DNA of 64,000 bases from Alistipes sp. (GTDB lineage Bacteria; Bacteroidota; Bacteroidia; Bacteroidales; Rikenellaceae): contig JAFTOU010000006.1 in the NCBI GenBank assembly GCA_017463615.1, positions 62,001-126,000 of the forward strand. Reading direction: 5' to 3'. The first letter of the stretch is position 1. Each line of letters starts with the position of its first letter. The notes beneath the pieces are model-generated. The model did not search any database, was not told the DNA's origin, and saw only the letters and a program-made list of their open reading frames with translations. Positions 1-64,000 of the stretch are shown piece after piece. Both the position numbers and the translations under genes were made by a program.

Positions 1-633
1 CGCAGTGACGAAGTTAGCCCAGTCTTTAGAGAGCTCGCCGTCAAGTGCAGCGGTCACCTCGTCCTCCGCATAGCCTGGATAGAAGCCATCCATAACCACC
101 TTGTAAGGCACCTGGTCGTAGATATAGAGCAGGCCCGCCTTGCGATAGCCACCGTCGGCAGCCGAAGCCGTAGTCAGTGTTGCAACACCGTCAACCTTGC
201 TACCACCGATATGGTCAATATGCAGGTGCGAAGGTGCGCAGTAGTCAATATAGCTCTTGCCCGTAGGCAGGAAGTTCTTGATATAGCGGCTCTGAGCCTC
301 CGCAGGGCGGGTAAGCTCGTTAGGGCGCTGTGGCACGAGTGGGTTATCGGCCTTATCGGCTGTAAACTCGCCCGCATCTACCAGCAGCGTAGTGCCGTCT
401 GGAAGGATGTAGAAGGCGCACTCGCCACGACCGGTGCTGATGTAGTGGATATCCAGCTCGCCCTCGCTCCACGCTGGCAGAGGCTGACCAACCTCAATAG
501 TGTTTGTTGGGAGATTGGTGTTGCCATTATTGTTGCCACCGCCCAAGTCATCTCCCCACGGCATATCACCGCCCTTATCGCCGCCGCAAGAGAGCATCAG
601 CAGGGCAGGAAGAACATAAAAAATCTTTTTCAT
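1..633 (-). CDS. Metallo-beta-lactamase-fold lipoprotein, paralogue 1 (3' end outside window)
   Basis: Open reading frame that runs off the left edge; 211 codons are visible. It begins with a lipoprotein signal (MKKIFYVLPALLMLSCGG, lipobox Cys at 16), followed by a Gly/Asn-rich linker. The metal-binding motif reads HLHIDH (H136, H138, D140, H141), preceded by the LPDGTTLLVDAGEF strand typical of the fold. It is clearly related to the next two genes upstream in the operon, but its motif region has diverged (HLHIDH against HFHMDH) and it carries about 20 extra residues in the linker. Known of the fold: metal-dependent hydrolases of very varied substrates. Inferred: surface- or periplasm-anchored hydrolase; the substrate is unknown. 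It lies 17 bases after the preceding gene, as last visible member of the operon. Confidence 0.85.
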   Translation of the reverse strand, partial: MKKIFYVLPALLMLSCGGDKGGDMPWGDDLGGGNNNGNTNLPTNTIEVGQPLPAWSEGELDIHYISTGRGECAFYILPDGTTLLVDAGEFTADKADNPLVPQRPNELTRPAEAQSRYIKNFLPTGKSYIDYCAPSHLHIDHIGGSKVDGVATLTTASAADGGYRKAGLLYIYDQVPYKVVMDGFYPGYAEDEVTAALDGELSKDWANFVTA

Positions 634-650
634 ACTATTTTTGCTTTAGA

Positions 651-1934
651 TTATTTGCTAATAAATGGTCCGTCAATACGCTTAACCTTGAAGTCCGAGG
701 TTGTATCGTCAAGCACATATACCCAGAAGCGGTCGCCATTAGGCTCTACGCGGATGACAATATGTCCACTCGTTGCACGACAAGCGGCATACTCGGCAGG
801 GTATTGTATCAGCAGCGGCTCGCCCACGCTGGTGCAGTAGATGTTGCAACCACCCTCGGTAATATAGCCGAACTTGCTCTTATCTGGTTGAATCTCACGC
901 ACATAGAAGCTCGTAGCCACAAGCACCTGCGGCTTGAGGACATTCATCGCCTTCTTGCAGTTTGAGTGCGGCGAGAGGTGGTGGTGCGACTTTGTAGCCT
1001 CCACCTGACCTACGACCGTTGCAACCTGGTACTCCAAATCCTCATAGTCGCCAATATCGCCCGCAGCGTGGAAGTCAAACTTGCCATAGCGGATAACAAA
1101 ACCGCAAGAGGTAGAGTTCTCGGCGCGAGACTTGTTTGGATAGATATCCACAGCCTGACCGTTCTTCCAGATGTGGGAGTTTGCGCACACATTCTCGATG
1201 CTGAAGTTTGGATATGCCGCAGGGTTGAAGCGCATAGCAAACTGATTCTTCTTGCCCAGCTCAAAGCGCGAAACCTTCAGTTCCTTGTGATACTTGCAGA
1301 ACTTCTTGTAGTTGGCAAGCGCATCTGTGCTTGCAGATGTTACCTTCAGCGTGTCGTAGTTCGGATAGGCGCGATCAATAACCTCGCGGAATGGGACATA
1401 CTGATAGAGTGCCGTCATACCGCTGAGCACATAGCCTCCCTTGTCTGCCGAGGTTGTGGTGTACTCAGGCTCCATATTTCCCATGTGGTCCATGTGGAAG
1501 TGGGAGATGTTGAAGTAGTCTATCGTGTCGCTCTTAGGCATAAAGTGGCGGATATACTTGGCGTATGTCGTAGATGGACGGATAAGGGCGTTAGGACGCT
1601 GACCGACATTGGCATAGTCGGAGTGCACGCGGCTAAACTCGCCCGCATCTACAACAAGGGTAGTGCCATCGGGAAGGATGTAGAGTAGGCACTCGCCACG
1701 ACCAGTGCTGATGGTGTGGATGTCAAGGTAGCCCTCGCTCCATGGGTTGAGGGTCTTGCCTATCTCGTCCTGCACCGAAGGGTCGGTATTCTCCTTCTCC
1801 TCTTCCTCCTTGTCGTTTGGAGTCTGCTCGTTCTTGTTGTTCAGATCGTCCTCCCACGGCATTTTGGTGGTGTTACCACCGCAAGATGCCAGCAGGGCTG
1901 CGATAACTGCAAAGGTTAAAATGTATCGTTTCAT
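651..1934 (-). CDS. Metallo-beta-lactamase-fold lipoprotein, paralogue 2
   Basis: About 427 residues. The start at 1934 is preferred because it gives a clean lipoprotein signal (MKRYILTFAVIAALLASCGG, Cys18) and sits 2 bases after the preceding stop; an alternative ATG at 1949 would overlap that gene by 13 bases. After an acidic Asn/Glu-rich spacer comes the fold: DIHTISTGRGEC, VVDAGEFS, the HFHMDH motif (H145, H147, D149, H150), then FHAAGDIGDYEDLEY and a His-rich SHHHLSPHSN segment. That last part recalls the hydrolase domain at the C-terminus of ComEC-type proteins. Closely similar over its whole length to the next paralogue upstream, so a tandem duplication. Probably a lipid-anchored hydrolase outside the cytoplasm; substrate unknown. 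Confidence 0.87.
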   Translation of the reverse strand: MKRYILTFAVIAALLASCGGNTTKMPWEDDLNNKNEQTPNDKEEEEKENTDPSVQDEIGKTLNPWSEGYLDIHTISTGRGECLLYILPDGTTLVVDAGEFSRVHSDYANVGQRPNALIRPSTTYAKYIRHFMPKSDTIDYFNISHFHMDHMGNMEPEYTTTSADKGGYVLSGMTALYQYVPFREVIDRAYPNYDTLKVTSASTDALANYKKFCKYHKELKVSRFELGKKNQFAMRFNPAAYPNFSIENVCANSHIWKNGQAVDIYPNKSRAENSTSCGFVIRYGKFDFHAAGDIGDYEDLEYQVATVVGQVEATKSHHHLSPHSNCKKAMNVLKPQVLVATSFYVREIQPDKSKFGYITEGGCNIYCTSVGEPLLIQYPAEYAACRATSGHIVIRVEPNGDRFWVYVLDDTTSDFKVKRIDGPFISK

Positions 1935-1936
1935 AA

Positions 1937-3148
1937 CTACTTTTTGCATTTGAATGGACCTGCAATATGCTTTACGCGATATGCAGAGTCGGTATCGTCA
2001 AGGGTGTAGACCCAGTACTTCTTGCCCTTTGGAGCTACGCGGATGACGATGTGTCCGCTTGTTGCGCTGCAGACGGCGTAATCTTCAGGGTGCTGCTCCA
2101 GCAGAGGCTCACCCACGCTGGTGCAGAAGATGCTACAACCACCGGCGGTGATGTAGTCAAACTTACTCTTGTCGGGTTGAATGTCGCGCACATAGAAGCT
2201 CGTTGCGACAAGCACCTCAGGCTTCATCGCCTCCATAGCCTTCTGGCAGTTTGAGTGCGGCGAGAGGTGATGGTGTGCCTTTGTGGCATCAATATCGCCC
2301 ACAGCCTTAGCTACGCGATACTCAAGGTCGCTGTAGTCGCCAATGTCGCCCGCCGTAAGGTAGTCAAAGGCGCCATAGCGGATAACAAAACCACACGAGG
2401 CAGCATTCTCGCGCAGAGACTTGCGCTTGCCCTCGTAGATATTTACAGCCTTGCCATTGTCCCAAACATAACCGTTGGAGCATACATTCTCTATGCGGAA
2501 GTTAGGGTAGGCTGCGGCATTGTGCTTTAGTGCAAACTGATTTACAGCACCAAGCTCAAAACGGGAGGCTTTGATAGCCCCCTTGGCGGTGTGGTGCTCC
2601 AAAAACTTGCGATACTCGGCAAGTACATCTACGCTCATAGCCTTTACAGCAAGCGAGTCGTAAGCACCATAGGCGCGGTCAATAACCTCGCGGAATGGAA
2701 CATGATGATAGAGCGCCATAACGCCCGTAAGCAGATAGTCGCCTTCGGCTGCTCGCTCATACTCTGGCTCGCAGTTGCCCATGTGGTCCATGTGAAAGTG
2801 CGAGAGGTTGAAGTAGTCTACCGCACTCTGACCCTTAGGGAGAAAGTGGCGAATATAGTCGCCAAAAGCCTTTGTTGGACGGGTCTGAGCATTTGGTCGC
2901 TGCGCCACATTGGCGTGCCTCTTGCTCTCGCGACTAAACTCACCCGCATCTACAACCATAGTTGTTCCGTCGGGCAGAATGAAGTATAGACACTCGCCAC
3001 GACCTGTGCTTATTGTGTGGATATCCAACTGCCCCTCGCTCCACTGAGGTAGAGGCTCACCGATAACCACACGCCCCCTGCCGGGCTTGGCAGCTACAAC
3101 CGTAGCCGCCAAGCATATAGCGAGGGAAAATATCAAAAAACGTTTCAT
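1937..3148 (-). CDS. Secreted metallo-beta-lactamase-fold protein, paralogue 3
   Basis: 403 residues. The N-terminus is an ordinary cleavable signal (MKRFLIFSLAICLAATVVAA) without a lipobox Cys, so unlike its two paralogues it is predicted to be soluble in the periplasm or exported. It shares the WSEGQLDIHTISTGRGEC entry strand, the HFHMDH metal site (H117, H119, D121, H122), the AGDIGDYSDLEY segment and the KAHHHLSPHSN segment. Its ATG overlaps the stop of the preceding gene by one base, which suggests translational coupling. The spacer found in the lipoprotein paralogues is missing, so the catalytic domain starts almost directly after the signal. Hydrolase activity follows from the fold; the substrate cannot be read from the sequence. 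Confidence 0.87.
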   Translation of the reverse strand: MKRFLIFSLAICLAATVVAAKPGRGRVVIGEPLPQWSEGQLDIHTISTGRGECLYFILPDGTTMVVDAGEFSRESKRHANVAQRPNAQTRPTKAFGDYIRHFLPKGQSAVDYFNLSHFHMDHMGNCEPEYERAAEGDYLLTGVMALYHHVPFREVIDRAYGAYDSLAVKAMSVDVLAEYRKFLEHHTAKGAIKASRFELGAVNQFALKHNAAAYPNFRIENVCSNGYVWDNGKAVNIYEGKRKSLRENAASCGFVIRYGAFDYLTAGDIGDYSDLEYRVAKAVGDIDATKAHHHLSPHSNCQKAMEAMKPEVLVATSFYVRDIQPDKSKFDYITAGGCSIFCTSVGEPLLEQHPEDYAVCSATSGHIVIRVAPKGKKYWVYTLDDTDSAYRVKHIAGPFKCKK

Positions 3149-4890
3149 TACTGAGCAATGTAAACTGGACGGATAGTATAGCGGCCTGTAGCTCCGTATG
3201 CCTTGTTGTACTTGTGGAAGTTAGCAATATCAGCTACATTGTGGAAGATGCCGATAACACCATAACCAGTAGTTGTAGTAGAATGAGCATCAATAGTAGA
3301 TGTACGCATCCAGCACTGAGCACCCAATTTGTAGATGTTATACTCAGCATTGGTATGTGTACTTGTAACATCATAACGACGACCAGCGCGAGGAAGGAAT
3401 AGACCCTTTGCCAAATCCTCGTCAGTGATATCAATCTGGGTCGCAATATCTACAACTGGAGTAGCGCCCTCTGCAGGGTCAGTGATGTAATAACCATTGA
3501 TAGTAGCGCCGTCAATAGTAGTATACTTAGCAAACTTTACATCACACTCTGTAACGAGCTTGTCCATCTCTGCGCCTGTAGGCATACGATACTGACCGTT
3601 AGATGCCCAGTAAGCGATATCGCCATACTTAGCAGCTGCGTAGTCGGTAGTCTCAGTAGTACAAGCCTGGTCGGTGTACATCTTAGCTGAGATGTCAAGA
3701 ATATTATTAGCATCGTAAGCGGCGAGAATTGAGTATGCAGCATCTCTTGTTAATGGATTCTCAATACCACCCCAGTTGAAGTAGTCCTCGCTGCTCCACT
3801 CAGTAATAGTATCCTGAATATCGCCAGAAGTCTGATATTTGAAGTAGTGCCACTGTGCAGGAGCGATACGCCAACCTGTAGCGAAGCCCTCGTCTGCAGT
3901 GCCTGCAACCTGATACTGAAGGTTACCAGTTGCCCACTTGATACCTGCAACCTCTACATACTTAGGAGCATCAACAGCGCCCTCGCTCTCACCCTTTACG
4001 CCAGACATATTCACGGTAAAGGCTGTGATGTTGCCAGATGTGAATGCAAGTGCAGCAGCAAGAGTGCCAGTCTTGATGTACTGGTCCTTCTCGGTAGTAA
4101 CAACTACGGTGTACTCGCTACCCGCAGCAAGAGTTGCTGGCCATACATTCATATAGTATGTAAAGTCGCCAGTCTGAGCCTCTGGAAGGGTTACGGTTAC
4201 GCCCTTAGCACCACCGTCAACTGTAGCCTGAGTGAGCGGGTCGTTACCAGCAGCGATGTCTGTTACCATCATCTTTGTGCGCTTACCAGCGATATCCTCG
4301 CTACAAGTGAACGCTACGCTTACAACCTTGTCATCTGCTGCAAGAGCAAGATTCTTAACAGTAACCTCGCCGATAGCAGTTACGCGCTGAAGCTCAAATG
4401 TAAGGCCGGTTGTTGGCTGTGCAGCAACAACAACGCCCTTAGAGATAAGCAGGTCAGCAGCGGCATCAAAGGTATTCAGAGCCTTAGGAGCCTGAGCAGC
4501 AGGGAGTGTGAATGCCATAAATGTACCTGCACCATTCATTGATGCATTGTTGTGAGATACGATGTATGTAAACTCATCTGCGGTCTTTGCATCAAGGGTA
4601 AACTCTACAGAAGCGGTAGGACCACCTGCAGTAAGGGTTACAAATGGGTTGTTAGCCTTAGCTGTTGTGGTACCAGACTTTGTAACCTCAAACAGCTCGA
4701 TATAGTCGCCCTCCTCCCACTCTGCGTGGAACTTGCCGCTCTCGTTTACAAGTACGGTACGGGTCTGAGGAGCATCAAAAGATGCAGTGAACGAAACCTT
4801 GCCATTGTTATTTACGACAACCTCGTCGTTCTGAACGCAAGCGGTAAATGCAGCCGCTGCGATAAGGATAGTTGTGATTATCTTTTTCAT
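3148..4890 (-). CDS. Fimbrillin-like lipoprotein with C-terminal FSU-type domain
   Basis: 580 residues. Lipoprotein signal (MKKIITTILIAAAAFTACVQ). Residues about 30-300 resemble fimbrillin/Mfa-like beta domains: an early DAPQTRT segment, the EWEEGDYIELFE strand, and repeated beta-rich modules. From about residue 310 the protein changes to a domain like the Fibrobacter succinogenes major paralogous (FSU) domain: VEVAGIKWATGNLQY, FNWGGIENP, YGDIAYWASNGQYRMPTGAE, and a closing YTIRPVYIAQ. It has the same architecture as the protein encoded at 5097-6875. Predicted lipid-anchored surface protein; a binding or pilus-like role is an inference from its SusC/SusD context. No catalytic residues recognised. 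Confidence 0.8.
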   Translation of the reverse strand: MKKIITTILIAAAAFTACVQNDEVVVNNNGKVSFTASFDAPQTRTVLVNESGKFHAEWEEGDYIELFEVTKSGTTTAKANNPFVTLTAGGPTASVEFTLDAKTADEFTYIVSHNNASMNGAGTFMAFTLPAAQAPKALNTFDAAADLLISKGVVVAAQPTTGLTFELQRVTAIGEVTVKNLALAADDKVVSVAFTCSEDIAGKRTKMMVTDIAAGNDPLTQATVDGGAKGVTVTLPEAQTGDFTYYMNVWPATLAAGSEYTVVVTTEKDQYIKTGTLAAALAFTSGNITAFTVNMSGVKGESEGAVDAPKYVEVAGIKWATGNLQYQVAGTADEGFATGWRIAPAQWHYFKYQTSGDIQDTITEWSSEDYFNWGGIENPLTRDAAYSILAAYDANNILDISAKMYTDQACTTETTDYAAAKYGDIAYWASNGQYRMPTGAEMDKLVTECDVKFAKYTTIDGATINGYYITDPAEGATPVVDIATQIDITDEDLAKGLFLPRAGRRYDVTSTHTNAEYNIYKLGAQCWMRTSTIDAHSTTTTGYGVIGIFHNVADIANFHKYNKAYGATGRYTIRPVYIAQ

Positions 4891-4901
4891 AGCTCTACAT
4901 T

Positions 4902-5042
4902 TTACAGTTCGTTACCATACTCGTCATAACCAATATCGCTGCCTGGAGTACCTAAACCATAGCCAGCGTCTGAGACAGCAAAACCTGCCTCTGTTTTAAC
5001 CTCCATAACTGAGAGGCCTGGAGTCAGATAATTTTTCTTCAT
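4902..5042 (-). CDS. 46-residue peptide, unknown function
   Basis: A complete small reading frame between the two FSU-type lipoprotein genes, 11 bases upstream of the next start. It begins MKKNYLTPGLSVMEVKTEAG and ends in a Gly/Asp-rich tail (GTPGSDIGYDEYGNEL). There is no hydrophobic signal peptide. Peptides of this general shape (MKKxYxxP, a beta-like VMEVKTE stretch, a small-residue tail) are common small unannotated frames in Bacteroidales surface-protein operons; that is a recollection, not a search result. The tail closely resembles the C-terminus of the fimbrillin-like protein at 6887-7792 (GAGTPGGKIDENPYNGEL), which argues that the frame is real and functionally linked. Role unknown. 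Confidence 0.65.
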   Translation of the reverse strand: MKKNYLTPGLSVMEVKTEAGFAVSDAGYGLGTPGSDIGYDEYGNEL

Positions 5043-5058
5043 AGTTTTTTAGATTAGT

Positions 5059-5088
5059 GCCCTACACCCACCGAGGCGAGTGCAGGGC
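5059..5088 (-). other. Intergenic hairpin inside the operon
   Basis: Two 9-base arms (GCCCTGCAC and GTGTAGGGC on the transcribed strand, one G-U pair) with a 12-base loop, between the FSU-type gene ending at 5097 and the small peptide. No run of T follows, so it looks more like a processing, stability or partial attenuation element than a full terminator. Confidence 0.5.
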
Positions 5089-5096
5089 GTTGTTTG

Positions 5097-6875
5097 TTAT
5101 TTTACTACATAAACAGGGCGGATAGCATAGCGAGCGCCAGCCTCAAATGCCTTATTGTCGTTGTCAAACAGGTTGTTACCGTAGTTGCTACCAGTTGCAG
5201 TGAAGTAGATATACTCGCCGTAGTACTTACCTGCGTTTACGCCGTCAAAGGTGTAAGAGTTAGCGGTGCGGTAAACACCCTGAACATTACTCTTAAAGAC
5301 ATTCCACTCTGGGTTCTTAACTGCGTCGGTAACGGTGTTGTAACCACGACCTACGCAAGGGAGGAACAGACCGGTTGCCATCTGCTCTGCAGTAAGAGCT
5401 ACAGAGATAGATGAGTGGCCAACAGTCTCGCCCTCAGCAGGGTTGTAGAAGTAGATACCGTTCACGCCGTTGTAAGTTGCGATAGTAGATGATGCCTTAG
5501 CAACAAGCTGCTGGAACTCCTCAGAAGTTGGCATGCGCCACTTACCGTTAGATGCCCAGTAAGCGATATCGCCATACTTAGCAGCTGCAAAGTCAGTAGT
5601 CTCGGCGGTACAAGCCTGGTCGGTGTACATCTTACCAGAGAGGTTAGAGCCTACAGGCAGGTTAGCGATATACTCGTCGTTGTAGCCCCAAGGGTTAGTA
5701 ATACCACCGAAGTTGAATACATCGCGGCGAGAGTAGTCGGTATATACACGCTGGTCTCCACGACCCTCAACAGCACCAATCTGGTCAAAGTCAATGATGC
5801 TCTCCTGAGCTGCAGCGATGCTCCAACCTGCAGCAAAGCCCTCGGTTGTAGTGCCCTCTACATACTGGAGGTTACCTGGTGCCCAGTAGAGACGACCTAC
5901 AAGCAGAGTGCCCTCAATTGGATCCATAGGGGTCTCTGGCTCTGGTTCTGGCTCTGGCTCAGGGATAACGCCGCCAGACTCTGGAGCAACACCTGCCATA
6001 TTGACCGTAAAGGTTGTCATATCGCCCATAGAGAATACGAGGTCTGAAGCCAGAGTTGCAGTCTTGATGTACTTGTCGTTCAGGGTTGTAACGGTAACGG
6101 TGTACTCAGAGTTAGCAGGCAGGGTCTGAGGCCATACATTCATAAAGTATGTGAACTCGCCCTCCTGAGGCTCAGGGAGATTTACGGTTACATTCTTATT
6201 AACTGGGCTTGAATCCTTGAAAGTGAGCGGATAGACCCCATTTCTCAGGTCCTCAACCATAAAGCTGGTCATCTTACCTGCGATGTTCTTTGTACAAGCA
6301 AAGTCTACACTTGTAACCTTATCGCCCTTTGCAAGAGCAAGACCCTTGACAGTAACCTTGCCGATTGCAGATACGCGAGCGATATCAAAGTTGATAGTCT
6401 CGCCCTCAGCTGGCTGGCTGTCGCGCTCAACAACCTTAGAGATAAGCATATCAGATGCGCCATCAAAGGTGGTCATCTTCGCAGGTGACTGGTTGTTAGA
6501 GAGCACCATAGCGATGAAGGTTGCAACGCCATTCATAGAGTTTGTAGGCGAGCAGAGGATATACTCATACTTTGTAGCCTCCTTAGCCTTGCAGGTGAGC
6601 GTAGCTGAGAGGATTGGAGTATCTGTAGCCACAGTACCCTCAATATAAGCACGAGAGCCTGCGTCGTAAATCTCTGAAACCTTGAAAGTATCGCCAGTCT
6701 TCCAGATAGCGCCGTATGCGCCATCCTTCTCCATCAGCTCGGTACGAGTCTCTGGCATCTGGGCTGAGATGTTGAAGGTAACAGTGTCGTTTGCAGGGGT
6801 GTTTACAACATCCTCTGCCTTCTGGCACGCAAACAGGGTTGCCACTGCCAGTATCGTTGTCATTATCTTTTTCAT
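5097..6875 (-). CDS. Fimbrillin-like lipoprotein with Pro-Glu linker and C-terminal FSU-type domain
   Basis: 592 residues, paralogue of the protein at 3148-4890. Lipoprotein signal MKKIMTTILAVATLFACQKA. Fimbrillin-like beta modules (PETRTELMEKDG, AIWKTGDTFKVSE) occupy roughly residues 30-290. A spacer of alternating Pro-Glu (PEPEPEPEPETP) follows, then the FSU-type domain: LLVGRLYWAPGNLQY, FNFGGITNPWGY, YGDIAYWASNGKWRMPTSEE, ending YAIRPVYVVK. The stretch around 5545-5635 is nearly identical in DNA to 3595-3685 in the paralogue, which points to recent duplication or gene conversion. It lies 11 bases after the preceding fimbrillin-like gene in the operon. Likely surface exposed; function inferred only from context. 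Confidence 0.8.
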   Translation of the reverse strand: MKKIMTTILAVATLFACQKAEDVVNTPANDTVTFNISAQMPETRTELMEKDGAYGAIWKTGDTFKVSEIYDAGSRAYIEGTVATDTPILSATLTCKAKEATKYEYILCSPTNSMNGVATFIAMVLSNNQSPAKMTTFDGASDMLISKVVERDSQPAEGETINFDIARVSAIGKVTVKGLALAKGDKVTSVDFACTKNIAGKMTSFMVEDLRNGVYPLTFKDSSPVNKNVTVNLPEPQEGEFTYFMNVWPQTLPANSEYTVTVTTLNDKYIKTATLASDLVFSMGDMTTFTVNMAGVAPESGGVIPEPEPEPEPETPMDPIEGTLLVGRLYWAPGNLQYVEGTTTEGFAAGWSIAAAQESIIDFDQIGAVEGRGDQRVYTDYSRRDVFNFGGITNPWGYNDEYIANLPVGSNLSGKMYTDQACTAETTDFAAAKYGDIAYWASNGKWRMPTSEEFQQLVAKASSTIATYNGVNGIYFYNPAEGETVGHSSISVALTAEQMATGLFLPCVGRGYNTVTDAVKNPEWNVFKSNVQGVYRTANSYTFDGVNAGKYYGEYIYFTATGSNYGNNLFDNDNKAFEAGARYAIRPVYVVK

Positions 6876-6886
6876 AGTATTAGCTT

Positions 6887-7792
6887 TTACAGTTCGCCGT
6901 TGTAAGGGTTCTCGTCAATCTTACCACCAGGAGTACCTGCACCCCAGTCGCCATCTACAGGGACGAATGTAGGCTCGTAGTATGGCATTGTAGCCTTGCA
7001 GGTGATAAGACCACCGCGTGCAGCATTTACAGAGCCAGAGATAAGAGCCGCCTCGCCCAGATTTACGCCCAGCTCGTCGTATGCAACAGCTGTAAGGTGT
7101 GTGTAGTCACCCACAGGAACTGCGAAGTATACGGTAACGACCTGACCTGAGAGGTTTGTGGTGTCAATAGTGATGGTTGCATCGCCCGCTGTAGCAGCAA
7201 TACCGCTCTCCAGAGCAGCTGGAAGGGCAGCGACAACATCGCCAGAGAGGTTATTGTTAGAGCTGATAACGATGCGGGTAGTCATCGGATTTACATCCTT
7301 AATCTCTGCCACAACAAACGCCAGCAGCTGCTTGAACTCAATCTGGTTGTTCTCAGTAATCTGAGCAGCCATAAGTGGACACTCGCCCGACGCTGCAGGG
7401 AGAATAGTCTGCGGCAGGGTGTAGGAGAGGTTGCCACCATAGAGCAGTGCAGAGGAAGGGTAGAAGGCATACTCGCCAACGGTCTTATCTGCAATATCGG
7501 CAGTAAAGAGTGCACGACGGGTATCGCCAGTGCCATCCAGTGTGAAGTTTACAACGCTGCCATCCTCGCACAGCACGCCGATAGCGTCGCCTCTAAGCCA
7601 GCGAGCCTCGCCTGTAGCTACCATAGATGCGCGGGTAGCTGCATTCTCAATAGAGGCAAGAAGCGTAACCTTGCCGCTCTTGTTTGTGTCGGGCTGGAAC
7701 TGAGTAGAGTAGTCCTCCTCAGCCTCGTTACAACCCACTGCCAGCGCCAATACTGGCAGGCAGAAGCACAAATACTTAAATATCTTTTTCAT
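6887..7792 (-). CDS. Fimbrillin-family lipoprotein
   Basis: 301 residues. Lipoprotein signal MKKIFKYLCFCLPVLALAVGC. The early part shows the fimbrillin pattern KVTLLASIENAATRASMV, RWLRGDAIGVLCEDG, then TGDTRRALFTADI and GEYAFYPSSALL. About 300 residues fits a short Mfa/FimA-like lipoprotein. It is the third gene of the operon, 20 bases after susD, the position often taken by an accessory surface lipoprotein in SusC/SusD systems. The last 18 residues (GAGTPGGKIDENPYNGEL) are poor in hydrophobic residues and resemble the tail of the 46-residue peptide encoded downstream. Whether it polymerises or binds ligand cannot be told. Confidence 0.75.
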   Translation of the reverse strand: MKKIFKYLCFCLPVLALAVGCNEAEEDYSTQFQPDTNKSGKVTLLASIENAATRASMVATGEARWLRGDAIGVLCEDGSVVNFTLDGTGDTRRALFTADIADKTVGEYAFYPSSALLYGGNLSYTLPQTILPAASGECPLMAAQITENNQIEFKQLLAFVVAEIKDVNPMTTRIVISSNNNLSGDVVAALPAALESGIAATAGDATITIDTTNLSGQVVTVYFAVPVGDYTHLTAVAYDELGVNLGEAALISGSVNAARGGLITCKATMPYYEPTFVPVDGDWGAGTPGGKIDENPYNGEL

Positions 7793-7812
7793 ACGAATAC
7801 CTATATTATAAA

Positions 7813-9603
7813 TTAATAGCCAGGGTTGTTGTTCTCCAGACCGATAAGTGGGTTGGTAACCATCTCGTCGTATGGCATTGGCCAGAGCTCATCCTTACCG
7901 AGTTTGAAGATGAAGGTTGTATGTACGCGAGAAGAGGTGCAGTTGCCACCAGTCCAGTTCTTGCCGTCGTAGGTTACAATCCAATCCTCGTCAATAATAG
8001 GCTTAGCGTCGCTAATAGTCTTACCGAAGGCAGGAGCATACTGCGCAGTATTCATAGCCTTGTAAGCGATTGGGTTGCCATCAGCGCCCTTCCAACGACG
8101 AATATCAAACCAACGGAAGCCCTCACAGCAGAGCTCTACCTTACGCTCGTAGCGCAGTGCAGAACGCAGACCCTCGCGGGTAGTTGCTGTTACAGGAGGC
8201 ATCTTCACGCGAGCACGAACACGGTCAATATTAGCCTTTGCGCGTGCAAGGTCACCACCCTCCATCTCAATATTTGCCTCAGCGTCGGTGAGCAGGAGCT
8301 CCGCAAGACGGATAATTGGTACATCAAGCTCATCCTCGTAGCTGTTGGTAACTACGCCGTAGTACTCGTCGTTGCACCACTTACGCCACAGGTAACCACC
8401 AGGACCTGACTCGCCGTTAGGACCATACTGGCTCTTGTTACCGGTAACATCACTATTGTTTACATACTTGCCTGTAACATAGTCGTATACGGTCTTATCT
8501 GCAGGATCAATAGAGAACTGAACACCCATAGCGCGAGCGCCTGTACGCAGACAGTAGAGGTCAAGGCGTGGATCACGGTTTGCCCAAGGATTCTTCCAGT
8601 CGTAGAGGTCAGACTCAAGGATAGACTTACCATCGGTACACTGGAATGTATCCATCAGCGCCTGTGAAGGGCCACCACCAGCTGCACCATTGAGTACGCG
8701 AGACGCGAAGGTGTAGATACCAGAGTGGGTGTTAGAGGCAGCCAGACGGTTGTACTGGATAGCCCAGATCCACTCAGTAGTGTTAAGCTCAGCCTCCAGA
8801 CCGAAGAGTGGGCGTGGGTTTGGCTCACCATCGGCGTGGGTAGGATAGTATGTGCAATCCAGTGGGGTGAGGTCGTAGACACCTGCAGCCAGGTCAAGGG
8901 CAATCTTAGAGTACTTTGCAGCCTCCTCAAAGCGACCCCACTCAAGGCAGATACGAGCCTTCAGGGCGTAAGCACCTACACGACCGAGGCGGCAAGTACC
9001 CCACTCAGCCTTATCCCAAGTGATTGGCAGGTGGTTGAGCAGCTCATCGTCCATATCGCGCAGGATATTGTCTACGATAGTCATCTTGTCGGTACGCGGA
9101 TATGCGTAGTCGTCAAGGGTCAGTGCGTGGTCAATCCAAGGTACATCGCCGTAGAACTTAACCAGCGTGTCGTAGAAGTATGCACGCAGACAGAGCAGCT
9201 CCGCCTTAATCATATAGTAGTCCTCGTCTGAAACTATACCGCGGAGGTTATCAATCTTATCAAGTACGAGGTGTACACGACCGATACCTTTATACATACG
9301 CGCGTAGTTGTTCTTCACAGCTGCGTGCTCAGAGGTGATTGCAGAGTGTGTATAGTCCTGCCAGTTAGAGAGCACCAGACGGGTAGCACCGATGTCGGTG
9401 ATATGGTCAAACCAACGGTTTGCTGGGTTGTACTGCTGGATATTATTTGCAAGGGCCTTATATGCAGCGAGTGTTCCAGCCTGAGCCTCCTCAAAACTTG
9501 CCGGGAAGGTTCCTGTAGAAGGACCGGTCAGAGGCTCTCTGTCAAGCGAGCAGCCCGTAAGCATTGCAGCCGACAGAAGGATTGATATAATATACTTTTT
9601 CAT
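7813..9603 (-). CDS. RagB/SusD family nutrient-binding lipoprotein
   Basis: 596 residues. Lipoprotein signal MKKYIISILLSAAMLTGCSLD followed by REPLTGPS, the usual start of SusD proteins. The helical tetratricopeptide-like core is present (EEAQAGTLAAYKAL, IKAELLCLRAYFYDTLVKFYGDVPWIDHAL), as are the C-terminal landmarks: PIIRLAELLLTDAEANIE, ALRYERKVELCCEGFRWFDIRRW, and a final LWPMPYDEMVTNPLIGLENNNPGY. It acts on the outer surface as a lid and ligand-binding partner for the SusC-type porin encoded 14 bases upstream. The ligand is unknown: no glycoside hydrolase, peptidase or lyase is encoded in the visible operon. Confidence 0.95.
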   Translation of the reverse strand: MKKYIISILLSAAMLTGCSLDREPLTGPSTGTFPASFEEAQAGTLAAYKALANNIQQYNPANRWFDHITDIGATRLVLSNWQDYTHSAITSEHAAVKNNYARMYKGIGRVHLVLDKIDNLRGIVSDEDYYMIKAELLCLRAYFYDTLVKFYGDVPWIDHALTLDDYAYPRTDKMTIVDNILRDMDDELLNHLPITWDKAEWGTCRLGRVGAYALKARICLEWGRFEEAAKYSKIALDLAAGVYDLTPLDCTYYPTHADGEPNPRPLFGLEAELNTTEWIWAIQYNRLAASNTHSGIYTFASRVLNGAAGGGPSQALMDTFQCTDGKSILESDLYDWKNPWANRDPRLDLYCLRTGARAMGVQFSIDPADKTVYDYVTGKYVNNSDVTGNKSQYGPNGESGPGGYLWRKWCNDEYYGVVTNSYEDELDVPIIRLAELLLTDAEANIEMEGGDLARAKANIDRVRARVKMPPVTATTREGLRSALRYERKVELCCEGFRWFDIRRWKGADGNPIAYKAMNTAQYAPAFGKTISDAKPIIDEDWIVTYDGKNWTGGNCTSSRVHTTFIFKLGKDELWPMPYDEMVTNPLIGLENNNPGY

Positions 9604-9617
9604 AGTCGCTAAATGTT

Positions 9618-12600
9618 TTAGAATTTAATCTCTGCACCGAATGTATATGTGCTGCAAAGTGGATAGTTGCCACCAATCTCACCGGTAGTTGCACCCTGTG
9701 AGCCACCCTGATATGCGGTCTCTGGGTCGTAACCATCGTAGTAGTTGCTGATAGTGAAGAGGTTGGTTGCATTTGCGTATACCATCAGACCCTTAATCTT
9801 CATAGCCTTAACAATCTTCTTAGGGAAGGTGTAGCTGAGCTGAAGGTTCTTCAGACGGCAGTAAGATGCGTCTGCCATCCAGAATGTTGAAGCCTTACGG
9901 TTCAGGTCGCTGGTTGCAGAGAGGCGTGGATACTTAGCGTCAGGATTCTCTGGAGTCCAGTTGTCAAGGTGGCTGCGCTGGAAGTTGTTACCGCGCACGC
10001 ATGGCTGGGTGTAGACACCGCTGATGTATGCGTTTGCCTTACCAACACCCTGGAACTGAGCGCTCAGGTTGATGCCCTTCCAGCCTACATTGAGTGTAAG
10101 ACCGTAGGTGTAGCGTGGGATGAGCGAGCCGACAATCTGCTTATCGTTCTCGTCAATCTTCTTATCGCCATTGTAGTCCTCGTAGATAAGGTCACCCGGC
10201 TTTGTCACCTGGTTGAACTGTGGGCAGTTCTCGTTTACCCAGTCAGCCTGCTCCTGAGTCTGAACGATACCCAGATGCTTGAGCAGGAAGAGTGAGTTGA
10301 TGGATGAGCCCTCCTGGTTGCGGATAACGCCGCTGGTGCCGTAGGTGCCCTTCATATCCATAATCTTGTTCATTACATCCGAGATGTTAGCCTGCACGCC
10401 GAAAGACCAGTCACCCCAGTTGTTGTTGTAGCCCAGAGCGAGCTCCCAACCGTTGTTCATAACAACACCTGCATTCTGGTAAGGTGCGCCAAGACCGATG
10501 GTTGATGGGATGTCGAGCTTCATAAGGATGTCGTTGGTCATCTTGTGGTAGACATCGGCAGTGATGGTGAACTTCTCCCACAGGGTTACATCAATACCAA
10601 TATCAGCCATGTGGGTAGTCTCCCAAGTGATGTCGGTATTTGCAAGGTCGTTCTGTGCAACGATAGGGTGAATCTTATCCGAAGCGGCGATAGAGCTGAT
10701 AGTCAGCAGCTGCGCTGTAGGGTAGTAGCCACCGATATTCTGGTTACCCAGAGTACCGTAAGATGCACGAACCTTGAACTCGGTAATAACATCGCGGGTG
10801 TTGTCCATAAACGCCTCCTCGCTCAGACGCCAAGCAGCTGAGAAGGATGGGAACAGACCCCAACGATTCTTCTTCATAAAACGAGAAGAGCCGTCGTAGC
10901 GGAGGTTAGCCTCCAACAGGTAGCGGTTGTCGTAGTTGTAGTTGATACGACCGAAGAAAGATGCAAGGGCAAGCTGAGAGCGGCTACCGCTGTTGTCCTT
11001 AAACTCGTTCTTACCACCTGCGTCAATAACATCGTACTGCGGATAAGCAAAGTCCTGACGATATGCGCCCAGAGATGCACCCTCGTAGTTCTCGTACGAT
11101 ACACCGACCAGACCCTTAAGGTGGTGGTTGCCCCAGCTGTGAGCAGCTGAAATCATACCGTGGTAGTAACCGTTGAATGCAGTAGAGATGCTCTCGTTGA
11201 GGTAGTTGTACTCAACATTTGAGGTTGCAGAGACAGAACCGTATGGGTCGGTGTGATACTCTACGCGATCCATAAACTGGTGGTTCTTAGTAGCTGCAAA
11301 CTGAGGAGCTACCTTAGCCTCCAGAGTCAGCCACTTGAGAGGCTTGTACTCCAATGTAGCAGCCATCTTGAGGTTGAGCTTCTGATAGAGGCGGTTGCCA
11401 CCTACGCCCAGCTCAATCATCGGCAGTGGGTTTACAGTACCACCGGTGAAGCCTGCATAGCTACCATCAGACCACTGTGCAAGAAGCAGCGGGTCCTTAG
11501 AGTTCATAAATGAGAAGATGCCGCCCTGATATGGGTTCATCTCGCGGCGAGAGTATGTACCTGAAACATCAAGGCTGAACTTGAGCTTCTTGTGGAGCTG
11601 AACATCAAGGTTGTCGCGCAGGTTGAAACGCTCAAAGTTTGCATTCTTGATGATACCGTTCTGGTCTACATAACCGAAAGATGCGATATTGCGGATGCGC
11701 TCAGAGCCAGCAGACATAGTTACGATGTGGCTGTGAGTAAATCCGTTGCCTGTCATCAGACGCTTCTGCCAGTCAATGATTGGGAAGGCATCTGGGTCAA
11801 GGTAGTTATTCTTGCGATAGTTTGCAATGTACTCCTCGGTGTAGATTGTAGGTGTGCCATCGTTAGCCGATACCTGAGCCGACAGACGCATAAAGTCCTC
11901 TGGTCCTACTACATCTGGGTAGACCACTGGCGACTGCCAACCAACATAACCACGATAGGTTACGCCAAAGCGATCCTTGCCAGCACGCTTGGTAGTGATG
12001 AGCACAACGCCATTTGCAGCACGAGAACCGTAGATAGCTGCCGAAGCTGCATCCTTAAGTACGGTAATCTGGTCAATCTGCGATGCGTCTACAGAGTTCA
12101 TATCGCCCTCAACACCGTCAATGAGAATGAGTGGAGAGCAGTCTGAACCACCGAAAGAGCCGATACCACGAATCTGGATATTACCGGTATCTGCACCCGG
12201 AGCACCACCTGCAGTGGTTACAGTCACACCCGGAGCAATACCCTGAAGTGCAGTTGAGAGCTGGGTGATAGGGCGAGAGGTAAACTCCTCTGTAGAGACA
12301 GAAGATACCGAACCGGTGAGGTTCACCTTCTTCTCAGCGCCGTAGCCGACAACCACAATCTCCTCCAACTGACGGCTATCAACAGCCAGCTGTACGGAGT
12401 AAACAGTCTTCTGAGCCGTGATAGTAACAGTCTGCGACTGGTATCCGATAAACGAAATCTCCAGTGACTGACCTGGCTCAGCGGAGATGGTATAACTACC
12501 TGATAGGTCGGTAGTTGTTCCCCCCCCCAGAATTGTTGAACCGCTCATCACGACAACGGAAGCACCAAAGAGAGGATCTCCGTTCTCATCCGTTACAGTA

Positions 12601-12698
12601 CCCTTTACAGATACCTTCTGCGCAACGGCGGTCAAACTGAAACCACAAGCAAGCATCACAAGCAGTAATCTTGCCGAAATGTGTAGCAGTTTTTTCAT
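9618..12698 (-). CDS. SusC/RagA family TonB-linked outer-membrane transporter
   Basis: About 1026 residues from the ATG at 12698, chosen because it begins the signal peptide MKKLLHISARLLLVMLACG; the frame extends 21 codons upstream but those overlap the promoter. Order: signal, carboxypeptidase-regulatory-like domain (KVSVKGTVTDENGDPLFGAS), TonB box region (EEIVVVGYGAEKKVNLTGSV), plug (ILIDGVEGDMNSVDASQID, VLKDAASAAIYGSRAANGV), then the 22-strand barrel ending STYTFGAEIKF. It imports a bulky ligand with the SusD partner, powered by TonB. Oddity: nine consecutive G on the coding strand (12520-12528) inside the regulatory-like domain. A matching promoter lies about 60 bases upstream. Confidence 0.96.
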   Translation of the reverse strand: MKKLLHISARLLLVMLACGFSLTAVAQKVSVKGTVTDENGDPLFGASVVVMSGSTILGGGTTTDLSGSYTISAEPGQSLEISFIGYQSQTVTITAQKTVYSVQLAVDSRQLEEIVVVGYGAEKKVNLTGSVSSVSTEEFTSRPITQLSTALQGIAPGVTVTTAGGAPGADTGNIQIRGIGSFGGSDCSPLILIDGVEGDMNSVDASQIDQITVLKDAASAAIYGSRAANGVVLITTKRAGKDRFGVTYRGYVGWQSPVVYPDVVGPEDFMRLSAQVSANDGTPTIYTEEYIANYRKNNYLDPDAFPIIDWQKRLMTGNGFTHSHIVTMSAGSERIRNIASFGYVDQNGIIKNANFERFNLRDNLDVQLHKKLKFSLDVSGTYSRREMNPYQGGIFSFMNSKDPLLLAQWSDGSYAGFTGGTVNPLPMIELGVGGNRLYQKLNLKMAATLEYKPLKWLTLEAKVAPQFAATKNHQFMDRVEYHTDPYGSVSATSNVEYNYLNESISTAFNGYYHGMISAAHSWGNHHLKGLVGVSYENYEGASLGAYRQDFAYPQYDVIDAGGKNEFKDNSGSRSQLALASFFGRINYNYDNRYLLEANLRYDGSSRFMKKNRWGLFPSFSAAWRLSEEAFMDNTRDVITEFKVRASYGTLGNQNIGGYYPTAQLLTISSIAASDKIHPIVAQNDLANTDITWETTHMADIGIDVTLWEKFTITADVYHKMTNDILMKLDIPSTIGLGAPYQNAGVVMNNGWELALGYNNNWGDWSFGVQANISDVMNKIMDMKGTYGTSGVIRNQEGSSINSLFLLKHLGIVQTQEQADWVNENCPQFNQVTKPGDLIYEDYNGDKKIDENDKQIVGSLIPRYTYGLTLNVGWKGINLSAQFQGVGKANAYISGVYTQPCVRGNNFQRSHLDNWTPENPDAKYPRLSATSDLNRKASTFWMADASYCRLKNLQLSYTFPKKIVKAMKIKGLMVYANATNLFTISNYYDGYDPETAYQGGSQGATTGEIGGNYPLCSTYTFGAEIKF
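12520..12528 (-). repeat. Nine-base G tract inside susC-type gene
   Basis: Nine C on the + strand, G on the coding strand, encoding part of ILGGGTTTD in the N-terminal domain of the transporter. It is in frame here. A one-base slip would stop the protein near its start, so the tract is a possible contingency locus, although it could also be a neutral or assembly-sensitive run. Confidence 0.6.
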
Positions 12699-12758
12699 AA
12701 GAAAGAATTTTAGGTTATTAAATAAGTTTTTTTGGATGTTTTCACATGCAACAACACA

Positions 12759-12790
12759 CAAAGTTAGGAATTTACGAAGTAAATTGCAAA
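12759..12790 (-). promoter_or_regulatory. Promoter of the first SusC/SusD operon
   Basis: On the minus strand TTTG (12790-12787), 20 bases, TAACTTTG (12766-12759): a full match to the Bacteroidota primary-sigma pattern. Transcription would start near 12753, leaving a leader of about 55 bases before the ATG at 12698. Confidence 0.75.
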
Positions 12791-12814
12791 CAAATCTTCA
12801 TATTTTTTGCACTA

Positions 12815-13280
12815 TTGGCTATTAGCTATTGGCTGTTGGTCTTTCAGAGGTATCGCTACGCGATAGTTTTATGGGGTAAGGAAATAGCCGATGGTGGAGT
12901 TTGTGGCGATATATTAAGGTCGAATAAGGTCGGGTAAAGTCGAGTAGGGTCGGGCGCGTACCAGCCTTATTGGCTTTTAGCTGTTAGCCTTTGGCTATTA
13001 GCTTTTCAGCGGTGTCGGCAAGCCGACAATGTTTATAGGGTGCAATTAGAACTCAACAGCTCCAACTGTACCCTATAAAAACTATCGCGCAGCGATACCT
13101 TGATATAGCCAAAGGCCAAAGGCTAACAGCTAACAGCTAATAGCTTTTCAGCGGTGTTGGCAAGCCGACAATGTTTATAGGGTGCAATTAGACCCCAACA
13201 ACTCCAACTGTACCCTATAAAAACTATCGCGCAGCGATACCTTGATATAGCCAAAGGCTAATGGCTAATAGCCAATAGCT
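12815..13280. repeat. Intergenic repeat region with 142-bp tandem duplication
   Basis: Between two divergent genes. The unit 13001-13142 is repeated almost exactly from 13143 to about 13260. Each copy holds a stem (TATAGGGTGCAATT paired with AACTGTACCCTATA) followed by CTATCGCGCAGCGATA, itself a palindrome, and then TTGATATAGCCAAAGGC. Around the copies are runs of TAGCC/GGCTA words (12816-12840, 12970-13005, 13106-13145, 13250-13280). Bases 12848-12878 carry the ATCGC-GCGAT part in the opposite orientation, and 12915-12957 repeat AAGGTCGxxTA four times. Related sequences occur at 18468-18560 and 53243-53343, so these are dispersed chromosomal repeats. No reading frame of note. Confidence 0.75.
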
Positions 13281-13281
13281 A

Positions 13282-13312
13282 TTGTTTTATCCAAAACAAT
13301 TTCATAAATTTG
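13282..13312 (+). promoter_or_regulatory. Promoter of the dehydrogenase-aldolase operon
   Basis: TTG at 13282-13284, 20 bases, TAAATTTG at 13305-13312. It lies directly after the repeat block and gives a leader of about 32 bases before the ATG at 13350. Confidence 0.6.
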
Positions 13313-13349
13313 TGCGATAATAACTAAAAAACCTAAAAAACCTGTAGAT

Positions 13350-14384
13350 ATGAAAGTTGTATGTATTGGTGATGCGTATATCACTGCAGAGATGATGGAG
13401 GGCGGCGTGCGTCCATTTTTGGGCGAGGAGGATAGCGTAGAGGTATTCTTCTTTGGCGACCCTGACAAGACCAAGATGCGCGATATAGCCAAGGCTATTG
13501 AGGCGCGAAAGTTTGACGGCATAGTGCTCCCAGAGGGGTTGTACGAGGCTGTGGCGGATGCGGAGTTGATAGTTGTGCACCTCTGTCCTATCAAGCGCGA
13601 CCTTATTGAGGCGGCGCCGAAGCTCAAGGCAGTAATGAGCTGTCGTGGCGGATTGGAGAATCTGGATGTTGAGGCGGCAACGGAGCACGGTGTGATTATC
13701 TCCAACAACCCTGCGCACAATGCAAATGCGGTTGCGGAGTTTACCGTAGGACTTATCCTCTCCGAGACGCGCAACATCTGCCGCTCGCACCACGCGCTCT
13801 ATAGTGGCACTTGGCGCACGGTATATCCGAACACCAAGACCGAGATTAAGGAGATGGTAGATATGACCGTCGGCATTGTCGGCTATGGCTCTATCGGTCG
13901 CCTCGTGGCGCACAAGCTCTCGGTATTTGGCTGCAAGATTATCGTTGCCGACCCATTCGTAAAGAGTGTGAAGGAGGACTATGTGACCCTCGTGACTATG
14001 GACGAGCTGCTGCAGACTGCCGATATTGTAACGCTCCACGCCCGCTCAAATGGTGCGATTATGACCGACCGCGAGTTTGGGCTTATGAAGCAGAACTCAT
14101 ACATCATCAACACTGCCCGCTCATACCTTGTAGATGCTGAGGCGTTCCAGCGCGCTATGGATAGCGGCAAGCTGCTCGGCGCGGCGTTTGATGTCTTTGA
14201 GACCGAACCTGAGATTCCAGCATTCTATCGCAAGTATGACAACATAACCCTCACCTGCCACTGCGGAGGCCTTACGATAAACTCCTACCGCGACGCTCCG
14301 GCATTCTCTATGAAGAACTACCTGGGCTACAAGCGTGGCGAGGAGCTTGCATTCTGGGCAAACAGAGCGCAGCTGAGTAAGTAG
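13350..14384 (+). CDS. D-isomer 2-hydroxyacid dehydrogenase family protein
   Basis: 344 residues. The Rossmann NAD site VGIVGYGSIGRLVAHKL lies near residues 174-190. The catalytic set expected of the family is visible: Arg in LHARSNGA (about 231), Glu in FETEPEIP (about 285) and His in TCHCGG (about 304); the helper strand reads INTARSYLVDAEAF. The length is slightly above the usual 310-330. It reduces a 2-oxoacid or oxidises a D-2-hydroxyacid in the cytoplasm, with NAD(H). The exact substrate is not readable, but the next gene encodes a RhaD-type aldolase, whose lactaldehyde/ketose-phosphate chemistry could feed a hydroxyacid. First gene of a three-gene rightward operon. Confidence 0.85.
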   Translation: MKVVCIGDAYITAEMMEGGVRPFLGEEDSVEVFFFGDPDKTKMRDIAKAIEARKFDGIVLPEGLYEAVADAELIVVHLCPIKRDLIEAAPKLKAVMSCRGGLENLDVEAATEHGVIISNNPAHNANAVAEFTVGLILSETRNICRSHHALYSGTWRTVYPNTKTEIKEMVDMTVGIVGYGSIGRLVAHKLSVFGCKIIVADPFVKSVKEDYVTLVTMDELLQTADIVTLHARSNGAIMTDREFGLMKQNSYIINTARSYLVDAEAFQRAMDSGKLLGAAFDVFETEPEIPAFYRKYDNITLTCHCGGLTINSYRDAPAFSMKNYLGYKRGEELAFWANRAQLSK

Positions 14385-14414
14385 AACAAATAACCTAAAT
14401 AAAAGATAACCAAT

Positions 14415-15236
14415 ATGTTAATGGAGACTATTTTGATTGACCGCCCTGAGCTTGAGCAGGAGCTATACAATGTGGCCGAGGTTGCTGGCTACCTCTGGGA
14501 GAAGGGCTGGGCAGAGCGTAATGGTGGTAACCTGACGCTCAATATTACTGAGTATGCAGACGAGCAGATGCGCGCGTTGCCGGCTATTAGCCCCGTGCTT
14601 CCGATTGGCAAGACGCTGTCAAATCTGAAGGGTTGCTACTTCTACTGCAAGGGCACTGGCAAGCGTATGCGCGACCTTGCTGTGGCGCCTCTTTGCGCGG
14701 GTAGCATTATCCGTATTCTGGACGACTGTGCAACCTACGAGATTATCGCCGACGAGCCTATCCTTCCAACCTCCGAGCTGCCATCGCACCTGGCGCTGCA
14801 GGACTATATGATTGCTACGGGCAGTGGCTACAAGGCTACGCTGCACACCCATCCGATAGAGTTGGTGGCCCTCTCGCACTCTAAGGAGTATCTTGATTCT
14901 GAGCGACTTACGAAGATTTTGTGGTCAATGATTCCTGAGACCCTTGCCTTTGCTCCGCTCGGCATTGGTGTTGTGCCTTACGCACTGCCATCCTCTGTAG
15001 AGCTTGCTGACGCTACGCTGGAGATGATTGAGCACTACGATGTTGTGCTGTGGGAGAAGCACGGTACTGTTGCCGTGGGTAAGGATATGATGGAGGCCTT
15101 TGACCAGACCGATGTGCTCAATAAGGCTGCCGCTATCTATATGACTGCCAAGAACTTCGGCTTCACGGCTGAGGGTATGACACCAGAGGCTGTGCAGGAG
15201 ATTCGCACAGTGTTTAACCTACCTAATAAGCGATAG
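14415..15236 (+). CDS. rhaD: Class II aldolase, rhamnulose-1-phosphate aldolase type
   Basis: 273 residues, the length of E. coli RhaD (274). The phosphate-binding ERNGGNLTL motif (residues 35-43), PTSELPSH (catalytic Glu121), the zinc ligands H144 and H146 in LHTHP, and H216 in EKHGTVAVG line up with E. coli E117, H141, H143 and H212 at a steady offset. Reaction expected: rhamnulose 1-phosphate to dihydroxyacetone phosphate plus L-lactaldehyde. No rhamnose isomerase or kinase is in the window, and the neighbours are a hydroxyacid dehydrogenase and a glycerophosphodiesterase-like lipoprotein, so the true sugar phosphate may differ. The tight RhaD match makes the aldolase call strong and the substrate moderately sure. 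Second ATG two codons later is possible. Confidence 0.85.
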   Translation: MLMETILIDRPELEQELYNVAEVAGYLWEKGWAERNGGNLTLNITEYADEQMRALPAISPVLPIGKTLSNLKGCYFYCKGTGKRMRDLAVAPLCAGSIIRILDDCATYEIIADEPILPTSELPSHLALQDYMIATGSGYKATLHTHPIELVALSHSKEYLDSERLTKILWSMIPETLAFAPLGIGVVPYALPSSVELADATLEMIEHYDVVLWEKHGTVAVGKDMMEAFDQTDVLNKAAAIYMTAKNFGFTAEGMTPEAVQEIRTVFNLPNKR

Positions 15237-15238
15237 TT

Positions 15239-16021
15239 ATGAAGAAGATTATAGCACTACTTTCAGTTGCCCTGCTGGCTCTTACGGCTTGTACTCAGAA
15301 GGCTGAGCCAGTGAAGATTCTTGCTCACCGAGGCCATGCAAGTACCGGCAACCAGTTCTCAACCGACGAGAATACCCTTGATGCTCTGCGTCGTGCGCAG
15401 GAGTGCGGCGGCTTTACGGGCTGCGAGTTTGATGTGCACCTTACTGCCGACGACCAGCTTGTAATCCACCACGACAACAAGATTGCTCCGGGGCTTACCT
15501 GTCAGGGAAATACTCTGGAGGAGATTCGTGCCCATCGCCTCCCTTATGGCGGTCAGATACCTACGCTGCAGGAGTGGCTTGAGCAGGCAAAGAAGACCCC
15601 AGAGTTGCTGCAACTGCTTGAGGTTAAGTCACATAAGGGCGAGCGCGAGCTGCAGCTTGTGGACAAGTGCCTTGAGGTTATCCGCCAGATGGATATGGTT
15701 GATATGATGTATATGCTCTCCTTCAAGCCCGCAACGCTGGACTATATCATTGAGAAGGAGCCTCGTATGCGCGTAATCTACAACTCCAGTAGCCTCCATA
15801 AGTCACTTCCACCAGAGGAGGTTAAGGCTCGTGGTTACCACGCTGTATCTTACAATATTCAGGTGATTCTCAACCACTTAGAGTGGGTTGAACAGTTTCG
15901 CAATTATGGCATTGAGACCTTCTTGTGGATGGTCAATTCGCCATACACTCACGGCCTTGCCGGCGAGCTCGGCTTTGACTGGGCAACCACCGACTTCTAC
16001 GACTATATCACTGCCGAGTAG
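15239..16021 (+). CDS. Glycerophosphodiester phosphodiesterase family lipoprotein
   Basis: 260 residues, starting 2 bases after the aldolase stop. Lipoprotein signal MKKIIALLSVALLALTACTQ (Cys18). The GDPD barrel signature is present: ILAHRGHAS (H30, R31), GCEFDVHLT (E63, D65), LVIHHDN (H77), and a C-terminal WMVNSP strand. It is shorter than bacterial GlpQ (about 330-350) and closer to UgpQ in size, but exported. Expected activity is metal-dependent hydrolysis of a phosphodiester such as glycerophosphodiesters in the periplasm or at the outer membrane. Its place behind an aldolase suggests it may release a polyol phosphate feeding that enzyme, which is an inference. Confidence 0.87.
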   Translation: MKKIIALLSVALLALTACTQKAEPVKILAHRGHASTGNQFSTDENTLDALRRAQECGGFTGCEFDVHLTADDQLVIHHDNKIAPGLTCQGNTLEEIRAHRLPYGGQIPTLQEWLEQAKKTPELLQLLEVKSHKGERELQLVDKCLEVIRQMDMVDMMYMLSFKPATLDYIIEKEPRMRVIYNSSSLHKSLPPEEVKARGYHAVSYNIQVILNHLEWVEQFRNYGIETFLWMVNSPYTHGLAGELGFDWATTDFYDYITAE

Positions 16022-16074
16022 TTGCTCTTTGGTGGTACAAAACAGCGCTTTACGGCAAAATTTTTACCAAAATG

Positions 16075-16105
16075 TTTGCTGATTGGATAATTTTCACTAC
16101 CTTTG
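16075..16105 (+). promoter_or_regulatory. Promoter of rpmE2
   Basis: TTTG at 16075-16078, 19 bases, TACCTTTG at 16098-16105. The leader to the ATG at 16142 is about 30 bases. Confidence 0.75.
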
Positions 16106-16141
16106 CGCCGCATTAAGTACTTAATTAAAAACACAAACAAG

Positions 16142-16405
16142 ATGAAAAAGGGAATTCATCCAGAGAATTATCGTTTAGTGGCGTTTAAGGATATGTCCAA
16201 CGACCACGTGTTTTTGTGCAGGTCCGCCGTTTCGACAAAGGAGACCATCGAGGTGAACGGCGAAACCTATCCCGTGTATAAGATGGAAATCTCCAACACT
16301 TCTCACCCGTTCTATACTGGTAAGATTAAGTTGGTAGATACCGCTGGTCGCGTTGATAAGTTTATGAGCCGTTACGCAAAGCGCTACGATAAGAAGAACA
16401 AGTAG
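16142..16405 (+). CDS. rpmE2: Large-subunit ribosomal protein bL31, type B
   Basis: 87 residues from the ATG at 16142. That start fits known type B L31 proteins (MKKGIHPENYRLVAFKDMSN); an upstream in-frame ATG at 16103 lies over the -7 promoter element and is not used. The four zinc-ligand cysteines of type A L31 are missing; only one Cys (LCRSA) is present. The body includes TYPVYKMEISNTSHPFYTGK and a basic tail RYAKRYDKKNK. It binds at the top of the 50S subunit, bridging to 30S. Single-gene transcript between its own promoter and a terminator. Confidence 0.95.
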   Translation: MKKGIHPENYRLVAFKDMSNDHVFLCRSAVSTKETIEVNGETYPVYKMEISNTSHPFYTGKIKLVDTAGRVDKFMSRYAKRYDKKNK

Positions 16406-16424
16406 TATTGTTGTTCTAAGGAGA

Positions 16425-16450
16425 AAGGGGAGGGTATACCTCCCTTTTTT
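16425..16450 (+). terminator. Rho-independent terminator of rpmE2
   Basis: GGGAGG stem, GTATA loop, CCTCCC stem, then six T. One extra G in the left arm. Confidence 0.8.
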
Positions 16451-16468
16451 ATTTTACTACACCGCCCA

Positions 16469-17917
16469 ATGCCCTCATTCTCACTTCGCAATATTGCCGA
16501 CAAGGCCTCGCTGATGCCTATGGCAGCCATTGTCCTCGCGCTTATCGGGGGCATACTGCTCAGCGTGCATTACGATGTGGCGTGGAGTGTGTGGTTGGCA
16601 CTTGTGGCGCTCTCGGCGCTGCTCTCGCTACGCTGGAGGCAGGTTGTCCTGGCGGCGGTATTTGCCTTTGGAGGCTTTGTGCTTGCGCTGAATAGGTACG
16701 AGATGCTGCCACAATCTGTGCCCGTGAGGTTGGTCGTAGAGATTGACGACGAGGGTACAGACTATGGGCGCTACAGCACCTACTCGGCAAATGTGCTGAT
16801 GATAGACGGCAGACATAGCAGGGCAAAGGTGCGCATCACTGCCGACTCGCTGCTCGTCCCGCGCTATGGGGATATTGTTGAGCTTAATGCCACCATTCGC
16901 CCCTTCCAACCGCAGGGGAGTGGCTATGCGACATCTATGTATCGGCGTGGCTACTCGGGCAGGGTTACGATGAGTAGCTACCGCATAGTGAGCTACACCC
17001 CGAATGACCACCTGCGCCTGCATAGCCGCGCTGTGGATAGGCTCAAGAGCCTTACGCCACAGAGTCTGGGGCGCGATGTGGCTATGTCGGTGACCCTCGG
17101 CACAAGGTCTATTACGGGCAGTGAACTATCCGACGACTACTCGCACAGCGGAGCGTCGCACCTGCTTGCCGTGTCGGGTCTGCATGTGGGACTGGTCTTT
17201 GCGCTACTAAATATACTGCTGCTGCCGCTGCTGATGCTCTGGCGCGGAAATATCTACCGCGCGGTGATAGTGGTGGCGATGATATGGCTCTATGTGGCAC
17301 TATGCGGCTACCCGACAAGTGCTATCCGCGCAGCGATAATGTTTACCGTGCTGCAGCTCTCCTATATCTCCAAGAGCCGCCACCTGCCCGAGAACTCGCT
17401 CTGCACAACGGCATTTATGATGCTCGCCATAGAGCCCTATATGCTCTTTGAGCTTAGCTTCAGCCTCTCCTTTACTGCCGTGGCGGCAATAGTATTCGTT
17501 GCAAGACCGCTGATAACGATGATTCGCTACCACGGCCCACTAAAGGGCGTTGTGGACGGAGTGGTTATATCTACCGTCTGCGTGGTGGCTACAGCGCCGC
17601 TCATATCGCATAGCTTCGGCGTGGTATCGCTGCTGAGCATAATTATTACACCTCTGGCACTGATCACAGCGCAGGTAATCATCGTCTGCAATATCGCCGC
17701 CCTCATACTGCCACTCCCCGTGGCTCAGATAGTCGCCCAGAGTGCCGCCTGGTGCGGAAAAGTGCAGAATATGCTCGTGCACTCATTCACCGAGCCGGGC
17801 GTGGGATACACTCTGCTGCAGATAGATAGCGCCACAATGACCGCCTGCTACGCCGTAATGATAGCCCTCACCCTGCTCAGTTTCGGCTTCCGCTGGAATG
17901 CCCGCAAGGAGGAGTAG
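16469..17917 (+). CDS. comEC: ComEC/Rec2 family DNA-uptake channel protein
   Basis: 482 residues. Many membrane segments, with the hallmark ComEC sequence HSGASHLLAVSGLHVGLVFA about residues 225-245, SAIRAAIMFTVLQL and FELSFSLSFTAVAA. The N-terminal part is a soluble beta domain (VRLVVEIDDEGTDYG, KVRITADSLLVPRYGDIV) like the DUF4131/OB region. The protein ends soon after the competence domain, so the C-terminal metallo-beta-lactamase domain of full-length ComEC is missing; short forms are common in Bacteroidota. It would carry single-stranded DNA across the inner membrane. The start is 52 bases after the rpmE2 stop and after that gene's terminator, so its promoter is unclear. Confidence 0.88.
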   Translation: MPSFSLRNIADKASLMPMAAIVLALIGGILLSVHYDVAWSVWLALVALSALLSLRWRQVVLAAVFAFGGFVLALNRYEMLPQSVPVRLVVEIDDEGTDYGRYSTYSANVLMIDGRHSRAKVRITADSLLVPRYGDIVELNATIRPFQPQGSGYATSMYRRGYSGRVTMSSYRIVSYTPNDHLRLHSRAVDRLKSLTPQSLGRDVAMSVTLGTRSITGSELSDDYSHSGASHLLAVSGLHVGLVFALLNILLLPLLMLWRGNIYRAVIVVAMIWLYVALCGYPTSAIRAAIMFTVLQLSYISKSRHLPENSLCTTAFMMLAIEPYMLFELSFSLSFTAVAAIVFVARPLITMIRYHGPLKGVVDGVVISTVCVVATAPLISHSFGVVSLLSIIITPLALITAQVIIVCNIAALILPLPVAQIVAQSAAWCGKVQNMLVHSFTEPGVGYTLLQIDSATMTACYAVMIALTLLSFGFRWNARKEE

Positions 17918-18020
17918 GATATGAGAGTATGATTTTTTCTCAAAAAAATCTTCATTTTTGCACAATATTCGCAATAGTCTGTTCGTTGAGTCAATGTAAA
18001 ACAACTAAAAACTTTAACAG

Positions 18021-18455
18021 ATGAAAAGATTTATTGCAACTTTAACCATTTTATTCGGTTTTTCGTATGCTGTATATGCAGACGAGCGTCCTATAGAGAT
18101 GTCGCAGTTACCGAAGGCGGCGCAGGAGTTTATGGCGAAGAATTTTAGTGGCTCGCCAGTGATGTATGTCAATATGGACCGTGACCTGCTTGACACCGAC
18201 TACGAGGTGCGTCTTGAGGATGGCACGAAGATAGATTTCAACGGCAGCGGCAACTGGACCGACATCAGCAACAAGCGCACGGGCATCCCTACCTCAATCA
18301 TCCCTGCCAAGTTGGTAAGCTATGTCCACAAGCACTATCCAGATGCTCGCTTCCTGGCCATTGAGCGCGGCTCGCGCGACTACGAAATAAAGCTCTCAAA
18401 CGGCATAGAGCTGACTTTCAACAAGGAGGGCAGATTAGTTGGGTTTGATGATTAG
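18021..18455 (+). CDS. PepSY-like periplasmic protein (DUF2874)
   Basis: 144 residues. Cleavable signal (MKRFIATLTILFGFSYAVYA). Two beta-rich PepSY-like repeats are visible: LPKAAQEFMAKNFSG with YEVRLEDGTKIDFNGSGNW, and IPAKLVSYVHKHYPDA with YEIKLSNGIELTFNKEGRL. This is the Bacteroidota putative beta-lactamase-inhibitor-like, PepSY-like family. Its members are small periplasmic proteins of unsettled function. It stands alone between comEC and a convergent outer-membrane protein gene. Confidence 0.8.
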   Translation: MKRFIATLTILFGFSYAVYADERPIEMSQLPKAAQEFMAKNFSGSPVMYVNMDRDLLDTDYEVRLEDGTKIDFNGSGNWTDISNKRTGIPTSIIPAKLVSYVHKHYPDARFLAIERGSRDYEIKLSNGIELTFNKEGRLVGFDD

Positions 18456-18467
18456 CCATTATTCCTC

Positions 18468-18560
18468 CGACAATACTTATAGGGTGCAGTCAGAACTTAT
18501 AGTTCCAACTGCACCCTATAAAACTATCGCGTAGCGATACCTTGATATAGCCAATAGCTA
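18468..18560. repeat. Dispersed hairpin repeat between convergent genes
   Basis: Same family as the copies at 13001-13260: stem TTATAGGGTGCAGT with ACTGCACCCTATAA (18477-18522), then CTATCGCGTAGCGATA and CTTGATATAGCCAATAGC. The stem bases differ from the 13-kb copies while pairing is kept. It may serve as a two-way terminator here. Confidence 0.7.
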
Positions 18561-18563
18561 AAA

Positions 18564-19991
18564 TTAGAATAGGTAGCCGGTATTGATATAGAACGCACCC
18601 TTGCCGTCCTGCTTGCGCAGCTTGCCTACTGGCAGACCGTACTCAAAGGCAACGATAAAGTTCTGGTTCATAATAAATCGCAGACCGCCACCCACGGTGA
18701 TATGTGGCAGGTCGGACTCCTGACCCAGAGCCATATACTCCTCATACGCCTGCTTAGCCTTCTGGTACTCGCCCACAGATGCGAAGTCACTCTCGGTGCG
18801 CTTGAACGACATATCAAAACCGCGTGTTACATAAGTACCGTCACTAAAGGCGCTCAGACCGAAGGAGATATTCTGCTTCCAGAGGGTAAAAGTGACAAAT
18901 CGCCAGCGAATCTCGGCGTTGTAGGATGCCATATCAAGACCCTGCACGCGGTTACGCATAATGCCTCGCACGGTGCGGTAGCCACCCATACCATCGCGGT
19001 CGTAGGTAGGACCCATAGTGGTGAGGTAAGGGCATACATAGTATGGCGCACTCTTGCCGATAGTACCCTGATAGTTGAGGCGGTAGGCGATAGTGAGGAT
19101 ATCGTTCTTAACCACAGGGATATAGTGGCGGAAGGTAGCCGAGTACTTGTAGTAAGGGTTTGTAGTGCCGAGCCACTTAGGTGCAGCGATGATATGAGCC
19201 TCAGCCCACACGCCGCGTGACGGAGCACCCTCCTTATCGCGGGTATCAAAGAGCAGACCTACGCGCACGGTGCTGTTGAAGCCACCATTAGCCTCGCTAT
19301 CTGAGATAAGACCCCACTGGCGGTACTGCTCAAAGAGCGTAGGCTCGCTGTCTGGGAACATCTTGTACTCCTCCTTATTCTTGTTAATCTTCTCGCGGTT
19401 GATAGCACCCTGCTTGTAGTAGCTGAAGTGGTAGCCAGCCTCCCAGAAGAGTTTTTTGTTCCAGATATTACCCACAAAGTCGGTCTTGAAGAGTATTGCC
19501 AGACGGTTGATGCGGTACTTAGGGGTGTAGATGTAGTTGTCGTGGTTCTCCTTATCCTTACCCAGCGCAACCATCTCGTGGTCGTAGTAGGACTGGTAGC
19601 CATTGAAGCCGTAGAAGTCCATAGCCTTATCGTTGAAGATAGTCAGCGCTGACGACCAACGCACGCCCGGGATAAGGAAGCGGTTGTCGTAGGAGAGGAT
19701 GTACTGCTGAGAGCCCTTAGTGAAGAAGGAAGCCTCCATATACCACTGCTGGCGGGTATTTGGATAGGTGCTGCCGTCGCCAAAGTCGTAGATGTTGAGC
19801 AGCGCACCGAGCTGGAAGCCCTTGTCGGCATCAAATGCCACAGCGGGCAGCGGACCGAAGTTATATCCAGTCTTTACAATCTCGTCTTTCTTTGTCTCTG
19901 TAGCATCGCTCTGCTCCGCCTTCTTGCTCTTTGCCGTAGCACTAAATGCGATAAGCAGCGCAGAGAGTGTGAGGATAAATTTAATCTTCAT
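18564..19991 (-). CDS. BamA/TamA-family outer-membrane beta-barrel protein
   Basis: 475 residues. Signal peptide (MKIKFILTLSALLIAFSATA), a short charged linker, then a predicted beta barrel: FGPLPAVAFDADKGFQLGAL, QQYILSYDNRFLIPGVRW, GLLFDTRDKEGAPSRGVWAE, and a closing FVAFEYGLPVGKLRKQDGKG with the final strand ending in Phe (INTGYLF). These are features of the Omp85 barrel domain without POTRA repeats. It ends at an aromatic residue as barrel-assembly substrates do. The role is unknown: a lipid or protein transporter, or an orphan barrel. It starts 2 bases after the stop of the acyltransferase gene upstream, so it is probably co-transcribed with it. Confidence 0.82.
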   Translation of the reverse strand: MKIKFILTLSALLIAFSATAKSKKAEQSDATETKKDEIVKTGYNFGPLPAVAFDADKGFQLGALLNIYDFGDGSTYPNTRQQWYMEASFFTKGSQQYILSYDNRFLIPGVRWSSALTIFNDKAMDFYGFNGYQSYYDHEMVALGKDKENHDNYIYTPKYRINRLAILFKTDFVGNIWNKKLFWEAGYHFSYYKQGAINREKINKNKEEYKMFPDSEPTLFEQYRQWGLISDSEANGGFNSTVRVGLLFDTRDKEGAPSRGVWAEAHIIAAPKWLGTTNPYYKYSATFRHYIPVVKNDILTIAYRLNYQGTIGKSAPYYVCPYLTTMGPTYDRDGMGGYRTVRGIMRNRVQGLDMASYNAEIRWRFVTFTLWKQNISFGLSAFSDGTYVTRGFDMSFKRTESDFASVGEYQKAKQAYEEYMALGQESDLPHITVGGGLRFIMNQNFIVAFEYGLPVGKLRKQDGKGAFYINTGYLF

Positions 19992-19993
19992 AC

Positions 19994-21331
19994 TTATTTA
20001 AGTTTGTTAAATACTATTTCTCTAATTTTACGGTATTTAGCCCTAAGCTCGCTGTTGAAGAGCAGCTTGATGTCCGAGATACCCAGACGCAGCAGTCGCC
20101 AAGTCTCGTGTGCCACGATAGGTGCTGGCAGCAGTGCGAGGGTTATAGGCAGAGCCCACTGCCAAGGCAGGGTGGCGTATGCAACGATGGAGTAGATAAT
20201 CATCAGCAGAGGCCATACCAGCAGGTTTATAAGGTAACGCACCGAGTTGCGGAAGGCGTGGTCGCGCAGCTTGGTAAAGATAAAGGCGCAGAGCATATTT
20301 ATTGGCAGCGTGAGCACCGACACAGGTATGCAGTATGGCAGCGCAACAAGGACAAAGAGTACCTTGAGAATACGCGAGAGCGTCGGATACTTCACCGACA
20401 CCGAGGCGAGGCTTATATGCTGTGCACGACGCATCTTAGATGCCTCATCACCCAAGCGTAGCAGCTGCTCTGCCTTTGCTGGCTCGTTCTGAATCATCTG
20501 CTCTATCTGATTTACCGTCAAGTTGTTAGCCTCAAAGTGGAGGTCTAACTGATGTGGTCGGCGGGTGGCTGACACGCCCTTAAGGCGCTTTGCCTGCTGC
20601 TTTACCACAGCGGCGCAAATCTCGTACTTAGCATCGTAGTGCTCGTCGTTAGGGATGTAGAATATGGAGTTCTGCATACGCTCGGTAAGCTCCTCCTTCA
20701 TCTCCACCATCAGCTCGGCAGGGGTCAGAGTGTTATGCGCAGCGATAAACTTGCCCACATTTATAGGCTCGCCAATCTGCACACGCACGGTGGAGCGGAA
20801 GCGGAAGAAACTACCATATCGCATACCCACGGGCACGATATAGAGTGGCATATCGGGCATCATCTCCTGCGCCTGCAGGGCGATGCGGAAGATACCCTTA
20901 GAGAGCGGCAGCGAGGAGAACTTCGCCTGATGCGTGCCCTCTGGGAATATGCAGAATGGAATCTTGTCGCGCAGCACATCTACGGCACGCTCAAAGGTGT
21001 CGTTATTCTTCTTCACCTCCTCATATCCGTCGCGGATGCGCATCACAGGCATAATCTTGAGCCATGTGAGCAGCTTTGCCAGCTTCGGATTGCGGAAGAT
21101 GTCGGCTCGGGCAACAAAGACCTTAGGCTTGCGATCCATCGCCAGCAACACCAAGGCGTCCATCAAGGCGTTGGTGTGGTTTGGGGCGTAGATTATAGCG
21201 CCATCTGTAGGGATGCGCTCGCGTCCGACATATCGCACATTGCGATAGGAGAGGAACAGCGCCAAGTCTACATAGTATCGCAAGAAGTTGTAGAGAGGAC
21301 TATTGTCCTGAACTTTTTTCTGCTTTGCCAT
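19994..21331 (-). CDS. PlsC-family phospholipid/glycerol acyltransferase
   Basis: 445 residues. The acyltransferase motif I appears as APNHTNALMDAL (H52, D58; the Bacteroidota form with one residue more than HX4D). The KVFVARADIF block and motif III FPEGTHQAKF follow near residue 130. A C-terminal extension with hydrophobic stretches (VLFVLVALPYCIPVSVLTLP, LLVWPLLMIIYSIVAYATLP) makes it longer than ordinary 1-acylglycerol-3-phosphate acyltransferases of about 240. Likely transfers an acyl group to a lysophospholipid or related lipid at the inner membrane. It sits 1 base from the transporter gene upstream and 2 from the barrel gene downstream, so the three form one operon. Confidence 0.87.
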   Translation of the reverse strand: MAKQKKVQDNSPLYNFLRYYVDLALFLSYRNVRYVGRERIPTDGAIIYAPNHTNALMDALVLLAMDRKPKVFVARADIFRNPKLAKLLTWLKIMPVMRIRDGYEEVKKNNDTFERAVDVLRDKIPFCIFPEGTHQAKFSSLPLSKGIFRIALQAQEMMPDMPLYIVPVGMRYGSFFRFRSTVRVQIGEPINVGKFIAAHNTLTPAELMVEMKEELTERMQNSIFYIPNDEHYDAKYEICAAVVKQQAKRLKGVSATRRPHQLDLHFEANNLTVNQIEQMIQNEPAKAEQLLRLGDEASKMRRAQHISLASVSVKYPTLSRILKVLFVLVALPYCIPVSVLTLPINMLCAFIFTKLRDHAFRNSVRYLINLLVWPLLMIIYSIVAYATLPWQWALPITLALLPAPIVAHETWRLLRLGISDIKLLFNSELRAKYRKIREIVFNKLK

Positions 21332-21332
21332 A

Positions 21333-22286
21333 CTACTGAGCTAATGGTTTGCGGCGGAAGAGGAATGCTGTAGTGAGTCCCGAAATGATGTGCCAGATGC
21401 CCCACCAAGCCGTGATAATGAGCATACCTCCATAGTGGCCGTGCCAAATCTCTGGCGGGAAGATTGCAGGGTTGAAGAGCAGCACCAGACCCAATCCTGA
21501 GTTCTGAATACCCACCTCAATGGTTGTTGAGCGGTAGTCAGCCTCTGGCAGACCTGCCCACTTACCACCGAAGTAACCTGTAGCCAGTGCACTACCGTTG
21601 TGCAGCAGCACGATGATGGCGATGTAGAAGATGTTGTTTACAATAATCTCGTAATTCTGTGATACTGAGGCGATAACCATGCAGATAAAGAGCAGGATGG
21701 AGAGCACCTGCGCAGGCTTTGTAATCTTCTTAGTCGCATTTGGGAAGTACTTTGCAAAGATAAGTCCCAGCACGATAGGTACACCGAGCAGCAGCAGAAT
21801 CTGCCACAACATCGGCAGGAATGGAATTACCAGACGCGGAATGTCGTTGTGCACACTTGCAAAAGCGCTGTAGAGTGAGCCCCAGATGTAGAAGTTGAGA
21901 GGGGTTACCAGTGGGGCGAAGGCTGTAGTTACAGCGGTCATAGAGACCGAGAGCTCCACATTACCCTTTGAGAGCGAAGAGATAAAGTTGGAGATATTAC
22001 CACCAGGACAGCTGGCAACCAGTATCATACCGAGTGCAACCATCGGAGTAATCCACGGATTGAGCACCATTGTAGTCAGGAAGGTTACGGCTGGAAGTGC
22101 CACCCACTGCAGTAGGATGCCAACGATTACTGACTTTGGATGACGGAATACATCCTTGAATGTCTGGGTCTTAATGCCCAGCGCTACGCCGAACATCACA
22201 AAGGCGAGGATGATATTTACTATCATCATGCCGCCCTCACCGAAGTTGATGGTCAGGCTGTTTAGAGATTCTAATTGTTCTTTCAT
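21333..22286 (-). CDS. Bile acid:sodium symporter family transporter
   Basis: 317 residues with about nine or ten membrane segments. Family signature regions: FGVALGIKTQTFKDVFRHP, PGGNISNFISSLSKGN (crossover and sodium site), AFAPLVTPLNF, and TIEVGIQNSGLGLVL. The family (SBF/BASS) moves bile acids, pantothenate, pyruvate or other organic acids with sodium. The substrate cannot be read from sequence; in a gut Bacteroidales a bile-acid link is possible but unproven. First gene of the leftward operon that continues with the acyltransferase and barrel protein. Confidence 0.87.
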   Translation of the reverse strand: MKEQLESLNSLTINFGEGGMMIVNIILAFVMFGVALGIKTQTFKDVFRHPKSVIVGILLQWVALPAVTFLTTMVLNPWITPMVALGMILVASCPGGNISNFISSLSKGNVELSVSMTAVTTAFAPLVTPLNFYIWGSLYSAFASVHNDIPRLVIPFLPMLWQILLLLGVPIVLGLIFAKYFPNATKKITKPAQVLSILLFICMVIASVSQNYEIIVNNIFYIAIIVLLHNGSALATGYFGGKWAGLPEADYRSTTIEVGIQNSGLGLVLLFNPAIFPPEIWHGHYGGMLIITAWWGIWHIISGLTTAFLFRRKPLAQ

Positions 22287-22611
22287 ATAAGGTGTAAATT
22301 TGGTCTAAAATCATCAATATCTGTAGGTAATATCAATAATTTTAGCTCAAAATATCACCCACACATTATCTCAATCAGTCACAAATGTAACAATTTATTT
22401 GATACTATACGACTTTTTGCTCATAAAAAACACCTAAACCGCCATAGAGTGCACTGCAGCCCCTCTTTATGCGCGCGCGTGAAGAGTGATTCTGCCTGTT
22501 TTACTATTTGTTTTGCTTATAGTTCTATAAAAAATATCAATTTGACAAATAGTTTTCTTTGCATTATCTTTGCATCAGAAACAGAAAGTTAAACGATTAA
22601 AAGCATACGAT
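22287..22611. other. Divergent AT-rich intergenic region
   Basis: Separates the transporter gene (leftward) from the thioredoxin gene (rightward). The only clear signal is the thioredoxin promoter at its right end. I see no further reading frame or strong hairpin in it. Confidence 0.5.
22541..22572 (+). promoter_or_regulatory. Promoter of the thioredoxin-ferritin-desulfoferrodoxin operon
   Basis: TTTG at 22541-22544, 20 bases, TATCTTTG at 22565-22572. The leader to the ATG at 22612 is about 35 bases. Confidence 0.75.
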
Positions 22612-22968
22612 ATGGCAACTATAAATCTTACGAAAGGGGGCTTTGTTCGCAGGGTGGCCGACATAGATAATCTTGCGAATTGGAACTTTTTGGGTACACG
22701 CCCGGCGTTGATAGATTTCTACGCCTCGTGGTGCGGCCCTTGTCAGCGACTCGCCCCAATTTTGGAGCGCATATCCGAGGAGTTTGCCGGCAGGGTGGAT
22801 ATCTACAAGGTCAATGTAGACGACGAGGAGCAGCTCGCCCAGGCATTCGGCATACGCTCAATCCCTACGCTGATATTTATCCCAATCACAGGCGCACCTG
22901 AGCGAACAATGGGAGCGATGAGCGAGGCGGAGCTTCGCACAAGACTTAACAACTTGATTAACAGATAA
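22612..22968 (+). CDS. Thioredoxin family protein
   Basis: 118 residues from the ATG at 22612; an upstream in-frame ATG at 22570 falls inside the promoter. Thioredoxin fold with active site FYASWCGPCQRLAP (C41, C44), the VDIYKVNVDDEEQLAQAFG strand and the cis-Pro loop IRSIPTLIF. No signal peptide, so cytoplasmic. It reduces protein disulfides. Co-directional with ferritin 29 bases downstream and desulfoferrodoxin after that, forming an oxidative-stress group. Confidence 0.93.
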   Translation: MATINLTKGGFVRRVADIDNLANWNFLGTRPALIDFYASWCGPCQRLAPILERISEEFAGRVDIYKVNVDDEEQLAQAFGIRSIPTLIFIPITGAPERTMGAMSEAELRTRLNNLINR

Positions 22969-22997
22969 TTTTACTAACTTATAAAACACCTACAACT

Positions 22998-23522
22998 ATG
23001 ATTAGCACAAAACTTCACACAGCGATTAACGACCAGATTAACGCCGAGTTATGGTCAGCCTATCTCTACCTCTCAATGTCTATGGATGCCGAGGCTAAGG
23101 GTTTCAAGGGGGTAGCAAATTGGTTCTATGTTCAGTGGTTAGAGGAGCAGGACCATGCACGCATACTGATGAACTATCTTAACTCGCGCGACGCCAAGGT
23201 GACCCTCAAACCTATTGAGCCAGTACGCACAGAGTGGGACTCAGTGCTTGAGATGTTCACCGAGACCCTGCGCCACGAGAAGGTGGTAACGGGGCTTATC
23301 AACAACCTGGCTGCTATAGCTGCCGAGGACCACGACTTCGCATCATCAAATATGCTCGTATGGTTTGTAAACGAGCAGGTTGAGGAGGAGGAGTCTGCCC
23401 GCGAGATGATATTCGCAACAGAGAGCGTTGAGGGCAATAAGTACGGTATGTACCAGCTTGACAAGGAGCTTGCAGCGCGTGTATACACACAGGCGTCGCC
23501 ACTCGCTTCAAGCGCAGAATGA
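22998..23522 (+). CDS. ftnA: Non-haem ferritin
   Basis: 174 residues, the usual length. The ferroxidase ligands are in place: E17 (INAEL), E50 and H53 (WLEEQDH), E94 and Q127 (NEQVEEE). Four-helix bundle, with the C-terminal helix ending LDKELAARVYTQASP. It stores iron as a 24-mer in the cytoplasm and removes Fe(II) that would react with peroxide. Middle gene of the thioredoxin-ferritin-desulfoferrodoxin group, which suggests joint control by oxygen or peroxide. Confidence 0.95.
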   Translation: MISTKLHTAINDQINAELWSAYLYLSMSMDAEAKGFKGVANWFYVQWLEEQDHARILMNYLNSRDAKVTLKPIEPVRTEWDSVLEMFTETLRHEKVVTGLINNLAAIAAEDHDFASSNMLVWFVNEQVEEEESAREMIFATESVEGNKYGMYQLDKELAARVYTQASPLASSAE

Positions 23523-23550
23523 GAGTTGTAAATAATTAAAAATCAGAGAT

Positions 23551-23919
23551 ATGGCAAAGTTTTTTAAGTGCCGCCATTGCGGTAATGTAGTAGAGAAGGT
23601 CGTAGATTCGGGTGTAGCAGTGGTATGCTGCGGCGAGAAGATGGAGGAGCTTGTTCCCAACACCGTTGAGGCGAGTGGCGAGAAGCATATCCCCGTAGTT
23701 ACGCGCATAGACGAGAATACCATAAAGGTTGAGGTCGGCAGCGTTGCCCATCCGATGCTCCCCGAGCACCATATAGCCTTCATCTATGTGGAGACCGAGA
23801 GCGGTGGTATCCGCGTAAATCTGACCGATAAGCCTCAGGCGACCATCGTCTGCCCATCCAAGCCTATTGCGGTCTATGAGTACTGCAACATCCACGGACT
23901 GTGGAAGGTAGAGCTATAG
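23551..23919 (+). CDS. dfx: Desulfoferrodoxin (superoxide reductase, two-iron type)
   Basis: 122 residues. The N-terminal desulforedoxin-like centre has C7, C10, C26 and C27 (FKCRHCG, VVCCGEKM). The catalytic centre has EKH (E44, K45, H46), H67, H73 or H74 in AHPMLPEHH, C112 and H115 in YCNIHGLWK. It reduces superoxide to hydrogen peroxide using one electron, normally from rubredoxin, in the cytoplasm of anaerobes. Last gene of the operon; its stop abuts the stop of the convergent peptidase gene with no bases between, so there is no room for a terminator. Confidence 0.95.
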   Translation: MAKFFKCRHCGNVVEKVVDSGVAVVCCGEKMEELVPNTVEASGEKHIPVVTRIDENTIKVEVGSVAHPMLPEHHIAFIYVETESGGIRVNLTDKPQATIVCPSKPIAVYEYCNIHGLWKVEL

Positions 23920-25641
23920 CTAACGGTAGAAAGAACTCTCAATAACGGTGATGTTACCCACATTGTCCTTCACACGCAGACGGACGGTGTGGGTACTCTT
24001 TTTACCCGCCGCAAGAGGGGTGTCAAAGGTGTGGTAGAGGGTGGCTTGTATCGGCGCATAGTTTAGCGTCTTCCACTGCCCGTCTATCCACAGCTCGTAG
24101 CCGTCTACGCCCGAGAAGTTGTCCGATACGGAGAAGGATAATCGCTTGGCATTACTCAGATTTGCACCCTCCGTCCATACCGGGCGTACCTTTGGAGCTA
24201 CGGTGTCGGCAACAACGACCATGCTGCCCACGCTTCGTGTGCGTAGGTATACCTTACCACCGCCCGCGTAGTAACCTCCCGCGTAGGTGTAGCGACCCTT
24301 GTGGTTGCGCAAGGCTACGCAGCACTTTGTTTGCAGCTGCTGTGGCACATCGGCATCCAGTGCTACGGTGATATGCGACTGCAGCGGCAGCTTGTTGTCA
24401 AGCACCTGCCACTGGTTAGAGAGGGTCACTGTGCCGTCAATTTCGGGTCTTATATCTGTAGCCTCCACGCGGCAGAATGTCGGCGCATAGAGCGAGCGCG
24501 CACCCACAAAGGCCTTCGCCCCGCGGTCTGCGACGCAGACCCTGCGACCCGCCCCCGCAACCACAGCCACGCAGTCGCGCACAGGGGTAAAGAGGCGATT
24601 ATCTGCCTTGCCTACGACGGTGAAGGTCAGCTTCGTGCTATTTCCGCAGTCGTCCTCAACCTCAACTACCACATCGCGCTTCTGATTCGCCTCGGCACGC
24701 ATAGCACCACGACCAATAGCTACGCGGTAGAGCGAGCCAGGAGCACCTGCCACCTGCGATAGGCGGATAACCTCGCATCGCGCGCTACGCTGCAGGGCGT
24801 AGTGGCTCACAAGGTTACATAGGCGCGTATCGGCAAAGGCGAAGCCATCCATACGATACTCAAAGATGGTCTTACCATCCACCCTCTTGGTTGCGCGGTA
24901 GATGCCAAAGCGGCTGCTGCCATTGCCCGACTGGTTGTCGCGACACTCCAGTAGGAAGTAACCACAGCGCCCGACCGTCACCGTGCCGTTAATCTCGTAG
25001 TTCCCACCCTTGCCACGCTTGAGCGTATAGCTGCGCATAGGAGCCTCTACAGCCACGCCATCAAGGGTATCAACCTCAATGTAGTGCAGTCGCAGCAGTC
25101 GCGGAGCAATATCGTCCTTGGGACGACAGAGCCCTCGGCGCACGATGTTGTATGTGTGGGTGCCCGCGGCGTTGCGAAGCTCGTAGTGCAGGTGTGGGCC
25201 GAAGGAGTTGCCCGTATTGCCAGAGTAGCCTATCGTATCGCCCTCGCGGACTGGAAAACGGTCGGCGGTGAAGGTCATATCAACGCTATTTGCGCGGTTG
25301 CTGTAGCGGTAGTCGCGCACCAACTCCTCCACCTGGTCGCAAAAGCGCGAGAGGTGGCCGTAGACGGTCATCGTGCCCAACTTGGGATGGGTGACATAGA
25401 GCGCCAAGCCGTAGCCGTAGGGGGAGTGGCTCACGCGCGATATATAACCATCTGCCGCCGCCACAATAGGCTTGCCTATTCGCCCCTCGGTCTTGATGTC
25501 TATGCCCGAGTGGAAGTGGTTTGGTCGCATCTCGGCAAAAGATGCCGAGTGCAACCCCTTAACATCCTTTACGGGGTATTGGTATGCAAAAGCGGCACTT
25601 GAGAGCACCGCAAAGAGTATCAGAAGTCGTAGTTGTCGCAT
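23920..25641 (-). CDS. M23/LytM-family peptidase
   Basis: 573 residues. Signal peptide (MRQLRLLILFAVLSSAAFA). The peptidase domain comes first: FHSGIDIKT (H44, D48), VTHPKLGTMTVYGHLSRF and FGPHLHYELR (H150, H152), the full LytM zinc set. The remaining 400 residues are beta-rich, with a closing domain (SFSVSDNFSGVDGYELWIDG) like those in large Bacteroidota LytM proteins. Expected to cut peptide cross-links in peptidoglycan in the periplasm, or to act as a regulator if inactive; the complete zinc set favours activity. Confidence 0.88.
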   Translation of the reverse strand: MRQLRLLILFAVLSSAAFAYQYPVKDVKGLHSASFAEMRPNHFHSGIDIKTEGRIGKPIVAAADGYISRVSHSPYGYGLALYVTHPKLGTMTVYGHLSRFCDQVEELVRDYRYSNRANSVDMTFTADRFPVREGDTIGYSGNTGNSFGPHLHYELRNAAGTHTYNIVRRGLCRPKDDIAPRLLRLHYIEVDTLDGVAVEAPMRSYTLKRGKGGNYEINGTVTVGRCGYFLLECRDNQSGNGSSRFGIYRATKRVDGKTIFEYRMDGFAFADTRLCNLVSHYALQRSARCEVIRLSQVAGAPGSLYRVAIGRGAMRAEANQKRDVVVEVEDDCGNSTKLTFTVVGKADNRLFTPVRDCVAVVAGAGRRVCVADRGAKAFVGARSLYAPTFCRVEATDIRPEIDGTVTLSNQWQVLDNKLPLQSHITVALDADVPQQLQTKCCVALRNHKGRYTYAGGYYAGGGKVYLRTRSVGSMVVVADTVAPKVRPVWTEGANLSNAKRLSFSVSDNFSGVDGYELWIDGQWKTLNYAPIQATLYHTFDTPLAAGKKSTHTVRLRVKDNVGNITVIESSFYR

Positions 25642-25665
25642 GTCTTCACACTTTATAGTCGTCGC

Positions 25666-25776
25666 TTTAACTTTCAGACAGCAAGCTGCATCCCATCAGA
25701 TAGCCCTGCCTTTGCAAATAAATTTGCAGTCAGACTATCTGCTGTGATGCCTCCTTCGGAGGCTCTGAAAGTTAAA
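25666..25776. repeat. Nested intergenic palindrome
   Basis: Between recX and the M23 gene, both leftward. Outer arms TTTAACTTTCAGA and TCTGAAAGTTAAA are a perfect 13-bp inverted repeat. Inside, GCATCCCATCAGATAG (25688-25703) pairs with CTATCTGCTGTGATGC (25735-25750) at 14 of 16 places, and a small TTTGCAAAT/ATTTGCA stem sits in the middle. There is also a CCTCCTTCGGAGG hairpin at 25750-25762. Likely an RNA or single-stranded-DNA structure or a small mobile remnant. Confidence 0.65.
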
Positions 25777-25861
25777 TATAGTGCATCTTCTTTTTTTTTA
25801 GTAAAATATTTTCCGGGTGCGCGAATATGGGTCGGCACCTGGCTAACGCAGTACAACGGCG

Positions 25862-26362
25862 TTAGTACATATCCTCGTCGTCACACTTTACAAGTTGTTC
25901 TACGCAGGTGCGGGCGGTGGAGAAGTCGTAGCCTTGGCCGGCGGCGTAGCGGAGGAGTTTTTGGCGGAGGTCGGCGGCGCTTTTGGATTTGGTGGTGCGC
26001 ATCTTGCGGCGCAGAAGCTCCGTCAGGCGCTCGGTCATATCCACGCTGCCATTCTCGGCGATTGCCGCAGCGATAGTGGCGCTATCAATACCCTTACGGC
26101 GCAGGGCGGCGGTGATTTTATACACGCCCCAGCCGCTGAGATTTATCTTCTCGCGGACAAAGGCGGAGGTATATCGGCTGTCGTCTATAAATCGCTCAGC
26201 AATAAGGCGTTGCAACACTCGCTGCGCGTCGGCATCTGCCACTCCCCAGCCGCGCATCAGTCGCAGCGCGTCCGAGCTACACTTCTCGCTACGGGCGCAG
26301 AGGTTCATAAGTGAATTGAGTGCCTGCATTGGCGTCTTTGTACGCTTTACCTTCGGCTCCAT
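25862..26362 (-). CDS. recX: Regulatory protein RecX
   Basis: 166 residues, the usual length. RecX three-helix repeats: SSDALRLMRGWGVADADAQR, RLIAERFIDDSRYTSAFVRE, NLSGWGVYKITAALRRKGI, then a shorter third unit. It binds RecA filaments and restrains their activity. Its start overlaps the end of prmC by 16 bases, so it is the last gene of an aroA-aroC-prmC-recX operon and does not sit next to recA as in many bacteria. Confidence 0.9.
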   Translation of the reverse strand: MEPKVKRTKTPMQALNSLMNLCARSEKCSSDALRLMRGWGVADADAQRVLQRLIAERFIDDSRYTSAFVREKINLSGWGVYKITAALRRKGIDSATIAAAIAENGSVDMTERLTELLRRKMRTTKSKSAADLRQKLLRYAAGQGYDFSTARTCVEQLVKCDDEDMY

Positions 26363-27177
26363 ACCATACGCTCCTTTCCGAAAATATCCTTTATAACAAT
26401 CGTATCATGGTAGCCCATGCCCTCCAACATCGCCACCATATCTGCCCCGAAAGCCTCGTAAATCTCAAAGAATAGCTCTCCGCCCTCGCGCAGCATCTTT
26501 ACTCCATTGCGGGCGATAGAGCGGTAGAAGCAGAGGGGGTCGTTGTCGGCGACAAATAGCGCCGTGTGTGGTTCATAATCAACTACATTGGCGTGCATAG
26601 CCGCGATGTCCGACTGTGGGATGTATGGTGGGTTGGAGACTATGGCGTCAAAAGTCCCCAGATGGGTCATATCGCCCAGCGCATCGGCCTTGGCAAAGGT
26701 AACATTTGCACCCAACTGCTCTGCGTTCTGGCGTGCCACCTCTAGTGCCGTATCGGAGATATCTACCCCCACAACCTCTGCATCTGCGACCATGCGGGCG
26801 AGGCTTATGGCGATAGCGCCACTACCCGTACCCACATCAATTATTCGCGCGCCCGCCTTGCAGTGCTCAGACACAAGGTTTACCAGCTCCTCGGTCTCAG
26901 GACGGGGGATAAGTACTCCCTCGCGCACCGCGAAGTCCATATCGCAGAATGTCGCAACGCCCGTAACATACTGCACGGGGCGAGCAGCAGCGAGCTGTGT
27001 GACGATAGCCTCAAAGTCGGCAATATCCACGCAATCATCGTAGTGCATAACAAGCTGCGAGAAGCCGTAGTCGCACTTGCGACAGATAACTTCCCGAGCG
27101 ATAGCTGTAGCCTCCTGCGCGGGGTAGAGGTGCGCAATGGCCTGCTCTATGGTGTTGATTGCCTGGCGGAGGGTCAT
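26347..27177 (-). CDS. prmC: Peptide chain release factor N5-glutamine methyltransferase
   Basis: 276 residues. Helical N-terminal domain, PRPETE (91-96), the SAM site DVGTGSG (114-120), GVDIS, and the catalytic NPPY (182-185) that marks glutamine/adenine N-methyltransferases. It methylates the Gln of the GGQ motif in release factors RF1 and RF2. Starts 4 bases inside the end of aroC and overlaps recX, so translation is probably coupled along the operon. Confidence 0.93.
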   Translation of the reverse strand: MTLRQAINTIEQAIAHLYPAQEATAIAREVICRKCDYGFSQLVMHYDDCVDIADFEAIVTQLAAARPVQYVTGVATFCDMDFAVREGVLIPRPETEELVNLVSEHCKAGARIIDVGTGSGAIAISLARMVADAEVVGVDISDTALEVARQNAEQLGANVTFAKADALGDMTHLGTFDAIVSNPPYIPQSDIAAMHANVVDYEPHTALFVADNDPLCFYRSIARNGVKMLREGGELFFEIYEAFGADMVAMLEGMGYHDTIVIKDIFGKERMVWSRR

Positions 27178-28154
27178 AGTGATAACTTTAGCTCTGCAAG
27201 CGCGATAGCCATAACCGCCTCAATTACCACCGAGGCACGAAGTACTATACAGGCATCGTGACGACCTCCGATAATAAGGTCTTCAACCGTCTGACTATCA
27301 AAGTTATATGTCTGCTGTGGCAGGGCGATGCTCGGTGTAGGTTTTACCGCCACGCGAACAACGATAGGGTTACCGTTGGTAATGCCGCCATTGATGCCAC
27401 CCTCGTGGTTTGTCGCCGTAGTGCCATCGGAGTTAATAATGCGGTCGTTGCGCTCGCTGCCACGCAGGCGGATGCCCTCAAAACCACTGCCGAACTCCAC
27501 GCCCTTAACGGCAGGAACGGCAAAGAGCAGGTGCGAGGCAATGCTCTCCACAGAGTCAAAGAATGGCTCGCCCAGGTCGCGACCAGCGCCCGTGACGGTG
27601 CACTCTATAACGCCACCTACGGAGTCGCCACTCTGGTGCGCTGCAGATACAACGCTCTCAAACTGAGCCGCATCGCGACAGCCACCAATCTCAACAATGC
27701 GGCTACTAAAGGTCGCACGACCCATAATCTTCTTCGCCACAACGCCCGCAGCGACAAAGAGCAGAGTCATTCGTCCCGAGAATATACCGCCACCGCGAAG
27801 GTCAAACGCCTCGCCATACTTATGGCGTGCCGTAAGGTCGGCGTGTGAAGGTCGTGGGTGCTTGCGCAGGCGGTCGTAGTCGCCCGAGCGGGTATTCTCG
27901 TTGTAGAATACAATCTCCAACTTACCGCCCGTAGTAATACCACCCTCCACACCGCTAACGATATGCGGAACATCCCCCTCGCGGCGAGGTGTCGTACCCT
28001 TAGCGCCTGAACGACGGCGTGCAAGGTCGGCCTCAAAGTCCGCCTCGGAGAGTTGTAGCCCCTGCGGTACTCCGCAGATGATAACGCCCAACGATTCGGT
28101 GTGTGAGCCGCCGTAGAAGGTTATATTGAAATGTTTTCCGAAGTTATTATTCAT
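27174..28154 (-). CDS. aroC: Chorismate synthase
   Basis: 326 residues, slightly short of the usual 350-360. Signatures: GGSHTESLGVIICGVP (the family has GESHG-like text near the start), RRSGAKGTTPRREGD, RPSHADLTARHKYG, DLRGGGIFSGRMT, and GGINGGITNGNPIVVRVAVK. It converts 5-enolpyruvylshikimate 3-phosphate to chorismate with reduced FMN in the cytoplasm. It overlaps aroA upstream by 8 bases and prmC by 4, so the last two steps of the shikimate pathway are made together. Confidence 0.95.
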   Translation of the reverse strand: MNNNFGKHFNITFYGGSHTESLGVIICGVPQGLQLSEADFEADLARRRSGAKGTTPRREGDVPHIVSGVEGGITTGGKLEIVFYNENTRSGDYDRLRKHPRPSHADLTARHKYGEAFDLRGGGIFSGRMTLLFVAAGVVAKKIMGRATFSSRIVEIGGCRDAAQFESVVSAAHQSGDSVGGVIECTVTGAGRDLGEPFFDSVESIASHLLFAVPAVKGVEFGSGFEGIRLRGSERNDRIINSDGTTATNHEGGINGGITNGNPIVVRVAVKPTPSIALPQQTYNFDSQTVEDLIIGGRHDACIVLRASVVIEAVMAIALAELKLSL

Positions 28155-29397
28155 ATCTCAGTCGCTCCAAATCCTCAAAAAACTCTGGGTAGCTCTTCGC
28201 CACGCACTCCGCACCGCGAATAGTCAGCCCCTGGTCGCTCAGCAGTGCCGCCACGGCAAGGGTCATAGCCATACGGTGGTCGCCATAGCTCTCAACCTCC
28301 ACGCCGCCTGTAATCTTACCGCCGCGAATCTTCATGATATTCTCGGTGCTGATGTCTACCTCTATGCCCAACTTGCCAAACTCCTTGGCTATAGCCTCGG
28401 CGCGGTTACTCTCCTTATGCTCTAAGCGGCGAGTGCCGATGATTGTACTCTCCCCTTCAGCTGCTGCCGCAAGGGTTGCAAGGGCAGGGAAGAGGTCTGG
28501 ACAGTTTGTAGCGTCAAACTCAAAAGCCTGCAGCGGACGATGTGCCGCGGTGATGGTCTCGCCCTCGGAGGTAAGCTCCGCACCTGCACGCACAAGGGCG
28601 TCGCAGATAGCCACATCCGCCTGCTTTGAGAGCATTGAGATGTTGCTCACCGTAACCTCGCCAGCAACAGCACCTGCAACGAGCAACATAGCCGCTGCAC
28701 TCCAGTCTCCCTCAATAGAGTATTTTGTAGGCGTATAGCTCTGATAGCCAGCGATATAGAACTGCTCGTAGTCGTTGTGCTCTATAGCCACGCCAAAGTG
28801 CTCGGCAATATCTATGGTCATATCCAAGTATGGCTTAGATACCGCACCGGCGACATTTATAACCGTATCGTTCTCTGCCAAAGGCAGGGCGAGTAGCAGG
28901 CCTGTGACAAACTGTGACGAGACGGAGCCGTCTACATCAATCTCGCCACCCGACATAGGGCCCGTAACCTCTATGGGCAGGTGTCCGCCACCGTCGCGCA
29001 CCTCTACGCCCAGAGCTCTGAGCGGAGCTATCATCATATCCATCGGACGATAGAGCAGCGTGCCCTCGCCGATGATTGTCATCGGTCTGTTGCACAGCGA
29101 AGCGATAGGGGTAAAGAGGCGAGCCGAGAGCCCCGACTCCCCAACGTAGAGGCTCTGCGATACGGGGTTCAACCCTCCGCGCACAACCACCGTATGGTCG
29201 TCGGGACGGGCGACCTTCGCACCCAAAGTCTCAATACAACGAATAGCAGAGAGAGTATCGTTGCAAAAGTCCATATTTGCAAGCGTACTCTCCCCCTTAG
29301 CAAGCAGAGAGACCGCTAAAGCCCTCTGCGCATAACTTTTTGAACATGGTGGCGCCACAATACCCTGCAGGCGCCCTCTGGGAACTGATTTATCCAT
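28147..29397 (-). CDS. aroA: 3-phosphoshikimate 1-carboxyvinyltransferase (EPSP synthase)
   Basis: 416 residues. Signatures: APPCSKSYAQRALAVSLLA near residue 15, GESGLSARLFTPIA, GSVSSQFVTGLLLALPLA, and ESYGDHRMAMTLAVAALLS near the end. The usual GTAxR loop is written here as GESGLSAR, the divergent form seen in several Bacteroidota enzymes. It joins shikimate 3-phosphate and phosphoenolpyruvate. First gene of the aroA-aroC-prmC-recX operon. The 70 bases upstream hold a TAGCC/GGCTA-rich repeat. Confidence 0.93.
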   Translation of the reverse strand: MDKSVPRGRLQGIVAPPCSKSYAQRALAVSLLAKGESTLANMDFCNDTLSAIRCIETLGAKVARPDDHTVVVRGGLNPVSQSLYVGESGLSARLFTPIASLCNRPMTIIGEGTLLYRPMDMMIAPLRALGVEVRDGGGHLPIEVTGPMSGGEIDVDGSVSSQFVTGLLLALPLAENDTVINVAGAVSKPYLDMTIDIAEHFGVAIEHNDYEQFYIAGYQSYTPTKYSIEGDWSAAAMLLVAGAVAGEVTVSNISMLSKQADVAICDALVRAGAELTSEGETITAAHRPLQAFEFDATNCPDLFPALATLAAAAEGESTIIGTRRLEHKESNRAEAIAKEFGKLGIEVDISTENIMKIRGGKITGGVEVESYGDHRMAMTLAVAALLSDQGLTIRGAECVAKSYPEFFEDLERLRYE

Positions 29398-29440
29398 TTT
29401 GGCTGTTAGCTATTGGCTTTTAGCCGTTAGCTTTTTAGAG
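29398..29440. repeat. Short TAGC/GGCT word repeat
   Basis: GGCTGTTAGCTATTGGCTTTTAGCCGTTAGC-like words, the same low-complexity family as beside the 12.8-13.3 kb repeats, here between aroA and lptB. Confidence 0.5.
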
Positions 29441-29467
29441 GATTTTTTTTTGTTTATAGTGTTCTGT

Positions 29468-30265
29468 TTACTCTTCTTCTGCGCTTTGGGTAGCCTCTGT
29501 AGCCTCCTCGGCAACAAAGCGATGGTTTTTCTTGAGCTCAAAGTTTTTACCAAGGTATACGCGGCGGACCATCTCGTCGGCAGCAAGCTCCTCGGCAGTA
29601 CCTGTCTTGAGGATTTTACCCTCGTAGAGCAGGTAGGTGCGGTCGGTAATTGCCAGAGTCTCGTCTACATTGTGGTCGGTGATAATTACGCCGATATTCT
29701 TGCCCTTGAGCGTTGCAACGATGCTCTGGATATCCTCCACTGCGATAGGGTCTACGCCCGCAAATGGCTCATCCAGAAGAATAAACGATGGGTTGATAGA
29801 TATCGCGCGGGCAATCTCCGTACGGCGGCGCTCGCCTCCCGAGAGTTGGTTACCGTAGCTCTTGCGCACCTTCTGCAGGCGGAACTCCTCAATAAGTTCC
29901 TCAAGGCGGTGGCGCTGGTACTCCTTGGTATAATTTGTCATCTCCAGCACCGCGCGGATGTTATCCTCAACGCTCAGGTGACGGAACACCGATGCCTCCT
30001 GTGCCAGGTAGCTCACGCCCAGCTGCGCGCGCTTATAGACAGGCAGTTGCGTCAATTCATTTACCGCACCATCGTCCTGCTCAAGGAATATTCGTCCGCC
30101 ATTGGGCTTGATAAGGCCTACAATCATATAGAACGATGTAGTTTTGCCCGCTCCGTTAGGTCCGAGCAGACCCACAATCTCGCCCTGACGCACATCTATA
30201 GAGACATGGTCCACTACGGTACGCGACTTGTAACGCTTAATCAAATCGGTTGTATATAGTCTCAT
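29468..30265 (-). CDS. lptB: LPS export ABC transporter ATP-binding protein
   Basis: 265 residues from the ATG at 30265 ([13 protein letters not shown]), which fits LptB; the frame extends 27 codons further but into promoter sequence. Walker [11 protein letters not shown] (35-44), Q-loop region, signature [14 protein letters not shown] near 140, Walker [16 protein letters not shown], and the switch His in IITDHNV. It powers lipopolysaccharide extraction from the inner membrane with LptF/G, which are not in the window. A Bacteroidota-type acidic tail ([13 protein letters not shown]) extends the C-terminus. Confidence 0.93.
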
Positions 30266-30315
30266 ATTGAATGCTCTACAAGTTGGTTGAAAAACTTTTT
30301 TTGCTAAATTTTTTA

Positions 30316-30354
30316 CAAAGTTATAGCTTTTTTCCAAAATTCTCACTATCTTTG
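30316..30354. promoter_or_regulatory. Divergent -7 elements for lptB and recQ
   Basis: TAACTTTG on the minus strand (30323-30316) faces lptB, and TATCTTTG on the plus strand (30347-30354) faces recQ. I could not find a good -33 match for either, so these are partial assignments. Confidence 0.5.
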
Positions 30355-30409
30355 GTTAAGAATTTCTGTTTTTTAAGACGTTTAGGAACTACAAAATATT
30401 ACCTTATAT

Positions 30410-32605
30410 ATGGCGCAGCATCTGACCGACAGAGAGTTAATACACGCAAAGCTGAAGGAGTACTTCGGTTTTACCTCCTTTAAGGGTAATCAGGAGGCGG
30501 TAATTCTTAACCTGCTCTCGGGTCGTGACACATTTGTACTTATGCCTACGGGTGGCGGAAAATCTCTCTGCTACCAGTTGCCTGCATTGATGATGGATGG
30601 CGTGGCGATTATCATCTCGCCGCTTATCGCTCTGATGAAGAATCAGGTGGATGCTATGCGTACCTTCTCCGACAACCCAGGCATTGCCCACTTCCTCAAC
30701 TCATCCCTCTCCAAGAATGCCGTGCAGCAGGTGCGCGAGGATGTGTTGGCAGGCAAGACCAAGCTACTCTACTTTGCCCCAGAGTCGCTTACCAAGGAGG
30801 ACAACATCGCCTTCCTGCACAAAATCAAAATTTCATTCTATGCCATAGACGAGGCGCATTGTATCTCCGAGTGGGGCCACGACTTCCGCCCGGAGTACCG
30901 TCGTATCCGTCCTATTATCAACGATATCGGTCAGGCACCGCTCATAACCCTTACGGCAACAGCTACGCCGAAGGTGCAGATGGATATTCAGAAGAACCTC
31001 GGAATGACCAACGCTACGGTCTTCAAGAGTTCCTTCAACCGTCCAAACCTCTACTACGAGCTGCGCCCGAAGAACGACCCTGACCGCGACATTATCCGCT
31101 TCATCAAGCAGAACGAGGGCAAGAGCGGCATCATCTACTGCCTCAGCCGTAAGAAGGTTGAGGAGCTTGCCGAGTTGCTGGTGGCCAACGGCATCAAGGC
31201 GTTGCCATACCACGCAGGTATGGATGCACAGACCCGCGCCGACAATCAGGATGCCTTCCTCAAGGAGGGGGCCGATGTCATCGTGGCAACCATCGCCTTC
31301 GGTATGGGTATTGATAAGCCGGATGTCCGCTTCGTTATCCACTACGACATCCCTAAGTCGCTGGAGGGTTACTATCAGGAGACTGGCCGCGCTGGTCGTG
31401 ATGGTGGCGAGGGCTTCTGCCTTACCTTTTATAATTATAAGGACATCCAGAAGCTGGAGAAGTTTATGCAGGGTAAGCCTGTTGCCGAGCAGGAGATTGG
31501 CAAGCTGCTCCTCCTTGAGACCCAGTCCTACGCCGAGAGTAGTATGTGCCGTCGCCGTACGCTGCTCCACTACTTTGGCGAGGAGTATACCGAGGAGAAC
31601 TGCGGCAACTGCGACAACTGCTGCAACCCTCGTCCGCGCAAGAACGCTACCGACGAGTTAGTCACAGCACTGGAGGCTCTGCAGAGCATTGGCGACAAGT
31701 TTAAGATTGACCACCTGGTGGCTATACTGCTCGGAAAGACCACGGCGATAATCAAGAGCTACGGACACAACAATAGCGAGTTCTTTGGCTGTGGCGCAGA
31801 GAAGAGTGCCAACTTCTGGAACGCCGTAATCCGTCAGGGACTCATTATGGGCCTGATTAACAAGAATATAGAGAACTACGGCCTCATCTCCATAACCCCT
31901 GCGGGTGAGAAATTTATCACAAACCCTACAACCGTGCGCGTGGCTGAGGACCGCGACTACGAGGAGGAAGAGGAGAACAGCAAGAGCGCAGCCCCTGCAC
32001 ACGGCGGCGTGGCTGACGAGGAGCTCTATGCTATGCTTAAGGATCTGCGCAAGAAGGTGGCTAAGCAGCACGACCTGCCTCCGTATGTCATCTTCCAGGA
32101 CCCTTCACTCGCCGATATGGCTATCCACTACCCAATCACCATTGAGGAGATGCAGAGTATCTCGGGCGTGGGCGCGGGTAAGGCTAAGCGCTTTGGCGAG
32201 GAGTTTGTCGCCCTTATTAAGGCCTATGTGGAGGAGAAGGAGATTATCCGCCCACAGGATATGGTCGTAAAGTCGGTGGCAAATAAGGCGAGCAACAAGA
32301 TCTTTATCATCCAGGCTATTGACCGCCAGATGGACTTTGACGATATCGCCCGCGCGAAAAACCTCTCCTTTGACGAGCTGCTCACCGAGATAGAGGCTAT
32401 CGTAAACTCTGGCACACGCCTCAATATCGGCTACTTCGTAGATAAATATATGGACGAGGATAAGATAGACGACATCTTCCTCTACTTCAAGGAGGACGCC
32501 GAGTCCGACTCCCTCACCGAGGCCTACGAAGAGCTCGCCGACGAATATACCGAGGAGGAGATTCGCTTGGTGCGTATTAAGTTCTTATGCGAAGCCGGCC
32601 ACTAA
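30410..32605 (+). CDS. recQ: ATP-dependent DNA helicase RecQ
   Basis: 731 residues. Helicase motifs: MPTGGGKSLCYQLPA (about 46-60), DEAHCISEWGHDFRPEY (147-163), TATATPKV, and QETGRAGRDGGEG. Then the zinc site (MCRRRTLLHYFGE with CGNCDNCC), a winged-helix RQC domain, and an HRDC domain (residues about 535-610, ending ISGVGAGKAKRFGEEF). The last 110 residues are an acidic helical extension usual in Bacteroidota RecQ. It unwinds DNA 3' to 5' in recombination repair. Its stop codon touches the first of two hairpin elements. Confidence 0.96.
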   Translation: MAQHLTDRELIHAKLKEYFGFTSFKGNQEAVILNLLSGRDTFVLMPTGGGKSLCYQLPALMMDGVAIIISPLIALMKNQVDAMRTFSDNPGIAHFLNSSLSKNAVQQVREDVLAGKTKLLYFAPESLTKEDNIAFLHKIKISFYAIDEAHCISEWGHDFRPEYRRIRPIINDIGQAPLITLTATATPKVQMDIQKNLGMTNATVFKSSFNRPNLYYELRPKNDPDRDIIRFIKQNEGKSGIIYCLSRKKVEELAELLVANGIKALPYHAGMDAQTRADNQDAFLKEGADVIVATIAFGMGIDKPDVRFVIHYDIPKSLEGYYQETGRAGRDGGEGFCLTFYNYKDIQKLEKFMQGKPVAEQEIGKLLLLETQSYAESSMCRRRTLLHYFGEEYTEENCGNCDNCCNPRPRKNATDELVTALEALQSIGDKFKIDHLVAILLGKTTAIIKSYGHNNSEFFGCGAEKSANFWNAVIRQGLIMGLINKNIENYGLISITPAGEKFITNPTTVRVAEDRDYEEEEENSKSAAPAHGGVADEELYAMLKDLRKKVAKQHDLPPYVIFQDPSLADMAIHYPITIEEMQSISGVGAGKAKRFGEEFVALIKAYVEEKEIIRPQDMVVKSVANKASNKIFIIQAIDRQMDFDDIARAKNLSFDELLTEIEAIVNSGTRLNIGYFVDKYMDEDKIDDIFLYFKEDAESDSLTEAYEELADEYTEEEIRLVRIKFLCEAGH

Positions 32606-32730
32606 TTTTATCGTGATAGTACGCCACCTACGGCACATCACTCAAATCCCCGAATGGGAAATACATTTTAGTATGTCCCATCCGGGGATTTCTCACGATG
32701 TACCGTATCTGGCGCACTCTGACGATAAAA
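32606..32730 (+). repeat. Palindromic element copy 1 (about 125 bp)
   Basis: Folds as one long hairpin. Outer arms TTTTATCGT...CGCCA and TGGCG...ACGATAAAA; conserved GGCACATC and CACGATGT shoulders; inner arms AAATCCCCGAATGGGA and TCCCATCCGGGGATTT; apical ATACATTTTAGTAT. It begins directly after the recQ stop and may terminate that transcript. Confidence 0.8.
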
Positions 32731-32731
32731 T

Positions 32732-32858
32732 ATTTTGGCGTGAAAAGTACGCATTTGCGGCACATCCCTCAATTCCCTGAATGGGTAGTACGCCTTAGTA
32801 CAGCCCATCCAGGGAATTTTCACGATGCCCCACAACTACGCACTTTTGACGCCAAAAT
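32732..32858 (+). repeat. Palindromic element copy 2 (127 bp)
   Basis: One base after copy 1, same orientation. Ends ATTTTGGCGT and ACGCCAAAAT (with CGCA-rich arms), shoulders GGCACATCCCTC and CACGATGCCCC, inner arms AATTCCCTGAATGGG and CCCATCCAGGGAATT, apex GTACGCCTTAGTAC. Confidence 0.8.
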
Positions 32859-32912
32859 GGGGTGGTACTTTGATTGAGCAAAATAGTAAATACAAAAAAA
32901 TCTTCCGAAAAT

Positions 32913-32943
32913 TTTGCAGATATAAAAATTTGCACTATCTTTG
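32913..32943 (+). promoter_or_regulatory. Promoter of tRNA-fMet
   Basis: TTTG at 32913-32916, 19 bases, TATCTTTG at 32936-32943, about 45 bases before the mature tRNA. Confidence 0.7.
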
Positions 32944-32987
32944 CACCCACAAACGATGAGATTTCGCTTCGGCAAGTCAAGATACAT

Positions 32988-33061
<74 letters not shown>

Positions 33062-33068
33062 CTTAAGA

Positions 33069-33096
33069 GGACAAGCAATAGCTTGTCCTTTTTTTT
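33069..33096 (+). terminator. Terminator of tRNA-fMet
   Basis: GGACAAGC stem, AATA loop, GCTTGTCC stem, eight T. Confidence 0.9.
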
Positions 33097-33104
33097 GTGC
33101 GGCA

Positions 33105-33144
33105 TAAAACGACAACGGAACACGCAGGTGTTCCGTTGTCGTTT
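33105..33144 (-). terminator. Terminator of the aquaporin gene
   Basis: A 17-base perfect stem (AAACGACAACGGAACAC with its complement) and a 4-base loop, followed on the minus strand by TTTTATG. It lies 18 bases after the aquaporin stop. Confidence 0.75.
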
Positions 33145-33162
33145 GTTGTATGTCGGGGGGTG

Positions 33163-33825
33163 TTACTTCTTGCAGGTCAGGCACTTCCAGACAAGGGCTG
33201 CCAGGGCTGCGCCGGCGAGAGGTGCGAGGATGAATATCCAGAGCTGCTGCAGGGCTACGCCGCCCTCAAAGAGTGCTGGGGCGAGGGAGCGTGCAGGGTT
33301 TACGGATGTGCCGGTGATAGGAATGCAGACGATATGACAGAGGACGAGCGAGAGTCCGATAGCCAGGCCTGCGAGGTTACCTGCGCCCTTCTCAGGGTCG
33401 GTAGTGCCCAGAACAACAAGCACAAAGACGAATGTTACAACCACCTCAGCGATAAATCCGCCACAAACAGATGCGGTAGAGTTTGCACCCGTAGTTGTCA
33501 CATAATCCATCGGGATGCTCTGCACCAGAGCGTAGATGATAGCCGAGCCCACAAGTGCGCCCAAGCACTGTGCTACAACATAGCCGATAGCGTCCTTGCC
33601 GCCGATTCTCTTTGTCAGCCACGCACCGAGGGTAATTGCTGGGTTGATATGGCAGCCAGAGATACCTCCGATAGCATAGGCCATTGCCACCACAGCAAGT
33701 CCAAACGCAAATGAAACCATCAATACCTGTGCAGGTGTGCCACAGCCGCCATTAAACACAGCAGCACCACAACCCATAAGCACTAAAACCATAGTGCCAA
33801 CTCCTTCAGCTAAATACTTTTTCAT
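33163..33825 (-). CDS. aqpZ: Aquaporin Z-type water channel
   Basis: 220 residues, six membrane segments. Both NPA loops are complete: HINPAITLGA (N61) and SVNPARSLAPA (N176). The Arg after the second NPA and the aromatic/His filter region (CHINPA) fit a water channel rather than a glycerol facilitator, which would have NPARD with a Gly/Phe-type filter. Inner-membrane water flux in osmotic adaptation. It has its own transcript: a -7 element TATATTTG at 33858-33851 and a strong terminator. Confidence 0.93.
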   Translation of the reverse strand: MKKYLAEGVGTMVLVLMGCGAAVFNGGCGTPAQVLMVSFAFGLAVVAMAYAIGGISGCHINPAITLGAWLTKRIGGKDAIGYVVAQCLGALVGSAIIYALVQSIPMDYVTTTGANSTASVCGGFIAEVVVTFVFVLVVLGTTDPEKGAGNLAGLAIGLSLVLCHIVCIPITGTSVNPARSLAPALFEGGVALQQLWIFILAPLAGAALAALVWKCLTCKK

Positions 33826-34110
33826 AAGCCTAAATTTTAATAATTACTCCCAAATATAGTAAAATTATGCAAAAGCAACAACTCTTCCGTCTATATTTTC
33901 AACATATAGGCCACATTTATCAACCAATCCGACAGAAAAAATATCGCAAAGGGGAGTGGGGGTGTTGTTTTTGGTACAGATGTTGCAACAAAAAGGGCGA
34001 AGGGTGGTTGGAGAGATTCTTATCTTTGATATGTTTTACACATCTTTCTGTTTATTTTCTGTTTGCACACCGGACTCCGACCACTCTTTCTTCTCTTTGT
34101 AAGCCCCATT
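33826..34110. other. Divergent intergenic region
   Basis: Holds the aquaporin -7 element (33851-33858, minus strand) and an isolated TATCTTTG on the plus strand at 34021-34028 with no matching -33. No convincing gene. Confidence 0.45.
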
Positions 34111-34142
34111 TTTGCTATTTTTGCGACTATTTACTACCTTTG
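34111..34142 (+). promoter_or_regulatory. Promoter giving a predicted leaderless mRNA
   Basis: TTTG at 34111-34114, 20 bases, TACCTTTG at 34135-34142. The ATG starts at 34147, at the place where transcription should begin. Confidence 0.7.
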
Positions 34143-34146
34143 CGTT

Positions 34147-34767
34147 ATGAAAAGGTTAATAGCTATCTTTGCGCTCCTGGTCGCCACAGCCTTTCGTGCG
34201 GATGGGCAGATGTATATCAAGCTCAATGGTCTCTATGCGCTGGCGGGTGTTGTGAACCCTCAGGTGGAGGCGGTCTTTGCGCCACACTCCTCGCTCTCGG
34301 TGGAGGCTACGCTCTCGCCGTGGAAGAGCATCAACTCGCGCCATCTCTTCTTCGGAATGTTCGGCGGCGAGTACCGCTACTATATCAAAAAAGAGGCGGG
34401 CAGTGGCTTCTATGGCTCGTTTAATGCGGGTATGATGGGTTTTGATATCAACAAACCCTACTTTTTCAAGAATGGCAAGTTCCTAAATTTCAACACCAAC
34501 TACGGCAAGGGCTTCGGGCTCTATGTGGGCGTAGGTGTTGGTTATCAGTACCATATCAACCACCGTTGGAGTGTGGATGCCTTTGTAGCATTTGCCTTTA
34601 TGCGCTCGTGGTATAACGGCTATAAGCCTAATGGTGAGGTAGTTATGGACCCGAAGGGACACGAGGACTACCTCTATCCCGACCCCTTCAATGGCTCCAG
34701 CGAGATTATGCCACTCAAGGCGGGTGTGAGCTTCGGCTACCGCCTCTTTGCTCCGAAAAAATCATAG
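34147..34767 (+). CDS. Small outer-membrane beta-barrel protein (DUF3575-like)
   Basis: 206 residues. The ATG at 34147 begins a signal peptide (MKRLIAIFALLVATAFRADG); the longer in-frame start at 34063 would precede the promoter. Alternating beta strands: GMFGGEYRYYIKKEAGSGFY, GLYVGVGVGYQYHINHRWSV, VDAFVAFAFMRSWYNG, and a closing AGVSFGYRLF. This fits the DUF3575 family of OmpX/OprF-like barrels in Bacteroidota; the function is unknown. Its stop overlaps the stop of the convergent sulfotransferase gene by 6 bases. Confidence 0.8.
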   Translation: MKRLIAIFALLVATAFRADGQMYIKLNGLYALAGVVNPQVEAVFAPHSSLSVEATLSPWKSINSRHLFFGMFGGEYRYYIKKEAGSGFYGSFNAGMMGFDINKPYFFKNGKFLNFNTNYGKGFGLYVGVGVGYQYHINHRWSVDAFVAFAFMRSWYNGYKPNGEVVMDPKGHEDYLYPDPFNGSSEIMPLKAGVSFGYRLFAPKKS

Positions 34768-35703
34768 ACCTAAGCGGTCGTAGATATACTCTATCGTGCC
34801 CTGACTCTGCGCTATTAGGCGGTCAAATGCCACCTCACATAGCGAGCCTTTGGGAATCAGGTGCTTATCTCTATTGTATCGTCCTATTAGTGCGTCGTAT
34901 GTTTCAACAACTTGATTATCAAGCCATTGTGTCGGTACATCTTGCAACGCTATCGCCGCTGTGGTCTGGCGAAAAAACTCCTTAGTAGAGCGGATTACAT
35001 CCCTGCGGTTGCGATGGATATAGATAAATTTTGCATCGGGAAATAGGTGCATCAGTATCGGTATGCGCGCGGTGTGGGGAGGGTTTTTAGAGAGGAAGCG
35101 ACCCTTACCTTGGCAGTATAGGGCGGTCTGCATAACCTGTATCGTGGCGTGACAAAACTCCCTAAGCTCCCGCTCCGAGCAGTTGTCAAAGAGCAGGTAA
35201 CGGCTGCGATAGAGGGGTATATTGCGTGGAAATATCCAGGCGTGATAGTATGATGCCGCGGTCATATTGGCAATAGCAAACTCCTCCTCCTGCGGCTGCG
35301 AGGTTGTCAGGAGACTGTTGTCTTTGGGTCGCGATGAGGGCATAACCGCTGCCATTAACCGCTCGGCAACGCCTCCGCCGCGGAACATCAGATGGGGAAA
35401 TATGGTCTGATATGTGGTGCAGTAGCCAAACTGTGGGTCGCGACTCATCAGGTTGTGCAGCAGCGTTGTTCCGCTGCGCCAGTGACCGATGATAAATAGG
35501 GGAGCGACTATCTGCGGCAGCTCTATGCGGCTCGCCTCGCGGCTGTTGATGCTGTAGAGGGGGTTGAGCAGCCGCTGACAACACTTTGTAAGCATATATC
35601 GCCAGCGGTGGTCTATCTGCGTGCTGCGGGTTACGCTGCTAAATGTCTGACTATCAGCGCCTATAAGGGTGCTTATCGGGAGGCTGTCAAATGAAAATCG
35701 CAT
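34762..35703 (-). CDS. PAPS-dependent sulfotransferase family protein
   Basis: 313 residues from the ATG at 35703; the frame runs further upstream inside cysN and is not used. The 5'-phosphosulfate loop IIGHWRSGTTLLHNLM (G73-T80) and the 3'-phosphate site YIHRNRRDVIRSTKEFF (about 228-244) are both present, as in the Sulfotransfer_3 family. No signal peptide, so cytoplasmic. It moves a sulfo group from PAPS to a hydroxyl of an unknown acceptor. It is the last gene of a cluster that makes PAPS. Established: Bacteroides thetaiotaomicron has a comparable cluster whose sulfotransferase sulfonates cholesterol and other steroids. That acceptor here is an inference. Confidence 0.9.
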   Translation of the reverse strand: MRFSFDSLPISTLIGADSQTFSSVTRSTQIDHRWRYMLTKCCQRLLNPLYSINSREASRIELPQIVAPLFIIGHWRSGTTLLHNLMSRDPQFGYCTTYQTIFPHLMFRGGGVAERLMAAVMPSSRPKDNSLLTTSQPQEEEFAIANMTAASYYHAWIFPRNIPLYRSRYLLFDNCSERELREFCHATIQVMQTALYCQGKGRFLSKNPPHTARIPILMHLFPDAKFIYIHRNRRDVIRSTKEFFRQTTAAIALQDVPTQWLDNQVVETYDALIGRYNRDKHLIPKGSLCEVAFDRLIAQSQGTIEYIYDRLGL

Positions 35704-35711
35704 AACTAAAA

Positions 35712-37142
35712 TTACTCTCGACACTCTATTTTTACTCCGCACTCGCGGCTTAGATGGCGACAGAAGGCGGTTATTGCCCCTAAGTGCTCCGCCCCAATAC
35801 CACACTGAGCAATGGAGAGGCTGATGCTCTCGCATGGGCAGCTGTTGCCACTCTCAACGCCGATGACCATACCTACGGCAGAGGTGAAGTTGGTTATCGG
35901 GTCAATGACTATAAACGCCCCCGTCTGGCGATTTGCGCTGTAGGGGTCGCAGATTATGGGCGAGGTACAGCTGATAGTCACGCACGCAATCTCGTTGAGC
36001 GAAAGTGTTGAGGCTGAGAGCTTTGCGCCTGTGTTTATATCTATGCGGTGGGCTATGGAGACAATCTTTGCCCTCAGCGTATTTGTCCCCTGCTTGATGT
36101 AGAAGAGCTTGCCTCCGTCTAAGGGCTCTGTGTCCATCCATACCACCGTCGCAGTTAGGGTGTGCCCCGTTAGTGGCTGCGGCTCTGTGGCGAGCGATAG
36201 CATCTCCCCGCGCGAGAGGTCTATCTGGTCGGCAAGGGTCAGAACTACCGACTGCGGCGCGAAGGCGTAGTCAAGATTGCCGTCGTAGGTTACTATGCTC
36301 TTGATTGTGGAGCTGATGCCCGAGGGGTGCGCCACGACCTTGTCACCCACGCGAACTACTCCCGAGGCAATCTTGCCCGCAAAACCACGAAAATCTTGAT
36401 TGGGGCGGAGTACATACTGCACCGGAAAGCGAAAGGGACTCTGCACAGCGCTGTGCTCAACATCTACGCCCTCTAAGTGACTTAATAGCGTTGCGCCACT
36501 GTACCACGGCATATTCTCTGACCGCTCTACCACATTGTCGCCATGGAGGGCAGAGATTGGTATGCACTGCAAATCTGGGAATGTAATATCCTGGCTATCA
36601 AGCCATTGACGGTAGTGGGCTGTTATTGTGTTGAAGCGACTTTGGCTGTAGCCTACCGCATCCATCTTGTTTACGGCGAGCACTATGTGACGAATGCCGA
36701 GCAGATGAACCAACATCGTGTGGCGACGCGTCTGGGTCATAATGCCCTGCCTTGCATCTACAAGTATTATGGCAAGCTCGGCAGTAGAGCCCCCTGTAAT
36801 CATATTGCGCGTATACTGCTCGTGCCCCGGGGTGTCGGCTATTATAAACTTGCGGCGCGAGGTGGCAAAGTATCGGTACGCCACATCTATGGTTATCCCC
36901 TGCTCTCGCTCCGCCTTCAGACCGTCACAGAGCAGGGCGTAGTCTATGTTCTGACCAGCATTTCCTACGCGCTCAGAGTCGCGCCTTAGCGCCTGCAGCT
37001 GGTCCTCGTAGAGATGCTTGCTGTCAAACAACAACCTGCCAATGAGTGTGCTCTTGCCATCATCCACACTCCCCGCCGTAAGCACCCGCAACATCCCCTT
37101 GCGCTCATCCTGCGCCAAAAACTCCTCTATCGTTCTATTCAT
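35712..37142 (-). CDS. cysN: Sulfate adenylyltransferase, GTPase subunit
   Basis: 476 residues. Elongation-factor-like GTPase: GSVDDGKST (24-32), DTPGH (103-107), NKMD (158-161), then two beta-barrel domains. No fused APS kinase; that is encoded separately by cysC. With CysD it makes adenylyl sulfate from sulfate and ATP, driven by GTP hydrolysis. It is 8 bases from the sulfotransferase gene, but 184 bases separate it from cysD, a gap that contains several hairpins. Confidence 0.95.
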
Positions 37143-37326
37143 AATTTTATTCTTTAGTATATACTGCGTCAGCCGTACTGCGTAGCAAGGTACCGCCCAC
37201 TATTCGCGCACCCGGAGTAGAAATGGTCAGATTTTTCTGACCGTTTTTGCGACCAAGTCCCCCTCACAGGAGGGGGATTTAGGGGGTGGGTAACACACTC
37301 TTGAATTTTTTAGATTGCAACGCAAT
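37143..37326. other. Gap between cysD and cysN with stacked hairpins
   Basis: Three short inverted repeats in order: GGTCAGATTTTTCTGACC (37226-37243), TCCCCCTCACAGGAGGGGGA (37258-37277), and a perfect stem at 37306-37333 that overlaps the cysD stop. It is unusual within an otherwise tight operon and may be an attenuator, a processing site or an inserted repeat. Confidence 0.5.
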
Positions 37327-37333
37327 CTAAAAA
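37306..37333 (-). terminator. Hairpin over the cysD stop codon
   Basis: TTTTTAGATTGC and GCAATCTAAAAA form a 12-base perfect stem around a loop of 4 or fewer bases, ending in T-rich sequence on either strand. It could end or weaken transcription between cysD and cysN. Confidence 0.45.
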
Positions 37334-38235
37334 TAGCCCTCTCTCTTCTTTTGCTCCATACTGCTCTCTTGGTCGAAGTCGATTACGCGGGTGGTGCGTT
37401 CGGAGCGGGTGGTGGTCATCATCTCCTCAACAATCTTCTCCACCGTGTCGGCGTGGCTCTCAATGGCGCCCGTTAGGGGGTAGCAGCCCAGTGTGCGGAA
37501 GCGGACGGTGCGCATCCTCGCCCTGTCGCGCAGCTGCTTGGGCATACGGTTGTCGTCCACCATAATCAAGTTGCCGTCAATATCCACTATAGGTCTTTCG
37601 GCGGCGAAGTAGAGCGGCACGATAGGTATCTTCTCCAGACGGATATAGTGCCAGATGTCGCTCTCGGTCCAGTTGCTGAGCGGGAAGACGCGGATGCTCT
37701 CGCCGCGGGCTATGCGGGTGTTGTAGATATCCCACAGCTCGGGGCGTTGGCACTTGGGGTCCCACTGCTGGTAGGCGTTGCGAAAGGAGAAGATACGCTC
37801 CTTAGCGCGACTGCGCTCCTCGTCACGACGCGCACCTCCAAAGGCGGCATCAAAGCCGTGGCGCTTGAGGGCGGCGAGCAGCGCCTGGGTCTTCATCAGG
37901 TCTGTGTGCACCTTACTGCCGTGGATAAAGGGGTTTATACCCCGATTGTACACCTCGCGGTTGTACTCCACGATAAGGTTCCAGCCGTGCTGGCGGGCGT
38001 AGTTGTCGCGGAAGGTAATCATCTCGCTAAACTTCCACTTGGAGTCTATGTGCATCAGCGGGAAGGGTACTCTGCCAGGATAAAATGCCTTCTCGGCAAG
38101 GCGTGCCATAACGGACGAGTCCTTGCCTATGGAGTAGAGCATCACGGGGTTGGAGAACTCGGCTGCAACTTCGCGGATGATATGTATTGCCTCCGATTCA
38201 AGAGCACGGAGGTGGCTCAGACTATACTTTTCCAT
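37327..38235 (-). CDS. cysD: Sulfate adenylyltransferase, catalytic subunit
   Basis: 302 residues, the normal length. PP-loop [17 protein letters not shown] (about 36-52), [31 protein letters not shown], and a C-terminal block [19 protein letters not shown]. It forms APS with the CysN GTPase. Starts 43 bases after cysC. Together with cysC and cysN it supplies PAPS. No PAPS/APS reductase (cysH) or sulfite reductase follows, so the product is probably for sulfonation. Confidence 0.95.
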
Positions 38236-38278
38236 ACTTAAGGGATGTTCTCAAAATAATCTCCAAAATCAACTCGCC

Positions 38279-38884
38279 CTAATTTATAAAACCTCCCTTA
38301 ATACGCTCTCTGATGCTGTTGTATATATGCTCGGCACAGCTCTCGGCGCTGCGCTGGGTGGTGTCTATGGTTATCTGTGCGCTCTGAGGTGGCTCAAAGG
38401 GTGCGCTTATGCCCGTAAAGTCGGCTATCTCGCCCCGTCGCGCTTGGGCATAGAGACCCTTTATGTCGCGCTGCTCGCAGACGGAGAGCGGGGTGGAGAT
38501 GTAGACCTCTATAAAGTCGCTGCTGCCGATAATCTGTCGCGCCATATTGCGCAGCTGCTGCGTAGGGGAGAGCAGACAGCAGAGGGTTATTATGCCCGTG
38601 TGGTTGTAGAGGCGCGATATGTGAGCTACGCGGCGGATGTTCTGCTCGCGGTCGGCAGCGCTGAATGTAAGGTCGCTGCTTATGCCACTGCGGATGTTGT
38701 CGCCATCAAGAATCTGCACGATATAGCCTTGGCGACTAAGTCTATGCTCTAAGGCTATGGCTACGGTGCTCTTGCCCGAGCCGGAGAGCCCTGTAAACCA
38801 GAGTGTTACTCCCCGCTGACGAAGCTGACGCTCCTTCTGCTCGCGGCTCTGCATACGGTCAAAGATAGGGTAGATGTTGTCCAT
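38279..38884 (-). CDS. cysC: Adenylylsulfate kinase
   Basis: 201 residues. P-loop FTGLSGSGKST (30-40), LDGDNIRSGISSDLTFSAADR (cut here for length; the APS-binding region, about 59-79), NIRRVAHI, and the lid region KGLYAQARRGEIADFTGI. It phosphorylates APS at the 3' position to give PAPS, the donor for the sulfotransferase at the end of the cluster. Overall length and motifs are standard. One base from the permease gene upstream. Confidence 0.93.
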   Translation of the reverse strand: MDNIYPIFDRMQSREQKERQLRQRGVTLWFTGLSGSGKSTVAIALEHRLSRQGYIVQILDGDNIRSGISSDLTFSAADREQNIRRVAHISRLYNHTGIITLCCLLSPTQQLRNMARQIIGSSDFIEVYISTPLSVCEQRDIKGLYAQARRGEIADFTGISAPFEPPQSAQITIDTTQRSAESCAEHIYNSIRERIKGGFIN

Positions 38885-38885
38885 A

Positions 38886-40376
38886 TTAGAAGCTCCAGAA
38901 GATGGGTATAAAGATTATTGATACTGCAAATGTTATGATGCTCAGCGGTAGGCCTATACGCACAAAGTCGCTAAAGCTGTAGCCGCCCAACCCCTGCACA
39001 ATCATATTGGTCTGATAGCCTATAGGTGTGCAGAAGCTCGCCGAGGCGGCAATACATATCGCTACGCATAGTGGCGTGGGGTTTATGCCCGCCTGCGAGG
39101 CTACGGAGAGGGCTACGGGAAAGGCGAAGGCTGCGGCTGCATTGTTTGTTATCAGCTCGGTGATGATGTTGGTGGTAAGGTAGATGGCTATCAGCAGTGC
39201 GCGTGGCGAGAGCGAGCCACTGAGTTCTATGAGCGATAGGGCTATAGCGTCGGCAAGCCCCGAGAGGGTCATCGCGCGACTTATGGCAAATGCCGAGGCT
39301 ATGGTTACAAGTATATCCCACGAGATAAACTTAGTATACTTCTTGGCGGGAAAGATGTTGCAGAATGCCATAATCACCGCCACCACCGCCGCCCAGAGGA
39401 ACATATCGCCCACCGTAGCCCCCACAACCATAACAACAAGCAGCAGGAGCGATAGCTGCCTCTTCCAGCGGGGTGCTTGCGGCTCGTGCTCGCGACCGTT
39501 GGTGATGATAAGGAATACGCGCGAGTCCGCCCATGTATCTACAAAGCCGCGCTCGGCAGCAAGCGTCAGCGTGTCGTTCTCCTTGTAGCTGTAGCCCTCA
39601 AGGTCGTCTAACTGCTCGCCATCGCGCCTTACGGCTATAATCTTTGCCCCATAGTGCTTGTGGAAGTCAAACTGCTCCATTGTGCACCTTATGCCCGGAA
39701 AGCGCGCAGCAAGGACAACCTCTACGATGTGGCTATCTATCCTTCGTGGCTCTACAACCTGCTCGGGCAGCCGCCTTGCACCAAAGAGGATGATATATCC
39801 CAACCCTGCCAGGGCGACTATGCCTCCCACCTTGCCAAGCTCAAAGAGGGTAAAGCCCGCAAGCCCTGCATCAAGCATCAGCGAATGTACGACAAGGTTT
39901 GTAGATGTGCCTATAAGCGTACACATACCGCCCAATATGGCGGCGTAGGAGAGCGGTATGAGGAACTTCTTGAGTGGCAGAGAGGCTCTGCTGCACCATG
40001 CCTTGATGTGGGGGATGAAGATTACTACAATAGGGGTGTTGTTCAGAAATGCCGAGATTGAGGCTACCGTCGGCAGTATGGTGGCATATCCGCGGCGGAT
40101 AGTGCTGCGGCTCCCAGCAGGGAAGAGTCGCTTCATAACTGGTCCTAGGCAGTCGCTGCGCCGAATACCCTCGCTTACAAGGAAGAGTAGCGCCACGGTA
40201 ACCATACCCTTATTGGCAAAGCCCGCCAGCGCATCGGCAGGGGTGAGTATGCCACAGCAGAGCAGCAGTACCACCACCGAGAAGAGTATAAGTCCAGGGC
40301 GGAGATACCCTTTAACCAGTAGGTAGAGCATCGTGACTATCGCCAGTAGCACTATCGCTATATCAACATTTTCCAT
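38886..40376 (-). CDS. SLC13/DASS-type anion permease with RCK_C domain, probable sulfate importer
   Basis: 496 residues from the ATG at 40376 (MENVDIAIVLLAIVTMLYLL). The two halves of the divalent-anion:sodium symporter fold carry the ion-site motifs FLNNTPIVVIFIPHIKAW and ITNNAAAAFAFPVALSVA, plus GTSTNLVVHSLM. A TrkA-C/RCK_C-like domain (HIVEVVLAARFPG to KENDTLTLAAERGF) is inserted at about 215-290, as in SLC13-like sulfate permeases of bacteria. It likely imports sulfate for the CysC-CysD-CysN enzymes and leads the operon. Confidence 0.87.
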   Translation of the reverse strand: MENVDIAIVLLAIVTMLYLLVKGYLRPGLILFSVVVLLLCCGILTPADALAGFANKGMVTVALLFLVSEGIRRSDCLGPVMKRLFPAGSRSTIRRGYATILPTVASISAFLNNTPIVVIFIPHIKAWCSRASLPLKKFLIPLSYAAILGGMCTLIGTSTNLVVHSLMLDAGLAGFTLFELGKVGGIVALAGLGYIILFGARRLPEQVVEPRRIDSHIVEVVLAARFPGIRCTMEQFDFHKHYGAKIIAVRRDGEQLDDLEGYSYKENDTLTLAAERGFVDTWADSRVFLIITNGREHEPQAPRWKRQLSLLLLVVMVVGATVGDMFLWAAVVAVIMAFCNIFPAKKYTKFISWDILVTIASAFAISRAMTLSGLADAIALSLIELSGSLSPRALLIAIYLTTNIITELITNNAAAAFAFPVALSVASQAGINPTPLCVAICIAASASFCTPIGYQTNMIVQGLGGYSFSDFVRIGLPLSIITFAVSIIFIPIFWSF

Positions 40377-40471
40377 TGCGCTCTGCTTGCTAATTAAACA
40401 GAGTTCTGAGAAAAATGTGCCAGAGTGCCCTTGGTGGCTATGTGCGGGAAGAATGTTGCTATTTAGCACAT

Positions 40472-40502
40472 TTTGCTTGCACGCGAAAAAGTGCTATATT
40501 TG
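40472..40502 (+). promoter_or_regulatory. Promoter giving a predicted leaderless mRNA
   Basis: TTTG at 40472-40475, 19 bases, TATATTTG at 40495-40502; the ATG follows at 40507. Confidence 0.7.
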
Positions 40503-40506
40503 TAGT

Positions 40507-41067
40507 ATGAACAATGGCTTATGGTCGCAAATATGGGTGTTGCTGCTTGCGCTGGCAATATCGCTCTACTTCTGGTTGGGCTACTGGGTCTTTGCCCTCT
40601 ATGCTGTTGCTGGGGTGGCGGCCGTGGCTGTGTGGTTAGTAAGGCGCAGGGGCGCTAAGGCTACGGCTGAGGATGTAGCACCGAGGCAGGAGAGTAAGCA
40701 GGAGAGCAACCACTTCGGGAAGTTGGCAAGTCGCGCCATTGAGCGTCGTCGTGAGCAGGGGAAGCGACTCTATGCCGTTGCAGATGCCATAGAGAGTCGC
40801 CTGCCGCAGCATAAGCGAATGATAAAGAGACTGTTAGATTGGTATTTGGACTACCTGCGTGGCGACGAGATATACCACAAGGACCTCTACGACCACCTGC
40901 TCGCCCTTATCAAGGAGCGACTGACGACGGCTAAGGCTGCCTATCTGAGGCGCGAGCTAGAGCTGTCACGACAGGTTGTAAGGTATGCTATGCGCCCGCT
41001 GACGGTAGAGCAGATTGTAGAAAAGTTGGAGCAAGAGGATGATGCAGAGAGTGATTCGCAAGAGTAA
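40507..41067 (+). CDS. Membrane protein of unknown function
   Basis: 186 residues from the ATG at 40507, set by the promoter just before it. Two hydrophobic stretches in the first 45 residues (WVLLLALAISLYFWLGYWVF and ALYAVAGVAAVAVWLV) end at a basic stop-transfer RRRGAK. The rest is charged and helical, rich in Arg/Glu/Lys (HKRMIKRLLDWYLDYLRG, KERLTTAKAAYLRRELELSR), so a cytoplasmic coiled-coil-like tail. I do not recognise the family. It overlaps the acetyltransferase gene by 29 bases. Confidence 0.7.
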   Translation: MNNGLWSQIWVLLLALAISLYFWLGYWVFALYAVAGVAAVAVWLVRRRGAKATAEDVAPRQESKQESNHFGKLASRAIERRREQGKRLYAVADAIESRLPQHKRMIKRLLDWYLDYLRGDEIYHKDLYDHLLALIKERLTTAKAAYLRRELELSRQVVRYAMRPLTVEQIVEKLEQEDDAESDSQE

Positions 41068-41548
41068 AGAGTCTGATATAGAGGCTATTATGGCTATCAT
41101 TGCCGATGCGCAGGCGTTCCTGCGTAGTTGCGGCGTGGACCAGTGGCAGGATGGCTATCCGACGGCGGAGATTATAGCCAACGATATAGCCGCAGGACAT
41201 AGCTATGTGCTTGAACAGCAGGGCGTTGTTGTCGCTACGGCGGTAATCTCTACCGCGGGCGAGAGTACCTATAGTACTATTGAGGGTCGCTGGCTGAACG
41301 ATAATCCCTATGTTGTTGTCCACCGCCTTGCCGTCAGCGCCTCTGTTCAGCGCACTGGTGCTGCGCGGGAGTTGATGCTCTATGCCCAGAATATCGCCCT
41401 TGAGAGCCACCTTGCCGACCTGCGCGTAGATACACACGCCGATAATCTTGTAATGCAGCGGCTACTTTCCGATTTGGGCTACCGCTACTGCGGCATAATA
41501 ACGCTTGAGTCGGGCTCTTTGCGTAGGGCGTATCAACTGACACTATAA
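41039..41548 (+). CDS. GNAT-family N-acetyltransferase
   Basis: 169 residues. GNAT pattern: RKSKESDIEAIMAIIADAQ at the start, YVLEQQGVVVATAVIS as central strands, VVHRLAVSASVQRTGAAREL as the acetyl-CoA loop (the usual Q/RxxGxG/A written QRTGAAR), LRVDTHADNLVMQRLLSDLG and a final YRYCGIITLESG. Typical of small single-domain acetyltransferases whose substrate cannot be predicted. Its start lies within the preceding membrane-protein gene, so the two are coupled. Confidence 0.85.
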   Translation: MMQRVIRKSKESDIEAIMAIIADAQAFLRSCGVDQWQDGYPTAEIIANDIAAGHSYVLEQQGVVVATAVISTAGESTYSTIEGRWLNDNPYVVVHRLAVSASVQRTGAARELMLYAQNIALESHLADLRVDTHADNLVMQRLLSDLGYRYCGIITLESGSLRRAYQLTL

Positions 41549-41553
41549 AAGAA

Positions 41554-41577
41554 AAGGGCTTGCAATTGCAAGCCCTT
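41554..41577. terminator. Two-way terminator between convergent genes
   Basis: A 24-base perfect palindrome (AAGGGCTTGCAA with its complement) between the acetyltransferase stop and the phosphoesterase stop. Confidence 0.7.
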
Positions 41578-41582
41578 CATCT

Positions 41583-43328
41583 TTAGAATCCAGCGTAGGA
41601 GGATGTGAATGCCTTTTCGGTGTATACATTAACCTCGCCGCTGCCGGCAACGGTGTGCGTTGCGCGGACGGTCCAGTTCTTCTCCTGGGCAGGGTCGCCA
41701 CAAGGAGCTTTGATATACCAGTAGTGCTTCAGACCCTTATTCCAAGTGGTTGTGTTCTTGCCCTTCTCGTTGAAGAAGAAGGCTGTAGAGCACATATCGG
41801 CAAGGTTGTAGTTTACGCGGGTCATCTTGTGAGCCACGCCATCAACAACAAGCTCTACCTGCCAGTTGGTCACATCGTCGTTCCAGATAGTTGCAATAAA
41901 GCAATTAGCCAAATCTGCGCGACCAGAGGTCTTGATGTTAGAGCCACCGCCAGTACCACCTGCAGTCCAGCTATAGACATACTTGCTACCATAGCTGTCG
42001 TTGCCGTTATAGACGCGCATCTGCGTGCCTGAATTCATATTAGTACCCTTAGCAACCCAGTTGTGGAGCGTTGCACCCTTAACCTCGTAGATGCTATATC
42101 CATTTGGAGAGCCATCTACGCCAATGTTGCTGGTCCACCAGCCACCGCAAGCAGCGCCGTGAACATGCTCCATAACAGGCTGTCCGCCCTTGGTTCTGTA
42201 GTTGGTGTGGATGTAGTTCTCTGGATAGTGGGTGTGACCGATGAAGATATGCGCCTCCTTGAACTGAGTCAGAAGCTGCAGCACATCGGCATAGCCCTTA
42301 TCCTTATTTACATTGCTACCTCCGCTGCTACTACCTGCGCGGAAAGGAATGTGACCAGAGAGGATAACCATCTTCTCTGCCTTGTTCTCCACCATCTCAA
42401 GGTCTTTCTCAAGCCAAGAGATCTGCTTTGACGAGTAACCTGCGTCGTAAGTACAGGTCATAGAGTCGCCAAAACCGCTTGTGCCAGTGTGGACAACATT
42501 GTCCATAACCACAAAGTGCACCTTGCCGCGATCAAACGAGTAGTCGGTAGGACCGACATTGTCAATATATCGCTGCACAGACTCAGCGTCGTTCTGACAC
42601 TCAAGCGAAGCCTCGTGGTCGTGGTTACCGATACAGTTGAAAATCGGAATAGAGACACCATTGTTCAGCTTGATGCTTGAGCAGAGCTTCGCCATAGTAG
42701 GCCACAGAGCTACATTGTCAAAGGTTATATCGCCCATCGTGATGGCATAGGCGTTGGTATAACGATTCTCTGATGTCTGAGCCGAGTTGATAGTGGCGCT
42801 AATATCCACCAGCGTCTCGTCTCTGAAACGATCAGCCTCCGAAGCCACCTCGCACTGAGGGTCACCGATAGCGATAATGGTAAACTCCTCCTCTACTGCA
42901 GGCAGTGGAGTGAGAGTCCAGTCGTTGCGGTTCTGACCGCTTGCCATAACTCGCTTTGTAGAGTAGAAGAATGGACGACCATTCTCGGCATCTACAGGCA
43001 CCTGATACCCTGCAGGAATAGTGAACCATACCTGCGTAGCCCAACGGTTTGTAGGGAGCTGGTAGACACCATTAGCATCTGTCTTGGCGAAGTTTGTACC
43101 GTCTGTAACAACTACGCCAGGGATACCCTTGCCACTTACAGAGTCAGTGATAAGACCGAAGATGTTGTTACCACTCTCAATCGTAGTACCGTTGATTTCG
43201 GTCGTTGTGGTGTTCTGATTGCCGCCTCCAGGAGTGTTATTTTCGCCTCCATCAATGACCTTCTCAGAACAAGCAACCCCGCAGAGCAGGGTCGCTGTTA
43301 AAAGAAAGAATTTTAGTTTACCTAACAT
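41583..43328 (-). CDS. Calcineurin-like metallophosphoesterase lipoprotein
   Basis: 581 residues. Lipoprotein signal MLGKLKFFLLTATLLCGVAC, a Gly/Asn/Thr-rich linker, a beta-sandwich N-domain with a transthyretin-like turn (GLITDSVSGKGIPGVVVTDG), then the phosphoesterase core: IIAIGDPQ, AITMGDITFD, FNCIGNHDHEA, VILSGHIPFR and HIFIGHTHYPE. A C-terminal beta domain closes the protein. The metal ligands are complete. It would hydrolyse a phosphomonoester or diester at the cell surface or in the periplasm. Third gene of the second SusC/SusD operon and its only enzyme, so the imported ligand is probably phosphorylated. Confidence 0.92.
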   Translation of the reverse strand: MLGKLKFFLLTATLLCGVACSEKVIDGGENNTPGGGNQNTTTTEINGTTIESGNNIFGLITDSVSGKGIPGVVVTDGTNFAKTDANGVYQLPTNRWATQVWFTIPAGYQVPVDAENGRPFFYSTKRVMASGQNRNDWTLTPLPAVEEEFTIIAIGDPQCEVASEADRFRDETLVDISATINSAQTSENRYTNAYAITMGDITFDNVALWPTMAKLCSSIKLNNGVSIPIFNCIGNHDHEASLECQNDAESVQRYIDNVGPTDYSFDRGKVHFVVMDNVVHTGTSGFGDSMTCTYDAGYSSKQISWLEKDLEMVENKAEKMVILSGHIPFRAGSSSGGSNVNKDKGYADVLQLLTQFKEAHIFIGHTHYPENYIHTNYRTKGGQPVMEHVHGAACGGWWTSNIGVDGSPNGYSIYEVKGATLHNWVAKGTNMNSGTQMRVYNGNDSYGSKYVYSWTAGGTGGGSNIKTSGRADLANCFIATIWNDDVTNWQVELVVDGVAHKMTRVNYNLADMCSTAFFFNEKGKNTTTWNKGLKHYWYIKAPCGDPAQEKNWTVRATHTVAGSGEVNVYTEKAFTSSYAGF

Positions 43329-43349
43329 CGTGTTATGTTTTGGTTATTA

Positions 43350-45131
43350 CTACCAACCGTGGTTCTGCTTGATGTTTGGATTCACGTTCAGAACGCCCTG
43401 TGGGATAGGACGAACATAACGCTTGTCACTCCACTCCAGCTTATAGTTATAAGTAAGGAAGCCCTCTGGAGAGAAAGAGTGGTTCTGATCAGCAGTAGAA
43501 CCTGTTACGTTGTAACCCAAGCCTGGCTTAGGCTCACCCTCAAAGGTGTAGGTAGCACCGTTGAACTCCATACCTGCGCGTGCAGACTCTGGAACATAAA
43601 CTCCCAACCAACCCTGGTTGTTAGTCTGACGATCAACGATGAGGTTACCCAGCTTCCAACGATAGAGGTCCATCTCACGGAGACCCTCGCCGAGGAGCTC
43701 TACAGTACGCTCACGACGAATCTCAGTAAGAACATTTGAAAGGTTGCCATAGTAAGCCTTCAACCAACCGCAATCCCAAGCACCGTCAGGATAGATATTG
43801 GTAACGCCTGCGCGTGCGCGGAGAGCACCAACGGTCTTGTCCCAATCGTCCTTAGAGAGGTTGCCACCATTGAGCTCAGCCTTAGCCTCTGCCAGGTTGA
43901 TAAGTACCTCACCGTAGCGAAGAATTGGATAGTCGTTGTCGTTCTTACCCTTAGAGTAGTTCTCCTCCTTCTCGATAGAGAACTTAACATTCTGATAGAA
44001 GTTGTAAGTGTAAGTGGTGTTGGTGTTCTTAAGAAGCTGCTCACCATTGGTCTTAGTGTACATATAACCTGGGTGGTGTACGCAAGCCTTCAGACGAGAG
44101 TCACGACCCTCAAACTCCTCAGAGATAAGCACCTTACCCTCGTGAGTGATAGGTGTACCGTCAGCGTTGAGGTAGTGGTTCATCATCAGCTTGGTAGGAG
44201 ATACCTGCTGGTCATAAGTAGATGAGTTTACAACCCAAGTAAGCTCGTGCATACGAGCAAGCTCGCCACCGTCATAGTCACTCCACCAGATAGTCTCTGG
44301 AGAAGCTGCCAGGTTGGTGTTGTGGAACAGATCGTAGTAATCAGCGTGGAGTGAGAAGTTACCGCTGTTAATCAACTCCTCAGATGCGTTAACGCACTCA
44401 GTAAGGAAGTCGTTAGCAGACTCGTACTGGCCATTCCAAGCAGCATTGGTAGATGGGTTCACAGAGTGATACTTACGGAAGGTACCCTCGTAGAGACATA
44501 CGCGGCTCTTGAATGCCAAAGCAATCCACTTGTTGATAACGCCATTGTACTTGCTGTCACCAGAGAGGTTCTGGCAAGCGAAGTTAAGATCCTCAAGAAC
44601 CATGTGCATTACATACTCACGATCGTCACGACCTGCGTAGAGAACCTCGTCCTCAACATCCAGTGGATGGTCAATCCAAGGCACATCACCGAAGGTCTGA
44701 ACCTTTGCATAGTAGAAGTAAGCACGCCAGAAACGAGCAACTCCCTGATAGTGGTTGTAAGTCTCCTCAGAAACATTCTTCTGAGCGCGTGACATATTGG
44801 TAAGGAGAATATTAGCACGACGGATGTTACGCCAGTTGCTAACAGCCCAGCTACCCTGCTTCTCAGAGTTCCAGATACCTGGACGGTAGTAGTCTGAAGA
44901 GGTCTTTGAACAGAAGAGGTCTGACCAAGAATCGCTATATCCCAGACCGTCTGCAGTTGGCTGATAAGACTGAATCAGACCGTTGCAGTAGAGCTCAAGC
45001 TCAAGCTCGTTCTGGAAATATGTATCAGCTGACATCTTGTCGATAGGCTCCACAGTGAGGAACTTCTCGCAAGATACGCCCGTGAAGGCTACCGCTGCTA
45101 CAACAAATAAATTTAATATACTCTTTTTCAT
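43350..45131 (-). CDS. RagB/SusD family nutrient-binding lipoprotein
   Basis: 593 residues. Lipoprotein signal MKKSILNLFVVAAVAFTGVSC, then EKFLTVEPIDKMSADTYFQN, a standard SusD start. Core helices ARFWRAYFYYAKVQTFGDVPW, ILRYGEVLINLAEAKAE, TEIRRERTVELLGEGLREMDL, and a C-terminal VRPIPQGVLNVNPNIKQNHGW. It forms the lid of the SusC transporter encoded 12 bases upstream. Codon use in this operon leans to codons common in highly expressed genes, more so than in most neighbours. Confidence 0.96.
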   Translation of the reverse strand: MKKSILNLFVVAAVAFTGVSCEKFLTVEPIDKMSADTYFQNELELELYCNGLIQSYQPTADGLGYSDSWSDLFCSKTSSDYYRPGIWNSEKQGSWAVSNWRNIRRANILLTNMSRAQKNVSEETYNHYQGVARFWRAYFYYAKVQTFGDVPWIDHPLDVEDEVLYAGRDDREYVMHMVLEDLNFACQNLSGDSKYNGVINKWIALAFKSRVCLYEGTFRKYHSVNPSTNAAWNGQYESANDFLTECVNASEELINSGNFSLHADYYDLFHNTNLAASPETIWWSDYDGGELARMHELTWVVNSSTYDQQVSPTKLMMNHYLNADGTPITHEGKVLISEEFEGRDSRLKACVHHPGYMYTKTNGEQLLKNTNTTYTYNFYQNVKFSIEKEENYSKGKNDNDYPILRYGEVLINLAEAKAELNGGNLSKDDWDKTVGALRARAGVTNIYPDGAWDCGWLKAYYGNLSNVLTEIRRERTVELLGEGLREMDLYRWKLGNLIVDRQTNNQGWLGVYVPESARAGMEFNGATYTFEGEPKPGLGYNVTGSTADQNHSFSPEGFLTYNYKLEWSDKRYVRPIPQGVLNVNPNIKQNHGW

Positions 45132-45143
45132 ATCTTATATACA

Positions 45144-48100
45144 TTAGAAAGTAATATTCAAACCGAAGGTGAAGGTTCTAAACATAGGGTAAGAATAACC
45201 CTGACCTGCACCAGAGAGACCAGTTGCACCACCAGCGTTAAAGTCGGTATCACCAGCACCAATTACCTCAGGGTCAAACAGCTTAGTGTGCTTGAACAGG
45301 TTAGATACGGTAAATACATTCTCGCCAGTGAAGTATACCTTCAGCTTCTGGATGTGCCACTTCTGAGTGAGCTTAGTAGGGAAGGTATAGTCAATAGTCA
45401 GGTTCTTCAGACGGAGGTAAGATACATCCTGCATGTAGTAGTCGTTCTCGTATGCGAGAGGACCTACGTTACGGTTTGCAGCGTAAGCTACAGGACGAGT
45501 CCAGTATGCACCTGGGTTAGTTACTACCCAGTTCTCAGTTGAGTAATCAACATTTACGCGGTCTGTAGTGTGAACCTTAGGCAGGTAGTCGTATGGACGG
45601 TTGTACATACCCCAGAAGAAACCAGACTCCTGATCAGGATACCAGTCACGCTTCATAACACCCTGGAAGAAGAGGCTCAGGCCAATACCGTTCCAGTTTG
45701 CAGAGAGGTTGAGACCGTAGTGATAGCGAGCGCGCTCGTTACCAACGATTGCAAGGTCACCGTGATCCTCCAGAGTACCCTTACCAGTGTTGATCTGACC
45801 GTCACCATTGAGGTCAAGGAACTTAAGGTCACCGGCAAATGCACGGAAGTTAGAACCGTTCTTGTGGAATGCGTCCTTAGACCAGTTGAGTGCCTCCTCA
45901 TTGCTCAAGAAGTAACCGTCGGTCTTGAAGCCCCAAACATCGCCAAGCTCCATACCCTCATAGAAGGCGTAGATGTTACCAGACTCGTTAGAGAACTTGT
46001 GGATCCACATGCGGCTATCCCATACAGCGAAACGAGCAGAGTAGTTGAAGTCCTTGCCACCAACCTTGAAGCTATCGCGCCAAGTCAGAGCAGCCTCCCA
46101 ACCCTTAGTCTTCAGAGTACCGTAGTTGATCTGTGGTGACTCCTCACCCAGAACTGCTGGATACTCAGGACCAGTTGTAATCATATCGGTAGTATACTTC
46201 CAGTAGATATCACCCGAGAATGAGAGACGGTTGCGGAGGAAGTCCAAATCCAAACCGATATCGTATGTAGTAGAGGTCTCCCAAGTAAGTGATGGAGAAA
46301 CCATACCATTAGTAGTTACATAAGGAACCTTAGAGCCGTTGATAATCTCAGAGGTCTTGTCTACAGACCAGAGGTCCATAAATGCGTAGTCAGAGATCAT
46401 AGAGTTACCCAGTGAACCTACGTTAGCGCGAACCTTGAAGTTATCCAACCACTCGTCAGACCAATCCATCCAAGGCTCGTCAGCAAGACGCCAACCAATT
46501 GAACCTGAAGGGAAGAAACCCCAACGCTGGTTAGTAGGGAAGCGAGACTCACCGTCATAACGACCTGCGAACTCAAAGATATAACGACCAAGAAGTGAGT
46601 AGTTTACACGGGCAAATACACCAACTGAGTTGTGATCGTAACCATCATCCTCTACAGAGTACTCCTGAGAGTCCATCAGCTCAAATGAAGGACGGCTTGG
46701 GTCCATCAGGCCGAGGCGCTGGAGGTAGAGACGACGATAAGACTTCTTCTCAAGGTTCCAACCAGCCATGAAGTTAAGGTCGTGGTTCTTACCGAGCTTA
46801 GGAGTCCAAGTCAGGACTGCATTTGCAGTGATGTAATCAGTGTTGTAACGCCAGTCAGACTTGTAAGAAGAGGTGTTGTAGTCCTCAGCACCACCAGGAC
46901 CAGAGTAACCGGTCTGGATAGGAGATACGCGAACCTGAGTGTTACGGTCTGCCTTGTAAGTGAAGTCACCGACAATCTTCAGTACATCCTTAATAGGCTC
47001 TACAGTCAGAGTAGTAGTTGAAGATGCGTACATCTTGATATTCTCCTGATAAGACTGGTCGCCAGAGAATGCGCCGTACATTACAGCTGCACCATAGAAT
47101 GACAGAGTACCATCCTCGTTGTAAGGAGTGTAGATAGGCTGACCACGGTGCTCAAACTGACGGAGGATTGGCTGTGAACCACCTGTTACCATTGGCTGGT
47201 GATACTTCTGGTGGAAGATAGAAGTGTTGTTACCCAGGGTCAACCACTTGAAGATCTTAACCTCACCCTTAGCACGGAGGTTGTAAGCGTTGTACTGCTC
47301 GTTGTTGAACTCGTAGATACCATCCTGGTTGTAGTAACGACCTGATACTGAGTACTTAACGCGCTCAGAAGAACCTGCTACAGAGAGGTTGTGAACATGG
47401 CTAACATTCATATCCTTGTAGAAGAGGTCGATCCAGTTGGTAGAGCCGTAGTATGCGTAGTTACCAGCCTTAGTGTAACCGTGCTCAACACCATAGAGGG
47501 CGTAGTTAGGATCCTTCTTACGAAGGTACATCTCCTCCTTATATGGACGAGCAACCTCGTTACCATTCTCGTCAACACCAAGAACGGTACCGTAGGTATC
47601 CGAACGGTTGTTCACGTTACCTGGGAGCTTACCAGAAGAGGTTGGGGTACGAGAGTCGTTCTGGAAGTAGAGTGCAAAGTTCTCCAACCAGTCAGAACCG
47701 TCAACAACAAGGTGATCCTCCCACTTAGTAGTACGAGAGTTGAGAGATACAGAACCATTATAATTAATAGTAACCTTGTCCTTAGCTGGGGTCTTGGTTG
47801 TTACGAGGATTACACCATAACCACCTCGTGCACCGTAAACGGCAGCAGAAGCAGCATCCTTCAGTACAGCGATGTTCTCTACATCCTCAGGGTTTACAGA
47901 GTTAAGGTCACCCTCAACACCGTCGATGAGAACGAGTGCAGAACCACCCTGACCGAGGGAGATGGTCTTGCCAGTACCTGAAGAGGTAGATGTACGCATT
48001 GATACAGACTGTGAACCACCACGGATGTAGATATCACCACCCTGTGTAGGCTTACCGTCTCGCGGCATCACATTCAGACCTGGAACCATACCCTGCAGTG

Positions 48101-48557
48101 AACGAGAAACGTTAGGGGTTGAACGGCTCTCCAGCTCCTCACCGCCGAGGTTCTCAACAGCACCTACGAGCTGAGCCTTTTTCAGAGTACCGTAACCTAC
48201 AACGACAACCTCGTCCACAGCTGTGCTGGACTCAGTAAGTGCGAAGTCTACAACTGAGCGACTGCCCACTGTAGCCTCAACTGTTGTATAACCGAAGAAA
48301 GAGCACTCCAGCACATCCTTAGCTGAAGCATTGATAGAGAACTGACCGTTAGCGTCGGTTGCTGTACCGGTCGATGTACCCTTAACAACGATTGCTGCAC
48401 CTGGCATAGGAGCCTTAGTAGCAGCGTCGATAACTGTACCGGAAACAGTTCGGTTCTGTGCCACAACATTTCCTGATGCGAGCAATGCGATCGCACACAG
48501 TACACCTGTCAGCACCTTTCCGAATCTTCCGGAAATCGATAGTAAGACGTGTTTCAT
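45144..48557 (-). CDS. SusC/RagA family TonB-linked outer-membrane transporter (phase-variable candidate)
   Basis: 1137 residues. Signal peptide (MKHVLLSISGRFGKVLTGVL...), regulatory-like domain RTVSGTVIDAATKAPMPGAA, TonB box region DEVVVVGYGTLKKAQLVGAV, plug VLIDGVEGDLNSVNPEDVE and VLKDAASAAVYGARGGYG, then the barrel, ending FRTFTFGLNITF. Together with the SusD lipoprotein it imports a ligand that the phosphoesterase of the operon presumably processes. The only promoter I can find lies about 185 bases upstream inside an inverted-repeat-bounded segment, in the orientation that would express the operon. If that segment flips, the operon should be silent. Confidence 0.96.
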   Translation of the reverse strand: MKHVLLSISGRFGKVLTGVLCAIALLASGNVVAQNRTVSGTVIDAATKAPMPGAAIVVKGTSTGTATDANGQFSINASAKDVLECSFFGYTTVEATVGSRSVVDFALTESSTAVDEVVVVGYGTLKKAQLVGAVENLGGEELESRSTPNVSRSLQGMVPGLNVMPRDGKPTQGGDIYIRGGSQSVSMRTSTSSGTGKTISLGQGGSALVLIDGVEGDLNSVNPEDVENIAVLKDAASAAVYGARGGYGVILVTTKTPAKDKVTINYNGSVSLNSRTTKWEDHLVVDGSDWLENFALYFQNDSRTPTSSGKLPGNVNNRSDTYGTVLGVDENGNEVARPYKEEMYLRKKDPNYALYGVEHGYTKAGNYAYYGSTNWIDLFYKDMNVSHVHNLSVAGSSERVKYSVSGRYYNQDGIYEFNNEQYNAYNLRAKGEVKIFKWLTLGNNTSIFHQKYHQPMVTGGSQPILRQFEHRGQPIYTPYNEDGTLSFYGAAVMYGAFSGDQSYQENIKMYASSTTTLTVEPIKDVLKIVGDFTYKADRNTQVRVSPIQTGYSGPGGAEDYNTSSYKSDWRYNTDYITANAVLTWTPKLGKNHDLNFMAGWNLEKKSYRRLYLQRLGLMDPSRPSFELMDSQEYSVEDDGYDHNSVGVFARVNYSLLGRYIFEFAGRYDGESRFPTNQRWGFFPSGSIGWRLADEPWMDWSDEWLDNFKVRANVGSLGNSMISDYAFMDLWSVDKTSEIINGSKVPYVTTNGMVSPSLTWETSTTYDIGLDLDFLRNRLSFSGDIYWKYTTDMITTGPEYPAVLGEESPQINYGTLKTKGWEAALTWRDSFKVGGKDFNYSARFAVWDSRMWIHKFSNESGNIYAFYEGMELGDVWGFKTDGYFLSNEEALNWSKDAFHKNGSNFRAFAGDLKFLDLNGDGQINTGKGTLEDHGDLAIVGNERARYHYGLNLSANWNGIGLSLFFQGVMKRDWYPDQESGFFWGMYNRPYDYLPKVHTTDRVNVDYSTENWVVTNPGAYWTRPVAYAANRNVGPLAYENDYYMQDVSYLRLKNLTIDYTFPTKLTQKWHIQKLKVYFTGENVFTVSNLFKHTKLFDPEVIGAGDTDFNAGGATGLSGAGQGYSYPMFRTFTFGLNITF

Positions 48558-48712
48558 AATTTTCAGTTTGTAATTAAATTTTTAATTCTTCATCGGCTGC
48601 AAAACAGCTTCAGAAGAGCGCACAGTTCGAAACACACTGAAAATCTGAATAACGGTTTTAAGGTTGTTTTTTGTTTTTGTTTTTGTTAAAATTGTTTGCT
48701 TTTTGCCTGCCT

Positions 48713-48873
48713 CATCTCTTTTTAAGAGAGGTATGCGGATACAAAGATAGTCAAATTTTCTCAACAAGCAAATTTTTTTCACTTTTTTCTGTTTTGGGTG
48801 TGTTGTTCAAAAGAGTTGCAAATTCTGCTAACTGGCTGATAGTGTGTACTGCTCCCTCTCTTAAAAAGAGATG
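48713..48873. promoter_or_regulatory. Invertible promoter segment with perfect 19-bp inverted repeats
   Basis: The left repeat (48713-48731, CATCTCTTTTTAAGAGAGG) and the right repeat (48855-48873) are exact reverse complements. Between them are 123 bases that hold one promoter, now pointing left into the susC gene. The repeats are themselves partly symmetric around TTTTTAA, as expected for tyrosine-recombinase crossover sites. A tyrosine recombinase gene is directly adjacent, and its last six codons and stop (48861-48873) are in the right repeat. The plus strand of the segment has no TAnnTTTG, so the flipped state should not drive susC. Confidence 0.88.
48742..48772 (-). promoter_or_regulatory. 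Promoter of the second SusC/SusD operon, inside the invertible segment
   Basis: Minus strand TTTG (48772-48769), 19 bases, TATCTTTG (48749-48742). Transcription from about 48736 leaves a leader of about 180 bases that contains the left inverted repeat. Confidence 0.82.
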
Positions 48874-49763
48874 GACTTTAGTACTATCTTGTTGGCGATG
48901 TCCACTGCCGAATTATCTAACGACGCGAGATATATTCTGGTAGTGGACTCGTTGTTGTGCCCTAAGGCGCGGCTTATCGTGGCGACGGAGACCTGCTGGG
49001 CGTAGGCTATGCTCGCCCAGCTGTGGCGGGCAACATAGAGGGTCAGTGGCGTTGCTATGGATGCCATCGTGCCGATAGTCTTCAGTGCGCTGTTTATGGC
49101 GTGGGAGGCGCTCAGATACTCTCTGCGCGGGTTTCTGCCCTTGATTATCGGGAAGATGTAGGGCGTGGATGGACTAAAATATCGCTCGGCAATCTGCGCC
49201 ATGCACCTCTCCCACTTTATCACAATCTGCTGCCCCGTCTTGCGACGATTGTAGACCAAGTAGCCGCTGCGAATGTCCGACCATCTGAGGTGGGCGATGT
49301 CTACGAACGCCATCCCGCGAGTGTAGAGGCTGAAGAGGAAGATGTCGGCGGCGAACTGTAGTCTGCGGTTGTCCTGCAGGTCAAGCTGCGCTATGCGACG
49401 AATATCCTCGGCGCGGAGGGCTCGCTTGGCGGTCTTGCTTGTGCCAGTATATGCACGCCTGAATGGGGCGTTGTTCGCTACTAAACCATCCTCTACGGCG
49501 CGGTTGTATATGGCGCGCAAGTTCCTGATATAGAACGAAATAGTATTCGCCGATAACCCTCTGTTGCGAAGATGATACTGATAGGCGACTACCATCTGCG
49601 AGTCTATCTTGCAGAGCGGTATATCCTCGCCACCCCGATAATTCATAAAACTTTTTACTGCTGCCATGTATGTCTCTGCGGCGCGAACTCTGCCACAACC
49701 ATATAGCCACTCAGACACCTGTGCCGCGTAGCGGCAAAGAGAGATGTTGTCTCTACTTTTCAT
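48861..49763 (-). CDS. Tyrosine recombinase, probable promoter invertase
   Basis: 300 residues. N-terminal SAM-like DNA-binding domain (KSFMNYRGGEDIPL, LSANTISFYIRNLRAIYN), then the catalytic domain: R149 (SLYTRGMAFVDIAHL), K175 (NRRKTGQQ), YVARHSWAS (Tyr243 where many integrases have His, with R246), LGHNNESTT (H269) and nucleophile Y278 (RIYLAS). The Tyr-for-His form is common in Bacteroidota chromosomal recombinases that flip promoters. There is no excisionase, att-like flank or phage gene nearby. Its 3' end is built into the right inverted repeat, so a flip leaves the protein unchanged. Inferred role: switching the adjacent promoter. Confidence 0.92.
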   Translation of the reverse strand: MKSRDNISLCRYAAQVSEWLYGCGRVRAAETYMAAVKSFMNYRGGEDIPLCKIDSQMVVAYQYHLRNRGLSANTISFYIRNLRAIYNRAVEDGLVANNAPFRRAYTGTSKTAKRALRAEDIRRIAQLDLQDNRRLQFAADIFLFSLYTRGMAFVDIAHLRWSDIRSGYLVYNRRKTGQQIVIKWERCMAQIAERYFSPSTPYIFPIIKGRNPRREYLSASHAINSALKTIGTMASIATPLTLYVARHSWASIAYAQQVSVATISRALGHNNESTTRIYLASLDNSAVDIANKIVLKSISF

Positions 49764-49879
49764 AATTCTTAAAATTTTTTAATTATTAAAATTTTCAACA
49801 ACTTTTTAGGTGTTTTAGGTGTGTTATTTGTCAAAAAGTTATAAAAAATAGGTAAAAAGCGAAGATTTTTAATAAAATG

Positions 49880-49911
49880 TTTGGCAGTTTGTAAAAAATG
49901 CTTTACATTTG
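49880..49911 (+). promoter_or_regulatory. Promoter of the fibronectin-III lipoprotein gene
   Basis: TTTG at 49880-49883, 20 bases, TACATTTG at 49904-49911. Confidence 0.75.
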
Positions 49912-50073
49912 TGTTGCAGTTTGAGACATACACCTCTGCAGATGTCTGTTCGGGCGGTCGCTCGTCGCTTTTGTAGAGTCTAAATCGGGATAACGAGAAT
50001 TAAGGAGAGGCAGGAATGCCTTACCTTGATTTTTGTTGTATTTTATTTGTATCAACCAGTAAAAAAAACTTTT
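49912..50073 (+). other. Long structured 5' leader
   Basis: About 155 bases between the predicted start of transcription and the ATG. It can form GACAT...ATGTC (49924-49947) and AAGGAGAGGC...GCCTTACCTT (about 50002-50030) stems. No reading frame of note. It may be a stabilising or regulatory leader; no known riboswitch was recognised. Confidence 0.4.
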
Positions 50074-53000
50074 ATGAAAATCAATCGCAAACTTATAGCT
50101 GCATTTGCTATGCTGTCGGTTGTCTTCGCTGCTTGTACAGAGACTGCACCTGATGTAGACGCTGGTATCAAGACTGACCTGGCAAAGCCTAGCAGTGTAA
50201 CTTGGGACGAGGGTGCCTCTTCAAAGACATCACTTGCCCTGACTTGGGATGCATCAGCTGCTATCGCTGCGGGCGCAACATCGTTCTCAGCACAGGTAGT
50301 TCGTCCTAATATGGATACTATGGGTGAGGGTGAGCTTCACGACTTTGTTACCCCTGACCAGTATGATGCTTCTACAACAACTGTTCTCGCAGTTACTACT
50401 AATTATGTAGGTTCTCCTTCTATCGCAGAGGGTGACGCTCCTTGCGACCAGGTAGTATTTGAGAACCTGGCAAACGGTAAGCAGTATATGCTCCGTGTTC
50501 GCGCAAACTACGCTAACTCTAACTACTCTGAGTGGGTATGGGTTACTACCGAGGCTGGTGAGCTCGCTCACATCAAGACCGGTAAGGGCCTTGTAGACCC
50601 TACTGAGCTTGACGACAAGACCCCTCCAACCGTAAAGGTTTCTGAGGTTACCGCTGGCGACGCTATCGTTACTTGGTCTACTACTAACTGGACTAACAAC
50701 AACGCTGACTTCGGTATGGCTTATAAGCTCATCGTAAAGAAGGGTAACGACCTTGTTGTAGCTTGGAATATCCCTGCAAACTCTGACATCTGGAGCTCTT
50801 ACGCTAAGAACGGTTGCGCATTCAAGCTCACCGCTCTTGACCCAGAGACTGAGTACAATGTTACTGTTCAGAATGTAACTGAGGGCACTGAGCCACTCGC
50901 TCCAACTACCTTCACTACTGCTAAGTCACAGGTTGTAACTATGCCTACAGCTGTTGCTGCTGCTGGCGATGTTATCCTCTATGAGGACTTCTCTGAGCTC
51001 TTCATCACTGCTGACCTCTCTCGTGGTGCTGCTGGTTACTCTTACGACAACCGTAACCTGATGGACGCTCCTTGGATTGCTGCTGGTGATGACCCAGTTA
51101 CAAACGATGTTGAGGGTAGAGGTTGCTACCTTGTTGACCCATCTACTGAGGTAGGTATGTTCAACACTATTAAGAAGTATATCGCTATTACTCGTCTTAA
51201 CACTTGGGGTATGATGTCTGAGGATAACACTAACGGTGCTATCTGTGCTCGTTCAAGCCATGTAAAGATGGGTGCATCTTCAAAGTGTGCTTGGCTCGTA
51301 CTTCCTGAGATCACTTGTCTCCAGCAGACTGCAACCGTTGAGCTCTCATTCGACGCTGCTCTCTACGAGACTGACCCAGGTTCTGTTATCGTTGAGATGC
51401 TTACTGGCTGTACTCAGGCTGACAACGCTTCTAACAGCTATGTAACACCATCTGACCGTATGACAATTGGTACTACCAGTGTTGTTCCAGCTTGGACTAC
51501 ATATACCTTTACTATTGATAATGTAAACAACGGCGCTCGTATCGCTATCGGTGGTAACCGTAATGGCGTAGAGGGTCAGCACCGTTTCTACCTTGATAAC
51601 ATCTCTCTGAAGGTTGTTGGCTACGGCGATCTTAAGCTCGCTGCTCCAAAGAACATCGTTGTAACTCCTACCGACACTACCGCTGAGGTTGTTTGGGATA
51701 AGGTAAATAGCGCTGAGGAGTATGTTGTTGAGTACACCAACACTTGCGACGTTTGTGGTCAGCCAGTTTGGACTGCACTTCCTGCAACTACAGAGCTTAA
51801 GGCTGAGATTGAGGGTCTTGCATTTGAGACTGAGTACTCAGTTCGCGTTAAGGCTGTTGCTGGCGAGGTAGTTTCTCCTTACAGCGAGCCTGTAGCATTC
51901 AAGACTCTTGCTGAGATTAAGAAGCTCAAGACTCCAAAGGATGTTGTTGCTGTTGCTGGTGTTGCAACTGTTGACCTTACATTCCCTCTGGTAACTAAGG
52001 CTACCGATTACGAGGTTTACAATGGCGAGACTAAGCTCTCAAGCTTGTTCACTGAGGCTGATAAGGTTATCTCTCTGACTGTTTACGGCCTTGAGGCTAA
52101 GACTGCTTACAACCTCCAGCTTAAGGCTGTAGCTCCAGGTTCTGACATGGAGGCTTCTGACCTTACTGAGGCTATCGCAGTAACTACTGGCGAGATTTCA
52201 GCTTATGTATCTGCTGGTTGCGAGTATAAGCCTACTTCACTGACTGCACAGTGGCCAGATTGGCGTGCAAACCACGCTTATACTATCCAGATTGCTGACG
52301 CTTCTGGCGTACTCGGCGCTTGGGATGTTACTTATTCTACTTCTAAGTGTTACGATGGCACAGGTGCTGCAATCGTTCCTACTCGTTTCACTTTCGGTGC
52401 GCTGACTCCAGAGACTGAGTACACAGTTTCTATCAAGGCTAAGGGAGCTGAGGATGTAGTTTACGCTTCTCAGGTACTCAAGACTGGCGCTGTTCGTGCA
52501 GCTGGTGAGAAGGATGTTTACTGGCAGGGCTTTGACGATTGCTTCTTCGGTGGCGATTCTCACAATATAGCATACGCAGTTATCAGTGCAAGCGCTGACG
52601 CTCTTAAGCTTATTGACTGGCCAACTACAACTGCTGACATCTATGCTAATGTAGTATCTACAACCGCTACTAACGGTCCAGGTTCTGCAGACCGTACTTC
52701 TGCTATTCAGTCTTACTGCAAGGCTGATGCAGAGTGTTCTCTCTACAACTGGACCATCGCAGGTTCTGAGGTTCACTCAGGTTACCTCAAGGTAGGTGCA
52801 GGTGGTACTATCGGTTCTATCACTACAGATGTTCTGGGTGAGAAGGCTAATGGTGCTTGCACAGTATCATTCAAGGTATCTCCTCGTTCTGATGGTAGCG
52901 TTTGTGCTGCTAAGGTTAAGCTCGTAGTTGTTCACGCAGATGGTACTGAGACTGTTGCAGCTTCTGGTCTGGATGTTCTTACCGACGGCGATGCTTTCAA

Positions 53001-53136
53001 GTATGTTTGGAAGTCTCACGAGGTTAAGGATGTACAGCTCCTTCCAACTGATAAGCTTAAGATTGCAGGCGACACTGAGGCTGCTTCAGGTGCATTCCGT
53101 TTCCACCTGGATGATATCCTCGTTGTAGCTCAGTAA
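50074..53136 (+). CDS. Large lipoprotein with fibronectin type III-like domains
   Basis: 1020 residues from the ATG at 50074 (MKINRKLIAAFAMLSVVFAAC, lipobox Cys). Visible modules: FN3-like units at about 30-180, 190-290 (ending NVTVQNVTEG...TTFTT), 525-625 (LAAPKNIVVTPTDTTAEVVW to EYSVRVKAVAGE), 630-720, and 720-810; jelly-roll-like regions near 300-520 (VILYEDFSELFI, HRFYLDNISLKV) and 820-1020 (FRFHLDDILVVAQ), each with the LDNI/LDDI ending of such folds. No catalytic motif. The codons are strongly biased to GCT, GGT, ACT and GTT, unlike most neighbours, suggesting very high expression. Surface adhesin or binding protein is an inference. Confidence 0.85.
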   Translation: MKINRKLIAAFAMLSVVFAACTETAPDVDAGIKTDLAKPSSVTWDEGASSKTSLALTWDASAAIAAGATSFSAQVVRPNMDTMGEGELHDFVTPDQYDASTTTVLAVTTNYVGSPSIAEGDAPCDQVVFENLANGKQYMLRVRANYANSNYSEWVWVTTEAGELAHIKTGKGLVDPTELDDKTPPTVKVSEVTAGDAIVTWSTTNWTNNNADFGMAYKLIVKKGNDLVVAWNIPANSDIWSSYAKNGCAFKLTALDPETEYNVTVQNVTEGTEPLAPTTFTTAKSQVVTMPTAVAAAGDVILYEDFSELFITADLSRGAAGYSYDNRNLMDAPWIAAGDDPVTNDVEGRGCYLVDPSTEVGMFNTIKKYIAITRLNTWGMMSEDNTNGAICARSSHVKMGASSKCAWLVLPEITCLQQTATVELSFDAALYETDPGSVIVEMLTGCTQADNASNSYVTPSDRMTIGTTSVVPAWTTYTFTIDNVNNGARIAIGGNRNGVEGQHRFYLDNISLKVVGYGDLKLAAPKNIVVTPTDTTAEVVWDKVNSAEEYVVEYTNTCDVCGQPVWTALPATTELKAEIEGLAFETEYSVRVKAVAGEVVSPYSEPVAFKTLAEIKKLKTPKDVVAVAGVATVDLTFPLVTKATDYEVYNGETKLSSLFTEADKVISLTVYGLEAKTAYNLQLKAVAPGSDMEASDLTEAIAVTTGEISAYVSAGCEYKPTSLTAQWPDWRANHAYTIQIADASGVLGAWDVTYSTSKCYDGTGAAIVPTRFTFGALTPETEYTVSIKAKGAEDVVYASQVLKTGAVRAAGEKDVYWQGFDDCFFGGDSHNIAYAVISASADALKLIDWPTTTADIYANVVSTTATNGPGSADRTSAIQSYCKADAECSLYNWTIAGSEVHSGYLKVGAGGTIGSITTDVLGEKANGACTVSFKVSPRSDGSVCAAKVKLVVVHADGTETVAASGLDVLTDGDAFKYVWKSHEVKDVQLLPTDKLKIAGDTEAASGAFRFHLDDILVVAQ

Positions 53137-53187
53137 ATGAAGACACAGTTACAATAAGTAACTCTTTTCATTATTATTTTTGGGGCG

Positions 53188-53216
53188 GGAGGCACGAAAG
53201 TGCCTCCTGTTTTTTA
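53188..53216 (+). terminator. Terminator of the fibronectin-III lipoprotein gene
   Basis: GGAGGCAC stem, GAAA tetraloop, GTGCCTCC stem, then TGTTTTTTA. Confidence 0.88.
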
Positions 53217-53242
53217 TTTATTTGGCGTGATAAGGCGGTTTT

Positions 53243-53343
53243 ATTAAGGTCGAGTAGGGTCTTGCGCGTTCCATTATCTGTTTGCGCCAGACCTTACCCG
53301 ACCTTGGAGCTACGAAGTAGCGACGACCTTACCCGACTTTAAT
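53243..53343. repeat. AAGGTCG-type inverted repeat block
   Basis: ATTAAGGTCGAGTAGGGTC at the left pairs with GACCTTACCCGACTTTAAT at the right, with a second right-hand copy (GACCTTACCCGACCTT, 53291-53306) between. The same AAGGTCGxGTA words occur in direct order at 12915-12957. Between convergent genes. Confidence 0.6.
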
Positions 53344-53349
53344 GTGCCG

Positions 53350-54342
53350 CTAAAAGTATTCTTTGCGATAGTTATACCCGTTTCTCAGCCCCTCAAACTC
53401 CTCGCCGTTTTTGAGTGGGGCGGACTGAGCCGTGATATTGCAGTAGTGGTCTATAGTGTTGCAAAGTGCCTGCCAATCAATCGGTTGCGGGGTTGTAGGC
53501 TCTATACCTGCGGGGTACCAGTTGGTAAGTGGTAGGTTGAAGTGATTTGCAAGTGCGTGGACAGCCATAGCCGTAGCGTTAGCCTTGCCCTGCAGCGAGT
53601 AGCCCGCGATATGGGGTGTTGTAGCAAAGGCCTTCGTCACAAGTCGCTCGTCTATATCGGGCTCGCCCTCCCAGACATCTATGGCGCACGCGATATCCTC
53701 TCTCAGTAGAGCCTCGGTCTGCGCCACCTCGCCACGCGAGGCGTTGATAATGGTTGCCCCAGTGTGCAGAAGTGCCACGGTCTGAGGGTTTATCATACCG
53801 CGCGTAGTGCTATCAAGGGGTGTATGTAGCGTAACTATATCTACCTGAGGCAGAAGTTCTTGCAGCGACACGAAGTCCAGGTTTTCGCGCATCTGTCTTG
53901 GAGGGTCGCAGCATACGGTCTTAAAGCCCCACATCTGGGCATACTGCTTGACAAGCGAGCCGACATTTCCCACGCCGACAATACCCAATGTTCGCTGCTG
54001 TGGCACAAAGCCCTCCCTGCGAGACAGCTCCACAAGCACCGCAGCGACCCACTGCAGCACACCGCGGGCGTTACATCCTGCGGCGGTGGTGACGGTGATA
54101 TTATGCGCGTGGCAGTACTCCATATCTATATGGTCAAAGCCGATAGTCGCCGTAGCGATAAACTGCACGCGGCTACCGTCCAGCAGCGCACCATTACAGC
54201 GGGTGCGGGTGCGGATAATCAGCGCATCAGCATCGGCAACAAGTTCGGGCGTAAAACTACCGCCATCGGCATAGACTACCTCGGCGAATGGCTCCAAAAT
54301 GCCAGAAATAAAGGGAATTGCACCATCAATAACTACTTTCAT
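53350..54342 (-). CDS. pdxB: Erythronate-4-phosphate dehydrogenase
   Basis: 330 residues from the ATG at 54342 (MKVVIDGAIPFISG); earlier in-frame starts lie beyond the promoter. PdxB features: ATIGFDHID, AAGCNARGVLQWVAAVL, the NAD site LGIVGVGNVGSLV (about 117-129), LHTPL, NASRGEV, WEGEPDID and TPHIAGYS (catalytic His). It is shorter than E. coli PdxB (378), lacking most of the C-terminal dimerisation domain, as in other Bacteroidota. It oxidises 4-phosphoerythronate in pyridoxal phosphate synthesis. A related hydroxyacid dehydrogenase cannot be fully excluded. Confidence 0.87.
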   Translation of the reverse strand: MKVVIDGAIPFISGILEPFAEVVYADGGSFTPELVADADALIIRTRTRCNGALLDGSRVQFIATATIGFDHIDMEYCHAHNITVTTAAGCNARGVLQWVAAVLVELSRREGFVPQQRTLGIVGVGNVGSLVKQYAQMWGFKTVCCDPPRQMRENLDFVSLQELLPQVDIVTLHTPLDSTTRGMINPQTVALLHTGATIINASRGEVAQTEALLREDIACAIDVWEGEPDIDERLVTKAFATTPHIAGYSLQGKANATAMAVHALANHFNLPLTNWYPAGIEPTTPQPIDWQALCNTIDHYCNITAQSAPLKNGEEFEGLRNGYNYRKEYF

Positions 54343-54347
54343 AGTGA

Positions 54348-54378
54348 CAAATATAATATAGGTATGATGAATTTGCAA
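54348..54378 (-). promoter_or_regulatory. Promoter of pdxB, predicted leaderless
   Basis: Minus strand TTG (54378-54376), 20 bases, TATATTTG (54355-54348); the ATG begins five bases later at 54342. Confidence 0.65.
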
Positions 54379-54412
54379 TAATTTTAGTAAATTTGTGGCA
54401 AATTCCGATGCT

Positions 54413-55468
54413 ATGGACATAAATAACCTCTTTAGATTTGGCTTCAGCCTCTCGTCGGGCAGCAATGACAATGGCGGCTACTACTTCCGCGATGCGTTGC
54501 CTACGGCAGATGCGCAGATAGTACTTGTCTCGGCGCCGTGGGCGGTAACCTCGGCGGCAGGTCAGGGTGCGGCATATACCCCCGATGCGATTATTGATGC
54601 CTCTACGGCTGTCTCGCTCTACGATGTTGTCTCCGACACCTCTATAGATGGCAAGGTGGCAACGGCAGAGGTGGACTACGACCTGCAGGAGAGTTCTCTG
54701 CAGCTTGGTGGCGATGCAGCTAAGGTTGTTGCTCATATTGAGGATGGAGGCACGCTCTCGGGCGACTACTTTGCACGCAAGGTTGTGCGCATAAACCTCG
54801 GCTTCAGGGATATGCACCGCAGCGTGGGCAAGCGCGTGTTCCGCTTTGCCAGCAAGGGTAAGATTGTCGGCATTGTGGGCGGTGACCACTCGGTATCTTT
54901 CGGTGCTGTGCGCTCGCTCTCCTCTGTACATCCGCAGATGGGTGTGCTCTTTATTGATGCCCACAGCGACCTGCGCCCAAGTGGTCGTATATTTGACTAC
55001 TCGCACCTCTCCGTAGCGCGAAATATCGTTGATGAGATTCCTGCTGTGTCAAAGTTGGTGCAGGTCGGTGTGCGCGATATGAGCCGCGAGGAGGTAGACT
55101 TCGCCGCAAACCACCCGAAGGTGACCATGTACTGCCACGAGAAGCTCACTGCCGAGCGATTCTCGGGTCGTAGCTGGGGCGAGGTGTGCGACGATGTGGT
55201 CTCGCAGCTGCCAGAGAAGGTATATATTTCGTTTGATATAGATGCCCTCTCGCCAGAGTGCTGTCCTCATACCAAGCGCCCCGTGGCTGGCGGTATGACC
55301 TTTGACGAGGCGGTATGTCTTATCAACCATGTAGCAGCGTCAGGGCGCGAGATTGTCGGCTTTGACCTTACAGAGATAGTTCCGGTAATGGAGTCGGGCG
55401 TAGATGCTGCCGTAGGTGCGCGTATGCTCGTAAAGCTCTGTGCTGCAGCACTTAAGTCTAAGAAATAA
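54413..55468 (+). CDS. Ureohydrolase (agmatinase/arginase/formiminoglutamase family)
   Basis: 351 residues from the ATG at 54413; a GTG at 54395 in the same frame overlaps a -7 element (TAAATTTG, 54388-54395) and is less likely. Manganese ligands: GGDHS, LFIDAHSDLR, and SFDIDALSPECCPHTKRPVAGG; the C-terminal GFDLTEIVPVMESGVDA matches the family. It hydrolyses a guanidino compound to urea in the cytoplasm. Bacteroidota members are often annotated as agmatinase, but the N-terminal 90 residues are longer than in E. coli SpeB, and formimidoylglutamase is an alternative. Confidence 0.85.
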   Translation: MDINNLFRFGFSLSSGSNDNGGYYFRDALPTADAQIVLVSAPWAVTSAAGQGAAYTPDAIIDASTAVSLYDVVSDTSIDGKVATAEVDYDLQESSLQLGGDAAKVVAHIEDGGTLSGDYFARKVVRINLGFRDMHRSVGKRVFRFASKGKIVGIVGGDHSVSFGAVRSLSSVHPQMGVLFIDAHSDLRPSGRIFDYSHLSVARNIVDEIPAVSKLVQVGVRDMSREEVDFAANHPKVTMYCHEKLTAERFSGRSWGEVCDDVVSQLPEKVYISFDIDALSPECCPHTKRPVAGGMTFDEAVCLINHVAASGREIVGFDLTEIVPVMESGVDAAVGARMLVKLCAAALKSKK

Positions 55469-55475
55469 ACACTAT

Positions 55476-56156
55476 ATGAGGAGTACTATTTTAACAATTT
55501 TCACCCTTGCGCTCTTCTGCACAACGCTCTTTTCGTGCAAGCAGAGCACAAATACTATCGCTACGGAGAGTGACTCGCTGAGCTATGTTATCGGCCTTAG
55601 CGTGGGTCAGTCGCTGATAAAGCTCGACTCTACGCTCAATGTAGATGCCGTCTGCGAGGCTATCCGCGATGTCTACAACGGCACGCAGAAGATGTCTATG
55701 GAGCAGGCGCGCGACTACTACTTGGGACAGAAGACCTACTTCATCCACGAGAAGGCGGAGAAGTATCAGGAGCAGTTCCTTGCAGACCTCCGCAAGAGCA
55801 ACCGCGAGTTTGTCCGCCTGCGCAGTGGTGTGACATACCGCATTGTCAAGCTGGGCGACCAGAGTGTGCAGTCGCTCGTCTCGCGCGACTCGCTGCGCTT
55901 GGCAGTCTCTATCTTTGACGATGCTGGCAAGGCTATTGCCGAGAATGATACGCTCTATACCGCCTATCGCGACCTGCTTGAGGGTCTGAGAGAGGTTGTG
56001 CGCATTACGGGCAACGGCGGCAGCGTGGATGTGTGGGTGCCTTCAAACCAGGCTTACGGCTCGGAGGGCAATGCCGAGATGGGCATCGGCGCAAACCAAC
56101 TGCTTAACTATAAAGTAGATATCGTTGATATAAATTACTACAATAAGAAAAAATAG
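55476..56156 (+). CDS. FKBP-like lipoprotein with altered active site
   Basis: 226 residues from the ATG at 55476. Lipoprotein signal (MRSTILTIFTLALFCTTLFSC). The N-terminal helical domain resembles that of Mip/FkpA dimerisation domains (SYVIGLSVGQSLIKLD, EQARDYYLGQKTYF). The FKBP fold follows, but the usual vFDSS motif reads IFDDAGKAIAEN, and the flap reads WVPSNQAYGSEGNAEMGIG instead of IPxxLAYGxxG...IPPN. It probably keeps a chaperone role with weak or no prolyl isomerase activity. It lies 7 bases after the ureohydrolase stop and is followed by a second FKBP gene with its own promoter. Confidence 0.75.
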   Translation: MRSTILTIFTLALFCTTLFSCKQSTNTIATESDSLSYVIGLSVGQSLIKLDSTLNVDAVCEAIRDVYNGTQKMSMEQARDYYLGQKTYFIHEKAEKYQEQFLADLRKSNREFVRLRSGVTYRIVKLGDQSVQSLVSRDSLRLAVSIFDDAGKAIAENDTLYTAYRDLLEGLREVVRITGNGGSVDVWVPSNQAYGSEGNAEMGIGANQLLNYKVDIVDINYYNKKK

Positions 56157-56162
56157 GATGGC

Positions 56163-56350
56163 ATATACTGCAAATTAGGCAATAATATATAAATGTTTTT
56201 TGCCGCTAAAAGCTATTTCGGTCTCTTTTGGAGCTATTTTGGTCTATTTTACAGTTTTCTTCAGTACAATAGGCTATTGCTTCTTCAGAAAAGCTGTAAA
56301 ATAGCCTCAAAATATCATCCAAAATAGTCGCGACCTAATTTGCAGTATAT
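56163..56350. repeat. 188-bp palindromic element between FKBP genes
   Basis: Ends ATATACTGCAAATTAGG and CCTAATTTGCAGTATAT form a perfect 17-bp inverted repeat. Inside, CTATTTTACAG...CTGTAAAATAG and AGCTATTTTGG/CCAAAATAGTC style arms continue the pairing toward a central ATAGGCTAT. It is a separate family from the 127-bp hairpins. The -33 box of the next gene overlaps its right end. Confidence 0.75.
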
Positions 56351-56371
56351 ACCATTTTTTTTATACCTTTG
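56339..56371 (+). promoter_or_regulatory. Promoter of the second FKBP gene
   Basis: TTTG at 56339-56342 inside the palindrome arm, 21 bases, TACCTTTG at 56364-56371. The leader is about 30 bases. Confidence 0.65.
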
Positions 56372-56406
56372 CAACCCAGAAAACAAACTAAACAATTTTA
56401 TAGGAA

Positions 56407-57486
56407 ATGAAAAAGATTTTTAATGTAGCAGTAGTAGCACTCGTTTGCGGTGCTATGGCTGTATCTTGCTGCTGTGGCGGTAAGAAGAGTATGGTAACAA
56501 AGGGTGATAAGTCTAAGATGGACACCCTCTCATACGCTATGGGTGCTAACCTCGGTTTCTTTATGACCACCCGTATCGCTGAGATTGATTTCAACACCGC
56601 AAAGCTTGATCAGGGTATTGAGCAGGCAGCTTTCGGTAAGGGTAAGTGGACAGCTGAGGAGGCTCAGGAGATCTTCCAGCAGCTTGTAGTTCCAGTAAAC
56701 GAGCGCTTCGGTCAGCGTATGCAGCAGCTGCAGGATACTACCTCTACAGCAGAGCCTATCGCAGTATTTGTTAGCGAGGGCGAGCGCGATAGCCTCTCTT
56801 ACGCTTACGGTCTGAACATCGGTAACGACCTTAAGGGTGGTAAGTTCCCTATCCAGATGCACTGGTACCTCCAGGGTCTGCAGCAGACTCGTGCAAACGA
56901 GGGCGCACTGACTGAGGAGCAGATTCAGGAGTTCCTCCAGAACTTCTTTATGGTAGTATATCCACAGCAGGAGAAAGAGGCATCTGAGGCTTGGTTGGCT
57001 AAGATGGAGAAGAAGTCTGGCGTTCAGAAGTCAGATAGCGGTCTTCTCTACCGCGTTATTAACGAGGGTGATGTAAGCCGTTCTGCTACTGACGACCGCG
57101 ACCAGGTTACTGTTCACTACACAGGTCGTGACCGCGATGGCGTTGTTTTTGACTCTTCAATCTTTGAGAATATGCCTGCACAGCGTCAGGAGATGATGCG
57201 TCAGTATCAGCCAGATAAGTTTGACGAGAAGGGTAACATCATTGAGAATGAGCCTGTTACATTCCCACTTGACCGCGTTATCAAGGGTTGGACTGAGGGT
57301 ATGAAGCTCGTAGGTCCTGGTGGTAAGATTATCCTCTACATCCCTGCAGAGCTCGCTTATGGTGCACGCGGCAACCAGGCTATCGCTCCAAATGCAGCTC
57401 TTGAGTTTGAGGTTGAGCTCGTAGATGTTAAGCCTTACGAGGACCCTAACGCAGCTGCTCCAGCAGAGAAGGTTGAGGCTGAGTAA
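56407..57486 (+). CDS. FKBP-type peptidyl-prolyl isomerase lipoprotein
   Basis: 359 residues. Lipoprotein signal MKKIFNVAVVALVCGAMAVSC. Helical N-terminal domain with two SYAMGANLG / SYAYGLNIG repeats, then a complete FKBP domain: VTVHYTGRDRDGVVFDSS, FPLDRVIKGWTEGMKLVGPG, IILYIPAELAYGARG, FEVELVDVKPYED. The active-site residues (Tyr, Phe-Asp, Val-Ile-Trp, Tyr) are in place. A periplasmic or surface folding catalyst. T-ending codon preference indicates high expression. Monocistronic: own promoter and terminator. Confidence 0.93.
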   Translation: MKKIFNVAVVALVCGAMAVSCCCGGKKSMVTKGDKSKMDTLSYAMGANLGFFMTTRIAEIDFNTAKLDQGIEQAAFGKGKWTAEEAQEIFQQLVVPVNERFGQRMQQLQDTTSTAEPIAVFVSEGERDSLSYAYGLNIGNDLKGGKFPIQMHWYLQGLQQTRANEGALTEEQIQEFLQNFFMVVYPQQEKEASEAWLAKMEKKSGVQKSDSGLLYRVINEGDVSRSATDDRDQVTVHYTGRDRDGVVFDSSIFENMPAQRQEMMRQYQPDKFDEKGNIIENEPVTFPLDRVIKGWTEGMKLVGPGGKIILYIPAELAYGARGNQAIAPNAALEFEVELVDVKPYEDPNAAAPAEKVEAE

Positions 57487-57506
57487 TCGCCTGACCAACA
57501 AAAACT

Positions 57507-57534
57507 AAGCGACCCAATCGGGTCGCTTTTTTTT
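57507..57534 (+). terminator. Terminator of the FKBP gene
   Basis: AAGCGACCC stem, AATC loop, GGGTCGCTT stem, then a run of T. Confidence 0.92.
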
Positions 57535-57560
57535 GTGGATATATGCAACGCTTCGGCTGC

Positions 57561-58649
57561 TTATCTGCCAGATAGATGCTCTTTTATCTCGTTCAGATAA
57601 TCTTTGTTGTATGCACGAATAACAACCTGCTCATTAGCATATAGTATGCCGAAGTAGAATCCCGTCTCAAGGTCGTTTATTGCATCTCTCATCTTTTTGA
57701 AATAGCTCAGGTAGGCATCGTAGAACTTCGCCTGCTTCGCCTCTGGCAGTGCGGAGTCAATGGCGCTATTTGCCAGACGACCCTGCAGCGCTACAGGCAG
57801 TGCTACACCTTGTATAGAGGCTCTCCACGCCCGTATTCTATCTCCGTATTCAGGCTTTGGCTGCTGCAATACCTGCCATAGCGCAGCTCTGAGCTGCTTC
57901 TTCTCTGTCGCCGTCAGCTGAACGGTGTTGTCTATAAACTCTATCAGTCGTGTCAGAGCAACCGAGTCCGTAGCACCCTCAATAAAGGAGTTAAAGGTGT
58001 GGTCTTGCTTGAGAATAGCCAGATTGTCGTTGTACATCTGGAGATACTCCTCCTTTGTGGTCCTTTTGTAGATTGGGAGCATGTGAGCCCAAAGATCGTC
58101 TATATTGGCAGCCTCCTTGTCAATACTACCCCAAGTAGGGAGAATATTTAGACTTACAAGCGTGTCGGCAAGGCGGGCGCACTGCTCAAACGATGGCGCA
58201 TTCTGACCATTGTTGGCATACTCCCACTTCAGCGCAAGTAACTCTCCCTTGTGGTTCGCCAGATACATAATGGTCGCTTTGTGGCTAATCTTTTCAACAT
58301 AATCAACCAAATGCGCTAACGACTTACAACGCTCCTCTACAGTGTCCATCAGCTTGCGACTAAGGTCGTTATACTGACCACCTCTTAGCAGTGGCTTATT
58401 TGCAAGCGAGCCTATGTCGCCTACGCATACGCAGTAGTACGATGTAGGCATACAGCATCGTTTATCCTCGGTGTAACCTATTCTGCGAGAGGTGATTACG
58501 GTATCTCGCAGAGATTCGGAGGAGGCATATTTCTCAAAGAAGTCAAAGCCATAACTCTTTGGGGTAGAATGTGGACTCTGCGCCGAACTGTATGGCAAAA
58601 AGGCTATGCTGGCGATAGTCAATATGAAGGGTAATAATATTCTATTCAT
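57561..58649 (-). CDS. Exported protein of unknown function
   Basis: 362 residues from the ATG at 58649, which begins a signal peptide (MNRILLPFILTIASIAFLPY, cleavage after SSA). The mature part is mostly helical and acidic/basic mixed (ATEKKQLRAALWQVLQQPKP, DRIRAWRASIQGVALPVALQ). Near the N-terminus there is a cluster of cysteines: CCMPTSYYCVCVGDIG, likely to form disulfides. No family recognised. It lies downstream of the rny terminator, in the same direction, as a separate unit. Confidence 0.75.
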   Translation of the reverse strand: MNRILLPFILTIASIAFLPYSSAQSPHSTPKSYGFDFFEKYASSESLRDTVITSRRIGYTEDKRCCMPTSYYCVCVGDIGSLANKPLLRGGQYNDLSRKLMDTVEERCKSLAHLVDYVEKISHKATIMYLANHKGELLALKWEYANNGQNAPSFEQCARLADTLVSLNILPTWGSIDKEAANIDDLWAHMLPIYKRTTKEEYLQMYNDNLAILKQDHTFNSFIEGATDSVALTRLIEFIDNTVQLTATEKKQLRAALWQVLQQPKPEYGDRIRAWRASIQGVALPVALQGRLANSAIDSALPEAKQAKFYDAYLSYFKKMRDAINDLETGFYFGILYANEQVVIRAYNKDYLNEIKEHLSGR

Positions 58650-58670
58650 AGTAATCAGTGTTATGTGAAA

Positions 58671-58705
58671 CAAAAAAGGTCTGGATAGTTAGCTATCCAG
58701 ACCTT
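58671..58705 (-). terminator. Terminator of rny
   Basis: AAGGTCTGGATAG stem with a 4-base loop, followed on the minus strand by a TTTTTTG tail. 18 bases after the rny stop. Confidence 0.88.
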
Positions 58706-58722
58706 GACTTGCAAGATTGCTG

Positions 58723-60252
58723 TTACTTCGCGTAGCTCACTGAGCGGGTTTCGCGGATAACGGTAATCTTCACCTGACCTGGGTAGGTCATCTCGTCCTG
58801 GATACGCTTTGCGATGTCGTGCGACAGAGCCTCAGACTCAGCGTCAGAGAGTTTATCTGCACCGACAATTACGCGCAGCTCACGACCCGCCTGGATAGCG
58901 TAGGTCTTAACAACGCCATCGTATGAGAGGGCGATATCCTCCATCTCCTTCAGACGCTTGATGTAAGACTCAATAACCTCGCGGCGAGCACCTGGGCGCG
59001 CACCAGAGATAGCGTCGCACACCTGAATGATAGGGGCAATCATAGATGTCATCTCGGTCTCGTCGTGGTGAGCACCAATAGCGTTGCAGACATCAGCCTT
59101 TTCCTTATACTTCTCGGCGAGCTTCTGGCCGATAATTGCGTGTGGCAACTCTGGCTCATCATCAGGCACCTTGCCTATATCGTGCAGCAGACCTGCGCGG
59201 CGTGCAGCCTTAGGGTTAAGACCCAGCTCGGCAGCCATGATACCTGCGAGGTTTGCAGTCTCGCGGGCGTGCTGGAGCAGGTTCTGACCGTATGACGAGC
59301 GGTACTTCATCTTACCAATCAGGCGGATAAGCTCTGGGTGCAGACCGTGAATGCCCAGGTCTATAGCTGTGCGCTTACCAACCTCTACAATCTCCTCCTC
59401 AATCTGCTTCTTGACCTTCGCCACAACCTCCTCAATACGAGCAGGGTGGATACGACCGTCGGTTACAAGCTGGTGGAGTGCCAGACGAGCAATCTCACGA
59501 CGCACAGGGTCAAAACCACTCAGAATGATAGCCTCTGGGGTGTCGTCTACGATAATCTCAATGCCTGTTGCAGCCTCAAGAGCGCGAATGTTACGACCCT
59601 CACGGCCGATGATACGACCCTTAACATCCTCAGAATCAATGTTAAATACGGTCACTGAGTTCTCAATAGCGGTCTCTGTAGCCACACGCTGAATAGACGC
59701 CACGATGATACGCTTAGCCTCCTTTGTAGCGGTGAGCTTCGCCTCCTCAATGGTCTCGTTGATGTAGGCAGCTGCCTCGCTCTTGGCCTCTGCCTTCATG
59801 TTCTCTATCAGAGTGTTCTTCGCCTCCTCCGAGCTCATGCCCGAGATCTGCTCCAGACGAGCATTCTGGTCGCTCATCAGCTGTGCAAGCTCAGCCTTGC
59901 GCTCCTCAAGGGTCGCAATCTGCGCCTCCATCTTGGCCTTAATCTTGTCATTCTCAGAGAGTTTGCGCTCCAGCTCCTTCTGCTGTTGCTGCAGAGCCTG
60001 CTCGGCCTGACGCACACGCTGCTCCGCCTCCTTAATCTTCTGATTACGCTCGTTTACGGCGCGATCGTGCTCACTCTTGAGTTGTATGAACTTCTCCTTT
60101 GCCTGAAGGGCTTTCTCCTTCTTCATCATCTCGGCCTGTGCCTCCGCCTCGCTAAGCAACGCCTTCGCGCGAGACTTTACAGCCAAGTAGGTTGTTATTC
60201 CTACTATCGCCGAAACAACCAGGGCAACTCCTAAAATAAAGATGTATTCCAT
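58723..60252 (-). CDS. rny: Ribonuclease Y
   Basis: 509 residues. N-terminal membrane anchor ([20 protein letters not shown]), a long coiled coil (about 30-190, rich in Glu/Lys/Gln), KH domain [21 protein letters not shown] domain [19 protein letters not shown] and GAHHDETEM, and a C-terminal domain ending [10 protein letters not shown]. An endoribonuclease that starts mRNA decay at the inner membrane. All family motifs intact and the length is normal. Separated from zapA by a candidate 6S RNA and a hairpin element. Confidence 0.96.
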
Positions 60253-60300
60253 AGTCTGTTTGGTTTATATATAGTTTTCTAAAAGTTTCTAATTTGCACC

Positions 60301-60427
60301 ATTTTGTTGTCAGAATGGTGGATTTACGGTGCATCGTGATAATTCACTGGATGGGTTGTACTTGAGCGTACTACCCATTCGGGGAATTGAGGGATGTGCC
60401 GTAAATACGCCATTATCACAACAAAAT
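60301..60427 (-). repeat. Palindromic element copy 3 (127 bp, reverse orientation)
   Basis: Read on the minus strand it matches copies 1 and 2: ATTTTGTTGT end, GGCACATCCCTC, inner arm AATTCCCCGAATGGGT, apex GTACGCTCAAGTAC, CCCATCCAGTGAATT, TCACGATGC, ACAACAAAAT end. It touches the T run that ends the candidate 6S RNA. Confidence 0.8.
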
Positions 60428-60632
60428 AAAAAAGCCGCATTAGATTCCTTGTTAGGTAATGACGAATCTGTAAAATAAGTCATGTGTGGGGTTCTGCTTG
60501 TTTTCGCAACCTTCCATCGGTACGCGCGGTACTCACCATTGCTGGCTACAAGGCCTGGTTTTGACAAATTGAGACTGCCCCAATGTAAAAAGTGTTCAGT
60601 TTCGCAAAACGAAAGGAATCTATGCGGGTAGA
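60428..60632 (-). ncRNA. ssrS: Candidate 6S RNA
   Basis: About 200 bases immediately downstream of zapA with no reading frame. A closing stem is formed by CCCGCATAGATTCCTT at the 5' end (60628-60613) and AAGGAATCTAATGCGGC at the 3' end (60450-60434, one bulge), followed by six T. Inside, TTGGGG can pair with CCCCA, AGGCCTT with AAGGTT, and the apex with GAGTACC/GGTACGC-type sequence, giving the long rod with bulges of 6S RNA. Established: in many bacteria ssrS lies next to zapA. Length, rod shape, terminator and neighbour all agree, but the family match is not proven without a covariance search. Confidence 0.68.
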
Positions 60633-60661
60633 TTTTTCTGTATGTAAAGAACCGATGTAGA

Positions 60662-60946
60662 CTACTTCAGCCTACTCTCTATCTTCTCTATCAACGCTGC
60701 AAGTGCCTGACTATCAACACCTGCGCTATTTTCGCTCTCAAGACATACCAGCTCTGTAGCCAGGTCCAGGGCCACCTTTGCCAGAAAGTCGCGGTCGTTG
60801 TAACCGTCCCACTTCTCGCTCATAGCCTCTGCAAGCTGCTCGTTGAGCCTCCTCTCAGCAATACGATACGCCTCCTCCAATGGGTCAGGAATATCTAATC
60901 CATACTGCTTGTTGAGAATTGTAAATGTATGTTTTCTTGTAGCCAT
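60662..60946 (-). CDS. zapA: Cell division protein ZapA
   Basis: 94 residues. KHTFTILNKQYGLDIPDPLE as N-terminal beta part, AYRIAERRLNEQLAEAMSE, YNDRDFLAKVALDLATELV and a C-terminal coiled coil LIEKIESRLK: the ZapA layout. It bundles FtsZ filaments at the division site. 11 bases after the coiled-coil gene that precedes it, so the two are co-transcribed; the candidate 6S RNA follows. Confidence 0.88.
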   Translation of the reverse strand: MATRKHTFTILNKQYGLDIPDPLEEAYRIAERRLNEQLAEAMSEKWDGYNDRDFLAKVALDLATELVCLESENSAGVDSQALAALIEKIESRLK

Positions 60947-60957
60947 ACGTCACCATT

Positions 60958-61260
60958 CTAAATCTTCGCCGAAACGAGCTCAATACACTTGTCAACCTCC
61001 CGCAATAAACGGTTAATCTGTGCTCGCGCCTGCTTTGTATCTCCGCCCTCAGAGGTCATCGCCCCCGTCAGCTTCGCCTGCGCCAGAGCCCTTTCGGTGT
61101 CAGAGAGCTGCTGCTGGAGGGTGCGAATTTTACGCTGCTGTGCCGCTGTAAGCATCTGCAGACGAGCCACCTCCTCCGTCGCAAGAGTGTACTTATCCAG
61201 CATCTTGTCAATGCTTTCCTCTAAGTTCTGTACAATCTTATTCTCTGCCATATTATTCAT
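60958..61260 (-). CDS. Small coiled-coil protein upstream of zapA
   Basis: 100 residues from the ATG at 61260 (MNNMAENKIVQNLEES), or 97 from 61251. A promoter (TTTG, 20 bases, TACCTTTG at 61277-61270) sits right before it, so the leader is very short. Nearly all predicted helix with heptads: VARLQMLTAAQQRKIRTLQQ and QLSDTERALAQAKL, then NRLLREVDKCIELV. Position and shape are like the uncharacterised coiled-coil partners found before zapA in Bacteroidota, comparable to ZapB. A division role is inferred only. Confidence 0.75.
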   Translation of the reverse strand: MNNMAENKIVQNLEESIDKMLDKYTLATEEVARLQMLTAAQQRKIRTLQQQLSDTERALAQAKLTGAMTSEGGDTKQARAQINRLLREVDKCIELVSAKI

Positions 61261-61301
61261 AATATTACACAAAGGTAGTAATAAAAAACTAAACAACCAA
61301 A

Positions 61302-61430
61302 ATTTTATTGTGAAAATACGGCATTAGCTGCGCATCCCTTAAATTTCAGTCGCGGCTGTACTCCCTTGGTACTATCCGCAACTGAAATTTCGCACGATGC
61401 ACACCTACTACCGCATTTTGACAATAAAAT
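61302..61430 (+). repeat. Palindromic element copy 4 (129 bp)
   Basis: Ends ATTTTATTGT and ACAATAAAAT; shoulders GCGCATCCCTT and CGCACGATGCAC; inner arms AAATTTCAGTCGCGG and CCGCAACTGAAATTT; apex TGTACTCCCTTGGTACTA. The inner arm sequence is entirely different from copies 1-3 but still pairs. Confidence 0.8.
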
Positions 61431-61432
61431 GT

Positions 61433-61560
61433 ATTTGTCGTGAAAAGCACGCATTTGCGTCACATCCCTTAAAAAGTAGCATCGGCTGTACCTTTTTTAG
61501 TACTATCCGATGCTACTTTTTTGCACGAAGCCCCGCAACTACGCACTTTTGACGACAAAT
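61433..61560 (+). repeat. Palindromic element copy 5 (128 bp)
   Basis: Two bases after copy 4, same orientation. Ends ATTTGTCGTG and GACGACAAAT; shoulders GTCACATCCCTT and GCACGAAGCCCC; inner arms AAAAAGTAGCATCGG and CCGATGCTACTTTTT; apex TGTACCTTTTTTAGTACTA. Confidence 0.8.
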
Positions 61561-61564
61561 TAGG

Positions 61565-61807
61565 TGCAAGGAGTAACTGGCGGCGCAGATAAATTACGCT
61601 TCTACTCGGATTTAGGGCTGCTGCCGCAGGCAGTGAAAGAAAAAATAGCCATCCGAGGTCAAACTTGTTTGAAACCGAAGGTGGCTATTTTTTATTTCAA
61701 TAACTCTACGAGTTATCCTAAATCTGCAGCGCATAGAAGAGAAACGAAGTTTCTCCAAAAGTTTTTGCGCGCCCTGCTTTTTTCAAAAAGCGGGCAGTAC
61801 TGTGCGT
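61565..61807. other. Structured region downstream of the lipid kinase gene
   Basis: No believable gene. Contains AAAAAATAGCCATCC...GGTGGCTATTTTTT (61644-61694), a GATTTAGG/CCTAAATC pair (61609-61616 and 61717-61725), a GAAACGAAGTTTC hairpin and GCCCTGCTTTTTTCAAAAAGCGGGC (61772-61797). The last may end the leftward lipid kinase transcript. The rest looks like another palindromic insertion. Confidence 0.5.
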
Positions 61808-62668
61808 CTACAGCACGATGCGGAGGTTTTGGAACAGGCACTCGATGGTGATAGGGAATTCGGGGCCGGGTTGTCCGTCCATATCGGTGAGAGGTGAGAG
61901 CGGGGATGTTATTGTCATCTTTGAGGTGCGGATGTGTACCACCTCCTCGTTTGGTGTTCCGCTGATGAGGTACTTTGTGGCGTACCAGGCGCTGGCGAGG
62001 GGTTTGCATTTGCGCAGCATCAGGCAGTCCAGCAGGCCGTCGTTTATTGCAGCGTGGCGTGCAAGGGGTATTCGTCCTGCGGTCTCGCCGTTGAATATGA
62101 GGGTTATCATGCTATCCACATCTATCTCGCCGTTGTCGTGGACGATGTGGAGGGGGATAAACTCGCGGTTGTGCAGCTCCTTGGAGCCCTCTATCAAGTA
62201 GGCGGCTCTACCTATATGTTGTTTTATCTTCTCGGGTGTGTGCTGGGATGTTGTTGTGAACATTCCGAAGCTGAAGATGTTTACGAAGTACTCGCCATTC
62301 ACCCTTCCGCAATCTACGGGTTGCTCTGTGCCGCTGGCTATCTGCTTTGCCGCCTTGATGATGTTGGAGTGCATACCTATCGCCCCGGCGAAGTCGTTTG
62401 CCGTACCTGCGGGGATGATGCCTAAGGGGTAGTCAAGCCCCCTCTGGCGCATAGCGTTTACCACATAGTTTATTGTGCCGTCGCCACCACAGATAACCAC
62501 CAAATCTACCTCTGGAGCACCGTCAAAGGGGTTTTCGCCAAAGCGTAGCATCTTGGGATGTGGGTCGTAGCCCGCATCTACGAATATCTGCTCTATGGTA
62601 TCCATCTTGCGCTTCAGCCTTCCGCGACCAGCCTTTACATTGTAAAGCAATAGCAACTGTTTGTTCAT
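61808..62668 (-). CDS. Diacylglycerol/sphingosine-type lipid kinase (YegS-like)
   Basis: 286 residues. LLLYNVKAGRGRLKRKM at the start, the nucleotide site VVICGGDGTINYVVNAM (61-65 GGDGT), GIIPAGTANDFAGAIGM, and a C-terminal beta domain with VNIFSFGMFT and AAINDGLLDCLML. Complete DAGK catalytic fold. It phosphorylates a lipid such as diacylglycerol or, in sphingolipid-making Bacteroidales, possibly a sphingoid lipid; which one is not readable. Cytoplasmic face of the membrane. Six bases after the apbE stop. Confidence 0.9.
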   Translation of the reverse strand: MNKQLLLLYNVKAGRGRLKRKMDTIEQIFVDAGYDPHPKMLRFGENPFDGAPEVDLVVICGGDGTINYVVNAMRQRGLDYPLGIIPAGTANDFAGAIGMHSNIIKAAKQIASGTEQPVDCGRVNGEYFVNIFSFGMFTTTSQHTPEKIKQHIGRAAYLIEGSKELHNREFIPLHIVHDNGEIDVDSMITLIFNGETAGRIPLARHAAINDGLLDCLMLRKCKPLASAWYATKYLISGTPNEEVVHIRTSKMTITSPLSPLTDMDGQPGPEFPITIECLFQNLRIVL

Positions 62669-62674
62669 AACTCA

Positions 62675-63667
62675 CTAATTTTCAATGGTTGAGAAGATGG
62701 AGTACTCGCCATCCTCTGCCGCCATGATGAAATATACCTCTACACCCTTCTCTTTAAGCTGCTGAGCAAGGGTTACGGCACCCTCCGCCCCCATCGCCAT
62801 AAACATCGTCGCCATGGCATCTGCCACTACGCAGCGTGGCGCTATGACGGTTGCCGAGAGTAGGGTAGAGACCACACTCTTGCCCGTCTTTGGATTTATG
62901 GTGTGCACAACCTTATTGCCCTCACTATCAGTGTAGTAGCGACGATAGTTGCCCGATGTGGCAAGGGCTCTGTCGCTCAGAGGGACAATGGTCTGGCAGT
63001 TCTGTCCAGGATTTTGATTACCCTCAAAGGGGCTATCTACGCCTATGCGCCACTCACGCCCCGAGGCGTTTACTCCCGCAGCGCGAATCTCGCCACCCAC
63101 CTCTACGATGTAGTCGCTGCAACCCATCGCCTCCAGTCGGTCTGCCAGTAGGTCTACGGTGTAACCCTTGGCAAGGGAGTTGAGGTCTAACTGCACGCGG
63201 GGGTCGCTCTTTACTATGCGGTTGCCATTGACGCGAAACTTGTCAAAGCCGACAAAGCGTAGCAACGAGTCTATATTTGGGTTCTCAACCTTCTCCTTGG
63301 CGGCAAAGCCGTACGCCTCGGTCAGGGGCTTTACGGTGATGTCGTACGCACCCCCGCTCATACTGTGCATCTGCGCCGCTACGGCTATGTTGCGAAGCAG
63401 GTGGATGTCAAGCGTATCCGCCTGATTGCTGTTTATGCGGCTGATGAGCGACTGGGGGTTAAATATTGACATTGAGGACTTTGCGAGGGTGTCTATCCTC
63501 ATCGCCTCGGCGTATATGTCGGCAGTTTTTGCGGTGGTATTTGCAACGATGCGGAAGGTTGTGCCCAGCATAAAGCCCTCCACGGTTGTGTACCGCGAGC
63601 GAGGAGCACAGCCGACGGTTAGCATTAGCAGTGCCGTTGCAAATAGCGCATTTATGAGTTGTTTCAT
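62675..63667 (-). CDS. apbE: FAD:protein FMN transferase
   Basis: 330 residues. Lipoprotein signal MKQLINALFATALLMLTVGC. ApbE features: VEGFMLGTTFRIVAN, SMSIFNPQSLISRIN, GGAYDITVKPLTEAYGF, LDLNSLAKGYTVDLLADRLE, YIVEVGGEIRAAG, and HTINPKTGKSVVS near the C-terminus with DAMATMFMAMG. It attaches FMN to Thr of flavoproteins such as NqrB/NqrC and RnfG/RnfD at the periplasmic side. A -7 element TACCTTTG lies at 63697-63690. Probably co-transcribed with the lipid kinase. Confidence 0.93.
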   Translation of the reverse strand: MKQLINALFATALLMLTVGCAPRSRYTTVEGFMLGTTFRIVANTTAKTADIYAEAMRIDTLAKSSMSIFNPQSLISRINSNQADTLDIHLLRNIAVAAQMHSMSGGAYDITVKPLTEAYGFAAKEKVENPNIDSLLRFVGFDKFRVNGNRIVKSDPRVQLDLNSLAKGYTVDLLADRLEAMGCSDYIVEVGGEIRAAGVNASGREWRIGVDSPFEGNQNPGQNCQTIVPLSDRALATSGNYRRYYTDSEGNKVVHTINPKTGKSVVSTLLSATVIAPRCVVADAMATMFMAMGAEGAVTLAQQLKEKGVEVYFIMAAEDGEYSIFSTIEN

Positions 63668-63801
63668 CTTTTATCGTTTTACGACAACGCAAAGGTAAGA
63701 AAATTTTGTGTAAAAACGCAATTAGAACCCTCTCTAATAGATTATTGAAAAAAAAGAGGCGGAAAATTCGTTAAATTGTTTCTAAATCAAGAAATTATCC
63801 C

Positions 63802-63809
63802 TATCTTTG
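63802..63809 (+). promoter_or_regulatory. -7 element upstream of rpsO
   Basis: TATCTTTG. The nearest TTG (63776-63778) is 23 bases upstream, a little far, so the -33 assignment is weak. Leader of about 75 bases. Confidence 0.55.
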
Positions 63810-63889
63810 CACCGCTTTAACGCGATTCCGGTAAGGGGAATGCGGATGAAGTATTATTAACAATTTATAAACTCAAAATTTTTTTCACT

Positions 63890-64000
63890 ATGGCTTATTT
63901 AACAGCAGAGAAAAAGGAGGAGATTTTCGGTCAGTACGGCAAGTCTAACAAGGACACTGGTTCTCCAGAGAGCCAGATTGCACTGTTTTCGTACCGTATC
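63890..64000 (+). CDS. rpsO: Small-subunit ribosomal protein uS15 (3' end outside window)
   Basis: The first 37 codons are visible: [20 protein letters not shown] and [16 protein letters not shown], the conserved N-terminus of S15. It binds 16S rRNA in the platform of the 30S subunit. The about 75-base leader could hold the autoregulatory site known in other bacteria, but I see no clear copy. Confidence 0.93.

Follow-up and report, generated by a model that had tools for sequence, protein, structure and literature searches.

The operon that encodes a SusC/SusD pair and a phosphoesterase in this Alistipes genome is preceded by a short DNA segment bounded by inverted repeats, which raises the question of whether the operon is turned on and off by inversion of its promoter and, if so, which enzyme performs the inversion. 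Promoter inversion, by which surface genes are turned on and off in many gut Bacteroidales, had been predicted at this locus in an earlier note, and it is the best reading of the sequences examined here: a recombinase gene is adjacent to the segment, the locus recurs in eight other species (flipped in one of them), and homologous modules are found in both orientations. We consider it highly probable that an ON/OFF promoter inverton, flipped by the adjoining recombinase, controls the susC-susD-phosphoesterase operon. Flipping in this organism, the action of the enzyme on the sites, and the effect on transcription are what we infer from this arrangement. Coordinates are those of the window, the whole stretch of 64,000 nucleotides that was analyzed.

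The promoter-bearing segment and its neighboring genes

41547..41577, minus strand: intrinsic-terminator-like hairpin ending the three-gene operon (by eye)
41583..43328, minus strand: calcineurin-like phosphoesterase with MetallophosN/C domains, 581 aa (PF16370, PF16371, PF00149)
43350..45131, minus strand: susD, SusD/RagB lipoprotein family, 593 aa (PF07980, 5.9e-40)
45144..48557, minus strand: susC, SusC/RagA TonB-linked outer-membrane transporter, 1137 aa (TIGR04056, 7.2e-237)
48558..48741, minus strand: susC leader with a conserved inverted repeat (48559-48571/48632-48644), from an alignment of leaders
48713..48731, no strand: left (susC-side) inverted-repeat arm, putative recombination site, CATCTCTTTTTAAGAGAGG, the perfect 19-bp reverse complement of 48855-48873
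48732..48854, no strand: putative invertible segment, 123 bp, between the arms; the homologous segment is flipped in G133/L078
48742..48772, minus strand: promoter match TTTG-N19-TATCTTTG, facing susC (ON), from a motif scan of both strands
48855..48873, no strand: right (recombinase-side) inverted-repeat arm, the exact reverse complement of CATCTCTTTTTAAGAGAGG, holding the recombinase stop codon TAA (48861-48863)
48861..49763, minus strand: tyrosine recombinase, 300 aa, presumed invertase, facing the segment (PF13102 7.7e-18, PF00589 4.1e-13)
50026..53136, plus strand: divergent gene for an fn3-domain protein, a conserved neighbor (domain search; ATG probably at 50074, by eye)

The observations on which the earlier prediction had been built proved accurate. 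The two 19-bp inverted repeats are complementary at 19/19 positions and lie 123 nt apart at the coordinates claimed for them. A Bacteroidales-type promoter match, TTTG-N19-TATCTTTG at 48772-48742 on the minus strand, is the only one in the segment and faces susC, and no second promoter of the same type, strict or relaxed, was found on either strand of 48558-49900. The assembled genome thus has the ON orientation, as had been stated, as far as can be judged from sequence. The description of the genes as a SusC/SusD-phosphoesterase operon agrees with the domain matches and with the terminator-like hairpin after the phosphoesterase gene; because susC, susD, and the phosphoesterase gene are followed by this hairpin, the switched unit would comprise three genes.

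No perfect 19-nt inverted repeat at a spacing of 20 to 500 occurred in any of 30 dinucleotide shuffles of the window, which itself contains two, and arm matches with up to three mismatches number two in the window against a shuffle mean of 0.01. In the whole assembly, which is 93% complete, the exact arm pair occurs only here. A match with three mismatches at C7:21506 of the same assembly has no second arm within the 1.1 kb of surrounding sequence that was inspected and was rejected as a chance match. Each arm is a near-palindrome, TCTCTT-TTT-AAGAGA, and no gene lies between the arms. The TTTG-type promoter consensus is known from the Bacteroides literature, and dinucleotide shuffling of the segment produced the strict motif on the minus strand in 51 of 20,000 trials. 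A scan of 48400-50200 for E. coli sigma-70-type promoters returned four sites (shuffle mean, 2.7); two weak matches outside the segment face susC, at 48904-48875 and 49384-49355, and both are taken as chance. Since the minus strand showed no terminator-like site from the recombinase gene to susC, the OFF state may be leaky through read-through from the recombinase gene.

The recombinase gene, which is absent from the earlier note, adjoins the segment on its right and is on the same strand as susC. Its product combines a SAM-like DNA-binding domain with a Phage_integrase catalytic domain and therefore belongs to the tyrosine recombinase family; XerC-like and lambda-type integrase chains also match it. 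Because the stop codon (TAA) falls within the right arm, flipping of the segment would leave the reading frame unchanged. In the 12 of 36 ortholog pairs for which dS was computable, and with dS near saturation, dN/dS was 0.11 to 0.22, which suggests that the recombinase has been kept functional. The genome contains five tyrosine recombinase matches. No relatives of the enzyme were recognized in viral contigs by the patterns used, and no repeat pair of this type was present at the gene end of two distant genome-contig relatives (41% and 31%).

We propose that the adjoining tyrosine recombinase brings the two sites together, exchanges their strands, and thereby inverts the segment, and that this inversion would be reversible. 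In the ON orientation, as assembled, the promoter would drive the susC-susD-phosphoesterase operon. Inversion would move the promoter to 48814-48844 on the plus strand, directed at the recombinase gene from its 3' side, so that in the OFF state the operon would lose its promoter and the recombinase gene would be transcribed in antisense. A feedback might then operate, in which the OFF antisense RNA lowers the recombinase and stabilizes OFF, the ON state having no such RNA.

Several other elements were observed around the locus. The susC leader contains a 13-nt inverted repeat, ATTTTCAGTGTGT / ACAAACTGAAAAT, which is paired at 12/13 positions, ends a single nucleotide short of the ATG and, in the mRNA, could form a fold over the start region. 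The half beside the start codon is invariant in seven aligned sequences (this genome and six others) and absent in G204 and G195. Between the recombinase gene and the divergent fn3 gene is a promoter-like sequence, TTTGGCAGTTTGTAAAAAATGCTTTACATTTG, at 49880-49911 on the plus strand, accompanied by a TGTAAA...TTTACA palindrome recognized by eye; at this position, 8/9 species have a promoter match. Genes for an anion symporter, an APS kinase, and a PAPS reductase are located at 37327-40469, about 1.1 kb past the operon, and matches to them lie near the locus in five other species. Hairpin elements are repeated at 32605-32858, 60301-60427, and 61302-61560 (arms of 27 to 35 nt, 57 to 74 nt apart, 80 to 83% complementary) and are perhaps short repeated palindromic elements. 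Nested inverted repeats, several of them with a common TTATAGGGTGCA, are found at 12812-13278 and 18477-18521; they include the second perfect 19-nt pair of the window, 12977/13115, which is inside a repeated element. An Rfam search of 45000-51000 gave a single match up to an E value of 1, at 17.7 bits, well under the gathering score of 45 bits.

The locus in other species and the wider recombinase family

The recombinase locus was searched for in 180 genomes of the genus and 101 relatives. The recombinase gene was found at the same place in eight other species (G028, G027, G212, G005, G144, G133, G137, and G153); G120 (L076), whose recombinase is identical to that of G027 (L037), was set aside. 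Contig ends break the arrangement in G137, where the recombinase gene and susC are on two contigs, and in G153, where the contig stops before susC. Among the orthologous loci, the segment between the arms is 114 to 137 bp long and the cores read CTCTTTTTAAGAG or CTCTTATTAAGAG, with the reverse complement of CTCTTATTAAGAG on the recombinase side in G133. The promoter is directed away from the recombinase in this genome (G000) and in G028, G027, G212, G005, G144, and G153, and in G137 it faces susC on the susC contig. The locus is thus ON in 7/8 other species. In G133 alone, which is also the most divergent, a promoter match TTTG-N20-TACTTTTG is on the opposite strand and points toward the recombinase, the OFF arrangement of the same locus. 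This could be an old fixed inversion.

Remoter susC loci, with 50 to 66% identity, are present in G204, G195, G042, and G186 (L094 to L097). In none of the four did the 2.5 to 2.7 kb upstream of susC contain a recombinase match or a promoter-flanking repeat of the same type; the one pair seen in L094, 15 nt long and A-rich, is far upstream of susC. In G204 and G195 (L094 and L095), the divergent fn3 gene is still adjacent, the recombinase gene and segment are absent between it and susC, and a TTTG-N18-TATCTTTG sequence faces susC about 300 nt upstream and aligns with the promoter of the switch locus. No promoter match facing susC was found in L096 or L097. Judging from these sequences, the same operon can do without recombinase and repeats and run from a fixed promoter, and the presence of a promoter match at the corresponding place in G204 and G195 supports the view that the promoter in the segment is the operon's own.

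The recombinase and segment form an island of divergence between the sister species G028 and G027 (L036 and L037), with 48 to 85% DNA identity per 100 bp, whereas the fn3 and susC genes are mostly 85 to 99% identical, with a few windows at 70 to 80%. For this pair, pS was 0.71 in the recombinase versus 0.11 to 0.47 in ten other genes, after exclusion of one further comparison (9618-12761) that had paired non-orthologous genes. Against G000, the recombinase had a pS of 0.65 to 0.81, at the upper end of the other genes of the window (about 0.44 to 0.80), and susC (0.32 to 0.41) and susD (0.39 to 0.51) were unusually conserved. Hyperdivergence as a general property of the recombinase was therefore rejected, since the gene is a clear outlier only in G028/G027, the close pair that was tested together with its neighbors, and for the same reason we present cassette exchange only as a possibility. 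A wider proposal, that the switch regulates itself through an OFF antisense RNA that lowers the recombinase and that recombinase and segment form an exchangeable cassette over the operon, appears to us conceivable but rather doubtful.

A repeat pair was found at the end of the gene in 43/87 related recombinase loci, compared with 0 to 1/87 in each of five dinucleotide shuffles and 2/87 on the 5' side; among the 44/87 loci with no pair, a short 3' sequence of less than 300 nt accounts for only nine. The scan left out L076 and L093 to L098, the latter being susC contigs (L098 repeats L086). The scan covered the interval between 40 nt before and 200 nt past the match end; in the 43 modules, the near arm starts 27 nt before to 118 nt after that end. 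A strict promoter is present in 15/43 segments (shuffle mean, 0.54; maximum, 3; 300 shuffle sets) and a strict or relaxed promoter in 27/43 (shuffle mean, 1.5; maximum, 5). By the strict motif, 7 modules are ON and 8 OFF; with relaxed matches included, 11 are ON and 16 OFF. The other 16 of the 43 modules comprise 12 with only a -7 motif (4 ON, 8 OFF), two with this motif on both strands, and two with none. In every one of the 43 modules with paired repeats, the recombinase is directed at the segment, so that the feedback described above could be general.

The first downstream genes of these modules (n = 40) include 6 susC orthologs, 30 genes that were scanned against Pfam, and 4 unscanned genes. 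The 30 scanned genes comprised 5 TonB/SusC-type receptors, 5 DUF3575 proteins, 4 NusG-like proteins, 2 FHA proteins, and one each of OmpA, a sugar transferase, an AAA protein, SrfB, and a helix-turn-helix protein; 9/30 had no Pfam match at an E value of 1e-5. Three related modules, L041 (G006), L040 (G059), and L043 (G016), contain more than two site copies, with arms of up to 41 nt, and more than one segment could flip in these.

Possible traces of both orientations and alternative explanations

Some assemblies bear possible marks of both orientations. The G153 contig reads, in order, recombinase, arm, segment, arm, and then the 3' end of the recombinase again, in reverse complement, which continues to the end of the contig; the arms match perfectly over 35 nt, also up to the last base. 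This is the sequence expected at the recombinase-side junctions, ON when read one way and OFF when read the other. The hairpin could also be a truly longer repeat, as arms of up to 41 nt exist in L041. A contig end lies within 600 nt on the 3' side of the gene at 12 loci, and in four of these, all belonging to this locus or to homologous modules, it falls exactly on a site. One of these is G137:C29, which ends exactly at the recombinase-side arm, its susC contig starting at the inner edge of the arm; the other contigs ending at a site are G011:C50, G047:C1, and G044:C10. Across 77 recombinase matches, contig ends within 300 nt were found 10 times on the 3' (segment) side versus 0 times on the 5' side (one-sided binomial P = 0.001). 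The corresponding counts were 12 versus 3 within 600 nt (P = 0.018), 13 versus 5 within 2,000 nt, and 19 versus 12 within 5,000 nt (P = 0.14). Among the ten ends within 300 nt, that of G136 cuts the recombinase gene itself, and those of G123:C13 and G001:C41 have no site, so that the sites account for only part of the excess. As indirect evidence from assemblies, these features point to the coexistence of both orientations in some populations, and they illustrate that coexisting orientations can be revealed, even without reads, by contigs that break off at recombination sites.

The alternative that deserves the most attention is that a former inverton has become locked ON in this lineage, the sites and recombinase persisting while inversion has fallen below any relevant rate. 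The predicted recombinase-side OFF junction had no match in the assembly of this genome, and the ON state of 7/8 other species and the fixed promoter in two remoter relatives are also in line with such locking. However, the 19-bp arms are still perfect, the recombinase frame is intact with low dN/dS among orthologs, G133 has the OFF state, and the G153 contig holds sequence expected at both recombinase-side junctions; we therefore regard a locked switch as improbable. It is less probable still that a distant recombinase flips the segment in trans and that the neighboring enzyme serves other sites. Five tyrosine recombinase matches in the genome would provide candidates, and Tsr19 of Bacteroides fragilis acts both locally and at a distance (PMC4747536). 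Against this, the assembly has a single site pair, a site is at the end of the gene in 9/9 species with the recombinase locus and repeats are at the gene's end in 43/87 related loci, and neither recombinase nor repeats are present at the four remoter susC loci examined.

The near-palindromic form of each arm, and the occurrence of integrases in the same enzyme class as the recombinase, might instead bring to mind an operator, a terminator, or remnant attachment sites rather than an invertible switch. We give this almost no credence, as there is no terminator-like site there and no gene between the arms, the homologous segment is flipped in G133, and the promoters of the family occur in both orientations. 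A promoter inverton served by its adjoining recombinase is thus the explanation that we retain.

If so, the locus predicts that a nutrient-uptake operon is run as a heritable on/off switch in a Bacteroidales genus. The SusC/SusD surface products are presumably a target for phages and immunity. The switch would be a one-enzyme, one-site-pair system in nine species that is readable from existing metagenome reads, with the two fixed-promoter relatives as a natural comparison, and if the feedback is true, the level of the invertase would depend on the orientation of the promoter.

Comparison with known inversion systems

The closest counterpart is Tsr19/BF2766 of B. fragilis with its promoter IVp-I (PMC4747536), in which, as here, an invertible promoter for a surface operon is located immediately downstream of a tyrosine recombinase. 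The likeness is one of arrangement: here too a promoter between inverted repeats faces a surface operon, and a tyrosine recombinase gene is directly adjacent and faces the segment. Tsr19 differs in that its operon is for exopolysaccharide and that it also flips a distant promoter, whereas the present locus has a susC-susD-phosphoesterase operon and a single site pair. Deletion of Tsr19 stopped inversion, and the OFF bias of IVp-I seen in the wild type vanished when a plasmid provided the enzyme; the authors suggested that expression of the enzyme is suppressed or that a regulatory mechanism exists (PMC4747536). The invertons of a defined gut community share the gene context seen here, with tyrosine-type DNA invertases, TonB receptors, and RagB/SusD nearby, and the same paper mentions a described Bacteroidota promoter motif inside invertons (PMC11892184). 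The strains in that study are different and flipping was measured from reads, whereas the present putative switch was recognized in assembled sequence. Apart from one possible exception, the invertases near invertons generally stood out of reach of transcription from the inverton promoter (PMC11892184), and the orientation of the recombinase here agrees with this rule. Invertible regions near susC/susD homologs, with orientations differing in inflammatory bowel disease, were likewise described in Bacteroidales, although in other species (39 genomes, mostly Bacteroides) (PMC10939037). An orientation-dependent effect on the enzyme, as in the proposed feedback, would fit the loss of the IVp-I OFF bias.

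Another B. fragilis enzyme, Tsr0667, is also a tyrosine recombinase. Its SusC/SusD shufflon, as described through PMC4747536, resembles the present locus in the phase variation of SusC/SusD by DNA inversion but involves three SusC/SusD clusters and nine other regions, whereas we found one site pair and one promoter. In contrast to the multiple sites and several SusC/SusD clusters of such a shufflon, a single exact pair occurs in the assembly.

The fim switch of E. coli (FimB/FimE, fimS) also has recombinase genes beside a promoter-bearing invertible segment; it differs in its two recombinases, its sites, and its pilus operon. The control of fimE is orientation dependent. Among the titles and opening lines of abstracts listed in our literature search, no publication dealt with this locus or with control of Bacteroidales invertases by antisense RNA, which is no proof that none exists. 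The system is well supported as a promoter inverton and, by its kind, would be an ordinary one for Bacteroidales.
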